From IMG/VR virus record IMGVR_UViG_3300007538_000020, positions 30,982 to 94,981 of that record: a stretch of 64,000 bases of DNA. One strand, given 5' to 3'. The notes under the pieces are model-generated. The model searched no databases. It saw only the letters and a program-made list of their open reading frames with translations, and had not been told where the DNA came from. The stretch comes from a virus. Positions 1-64,000 of the stretch are shown one piece after another; positions within the stretch are counted from its first letter, which is position 1, and each line of letters starts with the position of its first letter. The translations under genes were made by a program, and so were the position numbers.

Positions 1-225
1 TTGGGTGAATTCGGTGAAAGTCTAGAAGTAGATAACCCCGAGCCAAGCTAAGTTTAGGTTAAAAGAACTTAGAAGGTGTAACGCATAGTAAATGAGCCTA
101 ACAATAATTTTACCACGAGCGCCCAACATTTTTAATAAAAAATGATGATGTATGCTGAACTGTAGATATAACAATTATGAAACTACAGAATTTAAAGATA
201 AAAAACTTTAAAGATAACAACATTG
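1..225 (+). ncRNA. Group I intron, 3' part (5' part lies left of the window)
   Basis: The segment folds as the 3' two thirds of a group I intron core. P3 pairs 1-5 with 122-126 (TTGGG/CCCAA). P4 pairs 11-14 with 38-41. A P6-like hairpin pairs 48-54 with 66-72. P7 pairs GCATA at 83-87 with TATGC at 151-155. P8 is a hairpin 127-133/138-144. P9 pairs 160-165 with 183-188, followed by a P9.1-like hairpin 191-197/206-212. The long insert between the P7 5' strand and the P3 3' strand suggests subgroup IA. The intron should end with G at 225, and the downstream exon then resumes the uracil-DNA glycosylase active site in frame. P1, P2 and any homing endonuclease gene are outside the window. The pairings are seen directly; the subgroup and the splice point are inferred. 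Confidence 0.85.
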
Positions 226-726
226 CCATATCATACTCCTAATGTAGCAGATGGTTTATGTTTTAGTTCTAATCTAAAACATATAGTACCACCTAGTCTT
301 AGAAATATTTTAACTGAAATGTATAATGATATTTATAATAAAAAACAATTAGATATTAAAGCTAATCCTAATTTGGAATATTTAGCTAAACAAAACGTTT
401 TATTATTAAATACAGCATTAACAGTTGAAAGAGGTTCGCCTGGTTCTCATACAGAATTATGGAAACCATTTACTAATTATGTTTTAAATAAAATTAGTGA
501 TAGAAAAACAGATAATATAGTAATCTTTTTATTATGGGGAAATAAAGCGAAAGAATATAAACCTATAATAGAAAAAAATAACTTTAATATCATATATGAA
601 GCAGCTCATCCATCTCCATTTTCAGCATATAATGGTTTCTTTGGATGTAGACATTTTAGCTCTGTAAATGAAACATTAAGGTTTTATAATGAAAATAGTA
701 TTAATTGGATTGATGAAATTAATTAA
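226..726 (+). CDS. ung: Uracil-DNA glycosylase family 1, 3' exon (partial)
   Basis: This exon supplies all but the N-terminal part of a family 1 uracil-DNA glycosylase, which removes uracil from DNA. It begins PYH, the second half of the GQDPYH water-activating motif. It continues with GLCFS (uracil-stacking Phe), PPSLRNI, LLNTALTV, FLLWGNKA and the HPSPFSAYNGFFGC loop with the catalytic His. The match to E. coli Ung motifs is in order and complete from this point on. The TTG at 223-225 gives an open frame but is not a start: the last intron base is probably G225, and the 5' exon should end in GAT (Asp). The stop overlaps the next gene by 14 bases. Its presence suggests genome or nucleotide-pool maintenance by the phage. 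Confidence 0.93.
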   Translation, partial: PYHTPNVADGLCFSSNLKHIVPPSLRNILTEMYNDIYNKKQLDIKANPNLEYLAKQNVLLLNTALTVERGSPGSHTELWKPFTNYVLNKISDRKTDNIVIFLLWGNKAKEYKPIIEKNNFNIIYEAAHPSPFSAYNGFFGCRHFSSVNETLRFYNENSINWIDEIN

Positions 727-1495
727 TAAATATAATCCTAAATTAGGAATAGAAGCTTTTAAGTTTGGAATAAAATATGCAGCATGTTTAAAAGGTGAAA
801 ATGATGAATTTTATAATATAACAGCTTTTGCTACATGTAAAGATTTATTTCCAGACATTTACTGGTATGAATACAAAGGAAAGAAAGAGAAAAAAGAAAA
901 ATATATATATGGTTACGACTTATTATATACAGAAGAATATGTAAAAAATGATATTAATCATATTTGTTTACAATTAAATAAAGAACAGTTTGAATTATAT
1001 AATAAGAATTTAGAATTTTATACTGATTTTTGTAATAAATATTTGAAATATTTTAATGTAAAAGGAGAAATTAAAACCTTTGTAATTGAGAATGAAACTA
1101 AAGATGAATTTAATTATGTAATGTGTGAATTTCCAAAACACTTATGTGATAAACATTTTTTAGCTTCTATGTTAATATTAGTATTGAGAAATGGAATATA
1201 TCTAAGTAAAAAGAGAATATCTTTTAAACTCTATATTTTAGATTTAATTTCTATAGGTACAGAAATAGAGAACCAAAACAAAAAATCTACTATAATAACT
1301 ATAATAAGAGATTATTATTATTTCAAAAATATTATTAAAGTTTTATCTTTATTAAGAAAACATAAGAAGCATATAAAATCTTATTATAATTTTAATTATA
1401 TAGGAGATTCCCATGGATTTGGTGTTGTTAATATTTCAAATAATTTAGCGGATGAATCAAAATTTAAATACGTAGTAAATGAAAGTTTCATATAG
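713..1495 (+). CDS. Unknown protein coupled to the amidoligase cluster
   Basis: I do not recognise this protein of about 260 residues. An in-frame ATG at 689 would add eight residues. I prefer ATG 713 because it overlaps the glycosylase by only 14 bases. The sequence is basic, with many Lys and Tyr. It has a few conserved-looking spots (DSHGFG near the C-terminus, CEFPKHLCDKHF in the middle). It shows no clear signal peptide, and the hydrophobic stretch near the middle (ASMLILVLRNGIYL) looks like a buried helix or strand. It ends inside the start of the ATP-grasp gene (17-base overlap), so it is translationally coupled to that pathway. It could be a substrate-binding or scaffolding partner, but this is inference from position only. 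Confidence 0.8.
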   Translation: MKLINKYNPKLGIEAFKFGIKYAACLKGENDEFYNITAFATCKDLFPDIYWYEYKGKKEKKEKYIYGYDLLYTEEYVKNDINHICLQLNKEQFELYNKNLEFYTDFCNKYLKYFNVKGEIKTFVIENETKDEFNYVMCEFPKHLCDKHFLASMLILVLRNGIYLSKKRISFKLYILDLISIGTEIENQNKKSTIITIIRDYYYFKNIIKVLSLLRKHKKHIKSYYNFNYIGDSHGFGVVNISNNLADESKFKYVVNESFI

Positions 1496-2273
1496 AATAA
1501 AAATAAGAAGTAGACATCCTAGTCATAGTGTCTTAAGAAAAAATTTACCTAAATTAGGTTTTACTAGTATTGTTAGATTAGGCAGTACTACAGAATTACT
1601 AGATAAATCCAAAGTAGAATTAAATTCAATAGAATCAATAAGAACTAGTAGTAATAAACTACTAATGAAAGAAGCTTTTACAAAACATAATGTTAAAACA
1701 GCAGATTGGTTTAAATTAATTGATATAAATAAAGAAGAACTTCCTTTCGAATATCCTATTGTAATAAAAAACATTTATGGAAGTAGAAACACAGGTAATC
1801 ACTTTATTTCTAATAGAGAGGAATTAGATTCTTTTTTAAGTAAAAGTATTAATTTAAACAATTATATTGTTGAGAAATATTATAATTATAATAAAGAATA
1901 TAGATTACATGTAAATAAACATACTTGTTTTTATACTTGTAGAAAAATGTTAAAGACTGATGCTAAAAATAGATGGTTCAGAAATGATTCTAATTCTATT
2001 TGGGTTTTAGAAGAAAATGAATTATTTGATAGACCAGCTAATTGGAATGAAATAGTTAATGAATGTATAAAAGCTTTAAATGCTGTTGGATTAGATTTCG
2101 GAGCAATTGATTTAAGAGTACAATCAAATAAAGATAAGAAAGAAAATATAAGACAAAATCCTGATTTTATAGTTATTGAAACAAATAGTGCTCCTAGTTT
2201 TGGAAATATAACACAACAAAAATATTTAGAAGAAATACCTAAAATGTTAATTAACAAATACAACAATAGATGA
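1479..2273 (+). CDS. ATP-grasp ligase (RimK/YheC-like)
   Basis: A 264-residue ATP-grasp family protein. These enzymes form amide or peptide bonds through an acyl-phosphate intermediate. The signatures are in order: the substrate-side N-terminus to about residue 60; a Lys plus glycine-rich loop (VIKNIYGSRNTGNH, about residues 94-107) that grips ATP; IVEKYYNYNKEYRLHV; FGAIDLRV; and the metal-binding end motif IETNSAPSFG (Glu and Asn near residues 234-236), equivalent to the E-x-N of RimK-like ligases. The stop overlaps the next start as ATGA, so translation is coupled to the amidotransferase. With the following amidotransferase and amidoligase it resembles the phage amidoligase gene clusters described by Iyer and colleagues (2009). 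The substrate is unknown. Confidence 0.85.
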   Translation: MKVSYRIKIRSRHPSHSVLRKNLPKLGFTSIVRLGSTTELLDKSKVELNSIESIRTSSNKLLMKEAFTKHNVKTADWFKLIDINKEELPFEYPIVIKNIYGSRNTGNHFISNREELDSFLSKSINLNNYIVEKYYNYNKEYRLHVNKHTCFYTCRKMLKTDAKNRWFRNDSNSIWVLEENELFDRPANWNEIVNECIKALNAVGLDFGAIDLRVQSNKDKKENIRQNPDFIVIETNSAPSFGNITQQKYLEEIPKMLINKYNNR

Positions 2274-4426
2274 TTTTAAGTAATATTTTATTAACGCTTT
2301 TATTTTGGTATAGTTTGATAACTTTTATAAGTTTGATGTTTACTAAACCAAAATATAATACCTTTAATTGTGGGTTATTTGGATACATAGGTCCTAAAGC
2401 TGATGTAATGGCTTTAAAAATACTGGGCTTATATAATAATGATAGAGGAGGAGACTCATGTGGTTTTGCTTTAAAAACCGATAATTTAGATGATTTTATT
2501 ATTGATAAAGGTTTTGATAGTAAAAAAGACTGGGGAGATTTTATAGTTTCATCTGAATTATGTAATTATGAAGATGAAACAGTTAAAGTTTTCTTAGGTC
2601 ATACTAGAAAAGCTTCAAAGTTTTATTCTAAAGAGAAAGAAACACATCCTTTCTTAATACAAAATCAAGATACAAATATAGATATAATAGGAGCACATAA
2701 TGGCACTATCCATAATATGACTGATTTATTAACTAAATATGATATGTCAGATGTTAAAGACATAATGGATTTAGATAGTTATCAATTATTTTCTATATTA
2801 AATACTAAGAATTATTCTGTATTAAAAAACTACGAAGGAACAGCTACTTTAACATGGACTTTTCCTAAAGAAAATGATTCTTTGTATATATATAAAGGAG
2901 CTTGTTTAGTTGAACAATGGAATAATACAACCAAAAAACATGAAGAAGTATTAGTAGAAGAAAGACCATTATATTATGTTAGAATAAATGATGGTTACTA
3001 TTATTCTTCTTTATACATGTCTTTAAAAGCTTGTTTTCCTAATAATAAAGTAGAATGTTTTCCTACAAACAAAGTTATTAAACTTTATTTAAACAAGGAT
3101 AATAAAGTAATAGTAAGTTATCCTAAAACTTCTGATGTAGATAGAAGTGATAACAAACAAAATGCTAATACTGGTAGAAAAAGAGTTGTTATTACTAATG
3201 TAAATAACAACATAAACACTTATTCTAGCGCTGCAAAGCAGACAGCCCTTCCATGGGAGAAAGAAACGGAAAAAACAGAAAGCTCGAAGAAGACGAAGAT
3301 GATTCAAGATTTCAGTTCTTTAAAAAATATTTTTGGAACTGGAATTAGTATTTTGTCAGAGCCTAAGTTAGATGTTTTAGACACAACTATTCATTTAGAC
3401 CGAGTTGTGTATTGGAGGGGTAGGTACTATAAAAATGGTCATTTGTGTCATGGAACATTTACATTAGATAAGTTCGGATATAAAAAAGATTCACCTTTAT
3501 TTAGTCAATATCAAGGACCTAGAATTTATTATTTTATTTTAGGTATGTTGGTAACTGAATCTGATTTTGGAAAATTATATAATGTCAACACAGATAGTGC
3601 TATTAAAAACAAAGTATTTGTAACTGATTCTTGTTATATAGATGTAGCTTTTATGAAAGATTGTTTAGTATCAGGTCATTATTATTCAGATACTACTTAT
3701 GATTTTATAGAAACCCATAGTAATTATGGATATGAACTATTTAGTTCAGATGGATTTAATGAGAAAGAAATTGAATACAAACCTTTATTTTCAAATAGAG
3801 TATATAAGATTTCATCAGATGATAAAGTATTAGGTTTAATGGAAGATATGTTTGATTCTTATATTGTTGTAAAAAAGGATTCTAGTCCAGGGTGGCTAAA
3901 GAAAACTGTACAATATTCAGTATCTTCAGCTAGTACAGAATTTATTTACTTAAATGGTTCTAAAAATCAAAATATGATTATTACAAATGACGATAATGAT
4001 AATACCAAATCTAACTCTAATTCTGATTTCAATCCTACTGAATTAACAGAAGATGTAAAAGATGTAGAAGATGCTCCATTCGATAAAGATATGGAAATGA
4101 TTTATGACGATAAAAATTATATGGAAGGAATAGCGTTAGAATTAAAAAGAGAAATTTGTGATAAATATATTTCATTTGTAGAAACAGAAATAGACAATTT
4201 TATAAAAGAAATAGAAGAAGCTAATGAAGAAATTGTCTATGCTACAGTTAATAAAGATGAAGATTTGGAACAAGTAGATTCTACTTTAAATCGTTTTATT
4301 AAAGATTTAAAGCAAGCTAAACTTTACTTAAAAGAAAGAATGAATTCTGCTATGAAAAATAGCGAGTTTATTGATTTGAATATAGAAGATAAGAATAGCA
4401 AACAGGAAATTCTTATTAATGATTAA
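2270..4426 (+). CDS. Class II glutamine amidotransferase-like (Ntn hydrolase) protein with N-terminal hydrophobic segment
   Basis: A 718-residue protein whose first third is a class II glutamine amidotransferase/amidohydrolase domain of the Ntn-hydrolase fold. It has nucleophile Cys34 in NCGLFGYIG, then RGGDSCG (residues about 59-65), GHTRKAS (about 110) and HNGTIHN (about 143). All are canonical for glutaminase domains of purF/asnB/glmS type. A hydrophobic segment occupies residues 6-23, so Cys34 is not N-terminal in the primary product. A second ATG at 2336 would leave an 11-residue propeptide. A low-complexity linker lies around residues 295-345. A region with the pattern WRGRYYKNGHLCHG (about 385) follows, and the C-terminus is acidic and helical. 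It starts in an ATGA overlap with the ATP-grasp gene. It probably supplies ammonia or trims gamma-glutamyl amides. Confidence 0.87.
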   Translation: MILSNILLTLLFWYSLITFISLMFTKPKYNTFNCGLFGYIGPKADVMALKILGLYNNDRGGDSCGFALKTDNLDDFIIDKGFDSKKDWGDFIVSSELCNYEDETVKVFLGHTRKASKFYSKEKETHPFLIQNQDTNIDIIGAHNGTIHNMTDLLTKYDMSDVKDIMDLDSYQLFSILNTKNYSVLKNYEGTATLTWTFPKENDSLYIYKGACLVEQWNNTTKKHEEVLVEERPLYYVRINDGYYYSSLYMSLKACFPNNKVECFPTNKVIKLYLNKDNKVIVSYPKTSDVDRSDNKQNANTGRKRVVITNVNNNINTYSSAAKQTALPWEKETEKTESSKKTKMIQDFSSLKNIFGTGISILSEPKLDVLDTTIHLDRVVYWRGRYYKNGHLCHGTFTLDKFGYKKDSPLFSQYQGPRIYYFILGMLVTESDFGKLYNVNTDSAIKNKVFVTDSCYIDVAFMKDCLVSGHYYSDTTYDFIETHSNYGYELFSSDGFNEKEIEYKPLFSNRVYKISSDDKVLGLMEDMFDSYIVVKKDSSPGWLKKTVQYSVSSASTEFIYLNGSKNQNMIITNDDNDNTKSNSNSDFNPTELTEDVKDVEDAPFDKDMEMIYDDKNYMEGIALELKREICDKYISFVETEIDNFIKEIEEANEEIVYATVNKDEDLEQVDSTLNRFIKDLKQAKLYLKERMNSAMKNSEFIDLNIEDKNSKQEILIND

Positions 4427-4437
4427 TTTTTTAAAAT

Positions 4438-6084
4438 ATGTCTATTATAATAAATGAAGACGTTGATATTGATATGAGTAATTTAAAAGTTGTTAGTGTT
4501 AGTGGTAAAGAAATTCCAAGAACAAATGCTATTAGAATTAAAGGAAGATGGTATGAAAGAAATGTAGATTGTTTCATGATTCCTAATATTGGAAACAAAA
4601 TAGGAAAAAATGGAAAAGACTATATGTGGCATATTAAGAATAATGGTATAATTGATTTGGATTTTGAAAAAAATGAATATAGAAGAATTAGTGATATGCT
4701 TAAAGAAGGCAAAGTAAAAGGTTATATAAATAAAAAACTTGACGTTGCTTACTTTACTATTAATCCTAATTATTCTGTATTGATTAAAGAATCTTTGGGA
4801 GACCCTGGTTTATATTGTTTAAATAAAGAATTAATAGAAAACAATCCTAAATTTGTAGAAGATTTAGTAACAGGAATATATTATGTAAAAGATAATATTA
4901 ATTCTTCTTTACTAAAAAATATTACAAAGAAAAGAATAGACCATAACCAATATCCTGAAGGTTTAACCTATAATGCTGACCCTAATAATATACTATATCT
5001 AAAAATTATAGAAGAGCATACTAAATACAAAAATAGTATGAAACCTTCTAAAAACGTAAAAATAATTGCTAATAACTTATTAGAAAATTATTCTTTTGGT
5101 GTTGAGTTTGAAACTATAAATGGAACTATACCTAAGAATCTTTGTTCTATGTATGGTATAGTACCACTTAGAGATGGTTCTTTAAAAGGTCCTTACGGAG
5201 AAGGTATTGAATTTACAACAGTACCTTTAAGTGGAGCTGTTGGATTAGAAATCCTAAAAAATCAAACTTACGAATTATCTAAAAGATGTGAAATATCTCA
5301 TAATTGTAGTATGCATTTACATATATCTGGTATACCAAAAACAAGATATAATGCGATGGCTGTTTATAAGTTATTTTATCTATTAGAGGAAGAGTTCTTT
5401 GGTTTAGTTCAACCTTATAAAGAGAATCCTGGAAAACTATGTTCTGATTGGAAAAAGTTTTCTTCAGACATAAGAGACAATTATTGTAGCAAATTACCTA
5501 AATTTAGTTTTTTAAATAAAACTGTATCTGAATCTGAAGCTATAAATTATTTTAAAGATTTATTTATATTTTTAGCTGACCATTCAGAGATAACAAAAGA
5601 AAGTAGTATTTATAATTTTGAAGCTTATGTACATCCTAAGAATAGAAAATGGTTGATTAATAGTAGATATTATTGGGTTAACTTTGTTCCATTTGTATTT
5701 AATAGAAGTGAAACTATAGAGATGCGTTTACATACGCCAACTCTTAATTTTACTAAAACAAGTTGTTGGTTATTTATAAATTTAGCTGTATTAAAATTTG
5801 CAGAAAATAATGCTAATCTTATTTTAAATAAAGATTTTAATAAGATTACATTAGAAGATGTAGTTAAAGGATATCTAACTGACTTCGGAAATACTAAATT
5901 AAGTAGAACAGAAGAAGAAAACTTAATAATAAAAGATTTTGTTGATTACTTATTGGCTTATATTAATAATAGAAAAGAGTTATACTTTAGCAATAAAGAA
6001 AAGAAATTATATTACGATAAAAAAGAATTTGTTGACGATAATACATTTTCGTTGAAACATAAAAGAATGAATAGTCTTTATTAA
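4438..6084 (+). CDS. Amidoligase (COOH-NH2 ligase, glutamine-synthetase-like fold)
   Basis: A 548-residue protein carrying a putative amidoligase domain related to the glutamine synthetase/gamma-glutamylcysteine synthetase fold. Visible signatures are FGVEFET (about residues 219-225), DGSLKGPYGEGIEFTT (about 246-261), SMHLHISG (about 290-297) and ETIEMRLHTPT (about 424-434). These are the metal- and ATP-binding elements of Amidoligase_2 proteins. The first 200 residues are an extra N-terminal region that includes RIKGRWYER, reminiscent of the WRGRYY region in the preceding amidotransferase-like protein. It starts 11 bases after that gene, so the ATP-grasp, amidotransferase and amidoligase are probably made together. 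It should form an amide bond between a carboxylate and an amine, with unknown target (peptide, cell-wall component or virion protein). Confidence 0.87.
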   Translation: MSIIINEDVDIDMSNLKVVSVSGKEIPRTNAIRIKGRWYERNVDCFMIPNIGNKIGKNGKDYMWHIKNNGIIDLDFEKNEYRRISDMLKEGKVKGYINKKLDVAYFTINPNYSVLIKESLGDPGLYCLNKELIENNPKFVEDLVTGIYYVKDNINSSLLKNITKKRIDHNQYPEGLTYNADPNNILYLKIIEEHTKYKNSMKPSKNVKIIANNLLENYSFGVEFETINGTIPKNLCSMYGIVPLRDGSLKGPYGEGIEFTTVPLSGAVGLEILKNQTYELSKRCEISHNCSMHLHISGIPKTRYNAMAVYKLFYLLEEEFFGLVQPYKENPGKLCSDWKKFSSDIRDNYCSKLPKFSFLNKTVSESEAINYFKDLFIFLADHSEITKESSIYNFEAYVHPKNRKWLINSRYYWVNFVPFVFNRSETIEMRLHTPTLNFTKTSCWLFINLAVLKFAENNANLILNKDFNKITLEDVVKGYLTDFGNTKLSRTEEENLIIKDFVDYLLAYINNRKELYFSNKEKKLYYDKKEFVDDNTFSLKHKRMNSLY

Positions 6085-6092
6085 TAACAATA

Positions 6093-6458
6093 ATGCCAAA
6101 TAATAAAACAAGAGGAAGTTCTTTTGAAAGATACTGTATCAATAAACTTAAAGAATTAGGTTATGATAAAGCTGTTTCAAGTAGAGCTGAATCTAAAAAT
6201 AGAGATAACCTCGGAGTGGATATTTGTTATACAGAACCATTTAATATTCAATGTAAAACTTTATCAAAGAACATTGATATTTATGATGTTATAACAAATA
6301 TGCCCTCTGAGGAATCTATGATTAATATGATATTCTATAGAAAAACAAAAAAAGCTAAAGTTAATTTTGTTACACAAGGAGAATATGCAATATTACATTT
6401 AAATGATTTTTTAACCATAATGAAAATATTAAATAAATATAAAAAAATTGAGTTATAA
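6093..6458 (+). CDS. PD-(D/E)XK nuclease, Holliday-junction-resolvase-like
   Basis: A 121-residue single-domain nuclease of the restriction endonuclease-like fold. It shows GSSFERYCINKL with Glu12, then LGVDI with Asp43, then IQCK with Gln53 and Lys55. This is the E...D-X9-QXK arrangement of archaeal Hjc-type resolvases and many phage repair nucleases. There is no membrane segment or extra domain. It follows the amidoligase by eight bases and overlaps the next nuclease by 11 bases, suggesting joint action in recombination or processing of replication intermediates. The family is clear at fold level. The exact substrate, branched junctions versus other DNA, cannot be decided from sequence alone. 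Confidence 0.75.
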   Translation: MPNNKTRGSSFERYCINKLKELGYDKAVSSRAESKNRDNLGVDICYTEPFNIQCKTLSKNIDIYDVITNMPSEESMINMIFYRKTKKAKVNFVTQGEYAILHLNDFLTIMKILNKYKKIEL

Positions 6459-7476
6459 AACAAAAGATTTAATAAGTCAAAGTGATTTAACATTACTAAG
6501 TTTTAGTCCTTTAGCTTATTATAATAAAAAGAATTTAAATCCATTAGAAGAAGTATCTAAATCTTATTTTGATTTAGGTAGTTTAGTAGATGCTTTATTA
6601 TCAGAACCACAAGAAGTAATAGATAAACAATTTGCAATTGATTCTAATATAAATAAACCTTCTGATAAATTACTGGATTTATGTAATCAAATAGTTAAAG
6701 AAGTATATGAATATACTAATTTATTAGGTATTAGTAATCCTAAATTATTAGAAGATCCATTAATAATATTAGATGCTAGAGAAAAAACTGGATATAATAA
6801 AAATTTAAAAGAAGATACTCTTATTAATAAGGTATTAGAATATAAAGATTACATGTTATTTAAATTAGAAAATTATAATAAAGTAATAATTGATTCTAAT
6901 ACTTATAATAAAGCACATGAAATAGTTAATAGTTTATTAACTAATGATAAGATTAGTAAGATATTAGATAATTGTAAACAAAAACAATTAGAAATATATT
7001 GGAATTATAATGAAGAAGATTGTAAATCTAAATTAGATTTTGTAAAAGTAGATGAAGTAAATAAAGAAATAAACATATATGATTTAAAAACTACTTCTGA
7101 TTATGTTTATAGCTTTCCTAAATCTATTATAAAATTCAGATATGATTTACAAGGAGCATTTTATGTTAGTGCTCTTTATGAATATTATTCTAATAATCCT
7201 GAATTATTAAAAGATGATTTAATTAAGTATACTTTTAATTTTTATTTTATAGTTGAATCAACAAGTTATCCAGGAACACCTTTACTATATAAACTATCTG
7301 AAAAAGATTTAAGTTGTGGTGTATCAGGTGGTATTTTAAAATCTAATAAAATAAAATTAAAAGGATTTGTCGAATTAATTGATGATTTAAAATGGCATAA
7401 AGAAAATAATCTTTGGGAATATCCTAGAGAAGTATATGAAAATAACATGGAAATAGAAACAAATATTTATGAATAA
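6448..7476 (+). CDS. RecB/Cas4-like PD-(D/E)XK exonuclease
   Basis: A 342-residue nuclease. The C-terminal half carries the PD-(D/E)XK core in the RecB arrangement: KLDFV with Asp197, IYDLKTT with Asp212 and Lys214, then YDLQGAFY with Gln235 (motif QxxxY). The N-terminal part has SYFDLGSLVDALL (residues 39-51), the usual first helix of phage exonucleases of the PDDEXK_1/exonuclease VIII kind. The only plausible start is TTG at 6448, since the next ATG lies beyond residue 130 in the middle of the fold. TTG initiation recurs in this operon. It overlaps both neighbours. The likely role is 5'-3' resection for recombination or repair; a single-strand annealing partner is not in the window. Confidence 0.78.
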   Translation: MSYKTKDLISQSDLTLLSFSPLAYYNKKNLNPLEEVSKSYFDLGSLVDALLSEPQEVIDKQFAIDSNINKPSDKLLDLCNQIVKEVYEYTNLLGISNPKLLEDPLIILDAREKTGYNKNLKEDTLINKVLEYKDYMLFKLENYNKVIIDSNTYNKAHEIVNSLLTNDKISKILDNCKQKQLEIYWNYNEEDCKSKLDFVKVDEVNKEINIYDLKTTSDYVYSFPKSIIKFRYDLQGAFYVSALYEYYSNNPELLKDDLIKYTFNFYFIVESTSYPGTPLLYKLSEKDLSCGVSGGILKSNKIKLKGFVELIDDLKWHKENNLWEYPREVYENNMEIETNIYE

Positions 7477-8029
7477 CAATTATAATTATAGTAGTAAATT
7501 CTTACTTCCTTTTTTAAGACCTAATTATGGAATGTTATTTAATGCTTTTAATTTAAAAAATTGTTATATCGGAGATGAGAGATTTGTTCCTAAAGAAAAG
7601 AATCGTTTATATTTACTTTTTCATCCTAAACCTAATGATTTAAATGAATTTAAAAAAATACTTCAAAACAAAGGTATACCAAATATGGAATTTTATTATC
7701 CAACAAATAATATTTTAGAATATGTTGTTGTATGTAATTTTCCAAAAGATTGCTTTTATTATTTAAAAGAATTTATACAAGGAAGATATTCTAAAATTAA
7801 GCAAACAGATATTAACAAATACTTTCCAAGAATGGTTAGAAACGTATACGGAGATTCTATTATATCTCCTACTTGGGAAATATTAGTTAAATCTAAAAGA
7901 TTAAAGAAACAATTAGAACAAGATTTAGAAGTAGAGATAGATGATGAACAGGAATTATTCAGTATTCCTTATAACAATAGAGAAATAATCGAACAAAGTA
8001 AAACAAAATTATTTAATTATGTCGAATGA
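7469..8029 (+). CDS. Unknown protein
   Basis: A 186-residue protein I cannot assign. It is soluble, with an aromatic-rich N-terminal half and motifs such as YLLFHPKP, NDLNEFKKIL and MEFYYPTNNI that suggest an alpha/beta domain. A positively charged middle (FPRMVRNVYGD) is followed by a charged C-terminal helix. It overlaps the exonuclease by eight bases and the nucleotidase fusion by 11, so it is an integral member of the nucleic acid/nucleotide metabolism run. No catalytic motif is evident. Confidence 0.8.
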   Translation: MNNNYNYSSKFLLPFLRPNYGMLFNAFNLKNCYIGDERFVPKEKNRLYLLFHPKPNDLNEFKKILQNKGIPNMEFYYPTNNILEYVVVCNFPKDCFYYLKEFIQGRYSKIKQTDINKYFPRMVRNVYGDSIISPTWEILVKSKRLKKQLEQDLEVEIDDEQELFSIPYNNREIIEQSKTKLFNYVE

Positions 8030-8828
8030 GATAGGATTGAGATTTAATAAAGATAAGATTAGACATGATTTATTACCACCTTTTGCTATTAATGAAGTAG
8101 CTAAAGTATTAACATTTGGAGCTACTAAATATGAACCCAGAAATTGGGAAAAAGGATTAAGTTGGACAAGTACTTTAGCTAGTTTAAAAAGGCATTTAAA
8201 TCTTCTTGAACAAAGAGAAGATTATGATAAAGAATCTAATATGTTACATGCTGCTCATATAGCTACTAACGCATTAATGTTATTAGAGTTTTATAAAATA
8301 GCTCCTCAATTTGATGATAGACCGCTAAGAACTTTAGATCAACAATTTACCTTAGATATAGATGATGTTATATGTAGTTGGATGGATGCTTGGACAGATA
8401 GATTTAATCTTCCAAAAACTAATAACTCCTGGTATTTTGATAGAAATATTCTAGATAGATTTAAAGAATTAGCTAATAATAAAGAATTAGATGAATTTTA
8501 TTTATCTTTAAAACCTTTAATTGATCCTAAAGATTTACCATTTGAACCTCATTCTTATGTAACTAGTAGACCTGTTGATTCTGAAATAACAGAGAAATGG
8601 TTAGATATGCATGGGTTTCCAACAAGACCTGTTATAACTGTAGGATTAAATGGTTCTAAAGTAGATGCTATTAAATCTACAGGATGTAAAATACATGTTG
8701 ATGATAGTTATCGTAACTATCTAGATCTAACTAAAAACGGAATCTGTTGTTATTTATTTGATAGACCATGGAATCATAAATACGATGTTGGTTTTAAAAG
8801 AATATATTCTTTAAATGATTTAAAATAG
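8019..8828 (+). CDS. Fusion: dATP/dGTP diphosphohydrolase-like domain plus HAD 5'(3')-deoxyribonucleotidase
   Basis: A 269-residue two-domain enzyme. Residues 1-95 match the phage dATP/dGTP diphosphohydrolase (MazG-like, all-alpha) family: GLRFNKDKIRHDLLPP, LTFGATKYEPRNWEKG, SLKRHLNLLEQRED, HAAHIATNALMLLE. Members of this family cleave dNTP to dNMP and pyrophosphate; MazZ of cyanophage S-2L acts on dGTP. Residues 108-269 are a HAD phosphatase: DIDD (nucleophile Asp113, acid/base Asp115), VTSRP (motif II, about 181-185), Lys214 (motif III) and HVDDS (Asp228/Asp229). This fits a 5'(3')-deoxyribonucleotidase. The fusion would run two consecutive steps, dNTP to dNMP to deoxynucleoside. Substrate specificity is not visible. 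It ends one base into the next gene. Confidence 0.88.
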   Translation: MSNEIGLRFNKDKIRHDLLPPFAINEVAKVLTFGATKYEPRNWEKGLSWTSTLASLKRHLNLLEQREDYDKESNMLHAAHIATNALMLLEFYKIAPQFDDRPLRTLDQQFTLDIDDVICSWMDAWTDRFNLPKTNNSWYFDRNILDRFKELANNKELDEFYLSLKPLIDPKDLPFEPHSYVTSRPVDSEITEKWLDMHGFPTRPVITVGLNGSKVDAIKSTGCKIHVDDSYRNYLDLTKNGICCYLFDRPWNHKYDVGFKRIYSLNDLK

Positions 8829-9070
8829 TGAATATAAAAAATTTATTTTATGTTCCTATTAAGTTAGAAAGTATCTATAAAAGTAAATTCTCTAGTTTTA
8901 AATATGATTATATATTATATTGTAAATATAGAAGTGATTACGTTATAGATACTTTCTTAACTAAAAAACAAGTTAAAGATTTAATAGGAATAGATAACTA
9001 CAAATTATTAATTAATAAAAAACAAAATAAATTTAATATTCACTATAAACAATTAAGAAATTATGAGTAG
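8828..9070 (+). CDS. Small unknown protein
   Basis: An 80-residue basic, tyrosine-rich protein with no recognisable domain. The start is GTG, whose G is the last base of the preceding TAG stop (8826-8828), so translation is probably by re-initiation. It ends overlapping the next ATG by eight bases. The composition (Lys/Tyr/Phe) would suit nucleic acid or protein binding, but there is no motif to support a function. Confidence 0.65.
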   Translation: MNIKNLFYVPIKLESIYKSKFSSFKYDYILYCKYRSDYVIDTFLTKKQVKDLIGIDNYKLLINKKQNKFNIHYKQLRNYE

Positions 9071-9362
9071 TAAAAAAATATTATCAGCACAAGATAAATT
9101 AAATAATTTATTAAAAGATAGTAATTATAGATGTAATTTTGCAATGAAATCAGGTTTAAATATTTATATAACTAGGTTTAAAAATAAATTAGATGATGCT
9201 ATTATAGTTACAACTTCTAATTTAGAAAGTGATGTTAATTATCTAATAGCTAATTATAATAAAGCAACAAGAAAAAAAAGAATACAAAGATTAAAGAAAT
9301 TAGAAGAATTCTATAATGCTTATGAAGATAAAATAACAGATATATTAAATGAAAGTAATTAA
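9063..9362 (+). CDS. Small helical unknown protein
   Basis: A 99-residue protein with a basic central helix (NKATRKKRIQRLKKLEEFY, about residues 66-84) and a charged C-terminal helix. The first half has short predicted strands (LNIYITRF, AIIVTTS). No family is recognised. It overlaps both neighbours (8 and 14 bases), consistent with a compact early operon of host-interaction or accessory genes. Confidence 0.7.
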   Translation: MSSKKILSAQDKLNNLLKDSNYRCNFAMKSGLNIYITRFKNKLDDAIIVTTSNLESDVNYLIANYNKATRKKRIQRLKKLEEFYNAYEDKITDILNESN

Positions 9363-9558
9363 AGAATATAAGTTTCCATCTTTATATAAAGTAGTTACTT
9401 TAAGAAAGAACAATATAATGACAGTAAAAACTGTAAAGTATTATACCTTAGATGGTAAAACAGAAGTTAATTCAAATTATTATCATAAACTTGATAACGA
9501 ATTGAGTAAAAAAGAAAGAGAGTTTTTATTAAAAAAAAATCTAAATAATGAGACGTAA
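9349..9558 (+). CDS. Small unknown protein
   Basis: A 69-residue basic protein starting at ATG inside the end of the previous gene. It has two short strand-like segments (YKVVTLRKN, MTVKTVKYYTL) followed by a charged helix. No motif points to a function. Overlap with both neighbours and the same base composition support it as a real gene. Confidence 0.6.
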   Translation: MKVIKEYKFPSLYKVVTLRKNNIMTVKTVKYYTLDGKTEVNSNYYHKLDNELSKKEREFLLKKNLNNET

Positions 9559-10084
9559 ATTTAATGTTGGTGATTTTGTTACAATAAATGCTAAAGGATT
9601 TAAACTAATTAAAGATTTACCAAATGCTTTAGAAATTTATAATCAAAAAACAAAAGTTCAAATTGTTGAGTATGTAAATAGATATGATTATAATCCTTAT
9701 AAAGTATGTATAAATAATAAATATATTTATTTTAAATCAGATGAATTAGATAAAATAGAATTAAAAGGAGATATATCAATAGATACTAAAGTAAAAAACA
9801 AACAAAATTATTTAGACTTAAGTAGAAAACTACAAAAGTTAAAAGTAAATAATGAAGAGTTAGAAGAATTAAAAAAACAAAATGATTCAGAAATTTTAGA
9901 AATTGAAAATAAATTAAAATTTCTAAGAGATTTTGGATTAGGTTCTTTTGATGATAAACAATATAGAGGTATTACTAAAATAACAGGATTTATTTCAAAG
10001 ATTAATTTTATTAGTAATCCTAATCAAAGAATGTCACTTTACAATGAATTAATTAAACATTGTAAACAAATAAAAATTGAATAA
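9548..10084 (+). CDS. Unknown protein with SH3/KOW-like N-terminus and coiled coil
   Basis: A 178-residue protein. The N-terminus, RRKFNVGDFVTINAKG, followed by strand-like segments up to about residue 75, resembles small SH3-like or KOW barrels that typically start with a VGD turn. Residues about 85-125 form a Lys/Glu-rich coiled coil. The C-terminal part (about 130-178) is helical. No catalytic residues are visible. It overlaps the preceding gene by 11 bases. Family assignment is uncertain; the SH3-like reading is inference from pattern only. Confidence 0.7.
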   Translation: MRRKFNVGDFVTINAKGFKLIKDLPNALEIYNQKTKVQIVEYVNRYDYNPYKVCINNKYIYFKSDELDKIELKGDISIDTKVKNKQNYLDLSRKLQKLKVNNEELEELKKQNDSEILEIENKLKFLRDFGLGSFDDKQYRGITKITGFISKINFISNPNQRMSLYNELIKHCKQIKIE

Positions 10085-10104
10085 AATATAATAAATTTAA
10101 CAAA

Positions 10105-10434
10105 TTGAATTTAAACGATTATCAAACATTTGTAAAAGAAATTTCAGTATATCCTAATGTAGGTGAAAATATAATATATCCTGTATTAGGATTATGTGGT
10201 GAAACTGGAGAAGTAGCTGAAAAGATTAAAAAAGTTATCAGAGATAACAATGGTGTTATTACAAAAGAAAAGCAGATAGAAATAGGAAAAGAATTAGGAG
10301 ATGTTATTTGGTATATAGCTGCTATTTGTAATGAATTAAAACTTGATTTATCTGATGTTCTTTTAGCTAATATGGAGAAATTAAATTCCAGAAAAGATAG
10401 AGACAAATTACAAGGTAACGGAGATAATAGATAA
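10105..10434 (+). CDS. MazG-like nucleotide pyrophosphohydrolase
   Basis: A 109-residue single-domain MazG-type enzyme, which hydrolyses (d)NTPs to monophosphates and pyrophosphate. The metal-binding pattern is clear: GLCGETGEVAEKI (about residues 29-41) and KELGDVIWYI (about 63-72), i.e. ExxE followed by ExxD on a four-helix fold. The start is TTG at 10105, because no ATG or GTG precedes the conserved region in frame. It lies 20 bases after its upstream neighbour. Together with the fusion protein at 8.0-8.8 kb and the MazG-like gene at 13.9 kb it makes three such activities in the operon. Confidence 0.85.
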   Translation: MNLNDYQTFVKEISVYPNVGENIIYPVLGLCGETGEVAEKIKKVIRDNNGVITKEKQIEIGKELGDVIWYIAAICNELKLDLSDVLLANMEKLNSRKDRDKLQGNGDNR

Positions 10435-10439
10435 TAGAT

Positions 10440-10769
10440 ATGAACTTAATAATATTATTTGTAATAGCATTTATACAAAATATGGTTTTTACTTGGGTAA
10501 GTAGAAGTCGTAATAGTGGTAATGTAAATAAACATATGATTGCTTCTATATGTAGCAATTTAATTTGGTTTATATGTAACTTTTTTATACTTTTTCCAGA
10601 AATATTAAAAACAGTACAAGAAGGAAGTATATTAGATAGAGTTTTAGTTTTAATAATTTATACTATAGCAACATCGTTAGGTTCTGTAGTAATGATGAAA
10701 GTAAATTTAGGACATTGGTATATACCTTTTTTAACTGAAAATGGAAAAGATAAAGTAGGAGAAAGATAA
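10440..10769 (+). CDS. Three-helix membrane protein
   Basis: A 109-residue integral membrane protein with hydrophobic segments near residues 1-20, 36-55 and 67-85. A short positive loop (SRSRNSGN) follows the first helix and the tail is charged. The family is unknown. Size and topology are compatible with a holin or a superinfection-exclusion protein, but the gene is far from the endolysin and nothing specific supports either role. Confidence 0.7.
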   Translation: MNLIILFVIAFIQNMVFTWVSRSRNSGNVNKHMIASICSNLIWFICNFFILFPEILKTVQEGSILDRVLVLIIYTIATSLGSVVMMKVNLGHWYIPFLTENGKDKVGER

Positions 10770-10793
10770 TGAATATATTTATAATAAGTAAAA

Positions 10794-11153
10794 ATGAAAT
10801 TAAATAAATCAGAAATAGAAGCATTAGCTAATAAAATATATGATGAATATAATGTAGAGAGAAACAAAACTATTAAAGCTGAAGAACAATCTGCTTTAGA
10901 AAAATATAAAAAAACCAAACAGTATTCTTTAATAGAACAATTAAAAAAAGAATTACCAGAAGGAATAGATTTATATTTTAAAAAACAAGGATTGAGTAGA
11001 GATTATCCTTATATGTTTGATATAAATTATACTATTAAATCAAGATATATGAGTTTAAGTGCTATAAAAGATGCTATAGTTTTAGCTCAATTAGATAACT
11101 CTAATATTAATGACATTATAGCTACTGTAAAAAAACAATTAATAAGTAATTAA
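10794..11153 (+). CDS. Unknown helical protein
   Basis: A 119-residue soluble, mostly helical protein. The N-terminal part looks amphipathic (IEALANKIYDEYNVERNK). A central stretch PEGIDLYFKKQGLSRDYPY is followed by a helix AIKDAIVLAQL. No known family. It lies 24 bases after the membrane protein gene, within the same transcription unit. Confidence 0.7.
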   Translation: MKLNKSEIEALANKIYDEYNVERNKTIKAEEQSALEKYKKTKQYSLIEQLKKELPEGIDLYFKKQGLSRDYPYMFDINYTIKSRYMSLSAIKDAIVLAQLDNSNINDIIATVKKQLISN

Positions 11154-11183
11154 TAAAACTTTAATAATTTTAAATTTTAATGT

Positions 11184-11435
11184 ATGATTGGTTTTTTAAT
11201 ATGTTTATTACTCATCCTTGGATTTTTTTATTTAAAAGATTGGGATGAGTCTGAGATGCTTAAATCTAGTTTGTTATTTAAGATATCTTCTTTAGAACAT
11301 AAATTAATAGCAGAGAAATATAATAATGAAGTGTTACAAAAAGAATTAACACTTAAAAAGAAAGAAATAAAACAACTATATAAAACTATAGAAGAGTTAA
11401 ATAAAAACAACATTGAAGATATTTTATTAGAATAA
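11184..11435 (+). CDS. Small membrane-anchored coiled-coil protein (spanin-like topology)
   Basis: An 83-residue protein with one N-terminal transmembrane segment (residues 2-17, IGFLICLLLILGFFYL) and a long charged coiled coil from about residue 28 to the C-terminus. This topology is that of Rz-type inner-membrane spanin subunits and of small phage membrane proteins. The next gene starts one base after its stop and also carries a single N-terminal membrane segment. A lysis role is inference. Confidence 0.65.
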   Translation: MIGFLICLLLILGFFYLKDWDESEMLKSSLLFKISSLEHKLIAEKYNNEVLQKELTLKKKEIKQLYKTIEELNKNNIEDILLE

Positions 11436-11436
11436 A

Positions 11437-12075
11437 ATGAATGATGAAGGAATAAATATAAATATTAAAGATTCTTTGGATAATAAATATACTCCTTGGT
11501 TTTTAATAGCTATTTTAATAATAGTAATAATACTAATGAAACAATGTGATGGTGTTAAAAAAGTAGAAGACTTTGTATGTAATTGTGATGAAAGTTATTA
11601 TGAGTTAAGAACTGTATATAGAGATACAGGTTCAGTAGAAAAAATTTACATACCAGAAAGAGATACTTTATTTGATACTGTTTTATTAGATAGATTTATT
11701 ACTATTCCTCAAGAAGTAGATACCCAGGCTATAATAGAAGATTACTTTAGAGTATATACTTGTAGAGATAGTTTTTTAGCTAATGATATTAAAGCTTATC
11801 TATATGATACTATAGGTATGAATAGAATATTATCAAGAAAGTGGGAACTTCAAAACTTGAGAGAAACATCTATTATACAACCAATTAAGAAACCCAAGTT
11901 TCAAGTTTATGTTGGTATGGGATTATCTAGTAGACATAAACTACCTATAAGAGCTGATATAAATCCTTCTTTAGCATTTAAAACTAAAACAGATTTATTA
12001 TTAACTTTTAATTATGGAGTATTTGAAAATAGAATACAGGCAACTGTATATTATAAAATTAAGTTTAGAAAATGA
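11437..12075 (+). CDS. Membrane-anchored protein with beta-rich C-terminus
   Basis: A 212-residue protein. It has a short cytoplasmic N-terminus, one transmembrane segment (about residues 21-37), Cys residues just after it (QCDG, CNCDE), and a helical region to about residue 150. A C-terminal strand-rich block with alternating hydrophobic residues (FQVYVGMGLSSR, LLLTFNYGVF, RIQATVYYKI) follows. The strands look like beta-hairpins that might contact the outer membrane. It might therefore be an envelope-spanning or spanin-like protein, but no family is recognised. It follows the small coiled-coil protein by one base and overlaps the next small gene by four bases. Confidence 0.65.
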   Translation: MNDEGININIKDSLDNKYTPWFLIAILIIVIILMKQCDGVKKVEDFVCNCDESYYELRTVYRDTGSVEKIYIPERDTLFDTVLLDRFITIPQEVDTQAIIEDYFRVYTCRDSFLANDIKAYLYDTIGMNRILSRKWELQNLRETSIIQPIKKPKFQVYVGMGLSSRHKLPIRADINPSLAFKTKTDLLLTFNYGVFENRIQATVYYKIKFRK

Positions 12076-12200
12076 TAGAAATATTAAATTTTATTTTTAG
12101 TAGCTTTTGGATATGGTTAGGAACTTTTTTACTTTTAGGAGTAATTAGTTTAGGAATTTATAACTTATTCGGAAGTATTATAAAAGCAATAAGAAGATGA
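12072..12200 (+). CDS. Small membrane protein, 42 residues
   Basis: A short gene nested between two larger genes through ATGA overlaps on both sides (12072-12075 and 12197-12200), a strong sign of a real translationally coupled gene. It encodes 42 residues with one long hydrophobic helix (about residues 9-33) and a basic tail ending KAIRR. The family is unknown. It could be a holin-like or membrane-signalling peptide. Confidence 0.6.
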   Translation: MIEILNFIFSSFWIWLGTFLLLGVISLGIYNLFGSIIKAIRR

Positions 12201-12931
12201 GCACTTTCGTAATAGGAGATATTCATGGAAATTTAAAATCTTTAAATCAGATTTTAGAAAGAGCTAACATAACCAAGGAGGATACATTGATCTTTCTTGG
12301 TGACTATGTTGATAGATTTCCTGAAAGCGCAGAAGTAATACATAGATTAATTGAATTACAAGAAACTAATCCTTGTATATTTATAATGGGTAATCATGAT
12401 ATTTGGCTTAAAGATTATTTAAATAAAGGTATAGCTCCTAATTTATGGATAACTCAAGGAGGAAGAGAAACTATAGAATCTTATCAAAAATATTTTGACA
12501 ATAAAGAATTTATAGAAATGCACCGTAAGTTTTTAAATAATATGAAACCATATTATGTTGATAATAAGAATAGAATATTTGTTCATGGAGGGTTTACATC
12601 TTATAGAGGTATAGAACATGAACCTTATCATACTAATTATTATTGGGATAGAACTTTAGTTCAATTAGCTTATTATTATTCTAAGTTATTAGAAAAAAAT
12701 GATAACACTCCAATACCTAAAATATTAAATACTTTTAATGAACTATATTTAGGACATACTAGTACTATAAGTTGGAATGATGAAAATGGTGAACCAATAA
12801 CTACTCCTATAAAAATGTATAATGTTTGGAATTTAGATACAGGAGGGGGGTATAAAGGTAAACTAACAATAATGAATATAGACAGTAAAGAATACTGGCA
12901 ATCTGATAATGTAGAAACTTTGTACACATGA
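12197..12931 (+). CDS. PPP-family metallophosphoesterase (serine/threonine phosphatase-like)
   Basis: A 244-residue calcineurin-like phosphoesterase. All metal-binding motifs are present in order: GDIHG (residues 7-11), GDYVDR (about 35-40), GNHD (about 66-69), VHGGF (about 135) and GHTST (about 186). This arrangement is that of phage lambda protein phosphatase and bacterial diadenosine tetraphosphatases. The likely role is dephosphorylating proteins or nucleotide signals in the infected host. It starts in an ATGA overlap with a small membrane gene and ends in an ATGA overlap with another. No membrane segment of its own. Confidence 0.9.
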   Translation: MSTFVIGDIHGNLKSLNQILERANITKEDTLIFLGDYVDRFPESAEVIHRLIELQETNPCIFIMGNHDIWLKDYLNKGIAPNLWITQGGRETIESYQKYFDNKEFIEMHRKFLNNMKPYYVDNKNRIFVHGGFTSYRGIEHEPYHTNYYWDRTLVQLAYYYSKLLEKNDNTPIPKILNTFNELYLGHTSTISWNDENGEPITTPIKMYNVWNLDTGGGYKGKLTIMNIDSKEYWQSDNVETLYT

Positions 12932-13101
12932 AAAGATTAAAATCAACTATTTTTATACTTGCTATAATTATGTTATTATCAATAATTATTTTAATAATAT
13001 TAAGTTTTTATCAAATAGTTAATGTGGGAGTTGCTGGTATAATATCTATAGCATTAATTTATATAAGTTATTTTTTACTTGAAACACATAAAAAATTATA
13101 A
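12928..13101 (+). CDS. Small membrane protein, 57 residues, two helices
   Basis: A short gene starting in the ATGA overlap with the phosphatase stop and ending exactly before the next ATG. The 57-residue product has a basic N-terminus (MKRLKS), a hydrophobic helix (about 7-27), a short loop (QIVNVG), a second helix (about 32-50) and a basic tail (HKKL). Two helices and this size fit a class II holin topology, but the endolysin is 34 kb away on the other strand. The family is unknown. Confidence 0.6.
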   Translation: MKRLKSTIFILAIIMLLSIIILIILSFYQIVNVGVAGIISIALIYISYFLLETHKKL

Positions 13102-13425
13102 ATGAGTCTTAAACAAGATTTAATTAAGTTATTAGCTAATAACAAAATAGAAGTTAAATACACAGATGTTATAATAAACAATTATAATACTACAGGATTA
13201 AATACAATTGATTTATTTTTTAGATATAAAGAAGCTAAAGTTTTTTATTTATATACATGGTATACTAAAGGAAATACAGTTAATGCTAAATTAACTATAG
13301 ATAATATGAATAAATTAAATGCTTCTGATTTAGAAAAAATAAATCATATTTTATTTGCTTCTAAAGTGTTAATAGAACAAGAAGTAAAAACAATTAAAGA
13401 TGGACAACAACAACATATTGTCTAA
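13102..13425 (+). CDS. Unknown protein
   Basis: A 107-residue soluble alpha/beta protein. It has an N-terminal helix, strand-like segments (NTIDLFFRYK, KVFYLYTWY), then a C-terminal helix rich in Lys and Glu. No recognised family. It overlaps the following HD-like gene by 26 bases, so its C-terminal residues are read in another frame from the N-terminus of that gene. Confidence 0.68.
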   Translation: MSLKQDLIKLLANNKIEVKYTDVIINNYNTTGLNTIDLFFRYKEAKVFYLYTWYTKGNTVNAKLTIDNMNKLNASDLEKINHILFASKVLIEQEVKTIKDGQQQHIV

Positions 13426-13879
13426 ATTAGAAAAACTAGATGCTATATTATCTCATATAAATAATGTAAGAGATAATTGTTTAAAGTTAGGTAAATATCT
13501 AATTAAAAATAATAGAGAACAATTAGGTTTATTGCTAATAGCTAATTCTCAAATACATGATCATTCTAAATTTTTTGGAATAGAATGGGATAATATAGCA
13601 GATAGACATGGTAATCCAGAATTAATTAAAGTAACAGTATTCCATCATAATCATACTAATATGCATCATCCAGAATATTGGGGTAGTATTCATAATATGC
13701 CTGATGTATATTTAGCTGAAATGGTTTGTGATTGGAAAGCTAGAAGTAATGAATTTGGAGGAGATTTAATTGATTGGGTTACTAATAAAGCTACTATTAG
13801 ATTTAAATTTACTTTAGATGATTTAGTAGGAATTAAAATAAAAGAATTTTTAAATATAATATTAGAAAAACAATTTTAA
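13400..13879 (+). CDS. DUF5662-like His-rich (HD-like) protein
   Basis: A 159-residue protein matching the phage/bacterial DUF5662 pattern: IHDHSKF (His53, Asp54, His55), then HHNHTNMHHPEYWG (several His within residues 82-95), MPDVYLAEMVCDWKA (about 100-114). The histidines and aspartates are arranged as in helical metal-binding HD-like phosphohydrolases. Enzymatic activity of this family is not established to my knowledge, so a nucleotide phosphohydrolase role is inference. It neighbours a MazG-like gene that begins at its last stop-codon base, consistent with nucleotide metabolism. Confidence 0.7.
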   Translation: MDNNNILSKLEKLDAILSHINNVRDNCLKLGKYLIKNNREQLGLLLIANSQIHDHSKFFGIEWDNIADRHGNPELIKVTVFHHNHTNMHHPEYWGSIHNMPDVYLAEMVCDWKARSNEFGGDLIDWVTNKATIRFKFTLDDLVGIKIKEFLNIILEKQF

Positions 13880-14175
13880 TGAAAAAAGCTAAATTAAAAG
13901 TAATAAAAACATTAATAGAAACTAATGATTTGAATTATAATAAACTTAAAGCAGCAGAAGAACTTCAAGAATTATCATTAGCTTTAACTCAACAACTTTT
14001 AAAACCTACGAGAATAACTGATGAAGCAGTTATAGATGAAATAGGAGATGTTTGGATTAGGATGCAAATTCTTATGAAGTTATATGATAAGAAAAAAGTT
14101 AATGATAGAATAGTTTATAAGTTAAATAAATTTTCTGAATACTTTGATAAAAGATTATATAAAGGAAGTATTTAA
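13879..14175 (+). CDS. MazG-like pyrophosphohydrolase, divergent
   Basis: A 98-residue all-helical protein with the MazG signature pair KAAEELQELSLAL (about residues 23-35) and DEIGDVWIRM (about 53-62), i.e. EExxE followed by ExxD. It is shorter than classic MazG and lacks other domains. It would hydrolyse nucleoside triphosphates or similar pyrophosphates. It begins at the final base of the DUF5662-like gene stop codon, so the two are tightly coupled. It is the third member of this fold in the operon. Confidence 0.78.
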   Translation: MKKAKLKVIKTLIETNDLNYNKLKAAEELQELSLALTQQLLKPTRITDEAVIDEIGDVWIRMQILMKLYDKKKVNDRIVYKLNKFSEYFDKRLYKGSI

Positions 14176-14186
14176 TAATAAAAAAC

Positions 14187-14669
14187 ATGAAATTAAAAAC
14201 AAACAGTTGGCATAGTAGATATTATATGTATTTCTACGATTTGCGAGATTTTGAATTACCAAAAGATTATTGTACATATTTTTGGAAGTTGTCTTTTGCT
14301 ATTCTTTTATTTATATTACCTCTATTATCTTTACCAGCATTATTATTTGTATTTTTGTTTGATAAAAGAAATATAGATAGAATTTCTTTAAAAGAATGTT
14401 TACTAATGACTTTTTTTGGAAATATAATATTTTCTGTTTTTGGTATTGTAGGATATGAGTTTTATAGTGATTTTTATCATGCTTTAATGGCATTTCTTAT
14501 AATAATAGGTATTTTAATATTTATTATTCTTGGTGCTGTTGGATATATGTTCGTTACATCAGAAGAGTTAAAAGAATCAATATCCGATGTAGTTGAAGAT
14601 AATCTAATATATAAGAAATATAAATCATTTAAAGAAAAGAATTGTCCTATAATAGAATGGGATAAATAA
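14187..14669 (+). CDS. Phage membrane protein
   Basis: A 160-residue protein with an aromatic N-terminal region (WHSRYYMYFYDLRDFELP, then YCTYFWKLS) typical of a widespread but uncharacterised phage membrane protein. It has hydrophobic segments near residues 33-58, 72-88 and 95-122. The C-terminus is charged and cytoplasmic (EELKESISDVVEDN). It is the last gene of the plus-strand operon and is followed by a strong terminator. Confidence 0.72.
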   Translation: MKLKTNSWHSRYYMYFYDLRDFELPKDYCTYFWKLSFAILLFILPLLSLPALLFVFLFDKRNIDRISLKECLLMTFFGNIIFSVFGIVGYEFYSDFYHALMAFLIIIGILIFIILGAVGYMFVTSEELKESISDVVEDNLIYKKYKSFKEKNCPIIEWDK

Positions 14670-14683
14670 TTAATATAAACAAT

Positions 14684-14721
14684 AAAAAAGTCCGTTGAAA
14701 CCAATCAACGGACTTTTTTTT
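14684..14721. terminator. Bidirectional intrinsic terminator between convergent operons
   Basis: A perfect 9-bp stem GTCCGTTGA/TCAACGGAC (14690-14698 and 14705-14713) with a six-base loop, flanked by six A on the left and eight T on the right. The symmetric flanks let it terminate plus-strand transcripts ending after 14669 and minus-strand transcripts ending after 14740. Confidence 0.92.
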
Positions 14722-14739
14722 ACCCCTATCAATTAATGT

Positions 14740-17700
14740 TTATCTTGTATATCTTGAATCTAAATTTAGATTTTCTAATTCTTCTAATCTTTGAATATGA
14801 TTAACAACAGGAATTACTTTTTTAACTTTTCTAACAAAATTAGATTTATCTTTATTGTAACCAGTTTTAATTTTATCTTCTCCTTGTATTGCTCTTATAG
14901 CTGCTGGAATTAATTCATATACATCAACTATACTCTTTGTAACAGGACTAATATCTCTTAAAATTTTAATCTGAGAAACAGGAGATACAAAGAAAGATAA
15001 TTCCCCTTCAATTCTCATAGATTGATTAGTTATAAAAGTTAATAAAGCTACTTTCTCATCATCATCATCTAATTCTATTGATTTTAATATAGAAGATGCA
15101 GCTATTAAAGTTAGAATAAGTCTAAGTTCAGCTACATTCTTTCTCATATTCTCCTGATCTATTTCACTTAATCCTTCAAAAGAATTAGATTTATATAATC
15201 TAAAACTAAGTTGACTTAATATTTCAGTTCCTAACATTTTAACATAATTAACTAAATCAGTATTTTTATAAGTATCCATAGCACTTATCCATCTGCCTTT
15301 CATAGTTCTTCCTAACCTTTCATCATAATATTCTTTACCTATTCTCGCAGATATAGCTTGAGGTAACCATCTTCTAAATATCATTATCATTCTTCCCCAT
15401 GTTTGTGATTTAATCTTTATAGGAGAATCAGGATCGTAGTTACCATGTACATATTTATTTATTTGTTGTATCTTTTTGTATAACTCAAATTTGTTTTGAG
15501 ATCCATCGCCATAATTATAATCAGGAAACTCATCTTTTTTAAATTTTCCGTTATCGTCAAAAGCATCGAATAAAGTGTGTTCTTTACCATTTTTATCTTT
15601 TAATTTGATATTCAACATAGTAGCTATCATAGTTTGAGATTGTACAAACTTCTCTGTATGTATTTGAGCAAAGAATAATACATCTCCCATTTTTTTACCT
15701 ATACTACCTGATTCATAAAAAGTATCTGTAGCATCTTTAACTAAGTTAAATTCTTTAGCTAAGTTATATACTTTACTATTAGGTTTTACAATACTAGTTG
15801 CTAATAAAACAGCTCTTCTTAATTGTGATTCTGTATAATCAACATTACCTGCAGCATGTATAAAGTTAGATATAGTACCAAATAAAGTATTAGTTACAGC
15901 AGAAAAAGCATTAAAAGATAACCCTTTTAATCTGGTATAATCTATAAACCTATCAATTATATTACCTATAGTAATTTTTCTTACTTCTCCTTCAACTTCT
16001 ACAGTACCTATTTTAGAAGTATGATCTTCTCTATGTTTATCATATAACATAGAATCAATATAATATTCTAATTGGTCAATTGATTGTTTATTACCATTTA
16101 AGAGTTCAATCATCTCACCATACTTATTAGTTTTATTCTTTCCTTCTACTTCTATTCTCTCTTTTAAAGTTTTAAATATATTTCTAGCTATTATGATAGG
16201 ATCTTCTACAGCAGCTTTATATTCATAAGAATAAGACATTACTGCAAAAGCATTTAATACTTTTTCTAAATCATAAGATTTTTCATCAGCATTTAATTTA
16301 CCAGATACCATATATACTGGTATTTTCTTTTGTGGTCTACCTGTTAATGGATCTTGTAAAGAATAATCTTTAACAGCATCTAATGGTTCTGAGAAATACT
16401 TAACAAAAGCAGGACCTAAACCTCTAAAGATATCTGTCATTTTCTTTTTACTAAGTTCATGCAACATAGACCTTTTCAATTCAGGTATAAAATTAGATTG
16501 CATGTTTACTGGAAGAACACCTTTTCTTTCATCTAATTTAGTAACAAAATAATTATAGAATCTTTGTAGTTCTGGAGTATTCTCTATTTTAGTATATCTA
16601 TCATCTTTCCATAAACTTTCTTTTGGTTTATATTCTATATATAAATATTTTTTCTTACCATTTGTAGGATTGTGTTCTTTTATCCATTCTGTAAATAATG
16701 CTTCATTAACATTACCATCTACATCAGTATATAATAATTTAGCTTCACTTTTAGCTTTATTATATTTATCATTATCTACAATTATATCTGTATTCTCTTC
16801 TAAAAATTTATAATACTTATTCCATTTTTTAGTTTCTTTAGCTTCTTTTAAAAGTTTAGAACGTATATCATAAAATTCTTGTTTAATATTAGTTATGTAA
16901 TTACCTGTTAAATTACCTTTATTATCTTTCTGTACAAATAAATCCCATAATTTTTCATCTTTAATATTATTAGCTTTAGCCCATTCTTTTAATAATTTAA
17001 CTTCTTTAGAAGTTTCTTCTTCAAATTCTTTAGCTGACTCATAAGCAGAAAATGAAGCTCTATCTAATAACTCATATATTTTTCTAAACAATGGTATTTT
17101 AGATACAGATATATCTAAGAACTGAGCTTCAAAGAAATTAGTTTCTGTTGGATTTATAAATAAGTTTCTAGGATCATGAGGATTAGAAATAAAAATATCA
17201 TTTAAATAGTTATTTATGTATAATTTATTTACATTATCTAATAATCTACTTGCTTTATCAGATATTAAAGATAAGTTTTTATTTAATTCTTCATCTTCAT
17301 ATTGTATAATTTTAGATAAATTTCTCCACGCACTTAAATAGTCATTAGCAATAGCATATAAATCTTCTTTTTCTTCTCTAGATAAACTGGTAAAATTATT
17401 AAATAATTGTTCTACTTTATCTACTTGTGATTTTGCTAAATCTTCTATTAATCCTATATCTCTTGTTTTAACTAACTTTTTAATATAGTTCTCTATTGCT
17501 GTTATTCTCGCATTTATTTTGTTATTCTTTGTTTCATTTCCTTTTACTCTTTGAGATTTAAGAACATCAATTACTTTTTGTTGTCTTCTTATCTCATCGT
17601 CAATTGCTTTTACACCAGTCTTTTTACCTGATATAGAATATAAAGTATCAGTACTTAAAAAATTTCTTATATCAAAGGATGTTCCTTCTAATAAATAAGA

Positions 17701-18543
17701 AGATGATTCTTTTAATACTTCGTTTAATTGTTTTTCAAATAACTCTTCGTTACTATTTTTAAATATACTTTTAATATACTTTAATATTCTTTGTATTATA
17801 TTATCTGTTTTAGTATCAGATTTATTTTTGTTATTATGGATATAATTATTAATTAATTTACCCATAGTTTCTTTAACTAATAACTCTTCGTTATTATCAT
17901 ATTCATTAGAATATGTTTCTAATACATTATTATATTCAGTTGTATTTTTAGATAATTCGTATAATCTATTATATAAAGTAGGATTTTTAACTTTTAACAT
18001 TTCTACTAAAAAGTGAGCAGCTTCTTCTCCTAGTACTGTACTATCTAATTTATCCTTAGATACTTTAATAACTTTATTTAGAATATCTGCTAAAGCATCT
18101 GCTTTTAAATTCTTTCTTGTAGTTAAATTATCAACAACTTCTACCGATATATCATTGTTATTTAAAAAGTTAGTTATTATATCTAATAATTTAGATTCTG
18201 TTTTATCAACAGTCTCTTCTTTTGTATCCATTGATTTTTTAATAGGATTAAAAGGAGGAATCTCTTTATCAAAAGATGGTGATAAAGAATAAAATATATT
18301 ATTCTTATTATCAACTTTTTTAAATAACTCTTTATTAGGAACAGCTTTAGTTCCATTATTTTCTTCATAGAACCATTTACCTTCTATATCATATCTTTCT
18401 ATTCCGTTTTGAGTTAATAGTTTATTAACCTCTCTAAACTTCTTTAAATCAGTAATATTTAGATAAGGGTCTATTACATTATTTCTTTTCAAATAATCTT
18501 TAGCGTTAGCTTCTGCTGTTTTATAAGGTAATTTACAAGACAT
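14740..18543 (-). CDS. Large virion/ejection protein of crAss-like phages (1267 residues)
   Basis: The last gene of the late operon. The protein is helical and charged, without a signal peptide. Residues about 165-185 carry LGEEAAHFLVEML, resembling a zincin HExxH with the first His replaced by Glu, followed about 45 residues later by EELLVKETMG. The C-terminal 400 residues include WGRMIMIFRRWLPQA and YYDERLGRTMKGRW, a block characteristic of the large virion proteins accompanying crAss-like RNA polymerases. It starts 23 bases after the stop of the 3823-residue polymerase gene. It is probably packaged and injected with that protein. The function is inferred from position and composition; proteolytic activity is unlikely with the His lost. 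Confidence 0.8.
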   Translation of the reverse strand: MSCKLPYKTAEANAKDYLKRNNVIDPYLNITDLKKFREVNKLLTQNGIERYDIEGKWFYEENNGTKAVPNKELFKKVDNKNNIFYSLSPSFDKEIPPFNPIKKSMDTKEETVDKTESKLLDIITNFLNNNDISVEVVDNLTTRKNLKADALADILNKVIKVSKDKLDSTVLGEEAAHFLVEMLKVKNPTLYNRLYELSKNTTEYNNVLETYSNEYDNNEELLVKETMGKLINNYIHNNKNKSDTKTDNIIQRILKYIKSIFKNSNEELFEKQLNEVLKESSSYLLEGTSFDIRNFLSTDTLYSISGKKTGVKAIDDEIRRQQKVIDVLKSQRVKGNETKNNKINARITAIENYIKKLVKTRDIGLIEDLAKSQVDKVEQLFNNFTSLSREEKEDLYAIANDYLSAWRNLSKIIQYEDEELNKNLSLISDKASRLLDNVNKLYINNYLNDIFISNPHDPRNLFINPTETNFFEAQFLDISVSKIPLFRKIYELLDRASFSAYESAKEFEEETSKEVKLLKEWAKANNIKDEKLWDLFVQKDNKGNLTGNYITNIKQEFYDIRSKLLKEAKETKKWNKYYKFLEENTDIIVDNDKYNKAKSEAKLLYTDVDGNVNEALFTEWIKEHNPTNGKKKYLYIEYKPKESLWKDDRYTKIENTPELQRFYNYFVTKLDERKGVLPVNMQSNFIPELKRSMLHELSKKKMTDIFRGLGPAFVKYFSEPLDAVKDYSLQDPLTGRPQKKIPVYMVSGKLNADEKSYDLEKVLNAFAVMSYSYEYKAAVEDPIIIARNIFKTLKERIEVEGKNKTNKYGEMIELLNGNKQSIDQLEYYIDSMLYDKHREDHTSKIGTVEVEGEVRKITIGNIIDRFIDYTRLKGLSFNAFSAVTNTLFGTISNFIHAAGNVDYTESQLRRAVLLATSIVKPNSKVYNLAKEFNLVKDATDTFYESGSIGKKMGDVLFFAQIHTEKFVQSQTMIATMLNIKLKDKNGKEHTLFDAFDDNGKFKKDEFPDYNYGDGSQNKFELYKKIQQINKYVHGNYDPDSPIKIKSQTWGRMIMIFRRWLPQAISARIGKEYYDERLGRTMKGRWISAMDTYKNTDLVNYVKMLGTEILSQLSFRLYKSNSFEGLSEIDQENMRKNVAELRLILTLIAASSILKSIELDDDDEKVALLTFITNQSMRIEGELSFFVSPVSQIKILRDISPVTKSIVDVYELIPAAIRAIQGEDKIKTGYNKDKSNFVRKVKKVIPVVNHIQRLEELENLNLDSRYTR

Positions 18544-18566
18544 TTAATTGATATTTTATTTTTATA

Positions 18567-21500
18567 TTAAAAAGGAGGAGGACCACAATCGTCACCTTCT
18601 ACCATATCTTCATCAGTTATTTGATCTCTTAGATCGTCTATAGTTAATTGACTTGGGTCTAATAAAGATCCAAATGGAGAACTAGTAGGAAGTAAATCAG
18701 AATTTAAAGTAGGTGTTTCTTCTTTATTTATAGGAACTTCTACTGCTACTTCATTAACAGATTTAGTTAAAAAAGAGTTCATAGAATATTCATTATTTAA
18801 TTGATTTACTTTTTCAAATATTCTATGAGTATCTGTTTCATCATATATCATATATAATTCACTTCTTCTTTTTTCTTTATTATACAGTTTAACAAAATCT
18901 GTTACTAATAAAGTATCAGGAGTAGTATTTTTAGTTATATCTATAGATACAGTTCTCTTATCTTTTGAAAATCTACCATTAACTATTTCAGGAGCTTTAT
19001 TAGGATTGTTTCTAAAGAATTGTTGGACAAATAATTTAGACATCTTTATCTCATTAATAGGATTATTATTTAGTATAGAATAAAACTCTTTAGAATTATA
19101 AGCATCTCCAAATCCAATAGATACTAAATACTCTATAGGAATAATAGAACTCAATCCATTAGAACTTCTTAGACCACCTGTTGTTAAATAAGAATAAGCT
19201 ATTAAATCTTTAGCTAATAAAGCTTCTTCTGCATTATCAGAAGATAACATATCAGCTACAGTTTTCATACCATAAATTCTTTCAGTTGATTCTAATTGGT
19301 TTGTATTTAAAGTAATCTTATCTACAAATAATTCTTTATTATCAGCTAACTCAATATTCATTCTTTGCATTAACCAATTATCAGGATTATCTGTTTTATA
19401 TTTTAATAACCTGGCTCCTATTCCTTTAAGAATATTTTTTCTATATTCATCAAAAGTTACTTCTGTAGAATAAAGATTATTTTTCTTATAAGTCATTAAG
19501 AATTGAATTAATGCTTTTTTAACATCTCTACTTAGTTTTTGAGATAACTCATCACTACCTAAAGATTTTAAAATATCAGCATTAATATCATAAAACAACT
19601 TACTATTATATGGATATAAACTATTATTGTTATATAAACTTATAACAGGTCTATAAGCTTTATCCATTAACTCACCTGCAAATGTTTTAGTATAAAAATC
19701 ATCTACATTTCTAAATGGTAAAGCTTTAACAGCTTCTTCTGAAAGTTGAGTACTCTCTCTATATTTATCTGATAGATTTATGTTTTTAACTAAATCAGTA
19801 AAGTTTTTACCTACTGATTGAGTATCTATATTTAAACCATTTATAACTTCAGTTAATTTAGCAGCTGTATTACTATATTGCATATAAGTATGTAATATTT
19901 TTAATTGAGCTTCATAGAATAATATCTTTTGTTGATTATTTAAAGATTCTAAATTTTTATTAATTTTTAAATTATTCTCTAAACCTTTTTTAGAAAATAT
20001 ACCAATATCAGTAGCTGTAAATGGTTTACCTTTTAATTCTTTTATTTTATTATTAAAATAATTTATAGTTTGTATTTCAGCTTCTTCTTCATAAGTAGTC
20101 TTTACATACTTATTTAAACTTGATTTACTAGCTTTTAAAATTTCAATATATTTAACAATAGCAGGTTGTTTTAAAAAGCCTACAATCAAAGATAAATCAT
20201 CTATACCAGATATTGCTATATACATAGCTGTAGGTAATGTTTCTATATTTAAATTAGCTTTATTCAACTGTTGCTCTTTAGCGTTATCCACAGCAGCAGA
20301 TTGGAATATCTGTAGTATATCTGATATATAGGTATTGTTAACAACACCTCTTATTTTATTAAGTTTAAATAATCCAAATAATTCTTTATTATTATAAGAA
20401 CCTGCTTTGTCTAAATCAACATCAGTATATAATTCATCTGAATCATCTTTTTTAAATTTAACTCCTTTTATAACATCATTTGTTTTTAAAGCAAAATTAG
20501 TATACTGAGCTTGAGAAAAGAAAGTAGAAAATAAAGAAGTAATACCAACTGCTGTTTTACCTACTACGTTAGATTCGAAATAAGCATCTTGTGTTACTGA
20601 AGAAAAAGGACTTATTACTTCTGTTTGTTCATCATATTGACTATAGTGATCATTCACTTCTTTTAACACATCAATTTCGTTTGGCTTCAACATTCTTTCT
20701 AATAACTTAGGATTAGTAAGAACATCTAAGTACATATCTATTATCTTATTCTGTCTGGCTTTTAAAGTATTCTGAGCAGCAGGTGATTGTTCTTTAAAGG
20801 TTTCAAAGTCAGGAATATATTTTTTATTTATCAATTCATTTATTAAAGATTTTTTACTTGTTATATAATCCTCTTCTATTTCTTTAAATTCTTTATTTAA
20901 AAATAAAGTCTTAACATTTAATAACTCTATTTTTTCTCTTATTTCATCTTCTTCTTCTCTAGTTTTAGCTTCTTCTAATTGTTCAGCATAATCTTCTAAT
21001 AGACGTTGAGTATCTTTATTACTCTTTATTGCTTTCTCATACTCTTTCTTATAAAATGAGAATGTTTTGAGTTTTGATTTATTCTCTCTTAAATATAAAG
21101 CTAATAACTCTTCTACTTTTTCAACATACCTATTCTCTACATCTTTCTCATCTAAAGATTCACTATATTTAACTACTTGTTTAGTTATAGGATCTACGTT
21201 TTTAAAATAAATATATAATTTATCAACGTCAAAGTCAGATCCCATTCTCTTCAACATCTCAGGAGAAACTACAACTAAGTCTCCCATAGAAGGAGGTAAG
21301 AATCCTTGAATTTTTAATGGAACCATTAAGTTATGTCCTTGGTTAGGAATCCTAAAACCAACTACTCTTAATAATTCTTCAGGTATATTATTAATATCGC
21401 TAAAATAACTTTTAAAGATATTTGGTAAATATATTCCTTCAGGTAATGTTCTAGCTTCTTCATTAGATTTTTGATTAAACCTTTCATTTAAAATATCAGA

Positions 21501-24500
21501 TAAAGCTCTAGCTTGAGATATATCTGTAGTAGCAAATTGATCAGTTAATGTTTTACCTTTAGCTTTTTGATATAAATCTTTTTCTAAATCTGGATTTTCA
21601 TTTAAATATTGTTCCCATAAAGATTTATAAGCTTGGTAAGACTCTTCTTTAGTCATTTTATTTAAAGGTGCTTTACCTTTACCTAATTTCCAATCGTTAC
21701 CTTGAACTCTATATCCTTTAACATCTAATTGATATGCTTCCTCTATAGTTCTACCATCATTTAATTTAGCATATAAAGCACTAAATCTTTTATCTCCTTT
21801 AGAAGAAACTTCATAATTATTTTTATTTTCTTTTTTATATCTACTCCAATCTATTTTTGTTTCTGATTCAATAGATAAGGTATCTAATGAATTACTATTA
21901 TCTCTAATATACTGAATCTTATTTTTTGCATTTTTAAATAATTCTGATTCTGTATCTATTACTTTATTAAATGCAAAGTTAGAAGCTTGAACAAATGATT
22001 TACCACTCATCTTCTGTTTTACTAATTTATTAGTAAAAATAGATAATAAGAGTGATTCTATTTGTTCAGAGTAAGGTGTTAAGTATAAAGGAATTAAGAA
22101 TTTATTATCAAGTGTTTCTAAAGCTTGTAAAAAGTTTTCATCAAATCCTCTTGACTCAGCTTCTCTTAATATTACTTCTTTAAATTTATCTATATTATTT
22201 ATTTGATACCTTTTAGTTTCAGGATCATAATAAGACTCTAAAGTAGCTACTATTAAGTTTCTATAATTCTCTTGTACTGTATATAAGTGTAAGTCTTCGA
22301 ACAATGCTTTTTTCTCTTCTGCATTAGCATCAAATTCTTTTAAAGCTTCAAAGAGAAGTTTTCTAGCCTGAGAAACTAAGTTTACTTTATTTTTCTCTGC
22401 ATCGAAAGGAACTTCTTGCTGTAGTCTCATACCACTCCAAGGAAGAACATTTATGTTATCGGGATCTAAATCTAATAACTCATAGTTTTCATTTACAATT
22501 GGTTGTATACCTTGTGAACCTATCTTAGAAGCAGATTCAAAAAATAGTATATCTACAGGATTATCTTTATTTTCCATTTTATCCTTTAACTCTTTTAATT
22601 GAGTAAAGTTATTATTATTAACTAATTCGTTAATCAATGGAAATGCTGAGAACTTAATATATTTAGGTACATATACTTTTAAAGTATCATCCCATACATC
22701 CTCCACGTATACAGGTTTCAGAGGTCCTAATACTTTGTATAAATCTTTATTAGATAGTTTTTGATTATTTCTTATCTTATTAATAATTCTCTTATAATCT
22801 TTATCTAATCTACCTAAACCATCTAACATTTTTTCATAAGTATCTAAGGTTACTATTGCCTGAGCATCAGTACCATTCATATCTTTAGAATACTCTTCAA
22901 CTAATTTATCATAAGTTTTCTTATCTTTAACAATTGATTTTAAGTCTTCTAAAAATTTATCTTTATTTTTTAAAGGATAATAAATATCTTTAACGATAGC
23001 AGCTCTAAATGAACCTTCTAAAAAGAAGTCTAAACCAGGAGCTAAGTTTTTAGCAGCTCGTTTTGAAGCATCATCAAGGTTTTTAGTAAAAGCTAAATCG
23101 TTATCCATCAAACTAGAATATACAATTTGAGATAATAAACTATTATATATATAACTATCTAATAAGTCTATATCTTTATCTTTTTGTTTAGAATAATTTA
23201 CATCAATATATTTAGATAATATATTTCCTTTATTATTTACTAAATTAAGTTTTTGTAATTGTTTTATTTTTTCTTCTTTAAGCTTAATGAAAATATCATT
23301 TAAAGCATTTAATATTTGTTCCTTATGTACTTCTGGATTATATAAAGGATCAGTTAATAAGAAAGTAGAGTTCTCTGTAGATAAACTTGTTTTATTTAAA
23401 GTTGGAAATATTACAAATTTAAAAGCTTCCCCATCTTTACTTAATTTATCTTTTTTGTAATGATAGTTTAAAACTAACTTTGATTCTAATCTCTTTTTTA
23501 GAGCTGGGTCAGTTGTAGTTTTTATAGCATCTATTAATCTATGAGCTTCTCTTATTCTATTAAACTCTGATATATAAATACTATATAAGTTATTTAAAGA
23601 TTCAGAATCTAATCTATTATTAACAAAAGATACTCTAAACTTAGGCATTTTAATAAAAGGAATAGTAGGTTTATCTGACTGAGTAGGAGATATAAACCAA
23701 CCTGTACTATTACCTTCATTCATAAAACCAATCAATTTAGTTATCTCTCTTTCTTGAGGAGATAAGTTTTTAAATGGTTTACCATTACCATAATCTCCTA
23801 TTTTATTAAAGTTAGAGAATATAGCATATTCAAAATTAGTAGAATTCCACTCACCTGAATTTAATTTCTGTGTAATAAAACTATCTTTATGAAAAGGACT
23901 ATTATTTAAAGCTAATCTAAAAGTAGAATTAGCATTAAATAAATCTCTCATTTTTTTAGATAAAGCGTGATTAGCAAAAACAGAATAAATGTTTTTACCC
24001 TCTTCGTTTCTAAACATAGTTGAGTAAACGTTATTATTAGTTAATAATTCAGCTAATGATAACATTTTAATATTGTTACTTTCTTTAGAAAAAGGATTAT
24101 TATCTATCGCATTATCACCTTCTTTTATTGATTCTAATGATTCAAATATTCTATAAACAGAAGATAAGAATTTAGTAGCAGTGTATTTTCTATTAATTAA
24201 TTGAGGACTATTAACAATTATACTTATAGTTTCAGGACTAATATCTATACCTAAATCTTTTAATAATGGTCTTAAATAAGATAATTTAACTTCAATACTC
24301 TGCTGATTATCTTTTATAATTCTATAATTCTCTAATATTTTATTTATTCTTTTTAAATCATAAACTAATTGATTATTAGAATATTTTACATTCTTATTTA
24401 AATTTGTATTTTTAAAGTTTTCATACCAATTAGTTATTATTAATTCATTAGCTTCTCTTCTATTAGAATAAATAAATCTTAATGTATTATTATTGTCATT

Positions 24501-27500
24501 TTTAGTAAACTGAGCTGTAACAAATTTAGCATGTTGTTTACTAAAGTTAGACATGAATTCTTTATAAACAGCAACAGAGTCTTGATTTTTAGAATTCTTA
24601 AACTCATTTAATTTCTCAGCTATGTAATGATACATTGAATTATATCTACCTAATTCTTGTAACCTATCATATATTTCTTCTATAGGAACATTAGATAAGT
24701 TTAATACTAAGTTATTATATACTACATCATAAGGTAGATAAGATGTCATGTTGAAAATATTAACTTTATTCTCAAACGCACCTTTAGTATTCTTTATTCT
24801 TTCAGGAATAAAAGCTAAAAACTTTTTCATTCTGGCAGAAGCTGAATCTTTTGGATTAACCTGAAATGCTTCTCTACCATAAGATTCTGAACCAATAGAA
24901 TCTAACTCTAAATCTTCATCATACTCATCTTCTAATAATTCAGAGTATGTTATGATTTTATCAAGACTTTTTATATAAGCAATAGATTTTTCTACTATTT
25001 TTTTGAAAGTAGGATTATTAAAATCATTTGCTAGAATAGATTCATATCTTTCTAATATAGGATCTTCTGAATCTAGTAATTCTATTTCTTCTTTAGTTTC
25101 TAATAATATATTTTTTAATTTACTAACAGCTTCATCTATTTTTTTATCTGGATTACGTAGAATAAAATCCAATAATACTTTACTTGATGATTTTAATATT
25201 TCATCAGTTTCGAAAATAGATAATTCAGGAACTAAGAAGTTTTCATATAAATCATATGATTTTTCTTCAGAGTTTAATTTATTATTAGAATATTTGTTAT
25301 CATAGTTTAATATATCAGATACATGCTTATCTACTAATTCATAAATAGAATTATTTTTAGTTGATATACCAAATAAAGATTTAATAAAATCTATAAACTT
25401 ATCAAATACAGATTTATCTTTATCAGTATTTTTTAATCTTTCTTTAAACTCTTTATTAGAAAAAGCTTCTGATAAGAATTCATCTATTGATGATAAAGCA
25501 TAATTGAACTTATCATCTTTTATTTTCTCTTTAGCTTCTTTGTATAATTGTTGTAGATCTTTATTACCTGTGTGTTTATGTAAAGCAGCGTGTAATAATT
25601 CGTGTACTATTACATATTCTATATCTCTTGAAGACTTTTTAATAGCTTTAGTATTAATAAGAATTGTATTAGTATTAGCATTATATTTAGCTATCTTTTT
25701 ATCCTGAGCATAGTAATATTTAAAGGTAGGTAAATTACCTTTTAAGTTATTTAATATCTTATCATAAATAATACTTAATTCAGGATCTTTACTAATTAGT
25801 TCTGGTAATACATCATATTCATTACCTACTAATTTAGTTAATTGTCTTATGTTATGTATATTACCTAATTGTGAATTGAAAGTAACACTAGAATCTATAA
25901 AAAATAAGTCATTAGGATTTTCTACATCATCTAAATCGATTACTTTACCTAAAGGATTTGTTTTACCAGATGATTTACCTTTAGGAGGAGTTTTAGGTGG
26001 AGTTTTAGGCTTAGGCTTAGGCTTAGCTTTTGGCTTAGGTTTAGCTTTAGGTTTAACTGATTTAGTAGCAGGTTCGTTTTTGTTAGTTAAAGCTTTATTA
26101 ATATATGCTTCGGCAAACTCTCTTATATTTTTAAAACCTTGTTTATCTTTTTTATATTCAGCTAAAATGCTAGGATATTTCTTAGCAATATTTCCTACAG
26201 CTTTTTCAGTTTGTACATATTCTAAATCTTCATTTGTAAATTTAGTATTTTCTGTATCAGGTATTAGTACTTCTTTATTATTAGGTTTATAAGTAGATTC
26301 TTCTTTTTTAGAAGTTTCATCTATAACTTTAAATGATATTACTGGTTGTAAGTTATAATACTTTTTACCAGGATTACTTTCACTATAAGGTAAACCTTTA
26401 ACATTAGTTGTTAAGTTTCTACCAAGAAACTCTCTATTACTTATTTTACCTTTATAAACTAATTGGTTATTATCAAATTCCATATTGATATAATCACCTT
26501 TAAGTATATTATATCTAAGGTTAGATAATAATTCTCTTATTTTAGATTCATCTTTATTAGTAAAATATTCAGTAGTCCATCCTCCTTTAGAAGACTTAGT
26601 AGTGAATATTCTAATTTCTTTTGTTTTACTATCTCTAACTACTTTAAAGTTATTAGAGTTATTACCATTATAAACAATATAATTCAATAGTTTTGAAGCA
26701 GAATTAATTTCCGCAGGAAAACCTAATTTAGCTAATTCTGTTGGGTTATCATATCTATCCCAATTTTGTAATATATATAGAGCTTTTTCTATAGCATTTT
26801 GATCTAATTGTCTAGGAACAACAGCCCATGGCATTAATACTTTTTTATTAGGATTTTTAGAACCTCTTGCGAAAGTAGGTATTAATGCGAATACAGTACC
26901 TTTTTTAAATTTATTTACATTACTAACATCTATTTCACTATCAGATAAATCTGGGTTACCTATTATTTGTAAAGCATTAACATCATCTGCATAACCAAAT
27001 GCTATATCAGAATCTAATGTTTGACCATCTCCTAACTTTTCTACTAAACTACCATAGTTATCTGTTTTATTAAACACACCATTATTCTTATCAGTTATTT
27101 CTATAGTAACTGGATTATTATTAGTTACTAAACTATCAAATAATTTAGTTCTTAATTCTAATAATTGTTTCTGAGCTTCTTTAGTATTTTTTTCACTTAT
27201 TAATCTTGCTATGTTAGGATCTATTCTATCTAAACTAGTTACTTGATTTTGGAAAGCATGTACATAAGCTACTTTCTTATTATTAGAATCTACTATAACA
27301 TAAGGAATCTTATGTAAGTTTTTAGAGTTTATCTCTATATTATTCTCCTTAGCATATTCCTCATCTATAATAATTGAAAATCTCTCACCTGGTAATATCT
27401 TATCTCTATCTAATAAATCATTGTTTATTAAATTATTAATAACAAGATTACCATTTTCATCATAGACATCTTCTAAATCTTCATTTTTTTCTATATGAAG

Positions 27501-30038
27501 ATAAGCAAAGGTTATGATATTTCCTTTTTTATATTTTACATCTTCTTCTTCATATACACTTTCATTATCTTCTAAAACAGATTCTTCTGTTTGACCACTA
27601 GTATCTATTACATCTGGGTCTGTATTTAAAGTAGGTTTAGTTTTAGTTTTAGGTTTAGCTTTAGCTTTAGACTTAGGAGGAGTCTTTGGTTTTTTACTTA
27701 ACTCTTTTTCTAAATCTATTACGCCTTCAGAAATTAATGTAGCAGCTTCAGCGAATAAGTCCTCATACTTATTCATTAAATCAATTTCTTCTTGTGTTAA
27801 ATCTACACCTTTGAGTTGTTTGTCTATTATTTCTAATATTCTTCTTTGAGAAGGTTTTTCGTCAGTAGATGTTGTTGCATCTGATTCTTCTTCTGTATCT
27901 GTTTCTGATTCTTTTTGAGACTGTTTAAAGTTTTCATACTTTAAATCTATTTCCTTTTTCTTATCTTCTGAAAGATTAGGATACATTAGTTTTAACTCTT
28001 CAAATAATTTATCTACAGTATCAGCATCATTATTATTAATAGCTTCATCAAAAGAAATTTCTTTTTCTTTAATTACTTTATCAAAAGCATCTTTAACTTC
28101 TTTCTCTCTTTGGTCATTAATATCTTTTTCTCTTTTAGTGGCATACTCAGAATCTTTTAATTTTCTATAATTATCTGTGTTGTTAGTTACTTGTATTTCA
28201 GATGCTAATATATTAGCTACTTTTTTCTGTACATCTCCATCTATCTCATCTATTAAAAAATCAACTTCACCAAAAGGTTTATTAGTATCTTCTTTTATTT
28301 TTTCTTGTAAAGATTTTAATTCTCTAGAATTAGATTCTAATTTAGATTGTAAAAATTCTATATCTTTTTCTGATAAATTCTTTCTGGTATCTTCCTCAGA
28401 TAATACACCTTCAATTACTTTATTTTCGTTTAATAATTGATTACCTCTTATTACAGAATCTTTAATTAAATTATCTACATTAGATAAATTAGCTTTACTA
28501 TATATATCAAATAAAGATGCTTTAGCTTTAGTTATAGTTTCTTTGTTAAGAAGTATATTAGCTAAGTTATTAAAAGCTTCTAATCTAACATTAGTTAATG
28601 AACCATCAAATTCATTAGTTACTTTATTCCAAGTATTTTCTATAATGTCTACTGCTTTTAGATATTCTCCTTTTTTATTTTTAATAACATTAGGATCTAA
28701 TCCAGCTGCAACAGCTTCTTCCTCTGTCATATTGAACATCTCATCTAAAGTAGCTTTAAACTGTTCAATAGTTCCTTGTTCAGCATTATGAAATGCTAAG
28801 TTATATAACATTTTCTTTTGAAGTTGTTCATATTTAACTTCATCATTATTAGCTATAGCTTCTTGCATTTCAGCATAAAGTTTAGAATTTTTATTAAAAA
28901 TATCTTTAACTTTATCTTTATTTTTATTAGCAAATGCCATTGCTTTTTCTTCTTGCTGAGCATATGTAGGAGCACCTTTTATCTTTGATATAGCATCATT
29001 CAATTTTTGTCCTCCAGCCTCAAAAGCAACACCACCAACTGCACCTAATAGACCTGCTGTTAAACCTTCATCAGAAGTTAAATAATCCATAAACCTACTA
29101 GATATAGTAGTATCATCTTGAATATTTAAAGCATCTCTTTCATTATCTTTTGCTATAAAATCCATTAAAACCTCTTCACCATATTCACCAGCAGCGTTCA
29201 TAAAATATTCTTTTCCTCTCTTTTTAATCCAAGGAGAAGCAGCATCAGCAAATCTAGAAGCAGTTTTAATTCCTCTCATTAAAGTATAGTATTGAGGAAT
29301 TTCAAACATTAAATTTATTTTAGATTGGTATACTATATCCATAGCTTCATTTAAAGCTACTTCATTAGAAACACCTTGACTTAATAATGATTTATAAGTT
29401 TGAGAAGCATTTTGCATAGCTTCTACGTAATTCATTGAATAAGCACTAGTAAGAGCACTACCAAATTTAGTTGCGTTAGCTCCTAGTTTTAAAGCTTGTA
29501 ATCCTAAAGAAGTAGCTCTACCAATAGCCATACCAGGAACCATATAACCTAATGATTCTAATACAGTATCACCATTTCTCATCCACCATTCAAAAGATAA
29601 TGGGTCAAACTCTTCACTACCAGGAATAGATCTACTGAACTCTGGAAGTTCTTCATCTAATTTATCTTTTAATCCTCTTACTGATTCTGATACAGTGTTT
29701 GTAAAATCTCTTTCTAATCCTAATATTTCAGGAATATCTAATAGAAAACCTATTGATTCTGGTATAGTTAAAGCAGCCTTACCTATACCTCTTAAAGTCA
29801 TATTACCTAATTTAGTTAGTCTAGATTGCTTTTCATTCAAATCTTCCATTATAGTAGAAGATGTAACATTGTTATAGTTTACACCATATTTATCTGCATA
29901 CTTCTGTATTACAGGATCTAAAGTTACACTGTTAGGGTCTGGAAAATTAACCCTATCTATTTTAAATTGTTGTTTAGGATCTTGTAGAGGATCTAAACTG
30001 TTGTTAAAATTTATATCTTTAAATATACTGTTAGCCAT
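18567..30038 (-). CDS. Giant virion protein with zincin protease motif and crAss-type RNA polymerase core (3823 residues)
   Basis: One uninterrupted frame of 3823 codons. The N-terminus (about 70-340) has hydrophobic and amphipathic helices typical of ejected internal virion proteins. A helical region follows to about 780. A Lys/Pro-rich linker lies at about 783-803, a beta-rich region to about 1320 and a second Lys/Pro linker at about 1326-1354. A zincin motif follows: HELLHAALH with His1479, Glu1480, His1483, and DEFLSEAFSN (1519-1528) supplying a probable third ligand. The RNA polymerase core spans roughly 2450-3000: FFESASKIGSQG, KMSGKSFVQASNF (about 2680) and GSDFDVDKLY with catalytic Asp2935, Asp2937 and Asp2939. 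Phage phi14:2 gp66 is the characterised relative, a virion-packaged polymerase for early genes. The start overlaps the transglycosylase gene by eight bases. Confidence 0.92.
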   Translation of the reverse strand: MANSIFKDINFNNSLDPLQDPKQQFKIDRVNFPDPNSVTLDPVIQKYADKYGVNYNNVTSSTIMEDLNEKQSRLTKLGNMTLRGIGKAALTIPESIGFLLDIPEILGLERDFTNTVSESVRGLKDKLDEELPEFSRSIPGSEEFDPLSFEWWMRNGDTVLESLGYMVPGMAIGRATSLGLQALKLGANATKFGSALTSAYSMNYVEAMQNASQTYKSLLSQGVSNEVALNEAMDIVYQSKINLMFEIPQYYTLMRGIKTASRFADAASPWIKKRGKEYFMNAAGEYGEEVLMDFIAKDNERDALNIQDDTTISSRFMDYLTSDEGLTAGLLGAVGGVAFEAGGQKLNDAISKIKGAPTYAQQEEKAMAFANKNKDKVKDIFNKNSKLYAEMQEAIANNDEVKYEQLQKKMLYNLAFHNAEQGTIEQFKATLDEMFNMTEEEAVAAGLDPNVIKNKKGEYLKAVDIIENTWNKVTNEFDGSLTNVRLEAFNNLANILLNKETITKAKASLFDIYSKANLSNVDNLIKDSVIRGNQLLNENKVIEGVLSEEDTRKNLSEKDIEFLQSKLESNSRELKSLQEKIKEDTNKPFGEVDFLIDEIDGDVQKKVANILASEIQVTNNTDNYRKLKDSEYATKREKDINDQREKEVKDAFDKVIKEKEISFDEAINNNDADTVDKLFEELKLMYPNLSEDKKKEIDLKYENFKQSQKESETDTEEESDATTSTDEKPSQRRILEIIDKQLKGVDLTQEEIDLMNKYEDLFAEAATLISEGVIDLEKELSKKPKTPPKSKAKAKPKTKTKPTLNTDPDVIDTSGQTEESVLEDNESVYEEEDVKYKKGNIITFAYLHIEKNEDLEDVYDENGNLVINNLINNDLLDRDKILPGERFSIIIDEEYAKENNIEINSKNLHKIPYVIVDSNNKKVAYVHAFQNQVTSLDRIDPNIARLISEKNTKEAQKQLLELRTKLFDSLVTNNNPVTIEITDKNNGVFNKTDNYGSLVEKLGDGQTLDSDIAFGYADDVNALQIIGNPDLSDSEIDVSNVNKFKKGTVFALIPTFARGSKNPNKKVLMPWAVVPRQLDQNAIEKALYILQNWDRYDNPTELAKLGFPAEINSASKLLNYIVYNGNNSNNFKVVRDSKTKEIRIFTTKSSKGGWTTEYFTNKDESKIRELLSNLRYNILKGDYINMEFDNNQLVYKGKISNREFLGRNLTTNVKGLPYSESNPGKKYYNLQPVISFKVIDETSKKEESTYKPNNKEVLIPDTENTKFTNEDLEYVQTEKAVGNIAKKYPSILAEYKKDKQGFKNIREFAEAYINKALTNKNEPATKSVKPKAKPKPKAKPKPKPKTPPKTPPKGKSSGKTNPLGKVIDLDDVENPNDLFFIDSSVTFNSQLGNIHNIRQLTKLVGNEYDVLPELISKDPELSIIYDKILNNLKGNLPTFKYYYAQDKKIAKYNANTNTILINTKAIKKSSRDIEYVIVHELLHAALHKHTGNKDLQQLYKEAKEKIKDDKFNYALSSIDEFLSEAFSNKEFKERLKNTDKDKSVFDKFIDFIKSLFGISTKNNSIYELVDKHVSDILNYDNKYSNNKLNSEEKSYDLYENFLVPELSIFETDEILKSSSKVLLDFILRNPDKKIDEAVSKLKNILLETKEEIELLDSEDPILERYESILANDFNNPTFKKIVEKSIAYIKSLDKIITYSELLEDEYDEDLELDSIGSESYGREAFQVNPKDSASARMKKFLAFIPERIKNTKGAFENKVNIFNMTSYLPYDVVYNNLVLNLSNVPIEEIYDRLQELGRYNSMYHYIAEKLNEFKNSKNQDSVAVYKEFMSNFSKQHAKFVTAQFTKNDNNNTLRFIYSNRREANELIITNWYENFKNTNLNKNVKYSNNQLVYDLKRINKILENYRIIKDNQQSIEVKLSYLRPLLKDLGIDISPETISIIVNSPQLINRKYTATKFLSSVYRIFESLESIKEGDNAIDNNPFSKESNNIKMLSLAELLTNNNVYSTMFRNEEGKNIYSVFANHALSKKMRDLFNANSTFRLALNNSPFHKDSFITQKLNSGEWNSTNFEYAIFSNFNKIGDYGNGKPFKNLSPQEREITKLIGFMNEGNSTGWFISPTQSDKPTIPFIKMPKFRVSFVNNRLDSESLNNLYSIYISEFNRIREAHRLIDAIKTTTDPALKKRLESKLVLNYHYKKDKLSKDGEAFKFVIFPTLNKTSLSTENSTFLLTDPLYNPEVHKEQILNALNDIFIKLKEEKIKQLQKLNLVNNKGNILSKYIDVNYSKQKDKDIDLLDSYIYNSLLSQIVYSSLMDNDLAFTKNLDDASKRAAKNLAPGLDFFLEGSFRAAIVKDIYYPLKNKDKFLEDLKSIVKDKKTYDKLVEEYSKDMNGTDAQAIVTLDTYEKMLDGLGRLDKDYKRIINKIRNNQKLSNKDLYKVLGPLKPVYVEDVWDDTLKVYVPKYIKFSAFPLINELVNNNNFTQLKELKDKMENKDNPVDILFFESASKIGSQGIQPIVNENYELLDLDPDNINVLPWSGMRLQQEVPFDAEKNKVNLVSQARKLLFEALKEFDANAEEKKALFEDLHLYTVQENYRNLIVATLESYYDPETKRYQINNIDKFKEVILREAESRGFDENFLQALETLDNKFLIPLYLTPYSEQIESLLLSIFTNKLVKQKMSGKSFVQASNFAFNKVIDTESELFKNAKNKIQYIRDNSNSLDTLSIESETKIDWSRYKKENKNNYEVSSKGDKRFSALYAKLNDGRTIEEAYQLDVKGYRVQGNDWKLGKGKAPLNKMTKEESYQAYKSLWEQYLNENPDLEKDLYQKAKGKTLTDQFATTDISQARALSDILNERFNQKSNEEARTLPEGIYLPNIFKSYFSDINNIPEELLRVVGFRIPNQGHNLMVPLKIQGFLPPSMGDLVVVSPEMLKRMGSDFDVDKLYIYFKNVDPITKQVVKYSESLDEKDVENRYVEKVEELLALYLRENKSKLKTFSFYKKEYEKAIKSNKDTQRLLEDYAEQLEEAKTREEEDEIREKIELLNVKTLFLNKEFKEIEEDYITSKKSLINELINKKYIPDFETFKEQSPAAQNTLKARQNKIIDMYLDVLTNPKLLERMLKPNEIDVLKEVNDHYSQYDEQTEVISPFSSVTQDAYFESNVVGKTAVGITSLFSTFFSQAQYTNFALKTNDVIKGVKFKKDDSDELYTDVDLDKAGSYNNKELFGLFKLNKIRGVVNNTYISDILQIFQSAAVDNAKEQQLNKANLNIETLPTAMYIAISGIDDLSLIVGFLKQPAIVKYIEILKASKSSLNKYVKTTYEEEAEIQTINYFNNKIKELKGKPFTATDIGIFSKKGLENNLKINKNLESLNNQQKILFYEAQLKILHTYMQYSNTAAKLTEVINGLNIDTQSVGKNFTDLVKNINLSDKYRESTQLSEEAVKALPFRNVDDFYTKTFAGELMDKAYRPVISLYNNNSLYPYNSKLFYDINADILKSLGSDELSQKLSRDVKKALIQFLMTYKKNNLYSTEVTFDEYRKNILKGIGARLLKYKTDNPDNWLMQRMNIELADNKELFVDKITLNTNQLESTERIYGMKTVADMLSSDNAEEALLAKDLIAYSYLTTGGLRSSNGLSSIIPIEYLVSIGFGDAYNSKEFYSILNNNPINEIKMSKLFVQQFFRNNPNKAPEIVNGRFSKDKRTVSIDITKNTTPDTLLVTDFVKLYNKEKRRSELYMIYDETDTHRIFEKVNQLNNEYSMNSFLTKSVNEVAVEVPINKEETPTLNSDLLPTSSPFGSLLDPSQLTIDDLRDQITDEDMVEGDDCGPPPF

Positions 30039-32964
30039 TTAAAATATTGTTTATGTATTTTTGTGTTTCAAGAGGTAAAGCTGTTATATCTTTTTTATCG
30101 TATTTAATCCATTTGTCCACATTACCTGTTCCCCAGTTATAAGCTGCTAAAGCTAAAACTTTGTCTCCTTTATATTTATCTAATAATGCTTCTAAATAAT
30201 CTCTTCCTAATCTATATTGATGTTTTATTTGTTCTTCAGCTGATAATTGTTCATAATTATCAGGAAGAGGTTTAATATTAAAACCAGGATTTTTACCTGT
30301 AGCTGACATTATTTGTGTTAGTCCAAATGCTCCTTTTTTAGAAACAGCAGATGGATCATAATTACTTTCTTGTTTCATCAAAGGTATCATTAATTCAGTA
30401 GCCATATTTTGATATATATTATCTTTATTATTAGTTATAATTCCTGTGCTATCTTCTGTATTATCTTCGTTATCAAATATAATAGCCATTATGTTTTCTT
30501 TAGTAGGAACTATATCAGCAAATTTATCTTCAGTAGTTTGATTATTTGTTTGATTATCAGTTACTTTTTTTTTTTCGTTTTCAGCTGCCTGATTAAAGTT
30601 TTCTAAAAAATACTGAATTTGATTAGGAGAAAAACCATGTTGTTGAAGACCTTGTATAAAATAAGCTCTTTTTTGTTCAGCATCTAAATAAGGATTAGGT
30701 AATATTTCTGTTTCTAATTTATTTAAATCATAGAACATATTTAAAGCATCTAAAGTAGTATTAGCTTTTACTGTTATACCTTTATAAGTAACATCTAATT
30801 TACCTCCACTATCTTGATTATTAAAAATATCTCTTGATAATTCTATTTTAGTATCTCCAACTTTAAATTCTGCGTATGTTCCTAAAGAATTTCTTAATTG
30901 ATTTTCCATACTTTGAATATATGAATAATCTAATTGACTTTGTAAACCTATTTCTTGTAACAATCCTACATCTTCAATAGGATATTCTATTTTAAGCTTA
31001 TCATTAATAGCTATATCAGCCATCCATTTATTATCACCAGGATCATAAGTAAGAGCAAAACTAGCATTATAAAAATTATCAACATTTAATTTATCATCAT
31101 CAACTTTATCTTTTTCACTTGCTTGTGAATTTTCATATAAAAATTTATTAACTAATTTTTTCTCATCTTCAGTTAAAGGTCTATTATCAGTAGTTCTAAT
31201 TTCGTTAGAAGGATTAAATGCTAAAGCAGTTTTAATTGTACTTATAACTCCTTCTCTTGCTCTTTTAGTATCTGGATTAAAGCCAGCAGGTATAACAAAA
31301 GATAAAGTAGAAAAAGAAGTAGCTTGTGTTAAATTATTTAATTTACCTACTATTTCTTTATACTGAGGAGAATAATTACTTAAATATTCATCTCTTTTTT
31401 TATTAGCGGCTTCTATTGTTTTATCACTTAGCTTTAAATCTTTTAAATCACTTCTTAATACAACATTAGTAGCTAATGGATAATAACCTGGTTTTATTTC
31501 TTCGAAACTGTCTACTACTTTTACAGGATGTGGCAGTAAAGGATTACCTGCATTACTTCTTTGTGCTCTATATAAAGTAATAGCTTCTTCTTCTAAAGCT
31601 TGTTCATAAACTTTATCAGCATTTTTTAATACTTCTGGATGTAAATCGCCATTTTTTAATTGTCTATTTAAATCTCCTAAAATTTGTTTTACTCCATTGT
31701 AAGTACTCCAATCTTTTTCTCTAATAGAATTTATAGGTAAAACAGAGTTAGCGTAAAAGTTATTATATGTTTGTTGTTGAGCTTGACTTAGATTATCATA
31801 ATCTAAACCAGATACAATTAAAGATGTAAATCCTTTTCCATTATCTACATATTCAAAATTAACGTTAGGTATTTCTAATCCTTTATCTTGAAAAGCAGTT
31901 GTATATTGTGTACTTATTTCACTTATATATTCTTTATCTCTTTGTTCATTTGTTTCTGATAAAGCTTCTAAGTGTTTAGTCATTCCTTGAAAAGTATTAG
32001 CTGAACTTGGTAATAAAGGTTGTTGAGTTCTACTAGTAGCTATAGATGTTAAACTAGCAAAAGTACTTTCACTTGCTTTTTTACTACCACTACCACTACC
32101 ATCTTTAGAAGGAGATACTTTTTTATTCATTTGTTCTGTTACAGAATGTTCATACATTCTTATTAAATTAACTCCTAAAACATCTTCTCTATATTTATTA
32201 ATATCATATTCTAATCCTAAATCTTTTTCATAAGAAGCTTTTCTAAAAGCAAGACCTTCACCTTGACCTTCAAATAATGTATTAGTATATTCTTTATTAT
32301 CACCTGTGATAAAATTAAGTAACATATCTTTATCTATGTATTCTTCTTGACCATATTCTCCTTCTTGATAATAATAAATTTCTCCATCTTCGGATTTACC
32401 TATTTTAAGGTCTGGAAAATATGTTTTAATTTTTTCTAAAGAAGGTTTTAATAAATTGAAATGCCCTTGATATTCTTTTATCCAATCAGTTTTAGGTGTA
32501 AATTCATACCAAGATGGATCAAAATCTTCACCTTTTTTTGTTTGTATATAATTTCCACTTTTATCTAAGTAATTAAATACAGCTCCTTTATTCTCTCTAT
32601 TTATTTTTTCAGCTTCAGATCTATATTTCTCATCATATAATATATTCTTATATTCAGGATTATTAGAAATCTCTCTGGCTAATGATTTTATGTTAGCCAT
32701 TGCTTTAGATGAATTACCAGTTTTTTGAAGCTCTGTTAATATAGATTCTATTTGAGGATTATATTTCTCTTTAAACATAGTAGCTCTTTCACTAGTTCTA
32801 TAACCTCCTTCAGGAAGTAGTTTAGCTAGTTCATCTGCAGTAGTATTAGCTTTATCAAAATCTGTTTGTTTTTGATTTAATGCTATAATAGCTTCTTTAA
32901 AAGGAAGCTCTGGTACTGGATTTGGTATGTTATCTATTGATGGTAATTTAAAAAATCTAGCCAT
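30031..32964 (-). CDS. Virion protein with C-terminal lytic transglycosylase domain (977 residues)
   Basis: Most of this 977-residue protein is an unassigned helical virion region (linker rich in Asn/Thr/Lys near residue 815). The last 125 residues are a soluble lytic transglycosylase (lysozyme-like) domain: PLMKQESNYDPSAVSKKGAFG with catalytic Glu866, GLTQIM, then LALAAYNWGTGNVDKW and ALPLETQKYINNI. It should cleave peptidoglycan locally during genome entry. Upstream it abuts the Gly-rich protein gene (shared base at 32964) and downstream it overlaps the polymerase gene by eight bases, so three ejection proteins are co-translated. Placing the enzyme at the C-terminus of a large structural protein resembles T7 gp16-type ejection proteins in principle, with domain order reversed. 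Confidence 0.9.
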   Translation of the reverse strand: MARFFKLPSIDNIPNPVPELPFKEAIIALNQKQTDFDKANTTADELAKLLPEGGYRTSERATMFKEKYNPQIESILTELQKTGNSSKAMANIKSLAREISNNPEYKNILYDEKYRSEAEKINRENKGAVFNYLDKSGNYIQTKKGEDFDPSWYEFTPKTDWIKEYQGHFNLLKPSLEKIKTYFPDLKIGKSEDGEIYYYQEGEYGQEEYIDKDMLLNFITGDNKEYTNTLFEGQGEGLAFRKASYEKDLGLEYDINKYREDVLGVNLIRMYEHSVTEQMNKKVSPSKDGSGSGSKKASESTFASLTSIATSRTQQPLLPSSANTFQGMTKHLEALSETNEQRDKEYISEISTQYTTAFQDKGLEIPNVNFEYVDNGKGFTSLIVSGLDYDNLSQAQQQTYNNFYANSVLPINSIREKDWSTYNGVKQILGDLNRQLKNGDLHPEVLKNADKVYEQALEEEAITLYRAQRSNAGNPLLPHPVKVVDSFEEIKPGYYPLATNVVLRSDLKDLKLSDKTIEAANKKRDEYLSNYSPQYKEIVGKLNNLTQATSFSTLSFVIPAGFNPDTKRAREGVISTIKTALAFNPSNEIRTTDNRPLTEDEKKLVNKFLYENSQASEKDKVDDDKLNVDNFYNASFALTYDPGDNKWMADIAINDKLKIEYPIEDVGLLQEIGLQSQLDYSYIQSMENQLRNSLGTYAEFKVGDTKIELSRDIFNNQDSGGKLDVTYKGITVKANTTLDALNMFYDLNKLETEILPNPYLDAEQKRAYFIQGLQQHGFSPNQIQYFLENFNQAAENEKKKVTDNQTNNQTTEDKFADIVPTKENIMAIIFDNEDNTEDSTGIITNNKDNIYQNMATELMIPLMKQESNYDPSAVSKKGAFGLTQIMSATGKNPGFNIKPLPDNYEQLSAEEQIKHQYRLGRDYLEALLDKYKGDKVLALAAYNWGTGNVDKWIKYDKKDITALPLETQKYINNILNG

Positions 32965-34865
32965 TATCCTTCTAATTTTTTACCTTTATATGTAATGTTA
33001 CCTAATGCATCAATATCAAAATCATTAGATATTGACTTAAGAATATTTAACTTTTGTTTATTAGATATATTAGAAGATTGAATCTGTGCTAAAGAATATC
33101 CTCTTTTCTCTAAGTTTCTAAATGCATCAGCCATTGCTTGTCTTGAAGCATCTCTTTCTTGAGTATTTATTTGCTCTGTCATATATTGACCTTGAGCTGT
33201 TAATTGACCTTGATTAGCTAAATAATAACTTAATTGATTAGCAAAAGTATTTCTACTTTTTAATAAGTTATTCTGAATAGAATTAGAATAAGTATTAAAT
33301 AATTGTTGTTTTGCACCAGCACCTATATTAGGAGCTAATCCTTCATTTAAAGATTTTAAAGTAGTTGTTAATCCTAATCTAGATTCATTTATCATAGCTT
33401 TTTCTGCTAAATTACCTTCTTGTTTTAAAGTATTTATAGCAGGAGTCATAGCTCCTTTATAATAATTTCTAACTGTTTCTGGTTTGTTACTTTTAGCTAA
33501 AGCAAAATCAGCAGCAGTAGATAAAGCAGAAGTGAATCCTTGTGTTAATTGAGGTAACATAGAAGCAAATTTAAATCCTTCTTTATCATTATAATTAAAA
33601 TCTTTATCTCTTCTATTTAATCTCATATCTTTAGCTGGTTCTATTGTAGGTAGAACAGGAATATTAGAATTGGTTAAACTATTACTATTTACTTCGCTTA
33701 GATTAACTTTATTAAAACTAATAGGTGAGTCTATATCAACATATCGAGTTGTTGGAATATCTTCAATACCTAAAGATTCTTTAGTTACACCAGTTTTACC
33801 TCCACCATCATACTTAGGTAATTTTCCACCATTTTTAAAATTAGTTTTAAATAATTGATTAGTTATATCTTTTATAGTACTAATTGATTGTTTACCTGCA
33901 AATTTAATAGGTTCTAACGACCATTCACCTTGCTTTTTATAAAGTTCTCTATAATTTTCATGTAAAGCTCCGTGTAATTCACGAGGAGTCAAATCTTTAT
34001 AAAAAGACAATCCTATTAAATCTTTATTTTTTTCTAAAAAAGCTTTTTTATCTCCTGCATGATTATATCTCATAGCAGCTAATATAGCATTTTGTTCATT
34101 TTTTAAATCTGTTATAGATCCTCCATCTTGAAACTTTTGAACATTAAAAGATTCTTCTTTCATTCTTAATTCTTCATTAAGTTTAGCTAAATTAGAAAGT
34201 TCTCTTTCTCTTGATTCTAAAGATATTTTATCTTTTTTACCTTTATATTTCTTATCTATTTTTTTAGATAGTTCAGCAAAAGATTTATTGGAAGAAGGAT
34301 CTTTTAAGAATTCTGAGAATACATAATCTTTATAAGATGTTTCTCCTCCTTCTAATTCTGCGATAGCATTTGTTTTACTAGTTGGCATTAGGCTTTTATT
34401 TACTCCTATTCCTCCATATTTATGTTTAGGACCAGAATAAGAAAGTAAAGGAGATTTAAAAGAACTTTCTTTATTAAAAGAAACTTTACCTCCCATTTTA
34501 AATTGGTCAGAAACAGTATCTATTACATCAGTAGCTATATTTACAGCATTAGATACTTTTCCTAAAGTATCTAATCCAGAACTAGCAGCACCAGCTGCTC
34601 CTGCTCCTAATCCTCCTATTCCAAAAGAAGCAGCTAAACTACCTATTGAACCAGCTACATTACCAGTAGCTTGTCCTATACCAGCGGCTCTTGTATAAGT
34701 TTCACTTTCATCTTGAAGTGGTAACTTAGGCATTATTTGACTATTTAATTGAGCTAAGCTATCTCCTACTATAGGAATAGAGCCTAACACACCATTAGCA
34801 AAGCCAGCCATAGCACCAGCCATTTTATATTTTTTACTAGTAGGGTCTATTGGTTTTCTTTTCAT
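32964..34865 (-). CDS. Glycine-rich internal virion/ejection protein (633 residues)
   Basis: A 633-residue protein. Its first 120 residues include long Ala/Gly/Ser hydrophobic stretches (GSLAASFGIGGLGAGAAGA, residues about 78-96) that could insert in a membrane. Then come motifs AELEGGETSYKDYVFSE (about 168-184) and FQDGGSITDLKNEQNAI (about 247-263), patterns I associate with crAss-like and related Bacteroidota phage virion proteins. The C-terminal half is helical (SLNEGLAPNIGAGAKQQL). It is the first gene of the three-gene ejection run. The probable role is channel formation or cargo in DNA ejection, by context. Confidence 0.75.
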   Translation of the reverse strand: MKRKPIDPTSKKYKMAGAMAGFANGVLGSIPIVGDSLAQLNSQIMPKLPLQDESETYTRAAGIGQATGNVAGSIGSLAASFGIGGLGAGAAGAASSGLDTLGKVSNAVNIATDVIDTVSDQFKMGGKVSFNKESSFKSPLLSYSGPKHKYGGIGVNKSLMPTSKTNAIAELEGGETSYKDYVFSEFLKDPSSNKSFAELSKKIDKKYKGKKDKISLESRERELSNLAKLNEELRMKEESFNVQKFQDGGSITDLKNEQNAILAAMRYNHAGDKKAFLEKNKDLIGLSFYKDLTPRELHGALHENYRELYKKQGEWSLEPIKFAGKQSISTIKDITNQLFKTNFKNGGKLPKYDGGGKTGVTKESLGIEDIPTTRYVDIDSPISFNKVNLSEVNSNSLTNSNIPVLPTIEPAKDMRLNRRDKDFNYNDKEGFKFASMLPQLTQGFTSALSTAADFALAKSNKPETVRNYYKGAMTPAINTLKQEGNLAEKAMINESRLGLTTTLKSLNEGLAPNIGAGAKQQLFNTYSNSIQNNLLKSRNTFANQLSYYLANQGQLTAQGQYMTEQINTQERDASRQAMADAFRNLEKRGYSLAQIQSSNISNKQKLNILKSISNDFDIDALGNITYKGKKLEG

Positions 34866-34898
34866 ATTAAATGTAAATATAGTTAAAATAAATTAATT

Positions 34899-34922
34899 AA
34901 TAAAATTTTATAAAATTTTATT
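34899..34922. repeat. Perfect 24-bp AT-only palindrome
   Basis: AA-TAAAATTTTA-TAAAATTTTA-TT reads identically on both strands and contains a tandem 10-bp unit. It sits in the 71-base gap between the tail muzzle gene and the ejection gene run. It might form a weak hairpin acting as a terminator or RNA-processing site, or bind a dimeric protein. AT-richness makes chance occurrence possible. Confidence 0.5.
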
Positions 34923-34936
34923 TATTATTTGATAAA

Positions 34937-37900
34937 TTATTTTATAGTTGATTCTAAATTTGATAAAATAAAGTTAGTAGATAATTTATTTGACTTATTA
35001 TATATCATTCTTGCACAAATATATCTATCAGATAATCTATCTCTTTGATATATATTTTTAGTAGAATTTAGTTTATTAGAGTTAGGAACTTTATCAATAT
35101 AGTATAAAAATCCACTAGCTATAATAGAACTCCAATTCTTAGAAAAGAATGATTCATTAACTGTATCATCTACAAAGTTTCTATATTCTGATATAGACCA
35201 TAATTTATTATATCTATCTGCATAGATTATAATAGGAGCGTTATTAGTTATAGTAGAATATGGATTAGACTTTTTATCTAATATTGTTTGTAACAAAGTA
35301 GATTGATAATCATTATATATTATACACTGGTCAAATGTATCATCTAAATCTTCATAGAATTCTTTATTTGAAGTATTATACTTTTTAGATATAGAAGACC
35401 ATTTAATAGCGTTTGTTGTATTTTTAGAAACATTATCTTTTGTTAATACTGATTCTACTATAAAAGGATATTGAATACCATAATAATTATTATAAACATT
35501 ACTATTATGAATATATATTTTACCATCATTTAAAGTAGAATAAAAATCATTATTATCAGAATACAATAATCTTGGTAAATAAGAATAGTAAGATATCCAA
35601 ACTTTTTCTTGTAAATGAAATGCTATTGTGAATGATTTATTTTCATAATGAGTTACATCATCAAAAGAAGGATAATATAATACATTACTTAATACATAAG
35701 CATATTGTTTATTGGTATCATCCCATAGGTATACATCATTTAATACTTCATCTTTATATCCTATTACTGTTCCATCTAATAGTTTAAACTCATTATCGTT
35801 TAAAGTATAACCTATTAATTTGTCTTCATTGATTAGTTTATAATCTTTTTTAGTTATTATAATTCTTTTATTGTTAGGATCATAACAAGCTGTAAATCCT
35901 ACTGATTTAGGACTATAAACATTATCTTGAAAATAAAATAAGCCTTCCAATAAGGAATTAGTAGATGTTAATTTTTTTAACTGATCGTAATAAAATAAAG
36001 ATAAATTTTTTTTAAAGAATTTATGTTGACCATTAGATGATATTTCTTCTAATGATGAAGTTAATAAGAATATAGATTTTTGTTTTTCAGATATTATTAG
36101 TTGTCCATAAGGAGTTGATATATCTCCAAACTTAGCATAACCTCCAGCAAAACCATTTTCACCATTAGTTATTTGATAAGGTTCTATACTAAATATTTCT
36201 CCTGTTCCTATATATAAAGGAGCTTCAATTGTTTGTATTGCTTGTTGAGGTTTAACTTGTTGTACAAATAAACTTCTCTCTGTTTTATAATAAAGTTTAT
36301 TTTCTTTAACAAATATATTTGTTATTTCACCTGTACTAGATGGAATATCTGTATAATTATTAAATAAGAAACTTCTATAGTTATCAACTCTTTCTTGTTG
36401 GTAAGATTTATTCGAAGCAGCTACTCTTGTTTTATAAGAGTTTAAACATTTAGTACAATAATTATAATTAGAAGGTATAGGAAAATAAGCTTTTATTTCG
36501 TTTATTTTAGAATAATCTAAATTATAAAAATATGTATTTGTATATACTTTATCGTTCACTATAACTGTTGGTAAACCAGTTAATCTTCTTAAATAATCAG
36601 GTACATTATTCTTTGTATCATTATAAGTTTTAGGATAATATCCACCTTGATATATATCTTCTTCATCTTCAAAGAACTCATGTCTTAATTCTGAGTTGAT
36701 TTCTGATTCACAATATAGTGTAACAATACTTCCTTCTTCCCAATATTCTATAGGAGTAAAGCTACATAGTGTAGCATAAGACCCTTTGAAACTTCTTGGT
36801 ACTGTTATACTAGAAATAAAAGTATCTCCTTGATATAAATCAATAGAAGTATTCGACTTATCTCTTGAACAATAATGAGTATCATAATATATAATGTTTG
36901 CTAAATCACCATACATTTGAGGATTATAATTCTTTAAAGCACTATAATATGATATAGCAGTAGCACCAGTAGATACTCTTAAATAAGGGGGTGATCCTCC
37001 GTAGTTATCAGCACCAACAAATTCGATATAAGTAGGATCAGGTATTTCATCTTCTAATTCTATAACATAAGTCTCTTGTTGATTCTCATTAAAAAATATA
37101 TTAGATAAATCAGAAGAAACTCTTTCATAAGGTTCTATTTTCTTTTGATTAGTTATTACTCTGTTAGTTGTTATTAAAGGATTAGTTTGAGGATATTGAG
37201 AATCTTTAAAATCTAATCTTTCTCTGTATATATAAATACCACCTGTACCATTATCTAAATCATAATTACTAACATTACCTCTCAATTCTCTTTCTATTTT
37301 TAAATAATGAGCTGTATCTATAGATGAAAACTTAGTTACAGGAGAATGAAAAGAAAAGCTTTTTGTTAAGTTAGATTCTTTTGCAAAAGGACCATTAGGA
37401 GCAGCACATAAAGGACTACCACCTGCCTCTACAACATCATAAGGTATATTATAATATAAGTTAGATACGCTTGGAGCTAAATGTTTATAATAAGGATAAG
37501 ATTGAATAGTACCACTAAAATCATTAATATTTCTTTGAACAATACTATTAGCTAAGTTAGCATTAGGAAATATAAAACCTTTATCTAATACTGTTTTATT
37601 ATTGAATTCTCTTTTTGCTCTTACTATTTTATATCCTGATATTATATCAGAATATTGAGCTGGAGGAATAATATTATTAAATTGAATACCTAATGAAACA
37701 ATTTTGTCAGAACTAGGAAATATATTAGTGTTTAATGCAGATGAACCATCTACTTCTCCCATTATAAAATGAGGTTCTAATGTAGTATCTGGAAATTTAT
37801 GATGTAATATAGGAGTTCCTGCTAATGAACCATATATATTATTACCAGAACAATCTGTTGTTGTTGGATATAATAATTCTGATTCATAATAAGCCATCTC

Positions 37901-39391
37901 TCCTGACGTATATATATCACCTGCTTCTATACTAGAATTAGATGGATTAGTATAAGTTCTAATAGCTGTATTATAAGCTTTCCATCTTGGAACTAAAGTT
38001 TGAGTAGGTAAATGTTGTAAATCTGGATGAGTTGGAAGAGCTACTAATATTTCTTTATCCCAGTTATTAGTACCAGCAGGAGGTCTATTATGAGCATTGC
38101 TGTTACCTGTAAGTTTTAAAGAACTACTATTTATAGCTACTCTACCAGGAATATGAAACGGAGGTGTTTCTGTTCCATCTGTTAATTGCCATACTATAGC
38201 AAAAGCGTAAATCTCATCTCTCATATAAGACCTTAAATCATTATAATATTTAGCTGATTTAGGAGAATAAGAATCATTAGATGAGTTTTTAGCTTGATGT
38301 ATTTTTGTAATATATTTAGAAGTTATGTTAAGAGCTTCTCTTTGAAATACAGAATAATCAATTATTTTATCTTTTAAATTAGCTATAATTAATCTATTAT
38401 CTGTTTGATCTATGTGTTTAGCTAAATAATTTATTTTAGAGGCTGTTACATCTGCTAAAGAAGATATACTATCATTAGTTACATCTATACCAGTAAAGTT
38501 ATATGTAGAAGTAGAAGAATGAATTTCTATAGGAGTTTTTAAATATACATTAGTAGATGAAGCTATAGTAGCTATTACAGCTATTCTATAATAACTAAAG
38601 TTTTGATCTAAATCAGTAATATTTAGTTTTATAGATTTATTAGTCTTTAATTCTATAGCAGGATTACCACCTTCTACTACATTATAATCTCCATTATAAT
38701 TACCTGATGTAATAGGAATAGGATTTGTAATAGAATGAAAAGGAGTTGGATTTAAATCATCATCTAAATATTGTATTGCAAATTGATATACTCCTAATTC
38801 TAAACTACCTCCTGAGTTTAATACTTTATCTAAAGATATACAAGATTGTTCAAAATCTCTAAATAAACTAAGTTTTGAAACTACTAAGTTATTAGAAGAA
38901 TCATAATATTGATCTCTTTCATCTATATCAAACACTCTAATAGAATTGTATTGATCTGTCATATATACAGTTCTATTACATCCTTCTCTTATTCTAAATG
39001 TACAATCTATAGGATAATGTATATTTAGATTTAAAGAGAAATTAGTTAGAGCATAAGTATCTTCTAATAATACAGTTTTATTTCCAGAATCATCTACAAT
39101 TAGAAAATAACCTTTAGCTGTAGAATCAGGTGTTTCATTATAATTATTAGTAACTATAAGAAACCTTTCATTATTTCCTATATTACATTGTCCTATAATA
39201 ATTAAACCTTCACCTAAATCTGTTAAATCAACAGAAGTTTGATTTCCTTTATCATTAGATAAAGAATAAGAATCTCCTTCTTTAGTTTCTAAATTTCCAT
39301 TTAGAATAAAGCTTGAAGTATTCTTAGGTTGTAAAGATTTATCAAAATCAGAATTCATTCCTTTTTGGAATGAGTTAATTGATTGCTCCAT
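34937..39391 (-). CDS. Tail muzzle/nozzle protein (1484 residues)
   Basis: A 1484-residue beta-rich protein without membrane segments. The N-terminus NSFQKGMNSDFDKSLQP is the typical start of tail nozzle/muzzle proteins in crAss-like phages. Many short repeated strand blocks follow, consistent with propeller-like domains (e.g. FLIVTNNYNE, CTFRIREGCNRTVYMTD). It is encoded directly next to a tail ring-type protein, two bases from its stop. It probably forms the distal tail tube through which DNA and the giant proteins leave. Assigned from length, position and N-terminal pattern; no enzyme motif seen. Confidence 0.8.
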   Translation of the reverse strand: MEQSINSFQKGMNSDFDKSLQPKNTSSFILNGNLETKEGDSYSLSNDKGNQTSVDLTDLGEGLIIIGQCNIGNNERFLIVTNNYNETPDSTAKGYFLIVDDSGNKTVLLEDTYALTNFSLNLNIHYPIDCTFRIREGCNRTVYMTDQYNSIRVFDIDERDQYYDSSNNLVVSKLSLFRDFEQSCISLDKVLNSGGSLELGVYQFAIQYLDDDLNPTPFHSITNPIPITSGNYNGDYNVVEGGNPAIELKTNKSIKLNITDLDQNFSYYRIAVIATIASSTNVYLKTPIEIHSSTSTYNFTGIDVTNDSISSLADVTASKINYLAKHIDQTDNRLIIANLKDKIIDYSVFQREALNITSKYITKIHQAKNSSNDSYSPKSAKYYNDLRSYMRDEIYAFAIVWQLTDGTETPPFHIPGRVAINSSSLKLTGNSNAHNRPPAGTNNWDKEILVALPTHPDLQHLPTQTLVPRWKAYNTAIRTYTNPSNSSIEAGDIYTSGEMAYYESELLYPTTTDCSGNNIYGSLAGTPILHHKFPDTTLEPHFIMGEVDGSSALNTNIFPSSDKIVSLGIQFNNIIPPAQYSDIISGYKIVRAKREFNNKTVLDKGFIFPNANLANSIVQRNINDFSGTIQSYPYYKHLAPSVSNLYYNIPYDVVEAGGSPLCAAPNGPFAKESNLTKSFSFHSPVTKFSSIDTAHYLKIERELRGNVSNYDLDNGTGGIYIYRERLDFKDSQYPQTNPLITTNRVITNQKKIEPYERVSSDLSNIFFNENQQETYVIELEDEIPDPTYIEFVGADNYGGSPPYLRVSTGATAISYYSALKNYNPQMYGDLANIIYYDTHYCSRDKSNTSIDLYQGDTFISSITVPRSFKGSYATLCSFTPIEYWEEGSIVTLYCESEINSELRHEFFEDEEDIYQGGYYPKTYNDTKNNVPDYLRRLTGLPTVIVNDKVYTNTYFYNLDYSKINEIKAYFPIPSNYNYCTKCLNSYKTRVAASNKSYQQERVDNYRSFLFNNYTDIPSSTGEITNIFVKENKLYYKTERSLFVQQVKPQQAIQTIEAPLYIGTGEIFSIEPYQITNGENGFAGGYAKFGDISTPYGQLIISEKQKSIFLLTSSLEEISSNGQHKFFKKNLSLFYYDQLKKLTSTNSLLEGLFYFQDNVYSPKSVGFTACYDPNNKRIIITKKDYKLINEDKLIGYTLNDNEFKLLDGTVIGYKDEVLNDVYLWDDTNKQYAYVLSNVLYYPSFDDVTHYENKSFTIAFHLQEKVWISYYSYLPRLLYSDNNDFYSTLNDGKIYIHNSNVYNNYYGIQYPFIVESVLTKDNVSKNTTNAIKWSSISKKYNTSNKEFYEDLDDTFDQCIIYNDYQSTLLQTILDKKSNPYSTITNNAPIIIYADRYNKLWSISEYRNFVDDTVNESFFSKNWSSIIASGFLYYIDKVPNSNKLNSTKNIYQRDRLSDRYICARMIYNKSNKLSTNFILSNLESTIK

Positions 39392-39393
39392 AA

Positions 39394-40233
39394 TTAAAAT
39401 AAATAATTATAATATTTACCATTCATAGATAAATATTCTGGTGTATTTAAATTTTGAAAAAAAGAATAATACCTTCTATCTACAGGTACTAATCTATTTG
39501 TCATATTTTTAATATTCTCATATTCATCCAAAGAAGGCATCATTAAGCTACCAACTGATTTAGGATATAAGTGATTCCATTTAGTAGACCAGTATTGTAA
39601 TATAAGACCTACTCCTTCTTCTTTCATATTAAATCTTTTCTCAAATATTCTCATTAAGCAATAAGATTTAATAGCTTCTATTACATCTGGATTATTAGGT
39701 ATTAAGAAGTCTCCTTCTTCATTAACAGGATATCTTAAATAAGATATACAAATATATCCATTTTGTAAAGAAGTAGTTATACAACCATTAGGTTCTATAG
39801 TAAAAGAATGTTCACCTGGAGTATCTATATTCTTACAATCTTCACACATATACTGATTACCAAACTCAGATGTGTTATATCTCATAGGCCAATAATTATT
39901 TCTAAAGTAACTACTTGTAGTAAATCCTTCGTAATAATTATCATTATTAATACCTACTTCTCTTTTTATTTCTTCTATATCTGTTTCATCTAAAGTATTA
40001 TTTACTTTATAAGCTATCATATTCAACTGATATATTCCTTGAGGTAATACAGCTTTATGATTAGTTACTTTAGTAAAAAATATTTTATTTTCTACTTGAG
40101 TTTTAACAGCTAATTTTTCCATGGCTTTAGCTGCATTTTCAAGTACTGCCATTTCATTCCAATATTGTGAATCTAAAGAATCTTGTAAATCATCTAATAC
40201 AGTTCTTATAGATATATAATCAGTTATTATCAT
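39394..40233 (-). CDS. Tail tubular/ring protein (T7 gp11-like position)
   Basis: A 279-residue structural protein. The N-terminal helices (IRTVLDDLQDSLDSQYWNEM) and the pattern ILPQG/YQLNMIAYKVN then CISYLRYPVNEEGDFLIPNN (about residues 173-192) are common in crAss-like tail ring proteins that link portal and muzzle. CEDCK (about residue 134) could bind metal. The muzzle gene starts two bases after its stop, the classical tubular A/B pairing. The role is inferred from gene order and pattern. Confidence 0.72.
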   Translation of the reverse strand: MIITDYISIRTVLDDLQDSLDSQYWNEMAVLENAAKAMEKLAVKTQVENKIFFTKVTNHKAVLPQGIYQLNMIAYKVNNTLDETDIEEIKREVGINNDNYYEGFTTSSYFRNNYWPMRYNTSEFGNQYMCEDCKNIDTPGEHSFTIEPNGCITTSLQNGYICISYLRYPVNEEGDFLIPNNPDVIEAIKSYCLMRIFEKRFNMKEEGVGLILQYWSTKWNHLYPKSVGSLMMPSLDEYENIKNMTNRLVPVDRRYYSFFQNLNTPEYLSMNGKYYNYLF

Positions 40234-40235
40234 TA

Positions 40236-40679
40236 TTATAAAGTTTCGTAGTTTATAATAGTATTATTCTCTTTTATTTCCTTAGCTAAATATCTTTTAT
40301 TTCCTCTTGTAGGTGTAAACTTATAGAAGTTTCTATTTTTAATATTATACCCTACTCTCTTCCACTCATACTTAGCATATTCATTTGAAGAATGGTTATT
40401 ATTGTGAAATACTTGTTTTTTTAATTCTTTAGATTTTTTAAAATCTATTTTTCTATCTCTTAAATGCTCTGGAATTAATCCTTTTTTTATTTGTAGATAT
40501 GAACGTAAAAAAGGCATTTTAAACTTAATGCCTTCTTTAACTAGTTTTTGTATTAAGAGTTTATTAAACTCTTTACATATATTTACAAATGTAGAATAAT
40601 CAGCATAATAAGAATCCCTTTCTGTTACATTATTCGGAAATGATTTATAAGCATCTGATAATGTTCTAGAATACTTCAT
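40236..40679 (-). CDS. Conserved crAss-like structural-region protein
   Basis: A 147-residue very basic protein. The pattern FVNICKEFNKLLIQKLVKEG (residues about 31-50), FKMPFLRSYLQIKKG, then KRVGYNIKNRNFYKFTPTRG and NKRYLAKEIKE recurs in Bacteroidota phages between ring and muzzle genes. The function is unknown; the high charge suggests contact with DNA or RNA. It lies between two tail ring protein genes with a 1-base overlap upstream. Confidence 0.72.
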   Translation of the reverse strand: MKYSRTLSDAYKSFPNNVTERDSYYADYSTFVNICKEFNKLLIQKLVKEGIKFKMPFLRSYLQIKKGLIPEHLRDRKIDFKKSKELKKQVFHNNNHSSNEYAKYEWKRVGYNIKNRNFYKFTPTRGNKRYLAKEIKENNTIINYETL

Positions 40680-41359
40680 TATTCTTTTTGGTTTAATACT
40701 ATACCTTGTGAATCATTTGTTAAATCATTTAAACTTTGATTCATATATCTCATTATTTCTTCGTAAGTCATAGTTCTTATAGTGTCTAACATATAAGTAT
40801 CTATAGGATAATTTTGAGTTAATGGATCAAAACATTTACTATTATTACATGATTTTACTGTTTGTAATTCAACAGGATCTTCAAATAATCCTTTAACTTG
40901 TACATGAGATAACATGTTATTAGGATCTACTACTACTAAAAAATTATTATGAATAAACCAAAACATTTTATTATTCTTTGTTCTGGTATATTTAAAGTTT
41001 TTAGCTTCTTCTAAAGTAGAGTTATTTATTAATGTTCCATCAGGAGTATATACTTTTAATAGTAGTTGATTTCTAGATTGTATAACTCTTGGTAACTGAT
41101 ATTTGCTTTTTAAGAATTTACAATTTAAAGTCAAACAAGGACACTCAGGTAGAATACTTAACTCTAATTCAAGACAATCTATAGTTTGGAAGTTAAAGGG
41201 ATTAACTTCCTGATATTTATCTATAGATTGTCTTAATAGCTTAGCTCTATAAGACTTAATAAAGGTATAAATAAATCTATTAGAATAAATAGAATCATCA
41301 GATTTACTTCCTTTATTAAGAACAGTTTGTATACTATATATTATTTCATTTAATAGCAT
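40679..41359 (-). CDS. Tail ring/adaptor protein
   Basis: A 226-residue protein with helical N-terminus (LLNEIIYSIQTVLNKG, SNRFIYTFIKSYRAKLLRQ) and a beta-rich middle. It has cysteines in pairs (ECPCLTLNC, CNNSKCFDP) and a conserved-looking C-terminal YPIDTYMLDTIRTMTYEEIMR. The arrangement of tail adaptor/ring proteins in crAss-like phages matches. It overlaps by one base with both flanking genes. The paired cysteines might bind a metal. Structural role by context. Confidence 0.65.
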   Translation of the reverse strand: MLLNEIIYSIQTVLNKGSKSDDSIYSNRFIYTFIKSYRAKLLRQSIDKYQEVNPFNFQTIDCLELELSILPECPCLTLNCKFLKSKYQLPRVIQSRNQLLLKVYTPDGTLINNSTLEEAKNFKYTRTKNNKMFWFIHNNFLVVVDPNNMLSHVQVKGLFEDPVELQTVKSCNNSKCFDPLTQNYPIDTYMLDTIRTMTYEEIMRYMNQSLNDLTNDSQGIVLNQKE

Positions 41360-42549
41360 TATAACAATAACAGTTTAGAGGTTGTTTTATTTTTATATTT
41401 ATCTACTTCTTCTATTAAACATCCTGGTTGAGAATATCCAAAGTTATGTTGAGTCCATTTAGAAGAACCTACTATAGAAGGTACATTAGTATAGGAGAAT
41501 CTTTTAGCTGTTTGTTCTCCATAGGTATGTAAATCTCCTTTCTTAAAATGATTATAATAAGCATGTAGATTCTTTCTATCTATATATTCATTTATAAAAT
41601 TTTCTGTTTTATTATTTAGAATATAAGGTAAATTAGCTTTCATATCTTCAGAATCTTTTCCATGACTTAACATGAAACAATGATTACCAAAAACATAATG
41701 ATCTATAAATTTATCAAATATTTTAAATGTTACAGTTGGATATTTTATATTAAAATATGTTTTTAATACTTCAAAAGCAAAATAACCAAAATCACCAGAA
41801 TGATTATCGTTGGATACATTTAATATTGTAAAATGTTTAGCAATGTTTAACCTAATTAATTCTTCATAAAACTCTTTATGTACTTTAATATAAGTTAAAA
41901 ATTGTTCTTTGTTATTCATGTTTTGAGGAAGAGCGTGACCACCTCTGGTTGTTTGTTTATTATATCCATCTAAAGGATCTCCTAAATCAGATATAACTAA
42001 TTCATCATAATACTTATCACCATATTCTTTTTTTATTTCAGATATTATTTTAAACATTCTATTTCTAAAAGTAGTATAATCATAGTTATCAGAATAAAGA
42101 GTATCTTTTGGTAATTCTAATCCAACATGTTTATCTGCTGTCCAAATAAACAATCCTTTTTCTTTTTGTTTAGAATCGATATTTTTTTCTTGAAAAATAT
42201 TAGGACTTACATCACTTAACAATTCAAATATTTCTTCTTTAAAAGATTTCCAAAAATCTTCTGGATCCATTTCATCTTCTTTCTTTGGTTTTAAAGAATA
42301 TCTCCATTCACCATTAGGAAGTTGCCATGCGCTTTTTATTTCCAAATTATCTTCTTTTACTTCTTTTTTAACAGATTCTTTAGAACTAGAACTAGAGTTA
42401 AAGATTCTAAGAGCTTCTTCTGTTTCTTCAATACTGGCTTTAATGTTATTTTTAAAAAGAATATAACTTAATCTCTTTTTACCTTCTTTTTTATAACCAG
42501 GTTTTTCAGTCAAAAAATTTAAAATAGATTCAATTGTTTTTTGATTCAT
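41359..42549 (-). CDS. Metallophosphoesterase with N-terminal extension, in the tail module
   Basis: A 396-residue protein. Residues 1-60 look like a small helical, winged-helix-like domain. A Ser/Lys/Glu linker follows. From about residue 130 on it is a calcineurin-like phosphoesterase: TADKHVGL (D-x-H), SDLGDPLDG, VSNDNHSGDFG (NDNH in place of GNHD), MLSHGKDSEDMK and KGDLHTYGE. The order and spacing fit DNA-repair-nuclease-like (MRE11/SbcD-type core) phosphoesterases of phages. It is first in a tail transcription unit with its own promoter at 42563-42593. A nuclease or phosphatase role in late infection is possible; the substrate is not visible. Confidence 0.85.
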   Translation of the reverse strand: MNQKTIESILNFLTEKPGYKKEGKKRLSYILFKNNIKASIEETEEALRIFNSSSSSKESVKKEVKEDNLEIKSAWQLPNGEWRYSLKPKKEDEMDPEDFWKSFKEEIFELLSDVSPNIFQEKNIDSKQKEKGLFIWTADKHVGLELPKDTLYSDNYDYTTFRNRMFKIISEIKKEYGDKYYDELVISDLGDPLDGYNKQTTRGGHALPQNMNNKEQFLTYIKVHKEFYEELIRLNIAKHFTILNVSNDNHSGDFGYFAFEVLKTYFNIKYPTVTFKIFDKFIDHYVFGNHCFMLSHGKDSEDMKANLPYILNNKTENFINEYIDRKNLHAYYNHFKKGDLHTYGEQTAKRFSYTNVPSIVGSSKWTQHNFGYSQPGCLIEEVDKYKNKTTSKLLLL

Positions 42550-42562
42550 AATTTGTTTTTTA

Positions 42563-42593
42563 CAAAAATAGATAAAATATAATGAAAATCAAA
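42563..42593 (-). promoter_or_regulatory. Bacteroidota-type promoter for the tail unit
   Basis: On the minus strand TTTG (42590-42593) is followed after 19 bases by TATTTTTG (42563-42570), an exact fit to TTTG-N19/21-TAnnTTTG used by the Bacteroidota primary sigma factor. The ATG at 42549 lies 13 bases beyond, implying a leader of only a few bases. Confidence 0.8.
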
Positions 42594-42613
42594 ATAATAT
42601 AAAAAAATCTTTT

Positions 42614-42865
42614 TTAACAATTTACTTTTGTTAATTTTTCTATTTCATCTATAATAAGATTTATTTGATCATCAGTTATACATGTATCATCTTCTACTAT
42701 ATGAGTGAATATATCAAACAACATAGTAGCATCTTCTAAATTCTGTTTATAAATATTAATACATTTGCTACCTATTTTTAAGGAATTAATATATTTGTCA
42801 TAGCTAAAATTAGCTACTTTACAAACAAGACAGCTTCTATAATTAATTAATTCTTGTTCGGTCAT
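42614..42865 (-). CDS. Small unknown protein
   Basis: An 83-residue acidic protein with early cysteines (SCLVCK, residues 11-16, and Cys35) and helical second half (DDQINLIIDEIEKL). No family recognised. The cysteines could form a metal site. It stands alone between the fibre gene run and the tail-unit promoter. Confidence 0.6.
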   Translation of the reverse strand: MTEQELINYRSCLVCKVANFSYDKYINSLKIGSKCINIYKQNLEDATMLFDIFTHIVEDDTCITDDQINLIIDEIEKLTKVNC

Positions 42866-42894
42866 AATAGTTGAAGTTAAAGGTAAAATTAATA

Positions 42895-44019
42895 TTAAGT
42901 ATCATTTCTTTCCGTTTCGAAAGTAATATCTAATTTTCCTCCTGCTGTAGTTTTAGTAGTAATTACTCTTATTTCATCACCAGGATTAAAAGTGTTATTA
43001 GAAGCAGGTGTTAAACTAAATCCTGTCCCATAAGCAGAAGCTTTAGTTATTGTAACAGTTCCCATAGAGTTACCAGAATCATCTTGAAATTCTACAGTAC
43101 CATCATCAGTAGCTTCTATTAATTTAGTTACTCTTATCTTAATTTCATCTATAGTACCTTTATAAGGCATATAATGATAATTAGTGCCTTTTTCACCTGA
43201 TTCAAAAGAAGCTGATATATATTCTCTTAATGTTCTATGAACAGCCGTTAATTTAGAAGGTTGCAACGTATTAGCAGCTACTTCATTATTTGATATAGTA
43301 GATCCAACAGAGAACGTTCCTGCTGATACTTTTACTATACCTGTAGAAGAACTAAAATCTTGACCTGTACCACCTCTTGAAGGATCTAATTGAGCCTCAC
43401 TAGATAGTGTTCCTGAACCGTTATTTATTATAACATGATCTGCTGTACCATTAGCTAATTTAGTTCTTGTTATAGCAGCTGAAGCATTAATATCAGCATC
43501 TACTATAACACCAGCAGCAATAGCTGTAACACCAGCATTAGTTATAGTTACATCACCAGTTACACTCACAGCTGACCATACACCAGAACCATTAGCTACT
43601 TGTATTTGAGCAGATGTTCCATTAGCTAATTTAGTTAATTCTATAGTGTTAATATCTATTTGAGAATTAGTAATTTTAGTTGTACCATCCCAATCTATTA
43701 TAAAATCTACATTCCAAGCAGAACCATCATATTGTGCATATATTGTAACATGTTGATCTGCTAAATCAGCAGGTAAATCTACTCCATGGAAAGATACAGT
43801 ACCAACACCACCATAAGTAGCAGCACCTCTATATTTGTATATATAAGTTAAACCTGATGTAGGAGTACCACTTTCTTGAAATATATTAGAAGTTCCAGCT
43901 CCACCTAGTGAAACTGTTCCTGTTATAAGGTAAAAAGCACTTTGTTCTGCTACTGGTATAGATATAGTTTGACCAGAAGCATTTAAAGGAAATGTAGGGT
44001 AAATATATTGTATTGCCAT
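42895..44019 (-). CDS. Fibre-like virion protein with internal repeats
   Basis: A 374-residue protein of fibre composition (Thr, Ser, Ala, Gly, Asn). Internal repeats are evident: TKLANGTSAQIQVANGSG and TKLANGTADHVIINNGSG, separated by TGDVTITNAGVTAIAAG, then DPSRGGTGQDFSSSTG. These are the usual modules of phage fibre shafts. The C-terminal 110 residues form a different beta domain (YKGTIDEIKIRVTKL, GDEIRVITTKTT), probably the tip. It may be a head or tail fibre. Confidence 0.8.
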   Translation of the reverse strand: MAIQYIYPTFPLNASGQTISIPVAEQSAFYLITGTVSLGGAGTSNIFQESGTPTSGLTYIYKYRGAATYGGVGTVSFHGVDLPADLADQHVTIYAQYDGSAWNVDFIIDWDGTTKITNSQIDINTIELTKLANGTSAQIQVANGSGVWSAVSVTGDVTITNAGVTAIAAGVIVDADINASAAITRTKLANGTADHVIINNGSGTLSSEAQLDPSRGGTGQDFSSSTGIVKVSAGTFSVGSTISNNEVAANTLQPSKLTAVHRTLREYISASFESGEKGTNYHYMPYKGTIDEIKIRVTKLIEATDDGTVEFQDDSGNSMGTVTITKASAYGTGFSLTPASNNTFNPGDEIRVITTKTTAGGKLDITFETERNDT

Positions 44020-44020
44020 A

Positions 44021-44575
44021 TTATATTAGTGTTTTATTTATTTTCATTGAAACAATACCTAAATCAGTACCAACAAAATTAGTAGTAGAATCTGCTACTA
44101 TAGTAATAGGAATAGGATTAGTAAAATCTAATCCAGGAATTTCAGTTACTCCAACAGGACTCCATGTTCCAATAATACCTGTTTTTTCAGCTACTAATTT
44201 CATTGTATTTGTGGAATTTTTATAGAGTTCTGCTTTTAAATTAGAATAATAACCAGCATTACCTCCATAAGAATATATTATATCTGTAATAGTAGTACCA
44301 TTAATTTTTAATGTTAATTTATATGTATCCGTATTTGATAAAGGAGCATCTAATTCACCCATAATAGATATAGATAAACCATCACCATTATCTGATAAAG
44401 TATTAGGTGGTAAATTATATGTTAGTATTGGTTGTGTTGGAGCACCTGCTGTTGTATAAACAGCAGTATTTAAGCTGTATAGTACTGTAGTACCATCAGA
44501 ACCATTAGCACCTGTTGGGCCAGTTGGTCCTTGTGTACTAGTAGATAATGTTACGTCATGACATCCGCATCCCAT
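44021..44575 (-). CDS. Fibre protein with short collagen-like segment
   Basis: A 184-residue protein. It starts MGCGCHD, followed by a short collagen-like segment QGPTGPTGANGSDG (residues about 15-28) and a beta-rich C-terminal domain (LSISIMGELD, YKLTLKINGTTITDI). Gly-X-Y triplets and a compact head are typical of trimeric virion appendages. One base separates it from the previous fibre gene. Receptor binding is possible but not shown. Confidence 0.72.
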   Translation of the reverse strand: MGCGCHDVTLSTSTQGPTGPTGANGSDGTTVLYSLNTAVYTTAGAPTQPILTYNLPPNTLSDNGDGLSISIMGELDAPLSNTDTYKLTLKINGTTITDIIYSYGGNAGYYSNLKAELYKNSTNTMKLVAEKTGIIGTWSPVGVTEIPGLDFTNPIPITIVADSTTNFVGTDLGIVSMKINKTLI

Positions 44576-44613
44576 AATTTTATTTATTTATTGATTGATT
44601 AATTGATTAATTA

Positions 44614-45204
44614 TTAACATCCTTTACAAGCTTCTTTAGCTAGTTTATTATTTATTAAAGTAAGATAAGAAGATACCTTAGAATTAGTTAAACAATAACC
44701 TGAATATAATAAAGCTAAATAATCTGAATATATTTCTCTTAATTTATCTCTTGAAGTATTAGAAGTACAACAGTCACAATCTAATACTTTAGCTGCTAAG
44801 TTTTTTATATTACACATTATTGTACATAAGGACATTTTAGTTACTTGGTGTTGATATACTGTTCCACCACTAGTTGTTATTTTATAAGTAAAACTGTATT
44901 TTCCATCTGCGAATTTTGTTAAACCAGCATTAACTGAACTTAGTTCTAAATCAGAAACATTTATTGTTTGTGACAAAACACTACTTGATGGAAAATTAGA
45001 TGATAAATCAATGCTGTCATAAGTTACTGAATTTAATTCATCTTTTATTATTAATTCTACTGTAGAAAAATCACTAGTTGCTGGATTAGGTGAACCATAA
45101 CCTCCTGTATTAGTTAAAGCATCATAAGCACCTGTTAACTCTGTAAATATAACAGAATCGCAGCTACAACCTAAATCTATTCTTGTGTTTAGTGATAAAC
45201 TCAT
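44614..45204 (-). CDS. Cysteine-rich crAss-like structural protein
   Basis: A 196-residue protein. The N-terminal half is beta-rich (VELIIKDELNS, KYSFTYKITTSGGTVYQH). The C-terminal half is helical with many cysteines: LCTIMCNI, LDCDCCTS, GYC and EACKGC at the end. This two-part architecture with terminal Cys motifs recurs next to fibre genes in Bacteroidota phages. The cysteines may bind metal or form disulfides in the virion. It is followed by fibre genes and preceded by a terminator. Confidence 0.68.
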   Translation of the reverse strand: MSLSLNTRIDLGCSCDSVIFTELTGAYDALTNTGGYGSPNPATSDFSTVELIIKDELNSVTYDSIDLSSNFPSSSVLSQTINVSDLELSSVNAGLTKFADGKYSFTYKITTSGGTVYQHQVTKMSLCTIMCNIKNLAAKVLDCDCCTSNTSRDKLREIYSDYLALLYSGYCLTNSKVSSYLTLINNKLAKEACKGC

Positions 45205-45220
45205 TGTTTTAATTTTTTAA

Positions 45221-45249
45221 AAAGAAAGGGTTATATTTAATATAACCCT
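45221..45249 (-). terminator. Intrinsic terminator (minus strand)
   Basis: The inverted repeat AGGGTTATATT/AATATAACCCT (45227-45237 and 45239-45249) forms an 8-11 bp stem. On the minus strand it is followed by TTCTTTTT, a U-rich tail. It would end transcripts of the spike/lysis unit before the Cys-rich protein gene. Confidence 0.82.
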
Positions 45250-45293
45250 CCCTCCTACCTTTATATGAATGAAAAGAATTGTTATTATATATA

Positions 45294-46403
45294 TTAAGTA
45301 TAAAATTGATATTCTGTATCATTACTAGGGTCTGTTACTTTATCGTATTTTAGATTCATTTGTAAAAAATTAGCTAATACTCCTGAATTTAAACTCATTT
45401 GATTAGTAAAAGGACCTTTTTGTTCTACTCTTTGAATAGTACCTTGATTATTGTCACAATCAGCTACAGTTGTCTGAGAGAATTTAGACCATTTAATAAC
45501 ACCAGAATTGTTAGCAGCTTTTAAAGTAGCACCAATATCTAAATGTATAGCTCCCATTAAACCTTCGTTATAAGGAGCGTCTACAGAAGCACCATTAAAT
45601 ATAGTAAAACTTCTTGTTTCACCTGTAGAAGATTGATTGTTACAAGTCATAGGACCATTAAAACATCTATTATCATCAAATACTCCTTCATTAAAACTAA
45701 AGTCTAAGATAGAAACTGGTGTTTGAGATAAGTTGTTTGCTATGATACCTTTGTTATTTTTAGCTAATATTTGAGAAGAATATCTAACATCATTGTTATA
45801 TATAGAACCTTCGTTTAATGTAGCATCTAATAAAGCATCACTAAATAAAACATTACCTATTACCAAGTAACTTTGATTAATACAAAGAAGTCTTGATTCA
45901 GTTACTTGATTATTAAATACACCAGGAGAACCCCATTGAAATTCATCTATTGGGCTAGGAGAGTATGATGAAGCATAATCTAAAGTTAGATCAAAACAGT
46001 TTAATTGATTATCTTTTCTATAGTAGAATAGATTAGAATCAATATCATATTTTACTTCATCAACTGATTCCAGATATCCAAAACCTAAATTTGGTGTTAA
46101 CAAATTCCAGTTAGTAGTATCTAAATCAGGGGTAGTGGAAGTATTAGTTCCTGTTAAGTTTTGAAAGTGAAGCCCATTCCAAATAGATATATCATTTATA
46201 GAAAAAGTAGAACCACTTCTCCACAAAGGATAATTGTTATAATCAGGAACTAAAAATATTGCATAGCCTTTAGATAGTAACTTACTATCAGATATAGCTT
46301 GCAACGTACAATTATAAGCATCACTTATTCTATACAATTCTCCAGGAATCAAAGAATTAGTAGATATAAGGTTAAGAATGTTACTTCTTGTATTGATTAT
46401 CAT
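45294..46403 (-). CDS. Tail spike/fibre with N-terminal adaptor and beta-helix-like body
   Basis: A 369-residue protein. The N-terminus has SLIPGELYRISD (residues about 16-27), an adaptor-like pattern also present in the 470-residue fibre upstream (SLVPGVKYFITD). From about residue 170 on, short repeats with recurring Asn, Gly and aliphatic residues (NEGSIYNNDV, NKGIIANNLS, NEGVFDDNRC, NSGVIKWSKF, NQGTIQRVEQ) suggest a right-handed parallel beta-helix. It is probably a receptor-binding protein. No catalytic residues for sugar cleavage can be singled out. Confidence 0.75.
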   Translation of the reverse strand: MIINTRSNILNLISTNSLIPGELYRISDAYNCTLQAISDSKLLSKGYAIFLVPDYNNYPLWRSGSTFSINDISIWNGLHFQNLTGTNTSTTPDLDTTNWNLLTPNLGFGYLESVDEVKYDIDSNLFYYRKDNQLNCFDLTLDYASSYSPSPIDEFQWGSPGVFNNQVTESRLLCINQSYLVIGNVLFSDALLDATLNEGSIYNNDVRYSSQILAKNNKGIIANNLSQTPVSILDFSFNEGVFDDNRCFNGPMTCNNQSSTGETRSFTIFNGASVDAPYNEGLMGAIHLDIGATLKAANNSGVIKWSKFSQTTVADCDNNQGTIQRVEQKGPFTNQMSLNSGVLANFLQMNLKYDKVTDPSNDTEYQFYT

Positions 46404-46420
46404 TTTAATTTTTTTATTTG

Positions 46421-46912
46421 TTAAAAAACTTTGCCGTCTTTAATATTTTTTTCAGGAACACCTATTGATCTAAGGTAACTAGGTACATCAAAATTAGGAC
46501 AAGTTTTAGTAGTATTATACGCTTGATAATGACCTACTATTATAATATCTGGAAATTTAGCAATTATTTCTTTTATTAGTTTTGACATAGTTGTTACTTG
46601 AGGACCTGTTCTTGTATCTAAAGGATTACCTGAATAAGATTGTCCTCCTGCATAACATATATGATATGATTTATCATTAAAAGATTTTACTCCATTTGCT
46701 ATCTCATTCCATTCAACAATGCCATTATCATCAAAACTTATTAATGTATCTAATGTTCCATCAGTTCTTATAAAATAATTATAACCTACTTTACTCCAAC
46801 CTCTACCTTGAGGTTCAGGTAAAGTATGCCATCTTTTAATATCTTCTCCAGTAATGTAATGACTTATTTTAGTGTCACTACAATGAATAAATAAGTATTT
46901 TACTTTATTCAT
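46421..46912 (-). CDS. N-acetylmuramoyl-L-alanine amidase endolysin (T7-lysozyme-like)
   Basis: A 163-residue single-domain amidase_2/PGRP-type enzyme that cleaves the MurNAc-L-Ala bond of peptidoglycan. Zinc ligands are His10 (FIHCSDT), His128 (VGHYQAY) and Cys138 (KTCPNFD), with Lys136 at the position of the catalytic lysine of T7 lysozyme. GWSKVGYNYFIRTDG (about residues 38-52) supplies the catalytic tyrosine region. The protein has no signal peptide, so it needs a holin or similar route. It overlaps by ATGA with the membrane coiled-coil gene upstream (46909-47319), together forming a lysis pair. Confidence 0.93.
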   Translation of the reverse strand: MNKVKYLFIHCSDTKISHYITGEDIKRWHTLPEPQGRGWSKVGYNYFIRTDGTLDTLISFDDNGIVEWNEIANGVKSFNDKSYHICYAGGQSYSGNPLDTRTGPQVTTMSKLIKEIIAKFPDIIIVGHYQAYNTTKTCPNFDVPSYLRSIGVPEKNIKDGKVF

Positions 46913-47319
46913 TTTTTAGATTTTAATATATTGTTTTCTTTTATTACTTTATCAAGTTTTAATTCTAACTCCTCAATTTTTAAAGTAAGTGATTTATTTT
47001 GTTCTCTGTACTCATCAATTTTTAATACTAACTTTTCATTTTCTTCTTTATAAGTATCTAAATCAATTCTTAATTGTTTGATATTATCAATTAATTCAGT
47101 ATTTTCTTTTTTTTGTTCAACAAGTTTTAATTCTAATTCTTTACTAGTTCTTTCCCATATATTGATGGCTTGATTAACTCCTTCTATTTTAGTAATTAAT
47201 GTTTGAGCATCAGTTTGTTTAGAAGAAGATTTTATTTGCCTCCATTGTAGAAAATTACCTATTATAGAAGGAACAGAAATTCCACTTAGAATTAATGTAA
47301 CTATTCCTTGCCATTCCAT
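46909..47319 (-). CDS. Membrane-anchored coiled-coil protein, candidate spanin or holin
   Basis: A 136-residue protein with an N-terminal hydrophobic segment (residues about 5-24, IVTLILSGISVPSIIGNFL) and a continuous coiled coil from about residue 55 to the end (heptads of Leu/Ile with Glu/Lys). This matches the inner-membrane spanin (Rz) topology and also some holin-like lysis proteins. Its ATGA overlap with the amidase gene supports a lysis role. No outer-membrane spanin partner is evident. Confidence 0.72.
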   Translation of the reverse strand: MEWQGIVTLILSGISVPSIIGNFLQWRQIKSSSKQTDAQTLITKIEGVNQAINIWERTSKELELKLVEQKKENTELIDNIKQLRIDLDTYKEENEKLVLKIDEYREQNKSLTLKIEELELKLDKVIKENNILKSKK

Positions 47320-47340
47320 ATTTATGTGTTAGTTTAATTA

Positions 47341-47463
47341 TTAGAAATTATTTATTTCTGTTACAAAAGCAGTAGCCCCCGTTAGCGATATAGCCGTACC
47401 AGTCTGGTCGGATAGCGTTACCGTCATTGTATATGCGTCGTGCTGTTGTATTTCGAATATCAT
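47341..47463 (-). CDS. Short beta-domain protein (BppU-like fragment), 40 residues
   Basis: A short gene of 40 residues starting in an ATGA overlap with the nuclease stop. The pattern DAYTMTVTLSDQTGTAISLT resembles the first strands of baseplate/fibre N-terminal domains (BppU type: GDT-x-TVTL-x-D-x-x-G-x-x-x-x-LTG). It could be a genuine tiny gene or the truncated start of a lost fibre gene. Its GC content is higher than that of surrounding genes, like the rest of the island. Confidence 0.45.
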   Translation of the reverse strand: MIFEIQQHDAYTMTVTLSDQTGTAISLTGATAFVTEINNF

Positions 47464-47744
47464 AACCTTATTACGTCTAGTACTTGTTCTAAGCTGTTAC
47501 ACACGTCGTATTGACCTGTCCAGTTATCTTTAAAAGGTTGTTGTGCATCCCTAAGTTTCTGTTGACTAGGGCTTTTTGCCCCGTCTTTTAATTCTATTAG
47601 GTAGTTATATTTCTTGTACCCCACTACTATGTCGGGAAACCCGTTACCGCTTTGCGAGGTTATCGCCACGGTCAAGTTGGGTACTTTGCGTAGTGCGTTT
47701 ACTATCTTCCGTTGGTTGTCGTCTATTTTAGCTGCTCTTCTCAT
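47460..47744 (-). CDS. VRR-NUC/PD-(D/E)XK nuclease
   Basis: A 94-residue nuclease of the VRR-NUC kind. It has RRAAKIDDNQRKIVNALRK at the start, GFPDIVVG (Asp38), YLIELKDG (Glu51, Lys53) and QQKLRDAQQPFKDNW (Gln67-69 region). It begins and ends in ATGA overlaps with small structural genes, an odd location for a nuclease. Its codon use (many GC-ending codons) departs from the phage norm. It may be a mobile or homing-like element that spreads with fibre cassettes, or a DNA-processing protein; the first is inference. Confidence 0.82.
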   Translation of the reverse strand: MRRAAKIDDNQRKIVNALRKVPNLTVAITSQSGNGFPDIVVGYKKYNYLIELKDGAKSPSQQKLRDAQQPFKDNWTGQYDVCNSLEQVLDVIRL

Positions 47745-48205
47745 CCTACCCTATGTAAAGCAATTTTACCAGCTATGGCGGCAGGTGTGCTGTTGCCTGT
47801 GGTATCTGTTATTACAACCTGAATCACATCATTCGCACTTAGCATAAAAATATCCACATAAGACAACTGAACAATCTGGTTATTTGTTAATTCTTGATAA
47901 CCAGTACATAAACAAGCCAATGAGCCATTCACATACACACCAAGTCTTATTATGCTTCCATTAGAACCGTCTAAACTTAGCTGTGCATTGCACTTGTACT
48001 TTCCATCTTCACCTATTACAAGGCTATCGTTAGAGTAGGTAATTCCGTTTAACTGTCCTGCACCAACAGCCCATAAGTCGCTTGTATTGTTTGTTACAAC
48101 AGCCCAATCATTTTGTGTTACGTTAATGGTTTGGTTTTGTCCACCAAATCCCATTTCACCATACTGTCCTAATTGCCATACCTGTTCTTTTGATAGCCCA
48201 CCCAT
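47741..48205 (-). CDS. Fibre-tip protein, C1q/TNF-like jelly roll
   Basis: A 154-residue protein. After a short N-terminal stretch (GGLSKEQVWQLGQYGEMG) it has a beta-sandwich pattern typical of C1q/TNF-like fibre tips: NDWAVVTNN, YKCNAQLSLDGSNGSIIRLG, VYVNGSLACLC, VQLSYVDIFMLSANDVIQVV and IALHRVG at the end. Such domains trimerise and bind receptors. It overlaps the nuclease gene by four bases and the large fibre gene by one base. Its GC content is higher than that of neighbours. Confidence 0.72.
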   Translation of the reverse strand: MGGLSKEQVWQLGQYGEMGFGGQNQTINVTQNDWAVVTNNTSDLWAVGAGQLNGITYSNDSLVIGEDGKYKCNAQLSLDGSNGSIIRLGVYVNGSLACLCTGYQELTNNQIVQLSYVDIFMLSANDVIQVVITDTTGNSTPAAIAGKIALHRVG

Positions 48206-49617
48206 TAGAAGTTGTTTATCTCTATTACGTAAGCATTAGCACCATCATGTTCTAACTCTACCCAATCTCCATTATTTCCTGTTAGGGTAATGGTTGCCAC
48301 ACCACTAGGCAGTACTATATTAGTAGCTGTTGCGGCTGCTAAAGATACAGTAAAACCAACGCCAGGACGTATTTCAAATCTTTTAGAAGTATTATCTAAA
48401 TTACTTATAGTATCTATAGTAGAATTAGAATTTATGAATACTATACCAGCAAAGTGATTTTCATCAGAAGCATCAAAATCTATTGTATTAGAATTAACTG
48501 TAAAAGTTTCTATTTTATTTGATTGAGCTACATTTATATAAACGTTAGGATTACTACTATTAAACAATAATTCAGGTTCACTAGCACCTCTTGGTATTTG
48601 TATAGTAGATCCAGAACAATTACCACTATTATCATAAGTTACTGTACCACCATAAAATATAGTATTAGAAGCATTTGATGTACCAGAACTATTAATTAAA
48701 GTAGCTTTAATTAAGCAGTTAGTAAATGTAGAAGCTTCTTCTAATGTTACATCACTAGCTTGATCTACATTACTATTATTTAATGAACTTGTTCCAGATA
48801 TATTTATATTAGAACTATTAGCATTAACATTAGTCATAGTAGCTGTATCTGCTGTATTTATTAAACTAGCTTTAGCATCAATATTAGTAAAGGTACTTGT
48901 ACTAATAGTATAATCTAAATCACAAGAATCATAAGTATTATAATTTAATACACAAGTAGCATCTGTAAAATCTGCTGTAGTTCCTATAAATGTACAGTTA
49001 TTAAACTCACCATCAAAACCAGTAGCAGTTACTTCTGAAGCATTTTCAACAGAAGTATTAATTATATTACCTTCTGCATCATCGTCAAAAGTAAATATAC
49101 TTCCTTCTTTTACAGTGTTACCGTATATTTGACATCCAGAATCAGAATTTATACAATCAAAATAACCATTGATTACTGTATTATTTAAACATAAATCATT
49201 ATTCCATTTAAATACAGCTCTTGGATCACCTGGTAGTATTGTATAAGTTATATAATCAAAGGTACAACCAATTCTATTTCCTTTATCATCTATTTCTAAT
49301 TGAACATGATCATTAGTAAAATCATATTCTATTTTATTCCATTTAGAGCCACGTTTATAATGACCTTCTAAAGCAAATTTATTAGTTTCAATAGAAACTA
49401 ACATTACATTCTTATCTGTTATAAAATATTTAACCCCTGGTACTAAAGATGATAGTGCTATTCTATTTGCTGCTTGAGCGTATGTAACATTATCAACTAA
49501 GTCACCAGAGGTTATTATAGTTGCTAAATTTCTTAAAAGTTTATTTAGTTGAACCCATATATCATATAATAGACCTACTGTAGTTGATTCCGACGTATTT
49601 TGAGATCTATATTTCAT
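48205..49617 (-). CDS. Tail fibre/spike with adaptor and beta-helix-like body (470 residues)
   Basis: A 470-residue protein. The N-terminal 60-100 residues resemble a virion-binding adaptor (SLVPGVKYFITDKNVML, residues about 51-67), shared in pattern with the 369-residue spike. The body (about 130-340) has short imperfect repeats rich in Asn/Thr/Asp/Ser (e.g. NNCTFIGTTADFTDAT, SSNINISGTSSLNNSN), indicative of a parallel beta-helix. The last 60 residues are a C-terminal domain (ATITLTGNNGDWVELEH) encoded by the higher-GC part. The composition change near 48360 lies inside the gene, suggesting that a new tip was joined to an older shaft by recombination. Confidence 0.78.
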   Translation of the reverse strand: MKYRSQNTSESTTVGLLYDIWVQLNKLLRNLATIITSGDLVDNVTYAQAANRIALSSLVPGVKYFITDKNVMLVSIETNKFALEGHYKRGSKWNKIEYDFTNDHVQLEIDDKGNRIGCTFDYITYTILPGDPRAVFKWNNDLCLNNTVINGYFDCINSDSGCQIYGNTVKEGSIFTFDDDAEGNIINTSVENASEVTATGFDGEFNNCTFIGTTADFTDATCVLNYNTYDSCDLDYTISTSTFTNIDAKASLINTADTATMTNVNANSSNINISGTSSLNNSNVDQASDVTLEEASTFTNCLIKATLINSSGTSNASNTIFYGGTVTYDNSGNCSGSTIQIPRGASEPELLFNSSNPNVYINVAQSNKIETFTVNSNTIDFDASDENHFAGIVFINSNSTIDTISNLDNTSKRFEIRPGVGFTVSLAAATATNIVLPSGVATITLTGNNGDWVELEHDGANAYVIEINNF

Positions 49618-49714
49618 AATTTAAAATAAGTTATTTATTTCGATAAGTTTATCTTTAATCTTTTTTAAGTAATAATTAATTTGTTTTTGAAACAAATTCA
49701 TAACTTTCTATTTA

Positions 49715-50431
49715 TTAGAATCCAACAAAAACGTTTGCAGCAGTGCATACGTAAGTAATAGTTGCTCCAGCAGCTAAAGATACAGCGGTGTTAGCCCCTG
49801 CTCCTAAATCACCTCCAGTTGAAGGAAATACGTCAGCATCATTAGCACCTGCATTTTTAATAACAAATCTTTTACCTACTAAAGTAGTAGCTGGAAGTTT
49901 TACAGAATCTCCTGTAGTACCTACTGTACCTAGTACAGAATATTCTTTGCTTAATTCTACAGCGTTAGCTTGACCACCTGTAGCAAAAGCAGTAATACCT
50001 GTTGTTATACCATGTTGAACTACTACTCCAGCACCTGAAGTCAATTCTGATACTTCGTTAACAACTAAACCTTCTGCATCAAATTCAGCTACTTTATTTC
50101 CTGTTGAAGCAACACCTATAGTGTTAGCAGCAGAACGATAGAAGCCTGTATCAGCGTCTGTATTAAACGAAATACTAGGAGCTGTAGCTGTACCAAAACC
50201 GAATAAATTCTTTCCTATATTAGCTGTAAAAGCAGTTATTGAAGTAAAAACTACAGTAGTTCCTCCAGATAAAACATTAGCTATTAAATTCTTAATATAA
50301 ACAGTTAGATCAAATTTATCATTTACATGAGAAAATGTATCTTGAACATAACTATCTTTATTAATAAAAGCTCCTCTGACTTTACCTCCTTCATTAAGAA
50401 ATACTTTCGAACTTTGTTTTTTATTAGTCAT
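49715..50431 (-). CDS. Virion fibre protein (head or tail fibre)
   Basis: A 238-residue protein. After a basic N-terminus (TNKKQSSKVFLNEGGKVRG) it has the common fibre unit ISFNTDADTGFYRSAANTIG (about residues 86-105), then TGNKVAEFDAEGLVV, and a beta-rich C-terminus (GKRFVIKNAGANDADVFPS, AGATITYVC). Such units occur in trimeric head and tail fibres of many phages. It is separated from the next gene by a terminator, so it may be regulated apart from the head genes. Confidence 0.75.
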   Translation of the reverse strand: MTNKKQSSKVFLNEGGKVRGAFINKDSYVQDTFSHVNDKFDLTVYIKNLIANVLSGGTTVVFTSITAFTANIGKNLFGFGTATAPSISFNTDADTGFYRSAANTIGVASTGNKVAEFDAEGLVVNEVSELTSGAGVVVQHGITTGITAFATGGQANAVELSKEYSVLGTVGTTGDSVKLPATTLVGKRFVIKNAGANDADVFPSTGGDLGAGANTAVSLAAGATITYVCTAANVFVGF

Positions 50432-50452
50432 TTCTTTTTTTCTTTTAAAGAG

Positions 50453-50490
50453 TTAAAAAGTATGTAGTAGTATTAAACTACTACATACTT
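50453..50490 (-). terminator. Intrinsic terminator overlapping the end of the auxiliary protein gene
   Basis: A perfect 14-bp inverted repeat AAGTATGTAGTAGT/ACTACTACATACTT (50458-50471 and 50477-50490) with a 5-base loop, followed on the minus strand by a short T run (TTTTTAAC). It overlaps the final codons of the 134-residue protein gene, whose stop is at 50473-50475. Confidence 0.88.
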
Positions 50491-50877
50491 TACTATAACA
50501 TTAATATCACCAGCACTTGTAGTACCTACAGTAGTCATTTTTAAAAGACCTGTTTCAGCTACTTTAGTATTACCAGCAGAAGTCATTGTAGCTTCAACAC
50601 CAGTAGAGGCTAAACCCATTAAAGAGTTAAGACCTGTAAAAGCAGCTAAAGCAACAGCACCTGTAAGGTTAGTATCACTAGTTCCTGTAATAGAATCTAC
50701 AAAAAATAGATAAGAAGTACCGCCAGCTAAAGCTGTATTTTCTTGTACTACCAGATCTGTAATAACAGCTCCTTTAGGTATAATAACTTCTTCTGTTGGT
50801 GTATAAGTGGTAGCAGAAGTAATTGATGTAAAATTAGCAACTGCTACTTGTTCATTTCCTATTGTTCCTCTTGACAT
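50473..50877 (-). CDS. Small auxiliary structural protein
   Basis: A 134-residue protein of beta-strand composition (Val, Thr, Ala, Gly; few charges). Patterns EEVIIPKGAVITDLVVQENT, GTSYLFFVDS and GDINVIVKYVVV suggest a jelly-roll-like small virion protein, e.g. a decoration or head-fibre base protein. It is encoded just downstream of the 444-residue structural gene and terminated by a strong hairpin. The codon choice with many GCT/ACT/GTA codons is typical of abundant virion proteins. Confidence 0.7.
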   Translation of the reverse strand: MSRGTIGNEQVAVANFTSITSATTYTPTEEVIIPKGAVITDLVVQENTALAGGTSYLFFVDSITGTSDTNLTGAVALAAFTGLNSLMGLASTGVEATMTSAGNTKVAETGLLKMTTVGTTSAGDINVIVKYVVV

Positions 50878-50912
50878 GTTTTTTTATATTTTTATATTTT
50901 TTAAAAAATTAA

Positions 50913-52247
50913 TTAGATACTTACAAAAGGTAAATTAGCAGCTGATTGAATCCAAGGATTAAGTACAGCTTCCAATTGATTTTTAGTAGTAGTATCTGAA
51001 CTAGGAACCAATATAATTGTTTTCATTGGATTGTGACTTACTTCAGTTAAAGTAGTTTCCACATTAGTACCATGTTCTATAATATAAGCATCGTAGGTTT
51101 CTGTTTCTACTACATACTGAGGTTGTGGTATAACAGGATATTCTACTCGGTTAGTATGATAAGCTCTTTGACCATCAGTACCTTCGTAGTATATTTTCCA
51201 GAAACGACCACTACCTTCGCCTTCATCAGCAGCTTGAGACTCTTTTAAAAGTACAGTTGGATAGTTGAAACCAGCAGTTAAACCTAAATCTAAGTTTATT
51301 TTAACTTGTGGAACTCTATCGATGAAAGCAGTAGCTTCATCCAAAGAAAGGATAACTACAGCCTGAGTAGTAGCTACACCAGTACCAGCAGTTGTCAAAG
51401 CAGTAGGAACTATTCTTGAGCTTGAATCAATATCAGGAACATTAGCATCAGCTGCAATAGCATCTAAAGCGGCTTCCATAGCTGCTGTAATTATTACACC
51501 ATTGATACTAGTAGTACCAGCTGTAATACCAGCAATTGTAGTTGAACCAGCAGTAGCTGTAGTAGCGTCTGTATCAACAGCAAAAGCTACGAAATCTTCT
51601 TTACCTTTTCTGTTGTTAGTATTATGTAAAGTAGAATGTTTATTAATTTCTACTACCAAATTTTGTACTAAATGGTCTAAACTAGCAGAAGCTGAAAAAC
51701 CAAGAGTAGTATAATCAGGTGTTACATAATTAACACTCAAACCTTGACGACCTCTAGTAGAGTTTTCAAACTCTTTTCTACGTCCTTTTTGAGTAATCAA
51801 CAAAGAAAATTCAGTTTCATCAAGTGGTACGATAGCATCAGATTGACCCAAATCAGCACCAATAGTCCAAGCATTAAGAGTACCAGCTCTATAAGCTTTA
51901 CCTCTAAATACTTTTACACTTTTACCAGCTATTCTTGAAGCTTCATAAGTTCTAGGAAAAAAACCTTGAACACTTATAGTACTAGGACTAGATGATTGAG
52001 GAGTTCCTTGTGCTATAACAATTTCTGGAGATTCTTTAACAGTATCACCAGGGCTTATTGCAACATTAATAGCATTAGTACCATTACCAGTAGCATCAAA
52101 TACTCCTAGTTGACCATCAGCTAAATTTGTTACAAAAGTAGATTGATTAGTAAATCGGGTTGTACCGTCAGCAACAATTGCCTGACCTGTAGAACCATCT
52201 GTTTTTGCTACCAGGATTTTCTCAACTGGTCGTCTTGCATTTCTCAT
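50913..52247 (-). CDS. Abundant virion structural protein (444 residues)
   Basis: A 444-residue protein with Ala/Thr/Gly-rich composition and few Cys. The N-terminus RNARRPVEKILVAKTDGSTG leads into beta-rich regions. The middle has SLLITQKGRRKEFENSTRGR (about residues 146-165) and the C-terminus YDAYIIEHGTNVETTL. Proteins of this size and composition in crAss-like phages sit between head and tail gene blocks and are virion-associated (auxiliary capsid or tail proteins). The precise role cannot be read from sequence. Confidence 0.7.
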   Translation of the reverse strand: MRNARRPVEKILVAKTDGSTGQAIVADGTTRFTNQSTFVTNLADGQLGVFDATGNGTNAINVAISPGDTVKESPEIVIAQGTPQSSSPSTISVQGFFPRTYEASRIAGKSVKVFRGKAYRAGTLNAWTIGADLGQSDAIVPLDETEFSLLITQKGRRKEFENSTRGRQGLSVNYVTPDYTTLGFSASASLDHLVQNLVVEINKHSTLHNTNNRKGKEDFVAFAVDTDATTATAGSTTIAGITAGTTSINGVIITAAMEAALDAIAADANVPDIDSSSRIVPTALTTAGTGVATTQAVVILSLDEATAFIDRVPQVKINLDLGLTAGFNYPTVLLKESQAADEGEGSGRFWKIYYEGTDGQRAYHTNRVEYPVIPQPQYVVETETYDAYIIEHGTNVETTLTEVSHNPMKTIILVPSSDTTTKNQLEAVLNPWIQSAANLPFVSI

Positions 52248-52276
52248 ATTGTATTTCTTTTAATTTGTTTAATTTT

Positions 52277-52984
52277 TTATTTATTTAATAATAAAGCTTG
52301 TTGTTTGAATTGAGTAAATTTAGGATCTTCAGCTATTAAAGAAGCTTTTAATACAGCTAAGTTAACTATTCTAGGATGTGTATGTTCAGGAAGATCACAT
52401 TCTACTTTAGTAGAACTACCTCTTAAGTTGTTACCATACGATCCTTTATTAATATAAGCTGGATCTTTAATATAATCTAAATATACTTGATCAATAGTAA
52501 AATCAGAACTTGAATATAAATATAATTTGTTATTAGTAGAAAAAACTGCTACAACCTGACCCCATAAATAATTTGGATTTTCTAAAGGATTGTTTAAAAC
52601 ATCCGTTAAATCATCATGTTGTATTATTTTAACATCTACTGTTTTACTTCCACAGTTATTAACTAAATCAGTTATTAAACACCTACTTCTAATTAAGTAT
52701 CTATATTTATAAGTTAGAGTAGATAAATCTACTTCATATATATTAGGACTTACTAAAGTAGGTGTTATTCCTGATTGTATCTCTGGAGATTTTATAACCA
52801 AACTTCTAATATCATCTATACTTCTTTGATTAATTTCAAAAGTACGATAAGTATTATCTACAAAATTTAAAATAGAATCATTTAATAACCAATCTATTTC
52901 GTTATCCTGAAAATCAGCTTTTTGTAGAGAATCTAATCTATCTACTTTAAATTTAAAATCATAGTGAAGTTCTTCAATGATCAT
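52277..52984 (-). CDS. Head-tail connector/ring-type protein
   Basis: A 235-residue protein. The N-terminal helical stretch QKADFQDNEIDWLLNDSILN (residues about 21-40) and FEINQRSIDDIRSLV resemble connector proteins with a helix bundle facing the portal. Later come YLDYIKDPAYINKG and CDLPEHTHPRIVNLAVLKAS (about 199-218), a conserved-looking crAss-like block. It follows the 331-residue gene by two bases. Structural role by pattern and position. Confidence 0.72.
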   Translation of the reverse strand: MIIEELHYDFKFKVDRLDSLQKADFQDNEIDWLLNDSILNFVDNTYRTFEINQRSIDDIRSLVIKSPEIQSGITPTLVSPNIYEVDLSTLTYKYRYLIRSRCLITDLVNNCGSKTVDVKIIQHDDLTDVLNNPLENPNYLWGQVVAVFSTNNKLYLYSSSDFTIDQVYLDYIKDPAYINKGSYGNNLRGSSTKVECDLPEHTHPRIVNLAVLKASLIAEDPKFTQFKQQALLLNK

Positions 52985-52986
52985 TA

Positions 52987-53982
52987 TTAGAATTTCATTT
53001 TAATTTTTAATTCGTTTGTTAATTCTTCTTGTTCTGGTTGTTTGTTAGGATCTATAAGAAAATCAATTGCTTCTTCTCTTCTATTTCCTATTACCATATT
53101 TTTATTAAACCAAGTATATGTTCCTTGTCTTACTCCTATAATTCTATAATAAATTAAATCTTCAAGTAAAGCAGCTGCTGTAATTTTTTCTTTTCCAGGT
53201 GCAGTTTGAAACTCTTTATACAAAAATATGAATTTTTCTACTGAATCTTTTTTACCTGTTTTAGATTTCTCTATAAATTCTGAAAGTAAATTATATGCTA
53301 CTTTATATGTTACTGTGCCTTTTGATAATTCCAAGTATTTAGCAAATTTAATAACCCATTCTTCTGTTAAATCTTCTGATGTTAAGAATCCTTTTGCTTT
53401 ATCAATTTGTTTACTTCTTTCGAATTTCAGACTTTCGTCTTCTCCTTCAAGAGAAATAAAGTGTGTTGCTCTAGGAAATTTATAATTAGCATAATCTTTC
53501 CATGAATTAGCTATTTTAGAAGATGCCAGTGCAATATAGTAAGCAATTTCATCATCAGGTTTATTAAGATCTAATACTGTAGCACCATCTTTTAATTTGA
53601 AACTAAAGGTATGGAAAAAAGGCATTTTATGTTCTGGAACTTTATGGTCTTCTTTCCTAGGAGCCATCGGACTATAAAAGTTTATTGGCTTTTGATGTTT
53701 AATTTCCAATAAATGTTGTCTAAGTATTTTATCTTTTCCTTTTACTACTTTTTCAAATTCAGGAGGATAATTACTATCTTCATTATTATAAGGGTTTTCT
53801 ACATATTCATCTAACCCTGTTGATAATCTTCCTGTTCCAGAATTATATAATGCTTGTAAACCATCATAAGTATTTCTACCTATTTTAGTTTTATTCATTT
53901 TAATTTTGGAAGTATCATTTTTAAATTCGCTTACTTTTGATGCCGTATCCCTTGGAATAGGTTTTATAAAAACTTTTGTCAT
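52987..53982 (-). CDS. Conserved crAss-like structural-region protein
   Basis: A 331-residue protein with a basic N-terminus, DEYVENPYNNEDSNYPPEFE (about residues 58-77), helical C-terminal half (LSEFIEKSKTGKKDSVEKF) and acidic tail. No enzyme motif is visible. Genes of this pattern lie between the major capsid and connector genes of crAss-like phages. A role in capsid assembly or the vertex is likely but unproven. Confidence 0.7.
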   Translation of the reverse strand: MTKVFIKPIPRDTASKVSEFKNDTSKIKMNKTKIGRNTYDGLQALYNSGTGRLSTGLDEYVENPYNNEDSNYPPEFEKVVKGKDKILRQHLLEIKHQKPINFYSPMAPRKEDHKVPEHKMPFFHTFSFKLKDGATVLDLNKPDDEIAYYIALASSKIANSWKDYANYKFPRATHFISLEGEDESLKFERSKQIDKAKGFLTSEDLTEEWVIKFAKYLELSKGTVTYKVAYNLLSEFIEKSKTGKKDSVEKFIFLYKEFQTAPGKEKITAAALLEDLIYYRIIGVRQGTYTWFNKNMVIGNRREEAIDFLIDPNKQPEQEELTNELKIKMKF

Positions 53983-54040
53983 GTTGTTCCTTATAAGGTT
54001 TTAAAACTTATATAAGTATTTTCAATTTGTTAAAAAAATA

Positions 54041-55486
54041 TTAGTTAACTTCCATTATGATTTCACCACAACGAGTCACATCTTTAATCCATATACCAGC
54101 AGTACCTTCACAGAATGAAGTGTAACCAGCTACCATTGAACTTGTTGCACCACCTTTAACTGGACCCATAGGAGTAACAGTACCAGGGATGTAACCATGA
54201 CGCATTGTATCTTTAACTTGTAACCATTGGATGTTAGATTCGCCTTCTGATGTACCAAAATCAAGGAAAGTAAAACGAGCTGAATCTATAGGGAAATTAG
54301 TATAGATAGGGTGAGTTACTTTACAGTATTTGAAATCATCATACATAGGGTCTTTAATAACTGTTACTTCGATACCTTCTGGACCTTGATAGTGGGTGAA
54401 CTGAGCACCATAAGACAAGTGTCTTGGGTTTTTGCTAAGTTGAGTTACATAGTTAGTATCAACAGTCAAGAATGAACTAGCTGAAGCAGCTAACATATCA
54501 TGGAAAATCATAGAACCAAGTGTACCTGTAATAGCTACAACTTTACGATCTGATTCATTCACCCTAGCCATCAATATATTCATCAAGTAATCTTTCAGAC
54601 GAGATTCAGTCAATACACCATTGTAGTATTCAATGAAAGAATCTTTCATTTGTTGACGAACACCAGGCCCTGTTTTAATCCAGTAATTACCTTTACCTGG
54701 TTTAGTACTTTTTGTACCATATTTACATTGGGCTTCCATAGAAGTGTACAACTCATCTTTGATTTTGGCTTCAGCCATAGGGATGAATTTTTCACCTTTA
54801 TTTTTACCAACAGAGTAAGGGATACCCAAACGACCTTGTTCTCTAAGAGCTTTATCGCTAACTTTTAAAGATTGAGCAAAAGCAGATACTTGAGATTCAA
54901 GTTCGAATACAGGGCTACCGAAATAAGTAGTACCGAATTCATCGTTCAATTCAGATTGAACTGAAGTCCATACTTTAGAAAATTCTGAACCTACTTGAAG
55001 CAAATCACCAGGTAAGTATGCTGTAGGATCATCTGTTTCCAATCTAACAATATAGATGTAACCAGAGTTGTCATGAACAGGACCTTCTAATACACGAAGA
55101 GAATATTCATTGTTTTCTGGCATCAATACGTCAGGAGCTTGAAACCAACCTTCATCCAACTTAATTTTAAATGGTTCACCATTTAAACCAGGAGTAGCAT
55201 TACCAGACTCAAGGTTTTGAACTACTCTTACAGATTTTTCTTCAGCACCTGCAAGTTTCCAACGATAAACTTCGTTATCGATTACTTTAACAGCGCCTTT
55301 AGCTAGGGTCATACCCATTAATGATTTAGTAGAAAATCTTTCACTAGAACTGAATATCTTACCCATAACTCCTTCGAAGATGTGAGGTTTACCCGCATCA
55401 TAAGAATTAACAAGATAATCAGAGTCTATAAAGTTTCCTCCGAAACCATCATATTGTCTCAATTTAATTTGACTTGTTTTAGACAT
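54041..55486 (-). CDS. Major capsid protein (HK97-type, crAss-like)
   Basis: A 481-residue protein. Its position directly downstream of the acidic scaffold, its length and the absence of other candidates identify the HK97-fold major capsid protein. Visible pieces are FGGNFIDSDYLVNSYDAGK at the start, WFQAPDVLMPENNEYSLRVL (about residues 114-133), YIKDEL/KIKDELYTSMEAQCKYG (about 244-258), ITGTLGSMIFHDML (about 319-332) and TRCGEIIMEVN at the end. Codons use more C and G at third positions than neighbours, as expected for the most abundant protein. No N-terminal cleaved domain is evident, since the scaffold is separate. Confidence 0.88.
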   Translation of the reverse strand: MSKTSQIKLRQYDGFGGNFIDSDYLVNSYDAGKPHIFEGVMGKIFSSSERFSTKSLMGMTLAKGAVKVIDNEVYRWKLAGAEEKSVRVVQNLESGNATPGLNGEPFKIKLDEGWFQAPDVLMPENNEYSLRVLEGPVHDNSGYIYIVRLETDDPTAYLPGDLLQVGSEFSKVWTSVQSELNDEFGTTYFGSPVFELESQVSAFAQSLKVSDKALREQGRLGIPYSVGKNKGEKFIPMAEAKIKDELYTSMEAQCKYGTKSTKPGKGNYWIKTGPGVRQQMKDSFIEYYNGVLTESRLKDYLMNILMARVNESDRKVVAITGTLGSMIFHDMLAASASSFLTVDTNYVTQLSKNPRHLSYGAQFTHYQGPEGIEVTVIKDPMYDDFKYCKVTHPIYTNFPIDSARFTFLDFGTSEGESNIQWLQVKDTMRHGYIPGTVTPMGPVKGGATSSMVAGYTSFCEGTAGIWIKDVTRCGEIIMEVN

Positions 55487-55515
55487 TTATAATAGTATTT
55501 TTGTTAAATAATTTA

Positions 55516-56634
55516 TTATTTTAATAGGAATTCTCCTTTTGTGATATCAATATCACTTCTAGAACTTCTTTCTGTTCTACCTGAAGGAGTGTTTTTTGTT
55601 TTGTTATTTCTTCTTATTTTATCAAAAAATTTAGAATTGGATTTCTTTTCTATTTCTTTTTCTATTTTTTGAGTATCAAAATCTTTCATCAAGAAAGTAC
55701 CTAATACAACAAATTTTTCAGGATCAGATAAATATTGTTGTAATTTATAATCAAAACTTAACATTACTTGATTATTTCCAACTTTAACTTTTTCCTGTAA
55801 AAAGTTTTTAAATTTAGCTTTTTCTTCTTTAGTAAATTCTACATTACCTATTTTAGTTGTAGAATTTATAGTATTCATTAATTTTTCGTAATTCTCTTTT
55901 TCTTTCTGTTTTTCTAATTCTCTCTGAGCTTTTACTTCTTTCTCAAAATTCTCTTTTCTTTTCTCGTATATACTTTTTAATTCAGGTAAAGCTTCTTTTG
56001 CTTCTTCTTCATCTTCTCCTAAATCTATAATTCTACTTACGTTCTTTTGTATCTTAGCTTCAGAGAATCCTTTTTCTTTATACAGTAAAGTTAATATTTG
56101 TTTTCTTTGTTCTGGATCTTCTAAATCTACATCATCTAAACTAACTTCAGAAGTATATTTTTTGTAGTTTTCTATATCCGTTCCACCAGAAAGCAAATAA
56201 TTAGCTAATTCTTTTGTTTCGTCTGGAATATTTTCTAGTATAGAATTATAAGCTAAACTTTTTAAATTTTCAAAAGAGTCTTGTATTGCTTTTTCAAACC
56301 CTTCTTCAGTATTTTCAAAATTATAATCTTCTGGTAAGATTATAATACCTTTCTCTTTTAGATAATTAAAGCTATCTGTTAAAACATCAAATTCTTCTGA
56401 TTCTTCTGATTCTTCATCAGTTGAACTTTCTTCTTGTTCTTCATCCTCTTCGTTATCTTGTTCATCTTCCTGATCAGTATCTTGATCTTTAAACGATTCT
56501 TCATCAGAATCCTGTACATCATCTTCATTATTATCAGAGTCGTTAGGATCATCAGAAAGCTCATCATCTTTTACTTCCAATTCATCGTTTTCGAATTCAA
56601 AGAACTCAAATTCATCTTGGTTATTGTTACTCAT
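55516..56634 (-). CDS. Capsid scaffolding protein, highly acidic
   Basis: A 372-residue protein. Residues about 8-84 are almost entirely Asp, Glu, Ser, Asn and Gln. The rest is helical and coiled coil, with a Lys-rich segment (KKNSK.../EKQKEKENYEKLMN, about 230-250) and a basic C-terminus (RRNNKTKNTPSGRTERSSR). This charge pattern and its place between portal and major capsid fit the internal scaffold that shapes the procapsid and then leaves. It has its own promoter 6-36 bases upstream. Confidence 0.85.
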   Translation of the reverse strand: MSNNNQDEFEFFEFENDELEVKDDELSDDPNDSDNNEDDVQDSDEESFKDQDTDQEDEQDNEEDEEQEESSTDEESEESEEFDVLTDSFNYLKEKGIIILPEDYNFENTEEGFEKAIQDSFENLKSLAYNSILENIPDETKELANYLLSGGTDIENYKKYTSEVSLDDVDLEDPEQRKQILTLLYKEKGFSEAKIQKNVSRIIDLGEDEEEAKEALPELKSIYEKRKENFEKEVKAQRELEKQKEKENYEKLMNTINSTTKIGNVEFTKEEKAKFKNFLQEKVKVGNNQVMLSFDYKLQQYLSDPEKFVVLGTFLMKDFDTQKIEKEIEKKSNSKFFDKIRRNNKTKNTPSGRTERSSRSDIDITKGEFLLK

Positions 56635-56639
56635 TGTTG

Positions 56640-56670
56640 CAAAGTTAATAAAAAAATATTTGTTTTCAAA
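56640..56670 (-). promoter_or_regulatory. Bacteroidota-type promoter for scaffold and capsid genes
   Basis: On the minus strand TTTG (56667-56670) is followed after 19 bases by TAACTTTG (56640-56647). The ATG of the scaffold gene at 56634 begins only five bases further, so transcription should start at or next to the start codon (leaderless mRNA). Confidence 0.82.
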
Positions 56671-56719
56671 ATCAATTTTAATATAATATCAGCTATTATA
56701 TAGCTAAAGTAGTAATATT

Positions 56720-59191
56720 TTATTTCTTACTATCTATCTCTTTATTTGTCTTATTTTCTTTAGCTATTTTAAGATTAGTATCAGCTACATATTTTTTAGT
56801 TTTTTCCTGATTATCTGATATTTGTTTTTTAATTTGTAATTCTTTTTCTTTTAATTGTGTGTCATTAGCCGTTTTAATACTATCTAACATATTAGAAGCT
56901 TCTTGTGTTGCTAAATCTACAGTACTATCACCAGCTATATCAGAAGTAACTATACTTGTATCTGATTGTAATTTAGCTATTAATATCTTAGTTTGATTAG
57001 TAGTATCTGTTTTGTATTTGTCTAATAACATTTTCTGTTCTTCTAATTCTTTTTTAAGTTGCTCTACTTGAACTAAAGCTTCTCTATCTTGTTGTTGTTG
57101 TAATTGTTGTAGTTTTTCTTTTTTCTTTTCATAAGAAACTAGCTCTCTTTCTAAATCTTCTAAACTTACTTTTTTAAATATTTTCAATATATCACTCAAT
57201 CTTCCTTGATTCTGAAGTATTGGTAAAGCTAATTGACTTAATTGATTATATATCTCATGTTCTTTAGAAGAAAACTTAATAAACACACCCATATCCTGAT
57301 ATGATATTTCTCCTGGTTCTAATTCTATTAAACCTCTTGAAGAATCATCAAGAATATATTGCATAAATTCACCTTCTTCTTCATAACTATATTGAATAAC
57401 ATTCAATAAAGAATTTAAAACTTGTTCCCATAGAGTTTCGTGTATAACAAATAAAGGTTCTGTTACTTGAGAAGATTGTATTATTTCCTGATTAGTGTTA
57501 CCTACAGCCTGAGTAGTTTTAATCCTACCTAATCTTGCTTCAGATAAACCTGATATAGAAGCTATTTTTTGTTCTAATGCACCTATAATATTTATATAAT
57601 TAGATATAAATTGAGCATTAGACATATCATAAGTAGCTCCACTAATAGCTCCTCTGTTAGCAGCTAAAGGATTATCAGAGTTTTCTAATGAGTTATAAAT
57701 ATAGAAATCCTGATTCTTAAAATAATATAATGTTTTATCTATACCTGTTTTTCTATCTATTCTTGAAACATCAATTGGTATTTTTTTACCACTATCCTGA
57801 GCTATGAGTTTCTTTAATTTATTAATAACTACAAGTAATAGATAAAAGTAAGGTTTTATTCTATCCATCATAGAAACAGCAGGAGCATTTGTATTAGAAT
57901 AAACTACACCATGATATCCTAATTTAACTTCGTATGGATCTGAATAAGGAGCAAATTGAATATCTTTAGGACGCATATTAATATAGATATCTGTATTAAT
58001 TCTTGTACCTTCCCATATTTCAGGAATCCATTCCCATTCAATACTTTCTCCTAAAAATTTATTTGGTTTATAAGATTCATCTACTATGTCAACTATAGTT
58101 TCATTTGTCAAAGGATCTGTATAAGTCAATTTACCTACTTTTCTTTCACTTCTCCATTCTACATGATATTCTTCAATATCATCTTCATCTGAATAACCAT
58201 AATTACCTTCGTATTCATCTTCATTTAAAACTGAATTTCTACCTAAATATTTAAGTTCTATATTTTGAAAATCATATTCCATTTTCTTACCAGGAGTACT
58301 ACTTACTCCATACATCCCTGGTCTTAATTCTAATAACCTATTTATTTGATCTTCAGTTAAATCATTTCTATATCTATCTAATATATCTCCTATATTTCTT
58401 CTTGTTCTATAACCAGCATATAAACTGTCTTGAACAAACAGAGTATCTTGAGACTTATGGTAAAATACTCCAAGAGGATTTAATACTTCTATATGAGGTT
58501 TACCTTTTTTAATACCTACCCATACAAACTCTTCACCAGCTAATAGACCATGTTTAAATCCATGATTTTTCTTTAACCTTAAATTTAATTTGTAAGTATA
58601 AGCTTTTAATAATTTATTAGCTTTTATTTCCTGAGCTGTTAAATATTCAGTAGAAACATATTTATCTACTTCTTCAGGATCCATTATTTGATCTAATTCT
58701 TGCTGTAAAGCTTCAGGATTTTTTTCAAGTTCAGGATTCTGTTCAATTAACATTGAAGTAAAAGTCTGTAATTCTTTTTGAAAGTTATACGTTAACCATT
58801 GCTTATACATCTGAGTTTTGTATAATTCTTTCTCTTTAATACCTTCTGAATTAACAAGAATAGCTTTATAGTTAAAGTCTTTCTTCCATTCTTCTCCTAG
58901 TAACCTATTTATAATAGTATAAGCTTCATTATAAGAATCTATCTTATCTTCTGCTTGTCCTAAATCAAAACCAAGAGGATTTAACTCTTGTTTAAAATCA
59001 TTTTGATCAAGAATATTATTATACAGTTTATAGTTAGTTAGTTTTCTATAATAATCTGTATTAGAGCTTTTACCTGCTCTAGTAGAATCATTAGCATTAT
59101 CAATTATGTTATCGATTGTTTCTTTAACAAATTGATAATCATTTTTTACTTTTTCTTTATATGATAATCGTTGACTTGGTATGTTTGCCAT
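56720..59191 (-). CDS. Portal protein (823 residues)
   Basis: An 823-residue portal protein, the dodecameric ring through which DNA enters and leaves. It follows TerL directly, overlapping it by 35 bases. Recognisable portal-like regions are GEEFVWVGIKKGKPHIEVLN (about residues 220-239), LGVFYHKSQDTLFVQD, and the helical wing/stem area around VINKLKKLIAQDSGKKIPID (about 457-476). The C-terminal 160 residues are a long Gln/Lys/Glu coiled coil (barrel-like extension). Size and gene order match crAss-like portals. Confidence 0.87.
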   Translation of the reverse strand: MANIPSQRLSYKEKVKNDYQFVKETIDNIIDNANDSTRAGKSSNTDYYRKLTNYKLYNNILDQNDFKQELNPLGFDLGQAEDKIDSYNEAYTIINRLLGEEWKKDFNYKAILVNSEGIKEKELYKTQMYKQWLTYNFQKELQTFTSMLIEQNPELEKNPEALQQELDQIMDPEEVDKYVSTEYLTAQEIKANKLLKAYTYKLNLRLKKNHGFKHGLLAGEEFVWVGIKKGKPHIEVLNPLGVFYHKSQDTLFVQDSLYAGYRTRRNIGDILDRYRNDLTEDQINRLLELRPGMYGVSSTPGKKMEYDFQNIELKYLGRNSVLNEDEYEGNYGYSDEDDIEEYHVEWRSERKVGKLTYTDPLTNETIVDIVDESYKPNKFLGESIEWEWIPEIWEGTRINTDIYINMRPKDIQFAPYSDPYEVKLGYHGVVYSNTNAPAVSMMDRIKPYFYLLLVVINKLKKLIAQDSGKKIPIDVSRIDRKTGIDKTLYYFKNQDFYIYNSLENSDNPLAANRGAISGATYDMSNAQFISNYINIIGALEQKIASISGLSEARLGRIKTTQAVGNTNQEIIQSSQVTEPLFVIHETLWEQVLNSLLNVIQYSYEEEGEFMQYILDDSSRGLIELEPGEISYQDMGVFIKFSSKEHEIYNQLSQLALPILQNQGRLSDILKIFKKVSLEDLERELVSYEKKKEKLQQLQQQQDREALVQVEQLKKELEEQKMLLDKYKTDTTNQTKILIAKLQSDTSIVTSDIAGDSTVDLATQEASNMLDSIKTANDTQLKEKELQIKKQISDNQEKTKKYVADTNLKIAKENKTNKEIDSKK

Positions 59192-61373
59192 TTGGGAATA
59201 AATTTTTATTATTATTTAAAAAATCCATTACGTGAGTAGCGTCTTCTTTTTCTTTTTCAAACTCATTAAACTTAGCTCTTAAACCAATTATACATCCCAT
59301 AAAGGACATCACAGCATCAAAGTTACCATCACTATTATACATTATTAATTGTTTAAGAAGAAACCTGGATTTTATTTTATGAACTTTTAATACGTTTTTA
59401 TTTTCATCACTTTCTCCAACTGACTCTTTAAGCCAATCAGATAAGTATCTTTCTGAATTTTGTTTTATATATTTATTACTCATAGGATATCCATACACAT
59501 TATTACTTTTAGAATAAGTATTACCTTTATTTAAAGTAGATTTTGGTTGGATAGCAAGAGCAATTAGTTTTTTCTTTTTCTCAAAGTAATCTTTTGTATT
59601 ACCAACTTCGTTTTCGAAATAAATAGAACCAGAAGGAGAACCATACATCATCCATAACTTTTCTAATATTTCATTAACTACGTTCATACCATTAGCTGGT
59701 CTTCCTATATATTCAGCTACTATTTCTTCTCCTCCATGAGTAGAGAAATATTTAGAATTTTTAAATACATATATAGCACCTAAAGAGTCTCCTGATTCAT
59801 CTTTTCTATAAGTATCATAGGAAAAGATGTACATATCATTAGGAACTTCTCCATCTATTTCTATTGGAAATTCGTATATTATAACAGCACCTTCTAAATT
59901 AGATTTATCTTTTAAAGGGAATTCTGTTATAGGTTTTAATTTATTCTCTGTATCAACTCTATAGTTAACTCCTGTTTTTGAATTAGGATCAAAGAATAAT
60001 TCAACTACTGTTTCTAAAGCTTTATAATTATGATTACTTTCTAATTCAGCTAATGTATTCTGAGCTTCTATAACTGGAAAATCGTTATAATTACTCATCA
60101 AAAACATTTCTGATGGTTTAATAGGGTTATATTGTATATAAGAATTTAAAGCAGAAGAAGATATTTTAGCTAATCTTTCTCTTTCTTTTTCTTCTGATCT
60201 TAGAGCTAATTCTAGATTAGTAACTCCTTTATTATCTTTATACTGAGGTTTACCTTTTGTAGCAGGTAAGTAATACCCTATTTTACCTCTATTTTCTATA
60301 TCGTCTACAAAAGCTAATATATTATAAGCATCTGGATCATAATACATTTTCTTTATATCTGCAGTACCACCACCCATCATATCACCACCTGTACCAAGAT
60401 ATAAACAAGAACCAAACTTATATGTACCATTCTTCATGGTTTCAGCATCCGCTTCCCATGTTTGTAATAAGTTATTAAACATACCAACCTCTTCCTTAAC
60501 CATAACAGAAGGACGAGTACCTTGTGAAGCAAATGGATTATCACCGTAGGTTCTATGTTTTATAGTAGAACCAGAACCAGAATCCATCCATTTATTACCA
60601 ACTTTTTTCTTATATTTTTGTATTATTTCTTTAGATGGTTCCCAAGAACCACTATATTGTTTATAAAGAGGAGAAGGATAATATATATCATTTATCATTA
60701 TTCCTCCTGGTAAATTATCATAAGATATTTTAACCTTTTTTAATAAATCTTTAGAATATTTAGCATCATGAGCACCTACTACAATTTCAATTTGGTTTGG
60801 ATTTTTAATACTTTCTTCTGTATATTCTTTAGCTCCATCAAATAAAAACTCATGTAATACAACACCATTAGCAACCCAATATGATTTACCAGGTCCCCTA
60901 TTAGCCATTAAAACAAAATCCTTAGCTTCATTAAGATATAAAGGTTTTCCTAGATCTACATTTGGAGTTTGTAATAACTCTCTAATATTAGGTATATTTT
61001 TTCTAATACCTTTTTCTTCTTCTTCAGTTACAATAGGTTGTCCATATAAATCTAACAATTGACTAACAGGTTTCTGTTTAGAAAAACCTGTTAAACCTCT
61101 TGCTTCTAACCAATAATAACTTACTTCTTCTAAGAAATCAAAGTATAATGGTCTTCCTGGTGTTTTTGTTTTAGAAGTTCTTCCTTTATTTAAAAGTATA
61201 GTTCCAAAATTTAAATAAAAGTAAAGGATAGGGGGACACCATTTACCCCCTACCCAATATCCTTCTATACATCTTTTCTTTTGTTCTTTCCAATACTCTA
61301 TATACTCATAGGAATGAGGATGTAATTTAGGTATTTCTGTTTCTATAAATAATTCTGGATTTATATAATGCAT
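59157..61373 (-). CDS. terL: Terminase large subunit
   Basis: A 738-residue packaging motor. The ATPase domain has FVLMANRGPGKSYW (Walker A, about residues 152-165) and VMVKEEVGMF (Walker B with catalytic Glu, about 288-297). The RNase H-like nuclease domain has MYIFSYDTYRKDESGDS (first Asp, about 517-533), SIYFENEVGN (about 579-588) and a later acidic DAVMSFMG (about 690). These occur in the order expected for TerL. It shares a base with the upstream gene and overlaps the portal gene by 35 bases. It is the clearest hallmark gene of the window. Confidence 0.94.
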   Translation of the reverse strand: MHYINPELFIETEIPKLHPHSYEYIEYWKEQKKRCIEGYWVGGKWCPPILYFYLNFGTILLNKGRTSKTKTPGRPLYFDFLEEVSYYWLEARGLTGFSKQKPVSQLLDLYGQPIVTEEEEKGIRKNIPNIRELLQTPNVDLGKPLYLNEAKDFVLMANRGPGKSYWVANGVVLHEFLFDGAKEYTEESIKNPNQIEIVVGAHDAKYSKDLLKKVKISYDNLPGGIMINDIYYPSPLYKQYSGSWEPSKEIIQKYKKKVGNKWMDSGSGSTIKHRTYGDNPFASQGTRPSVMVKEEVGMFNNLLQTWEADAETMKNGTYKFGSCLYLGTGGDMMGGGTADIKKMYYDPDAYNILAFVDDIENRGKIGYYLPATKGKPQYKDNKGVTNLELALRSEEKERERLAKISSSALNSYIQYNPIKPSEMFLMSNYNDFPVIEAQNTLAELESNHNYKALETVVELFFDPNSKTGVNYRVDTENKLKPITEFPLKDKSNLEGAVIIYEFPIEIDGEVPNDMYIFSYDTYRKDESGDSLGAIYVFKNSKYFSTHGGEEIVAEYIGRPANGMNVVNEILEKLWMMYGSPSGSIYFENEVGNTKDYFEKKKKLIALAIQPKSTLNKGNTYSKSNNVYGYPMSNKYIKQNSERYLSDWLKESVGESDENKNVLKVHKIKSRFLLKQLIMYNSDGNFDAVMSFMGCIIGLRAKFNEFEKEKEDATHVMDFLNNNKNLFPNGKHTKSTIII

Positions 61374-61891
61374 TATATTATACCTTTTTCAGATAAAGAT
61401 TCTTCAGCTCCACCTTTAACAACAGAATTATCTTCAGATTCTAATTGTTTCTGAGTTTGAAGATATAAATTCCATATTTTATCAGTTTCTTTTAACATTT
61501 TATCTAACATTTCAAATGTATCTTCATTATAAGATAAATTCTTTATAAATTCAGATCTTTCTTCTAGTTTTTCTTCCCATTGTTTTAATAGCTTTTGAGC
61601 TTTAGAAAGATTCAATCTCTCATATTCGTTTATAAGATAACTAATTTCTTCCCATTTGAACTCTTTATCCTTTAAATAATCACTAGCTATTAGTAGTTTT
61701 TTATCTGATGCAGAGAGGTTAACATATGGTGAACTCTTATGCAATAATAAGGATATTGCCCACATAATAAGAGAAGAATCCTTTTTATTTTTAGACTTAT
61801 CATTTTTATAAAATTTATTAAATACTTCTGGTATTTTACAATTAGGGTTAGCTTGCCAGAAGTTTAAATCTGTATTAAACGTCTCTATCAT
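61373..61891 (-). CDS. Unknown protein next to TerL, candidate terminase small subunit
   Basis: A 172-residue helical protein. It has FWQANPNCKIPEVFNKFYKN near the start, a central helical stretch (SLIMWAISLLLHKSSPY) and a long charged C-terminal helix (KLLKQWEEKLEERSEFIKN). Its position immediately before TerL with a 1-base overlap is where terminase small subunits usually sit, but no helix-turn-helix is obvious. The function is therefore tentative. Confidence 0.68.
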   Translation of the reverse strand: MIETFNTDLNFWQANPNCKIPEVFNKFYKNDKSKNKKDSSLIMWAISLLLHKSSPYVNLSASDKKLLIASDYLKDKEFKWEEISYLINEYERLNLSKAQKLLKQWEEKLEERSEFIKNLSYNEDTFEMLDKMLKETDKIWNLYLQTQKQLESEDNSVVKGGAEESLSEKGII

Positions 61892-62372
61892 CTTTTATAG
61901 TCTTAATATCTTTCATATTCTCAAGATAAAACTGATAAAACCTTTTCATTATAAATTCTGTACAATATCCAAACATTTCGTTAGAATTAGAAACATTAGA
62001 TGTAGTTATAAGAAATCTAGGAGATAAATAACTAGCTGTTAAGGCTGATAATCTAGCTAGTAAAGCTATAATATTATCAGATTTATAATTAAGAACTTTA
62101 GACTCATTTAACCATAAATAACATTTAATCTTATCTTCTAAATCCATAACAATAACATTATATTCTTTATCACTGTTAATTGGATTTGTTACTGAATCAA
62201 AGTTTAAATAGTTTAAATATTCTTCAAATTCTTCTGCACTTAATTCTTCCTTTAATTCCTTTGTTTGATCTTCTATTTCTAATGATAATTTTTGTACTAA
62301 AGTATTATAATCAGATAAAACAAAATGATATTCTATCTCATTAATCCTATCTTCATAAGTTTTTATAATCAT
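61875..62372 (-). CDS. Unknown protein in the packaging module
   Basis: A 165-residue soluble protein. The N-terminal half is helical and acidic (EIEDQTKELKEELSAEEFEEYLN), followed by strand-like pieces (EYNVIVMDLEDKIKCYLW) and the stretch LLARLSALTASYLSPRFLIT. No family is recognised. It overlaps by four bases with the Cpn10-like gene and by 17 with the pre-TerL gene, so it is part of the packaging run. Confidence 0.7.
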   Translation of the reverse strand: MIIKTYEDRINEIEYHFVLSDYNTLVQKLSLEIEDQTKELKEELSAEEFEEYLNYLNFDSVTNPINSDKEYNVIVMDLEDKIKCYLWLNESKVLNYKSDNIIALLARLSALTASYLSPRFLITTSNVSNSNEMFGYCTEFIMKRFYQFYLENMKDIKTIKDDRDV

Positions 62373-62836
62373 TTTTTATAAACTTTTTCAATCATATTTT
62401 CATTAATCTTAACAGTAAAGAACTTTTCTGTTTTTGAAACATAATTATTATCATCTATAAAAAACTCTACTATTTCAAATCTTTGTCTCATAAAAGAAAC
62501 AACATCTCCTACTTTAAAATTCTTATTAGATACATTAACTCCTAATTTTATAACAACACCTTTATACTGATAAGGATAATCCATATCTTTTAACTTTGTT
62601 TTAAAAGTATCAGGATCATCTTGCATTATACTTGTATTCATTGTTATAATCAAACCTTTATCATTCTGTATTTCTTCTAATTTAAAAGGTCTTATCAATA
62701 TAGAATTACCCATTAATTCAAAATCATTTACATCTTTAGAATGATCATATTCTAGTAGAATCTCATTATAAGTTAGTTTACCTTTAACTGGAATAGTTTC
62801 TTCTTTAAGATTAAGACTTTCTTTTTCTTTGTTCAT
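62369..62836 (-). CDS. GroES/Cpn10-like co-chaperonin-type protein
   Basis: A 155-residue protein. From about residue 40 it follows the Cpn10 barrel order: LMGNSILIRPFKLEE (first strands), DKGLIITMN then a charged loop (QDDPDTFKTKLKDMDYPYQ) at the position of the mobile loop, YKGVVIKLGVN, NFKVGDVVSFM and FTVKINENMIEKVY. The first 40 residues are an extra Lys/Glu-rich region. T4 gp31 is a precedent for phage Cpn10 proteins needed to fold capsid protein. The mobile loop lacks an obvious GroEL-binding tripeptide, so a non-chaperone OB-like barrel remains possible. Confidence 0.7.
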   Translation of the reverse strand: MNKEKESLNLKEETIPVKGKLTYNEILLEYDHSKDVNDFELMGNSILIRPFKLEEIQNDKGLIITMNTSIMQDDPDTFKTKLKDMDYPYQYKGVVIKLGVNVSNKNFKVGDVVSFMRQRFEIVEFFIDDNNYVSKTEKFFTVKINENMIEKVYKK

Positions 62837-63128
62837 AAATTAACAATTTTTTTCTTTTTTTGAGAAGAGAAGTTACTAACACTTTTGCTTTAGAGTAACT
62901 AATCTCTCCTCTTCTTTTCATATTAATCACATTATAAATATAAGCTTTAAGTTTATCAGAAGAAGTAGAGAAAGTTCCTAGATTATGAATAAGTATTCTA
63001 GGTGTAATCTTTTCCATTTCATTTAGAATAAATCTAAACTGATGTAATACTATATTTAAAATGTAATCTTCGGATTTACCATATTTATTAGCTAACTCCT
63101 TAATTATAGAATCAAATTCTTTATCCAT
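62811..63128 (-). CDS. HU/IHF-like DNA-binding protein
   Basis: A 105-residue protein. Its first 60 residues follow the HU/IHF plan: two helices (IIKELANKYGKSEDYILNIV, then HQFRFILNEMEK) followed by ILIHNLGTFSTSSDKL, which corresponds to the GFGTF strand of HU. The long DNA-embracing arm is shortened; instead the C-terminus is a basic helix (AKVLVTSLLKKRKKLL). IHF-like genes have been noted in structural modules of crAss-like phages. It overlaps the Cpn10-like gene by 26 bases. The likely role is DNA bending in packaging or transcription control. Confidence 0.72.
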   Translation of the reverse strand: MDKEFDSIIKELANKYGKSEDYILNIVLHQFRFILNEMEKITPRILIHNLGTFSTSSDKLKAYIYNVINMKRRGEISYSKAKVLVTSLLKKRKKLLIYEQRKRKS

Positions 63129-63139
63129 TTAATTAACAC

Positions 63140-63370
63140 TTAAACTATTTCTATATGGTACGAATCCATTAAATCTTCAGATTGTAATACTGCTATAACA
63201 AGACCTTTATATCTTGGAAGTTCTGAATCAAAACCGATATTCAGATTCTCCTTAAGATTTATATAAGAAGTCAAGTCCATTATAAGATAATTACCAGGAT
63301 TATTATTCTTCCTTATAAAATCTCTTTGTTTAATCAATATTACATCTTCTATGTTAGTTATATCATTCAT
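63140..63370 (-). CDS. Small unknown protein
   Basis: A 76-residue acidic, strand-rich protein (EDVILIKQRDFI, YLIMDLTSYINL, KGLVIAVLQSEDL). The pattern with a short barrel-like alternation could be a truncated OB/Cpn10-like fold, but no motif is conclusive. It overlaps the upstream gene by eight bases. Confidence 0.65.
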   Translation of the reverse strand: MNDITNIEDVILIKQRDFIRKNNNPGNYLIMDLTSYINLKENLNIGFDSELPRYKGLVIAVLQSEDLMDSYHIEIV

Positions 63371-63743
63371 TAGTAGAAAGGATGAAATTTATATTCAATT
63401 GTTTTTTATTCAATAGTGCTTCTATATTCTTATTAGTATATTTTACTCTATCAGAGTCTTCAGTTATATAGCTTTTCTTTATCAAAGCTCTTAATTTGGT
63501 AGTTATATTTGATTGATTTATAACCTTACCATATTTCCTTTTATAAACTCTTTCAACTTCTTTTTTACCTTTAGAAGCATACCTATAATACTTATACTCA
63601 TCAGACAACAACAAGAACTCAACAAATAAATCTCTCTCTGAATTTATTAATCTCTTATTTTCAGGTTGTATCAAATTTAGAATATCTAAGAACCTTTTAA
63701 TAAACTCTTCCTTAGATATATCATTATACTCTTTTTTAAGCAT
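63363..63743 (-). CDS. Small protein with winged-helix-like C-terminus
   Basis: A 126-residue basic protein. ISKEEFIKRFLDILNLIQPE is followed by a helix LFVEFLLLSDEYKYYRY, then KVINQSNITTKLRALIKKSYI (about residues 75-95), which looks like a helix-turn-helix/wing unit common in small phage regulators. The frame is open from a TTG at 63749, but ATG at 63743 is preferred, lying directly after the promoter. The first gene of this late block; possibly a DNA-binding factor or small terminase-like protein. Confidence 0.7.
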   Translation of the reverse strand: MLKKEYNDISKEEFIKRFLDILNLIQPENKRLINSERDLFVEFLLLSDEYKYYRYASKGKKEVERVYKRKYGKVINQSNITTKLRALIKKSYITEDSDRVKYTNKNIEALLNKKQLNINFILSTNE

Positions 63744-63746
63744 ATA

Positions 63747-63785
63747 CAAAATTACAAAATTATTATTTTATATTCAAATAACAAA
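63747..63785 (-). promoter_or_regulatory. Tandem Bacteroidota-type promoters for the head module
   Basis: Two TAATTTTG boxes sit side by side on the minus strand (63747-63754 and 63755-63762). The first is preceded at 20 bases by TTTG (63775-63778), the second at 19 bases by TTTG (63782-63785). Both fit TTTG-N19/21-TAnnTTTG. With ATG at 63743, the leaders would be zero to a few bases long. Confidence 0.78.
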
Positions 63786-63797
63786 AAATTATTTTTT

Positions 63798-63968
63798 TCA
63801 TTTATCATTTAAAATCTCTGTTTTTAATTGATTCAATTCTTTTCTTATAGTTAAACCTGGAATTATTTCCAAGTATTCATCTATTATTTTAACTATTTCA
63901 TTTTTAGGATGATCCATAAATATAAGCCAACGAATATGTCCTATTATACCTGTTTGTATTGTAATCAT
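63798..63968 (-). CDS. Small unknown protein, 56 residues
   Basis: A short gene in the right-end interval. It encodes 56 residues: GIIGHIRWLIFMDHPKNEIV, then a helix VKIIDEYLEIIPGL and a charged C-terminal helix (RKELNQLKTEILNDK). No family recognised. Composition and codon use match neighbours, and it fills an otherwise empty 250-base stretch upstream of the tandem promoters. Confidence 0.55.
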   Translation of the reverse strand: MITIQTGIIGHIRWLIFMDHPKNEIVKIIDEYLEIIPGLTIRKELNQLKTEILNDK

Positions 63969-64000
63969 TAATTTTATTATTTATTATTTTCAACTTGACA

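Follow-up and report, generated by a model that had tools for sequence, protein, structure and literature searches.

The viral DNA analysed here (the window, a stretch of 64,000 nt) and the upstream part of the same ~95 kb phage genome carry, by profile matches and motifs, a six-enzyme cassette of three ATP-dependent carboxylate-amine ligases and three gamma-glutamyl-opening enzymes. The ligases are an ATP-grasp protein, an Amidoligase_2-type protein (AL) and a COOH-NH2 ligase; the openers are a class II glutamine amidotransferase (GAT2), a C26 class I GATase and a gamma-glutamyl cyclotransferase (GGCT). Tentatively, and at somewhat under an even chance, the cassette is read as a glutamine-dependent pathway at the membrane which, early in infection, adds amide or gamma-glutamyl groups to a lipid-linked precursor of the envelope.

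The genome is Crassvirales-like, as the first-pass annotation had proposed, with a crAss-type TerL (34 % identical to TerL of Cellulophaga phage phi14:2 over 96 % of its length), portal and major head proteins that also match Crassvirales proteins, and early and late blocks in opposite orientation. Within the window the cassette genes occupy 1479–6084 on the + strand (Table 1). The tight tandem order claimed earlier holds, with an ATGA overlap at the ATP-grasp/GAT2 junction (2270–2273) and an 11 nt gap from GAT2 to AL. The amide-chemistry cluster had been drawn as 713–6084; this stands for 1479–6084 and not for the first gene (713–1495, orf260), which lies outside all three families and shares its last 17 nt with the ATP-grasp gene. 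Nor is the set complete as had been supposed, the GGCT, C26 GATase and COOH-NH2 ligase genes lying upstream, outside the window. The cassette blocks lie among genes for replication (primase, uracil-DNA glycosylase (UDG), nuclease, exonuclease, DNA polymerase and RNR). The UDG gene is split between GQD and PYH by a group I intron, the exon junction being read in the sequence.

Table 1. Features of the cassette and its surroundings; positions refer to the window unless a locus prefix is given
Feature	Position	Strand	Basis or remark
UDG 3′ exon (context, not cassette)	226..726	+	UDG Pfam 2.4e-11
orf260	713..1495	+	Family start at 713; longest ORF 689-1495, 268 aa
ATP-grasp carboxylate-amine ligase, 264 aa	1479..2273	+	phrog_2599, RimK, likeness to phi14:2 g038
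Class II glutamine amidotransferase GAT2, 718 aa	2270..4426	+	GATase_6, catalytic residues, AF2, Foldseek
GAT2 N-terminal transmembrane leader, 33 aa	2270..2368	+	Consensus motif, charge asymmetry
Amidoligase AL, Amidoligase_2-type (GS/GCS-like COOH-NH2 ligase), 548 aa	4438..6084	+	phrog_2443, invariant residues
orf329-C26-COOH-NH2 ligase block	L177:2928-5923		C26 GATase: Peptidase_C26 5.5e-23 (PuuD family)
COOH-NH2 ligase	L177:5105-5923		PF14395, 4e-12
GGCT	L177:14584-14976		GGACT 9.5e-17
UDG group I intron	L002:6463-6679		RF00028, E 2.3e-8

Profile matches were obtained for all three families named in the first-pass annotation, and their motifs are intact, the catalytic residues being kept across ~100 homologues of each. 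The ATP-grasp protein matches phrog_2599 (3.7e-29) and has conserved residues K60, K97, E140, R142, D211 and E234-x-N236. By sequence it belongs to the ATP-grasp superfamily, while its Pfam RimK match (6e-4, 19.9 bits) is just under the curated cut-off of 21 bits and does not make it RimK-type; against solved proteins, the profile matches PurK, PurD and D-Ala ligases and not RimK. These results weigh on the proposal that a RimK-like ATP-grasp enzyme and amidoligases add amino acids to a protein of the host, in the ribosome or RNA polymerase, as a means of takeover. Such protein modification is unlikely: the RimK-type similarity, the PHROG label of the family (‘ribosomal protein S6 glutaminyl transferase’), immediate-early timing in phage PSA-HP1 (PMC7082346) and the Iyer/Aravind peptide-tagging predictions, cited in PMC4431377, would suit it, but both the sub-threshold score and the solved-protein matches point away from RimK, and three ligases with two to four gamma-glutamyl openers are too many for one tag.

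GAT2 has the Cys nucleophile plus the glutamine-site Arg, Asn-Gly and Asp of class II enzymes (Cys34, R113, N144-G145 and D169, kept in at least 99 % of 110 homologues), and its GATase_6 match (4e-7) is above the cut-off. The AF2 model consists of a transmembrane leader (1–33), an Ntn glutaminase domain (34–290), a disordered linker, a small beta region and a C-terminal coiled coil, and Foldseek returns GlmS/PurF glutaminase domains (E 5e-10). A synthase or acceptor domain is absent from this model; therefore, a partner would be needed. The C-terminus was considered as an acceptor domain, which the low-confidence linker, small beta region and coiled coil do not support. AL matches phrog_2443 (2.1e-16) and has an N-terminal extension of ~200 aa. 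Its Amidoligase_2 (PF12224) score of 19.4 bits (0.001) is below the 22-bit cut-off, which its homologue L009 passes with 22.2; invariant residues are FGxExE 220–225, RDGS 245–248, E258, H293xH295 and ExRxH 428–432.

Linkage was followed in three IMG/VR surveys, each anchored on a different gene. GAT2 and AL were both present in all 38 loci found with ATP-grasp (COOH-NH2 ligase in 36), GAT2 in 57/57 found with AL (COOH-NH2 ligase 56, ATP-grasp 51) and AL in 48/48 found with GAT2 (COOH-NH2 ligase 47, ATP-grasp 45), an essentially invariant linkage, whose absence among homologues the first-pass annotation had named as a refutation. AL is directly downstream of GAT2 in 95 of 95 cases, with a median gap of 1 nt. 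A bacterial version, sought for functional context, was limited to two contigs, both possibly viral: an AL-UDG fragment and one labelled Rickettsiales with C26-COOH-GAT2-AL.

At least one gamma-Glu-opening enzyme accompanies AL in 57/57 loci of the AL-anchored survey. This would also fit synthesis of a soluble small molecule: glutamate would take up an amine in a gamma-glutamyl amide, the remaining ligases would lengthen it and C26/GGCT would release it, in the manner of the Puu putrescine or butirosin side-chain routes, the product being a signal, an inhibitor or a counter-defence metabolite. Known gamma-glutamyl protect-and-release pathways have just this set, a GS/GCS-fold ligase together with C26 (PuuD family) and GGCT. 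However, the genes that recur next to the cassette include no conspicuous transporter, carrier protein or oxidoreductase, and the membrane leader of GAT2 would go unexplained; a small-molecule product is regarded as possible and somewhat doubtful.

The cassette always lies within a replication block (primase, UDG, exonuclease, RNR); no envelope gene is linked to it, and the replication-gene neighbours would equally fit nucleotide chemistry, which counts against an envelope substrate. Attachment of an amide-linked group to a base or nucleotide is nonetheless quite improbable. The constant replication-block position and the dATP/dGTP pyrophosphohydrolase-type and MazG proteins encoded in this genome speak for it, but these phages keep UDG, a membrane role would not be expected, and a non-systematic look at this genome and annotated relatives noticed no base-hypermodification enzyme beside the cassette. 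Modification of capsid or virion proteins, which the first-pass annotation had offered as one function, is very improbable: no direct support for it was found, the cassette is on the early strand opposite the structural block, and these genes are transcribed before all others in PSA-HP1, a phage with this same cassette (PMC7082346).

The leader of GAT2 is a clue to location. It occurs in 51 of 106 non-redundant GAT2 proteins, including that of the window, and 54 start without it; a transmembrane leader is essentially confined to GAT2 (54.5 % versus 0–9 % in other cassette proteins). Its consensus is FKPKxN[TI]L[SN]-C, the last leader residue abutting the catalytic Cys (codon 2369–2371 in the window). 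Net charge is +1.6 on the C side and +0.1 on the N side, which by the positive-inside rule predicts an N-out/C-in topology and implies a cytoplasmic enzyme domain. Class II GATases carry the catalytic Cys at the mature N-terminus. Encoded behind 33 aa, the Cys of GAT2 would need processing to become N-terminal, and cleavage before it is assumed from the biochemistry of the class. The leader has been gained or lost many times (at least 17 switches on the tree); since 54/106 GAT2 also lack it, the pathway does not depend on membrane anchoring.

An annotation artefact was rejected, as leader starts lie no less close to the preceding gene than leaderless starts do and the window gene is ATGA-coupled. 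No hidden leader was found in other frames upstream of leaderless GAT2, the few hydrophobic stretches there being chance ones or broken by stops, and hardly any Shine-Dalgarno sites are found in either class. A lipoprotein signal is unlikely given the ~8 residues, including KPK, between helix and Cys and a −3 residue that is not the lipobox Leu. A description of the leader with FKPKxNxLxC on GAT2 was not traced in the literature.

The envelope reading draws on these families, motifs, linkage and leader, from which we infer the GAT2-AL pairing, the cleavage, the substrate and the benefit. GAT2 would hydrolyse glutamine (or a gamma-glutamyl amide) and hand the amine to AL; because AL always follows GAT2, the two may form a two-subunit glutamine-dependent amidotransferase. 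The evidence for this pairing is gene order and the missing acceptor domain. The C26/COOH-NH2 ligase pair and ATP-grasp could add more amide bonds to the substrate on which GAT2 and AL act, with GGCT and C26 taking off gamma-glutamyl groups. In about half of crAss-type cassettes GAT2 would be a membrane-anchored pro-form activated by a cut at the catalytic Cys, which would put the chemistry on the cytoplasmic side of the inner membrane. The substrate would most simply be a lipid-linked cell-wall precursor, e.g. the lipid II stem peptide, and the altered wall might serve superinfection exclusion or lysis preparation. Earlier assignment of the cassette to peptidoglycan modification (PMC5498523; PMC11945000) supports an envelope substrate, and early transcription in PSA-HP1 (PMC7082346) was also counted for it.

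A more specific proposal is considered rather unlikely as a whole: GAT2 would be an anchored zymogen whose leader blocks the N-terminal nucleophile until a cut at L-x-Cys, and the phage would rewrite lipid-linked wall precursors through a glutamine-fed GS-fold ligase. We know of no such anchored class II GATase pro-form and of no GATase-fed GS/GCS-fold ligase.

orf260 had no Pfam or PHROG match in profile searches. Iterative HMM searches place its family in 22 groups of module-bearing loci, and no relative outside the family is known; C42, D44, S152, H234 and G237 are invariant. The AF2 model (pLDDT 73, pTM 0.74) has no significant PDB match, the best being 7lgn (E 0.073, prob 0.30, TM 0.19). 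With so weak a fold match, likeness to a cyanophycin synthetase N domain is a lead only. A degenerate COOH-NH2 ligase was rejected, there being no similarity and a true ligase elsewhere in the genome. Homology to A8, an accessory family of the cr108_1 type, found no support in profile comparison and weak structural matches. Both have a C...R...H order, in 22 and 14 groups that do not overlap.

Many crAss-like, Zobellviridae and LUZ24-like phages devote 5–8 kb to such a cassette, whose cell-wall-modification name is over a decade old with the substrate still putative. The strict GAT2-AL adjacency offers a concrete enzyme pair to purify, and the leader hints physically at the site of the chemistry. 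Direct tests are feasible, as the leader form occurs in phi14:2, a crAss-like phage in culture; if true, the activation step would be an unusual control of an N-terminal-nucleophile enzyme.

As a putative module for cell-wall modification, the cassette has been described in other phages before. It is called a ‘peptidoglycan modification cassette’ in podophages RIO-1/PSA-HP1, phiEco32, PA11, LUZ24 and PaP3 (PMC5498523; PMC11945000; Hardies et al. 2013, cited there). Its biochemistry was not found in the literature, so peptidoglycan modification is a prediction, in line with the first-pass statement that the products of such clusters are not established. The podophage cassettes lie in the early replication region and share ATP-grasp, class II GATase, COOH-NH2 ligase, amidoligase and GGCT or class I GATase; this genome likewise has linked ATP-grasp, class II GATase and Amidoligase_2 genes, a COOH-NH2 ligase, both GGCT and class I GATase, and the early replication position. 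In contrast to podophages, the crAss-type GAT2 exceeds theirs in size and in many cases carries a transmembrane leader that runs up to the catalytic Cys, the crAss-type AL has its N-terminal extension, and the cassette of this genome is split into two blocks with the extra orf260 family.

Closer still is phi14:2 (Crassvirales, Steigviridae), in which g037–g041 were already annotated gene by gene as GGCT, ATP-grasp, COOH-NH2 ligase, GAT2 with a transmembrane leader and AL, followed by UDG. The window ATP-grasp is 47 % identical to g038 over 97 %, GAT2 31 % and AL 30 %. Unlike in this genome, the phi14:2 block is contiguous, lacks C26 and has no orf260 beside ATP-grasp, and UDG is uninterrupted. 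Crass-like phage cr108_1 and Leptolyngbya phage Lbo-JY46 have the same enzymes in tandem, but with C26 in the same block and a leaderless GAT2 (starting MCG); ATP-grasp of Lbo-JY46 also has a long C-terminal extension that the window protein lacks. GAT2 shares the glutaminase fold and catalytic residues of PurF/GlmS, yet has neither the PRTase nor the SIS synthase domain, and its Cys is encoded behind a leader. The Puu (PuuA/PuuD), butirosin (BtrJ/BtrG) and ergothioneine (EgtA/EgtC) pathways each pair an ATP-dependent (gamma-glutamyl) ligase with a gamma-glutamyl opener of the C26, GGCT or class II GATase family, whereas the phage cassette holds all three opener families and three ligases together.

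Profile searches against Pfam and PHROGs back the three families named in the first-pass annotation, an ATP-grasp enzyme, a class II glutamine amidotransferase (GATase; GAT2) and an Amidoligase_2-type enzyme (AL); two of the three score under the curated Pfam cut-off, yet the PHROG matches are strong. The source, a virus record of 94,981 bases of which the window is bases 30,982–94,981, is Crassvirales-like. The set had been thought complete within the window, which it is not: the 31 kb 5′ of the window, which were also read, contain a gamma-glutamyl cyclotransferase (GGCT), a Peptidase_C26 class I GATase (C26) and a COOH-NH2 ligase, and the phage therefore has six cassette enzymes in two separate blocks. 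The first, orf329-C26-COOH ligase, lies at ~17.9–20.9 kb of the record, its C26 and ligase genes flanked by an RNR gene and a DNA polymerase gene. The second, at ~29.6–37.1 kb, reads GGCT-[UDG]-orf260-ATP-grasp-GAT2-AL, UDG being uracil-DNA glycosylase. A second C26 gene, present in many relatives, was not seen in this genome. No relative of orf329 was found among the fetched loci; orphan proteins of similar size (families A8, B and C) recur close to ligases in other cassettes.

Features of the cassette and of the remaining genome (L176 and L177, stretches of this genome upstream of the window; L002, a fetched locus)
Feature	Location	Strand	Evidence or remark
orf329	L177:2928-3917		directly 5′ of C26 gene
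C26, 389 aa	upstream of window		Peptidase_C26, 5.5e-23
COOH ligase	upstream of window		PF14395, 4e-12
GGCT	upstream of window		GGACT, 9.5e-17
UDG, intron-interrupted	window 1-225 and L177:15179-16100; intron match over L002:6463-6679		
orf260	window 713-1495		ORF call
ATP-grasp	window 1479-2273		Pfam/PHROGs
GAT2	window 2270-4426		Pfam/PHROGs
AL	window 4438-6084		Pfam/PHROGs
Nucleotide-hydrolase protein	window 8019-8828		N-terminal dATP/dGTP diphosphohydrolase domain PF18909, 1e-30
3823-aa single ORF	window 18567-30038	-	short PHROG matches only
Radical SAM protein	L176:12035-12919 (G000 12.0-12.9 kb)		early region; 2e-10

IMG/VR was scanned separately with ATP-grasp, AL and GAT2 profiles; the first two scans plus reference phages were condensed into 118 groups, and co-occurrence was counted in loci with at least 7.5–8 kb on either side. 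The expected linkage of the families is conserved, at rates valid for the crAss-type lineage since loci were chosen by likeness to its members (contigs being shared between the three scans): GAT2 and AL occur together in 38/38 ATP-grasp-anchored, 57/57 AL-anchored and 48/48 GAT2-anchored loci, the COOH ligase in 36/38, 56/57 and 47/48, respectively, and ATP-grasp in 51 of the 57 AL-anchored and 45 of the 48 GAT2-anchored loci. GAT2 is immediately 5′ of AL in 95/95 (median gap 1 nt), and in 59 of 105 cases the COOH ligase has a C26 gene at most 150 nt upstream of it. Some cassettes carry another class II GATase-like gene 3′ of AL (order GAT2-AL-GAT2; loci L079, L074, L082, L091, L220, L228 and L229). 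The same genes are also present in phi14:2, cr108_1, Leptolyngbya phage Lbo-JY46 and the Zobellviridae CVT22, PA11, RIO-1 and Klyazma. Only three distinct deposited phages matched the crAss-type AL, versus 128 records for TerL, which marks the cassette as patchy among deposited crAss-like phages at the search sensitivity used.

The motifs claimed to be intact are so in GAT2 and AL, with catalytic residues near-invariant in homologues. Across 53–110 sequences per family, Cys34, Arg113, Asn144-Gly145 and Asp169 of GAT2, FGxExE, RDGS, HxH and ExR of AL, E12, E54, H139, E201 and R203 of the COOH ligase and the Cys-His-Glu triad of C26 are kept in nearly all. Judged by these residues the four enzymes appear to be active; members of the GGCT family diverge too much to allow a residue-based statement on activity. 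In the GAT2 model, the glutaminase domain (34–290; pLDDT mostly >90) matches GlmS and PurF (E 5e-10) and is followed by a disordered linker, a small beta region and a coiled coil. The model has no synthase domain, which together with the adjacency of AL suggests that GAT2 may supply AL.

The window GAT2 begins with a transmembrane leader, MILSNILLTLLFWYSLITFISLMFTKPKYNTFN, followed by the nucleophile Cys34. Leaders, mostly of 27–28 residues, are found in 51 of 106 non-redundant GAT2 proteins (consensus FKPKxN[TI]L[SN]-C; Leu at -2 in 42/50), and all but one of the others start at the Cys or a few residues from it. The AlphaFold model makes the leader a helix (2–24), confident over most of its length. 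The spacing to the upstream gene is about as tight for leader starts as for leaderless ones, and in none of the other cassette proteins are such segments comparably frequent. Leader state changes 28 times on the GAT2 tree, at least 17 of these forced by well-supported branches, the exact number being soft as the tree is quick and its branches long. With charges on the C-terminal side of the leader in 42 cases against 2, the positive-inside rule would place the enzyme part in the cytoplasm. Since the class II GATases known so far require a free N-terminal Cys, the leader-bearing form would be expected to be a pro-enzyme unless cut, awaiting a putative cleavage at the Cys; B. subtilis PurF undergoes processing. 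The leader tilts the balance, short of proof, to a membrane-linked substrate and hence the envelope.

The orf260 family occurs in 22 of the 118 groups. A closer-relative profile found 24 contigs, most with AL, UDG or GAT2 within reach or listed among the AL/ATP-grasp loci, the remainder being short or ending before the cassette. Residues C42, D44, S152, H234 and G237 are invariant in the family and suggest a putative site for binding or catalysis. Among solved structures the fold has no significant match; cyanophycin synthetase comes first, without reaching significance, and in that enzyme the N domain holds the peptide under extension for an ATP-grasp domain. Because orf260 overlaps the ATP-grasp gene here, kinship to that domain is counted as a lead, not a result.

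Elsewhere in the genome, the UDG gene is interrupted within its active-site motif (between GQD and PYH) by a group I intron (RF00028, E 2.3e-8, under the gathering score) that escaped a single Rfam search spanning a 3-kb stretch and contains a LAGLIDADG_2 endonuclease ORF (Pfam 6e-34). The C-terminal half of the nucleotide-hydrolase protein is weakly NT5C-like (5′-nucleotidase), and no PurZ was noticed in the genome carrying this PF18909 protein. Size and place suggest that the 3823-aa ORF is the giant crAss-type protein, which in relatives carries the RNA polymerase.

In RIO1-like phages the cassette has been described as a peptidoglycan modification cassette, with phiEco32, 7-11, PA11, tf, MR299-2, LUZ24, PaP3 and CW02 as further carriers (PMC5498523). 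The naming is repeated for a LUZ24-like phage, with superinfection exclusion or readying of the wall for lysis cited as ideas (PMC11945000); the genes are expressed immediately in PSA-HP1 (PMC7082346) and listed for UFV-P2 (PMC3890496). A search of the open-access literature returned no description of the cassette in Crassvirales, nor of the GAT2 leader. The observation holds up and the cassette is well conserved, but systems of this kind are already known; what is new is that the set is split in a crAss-like genome, that GAT2 and AL form a strict unit and that a membrane leader sits at the catalytic Cys.
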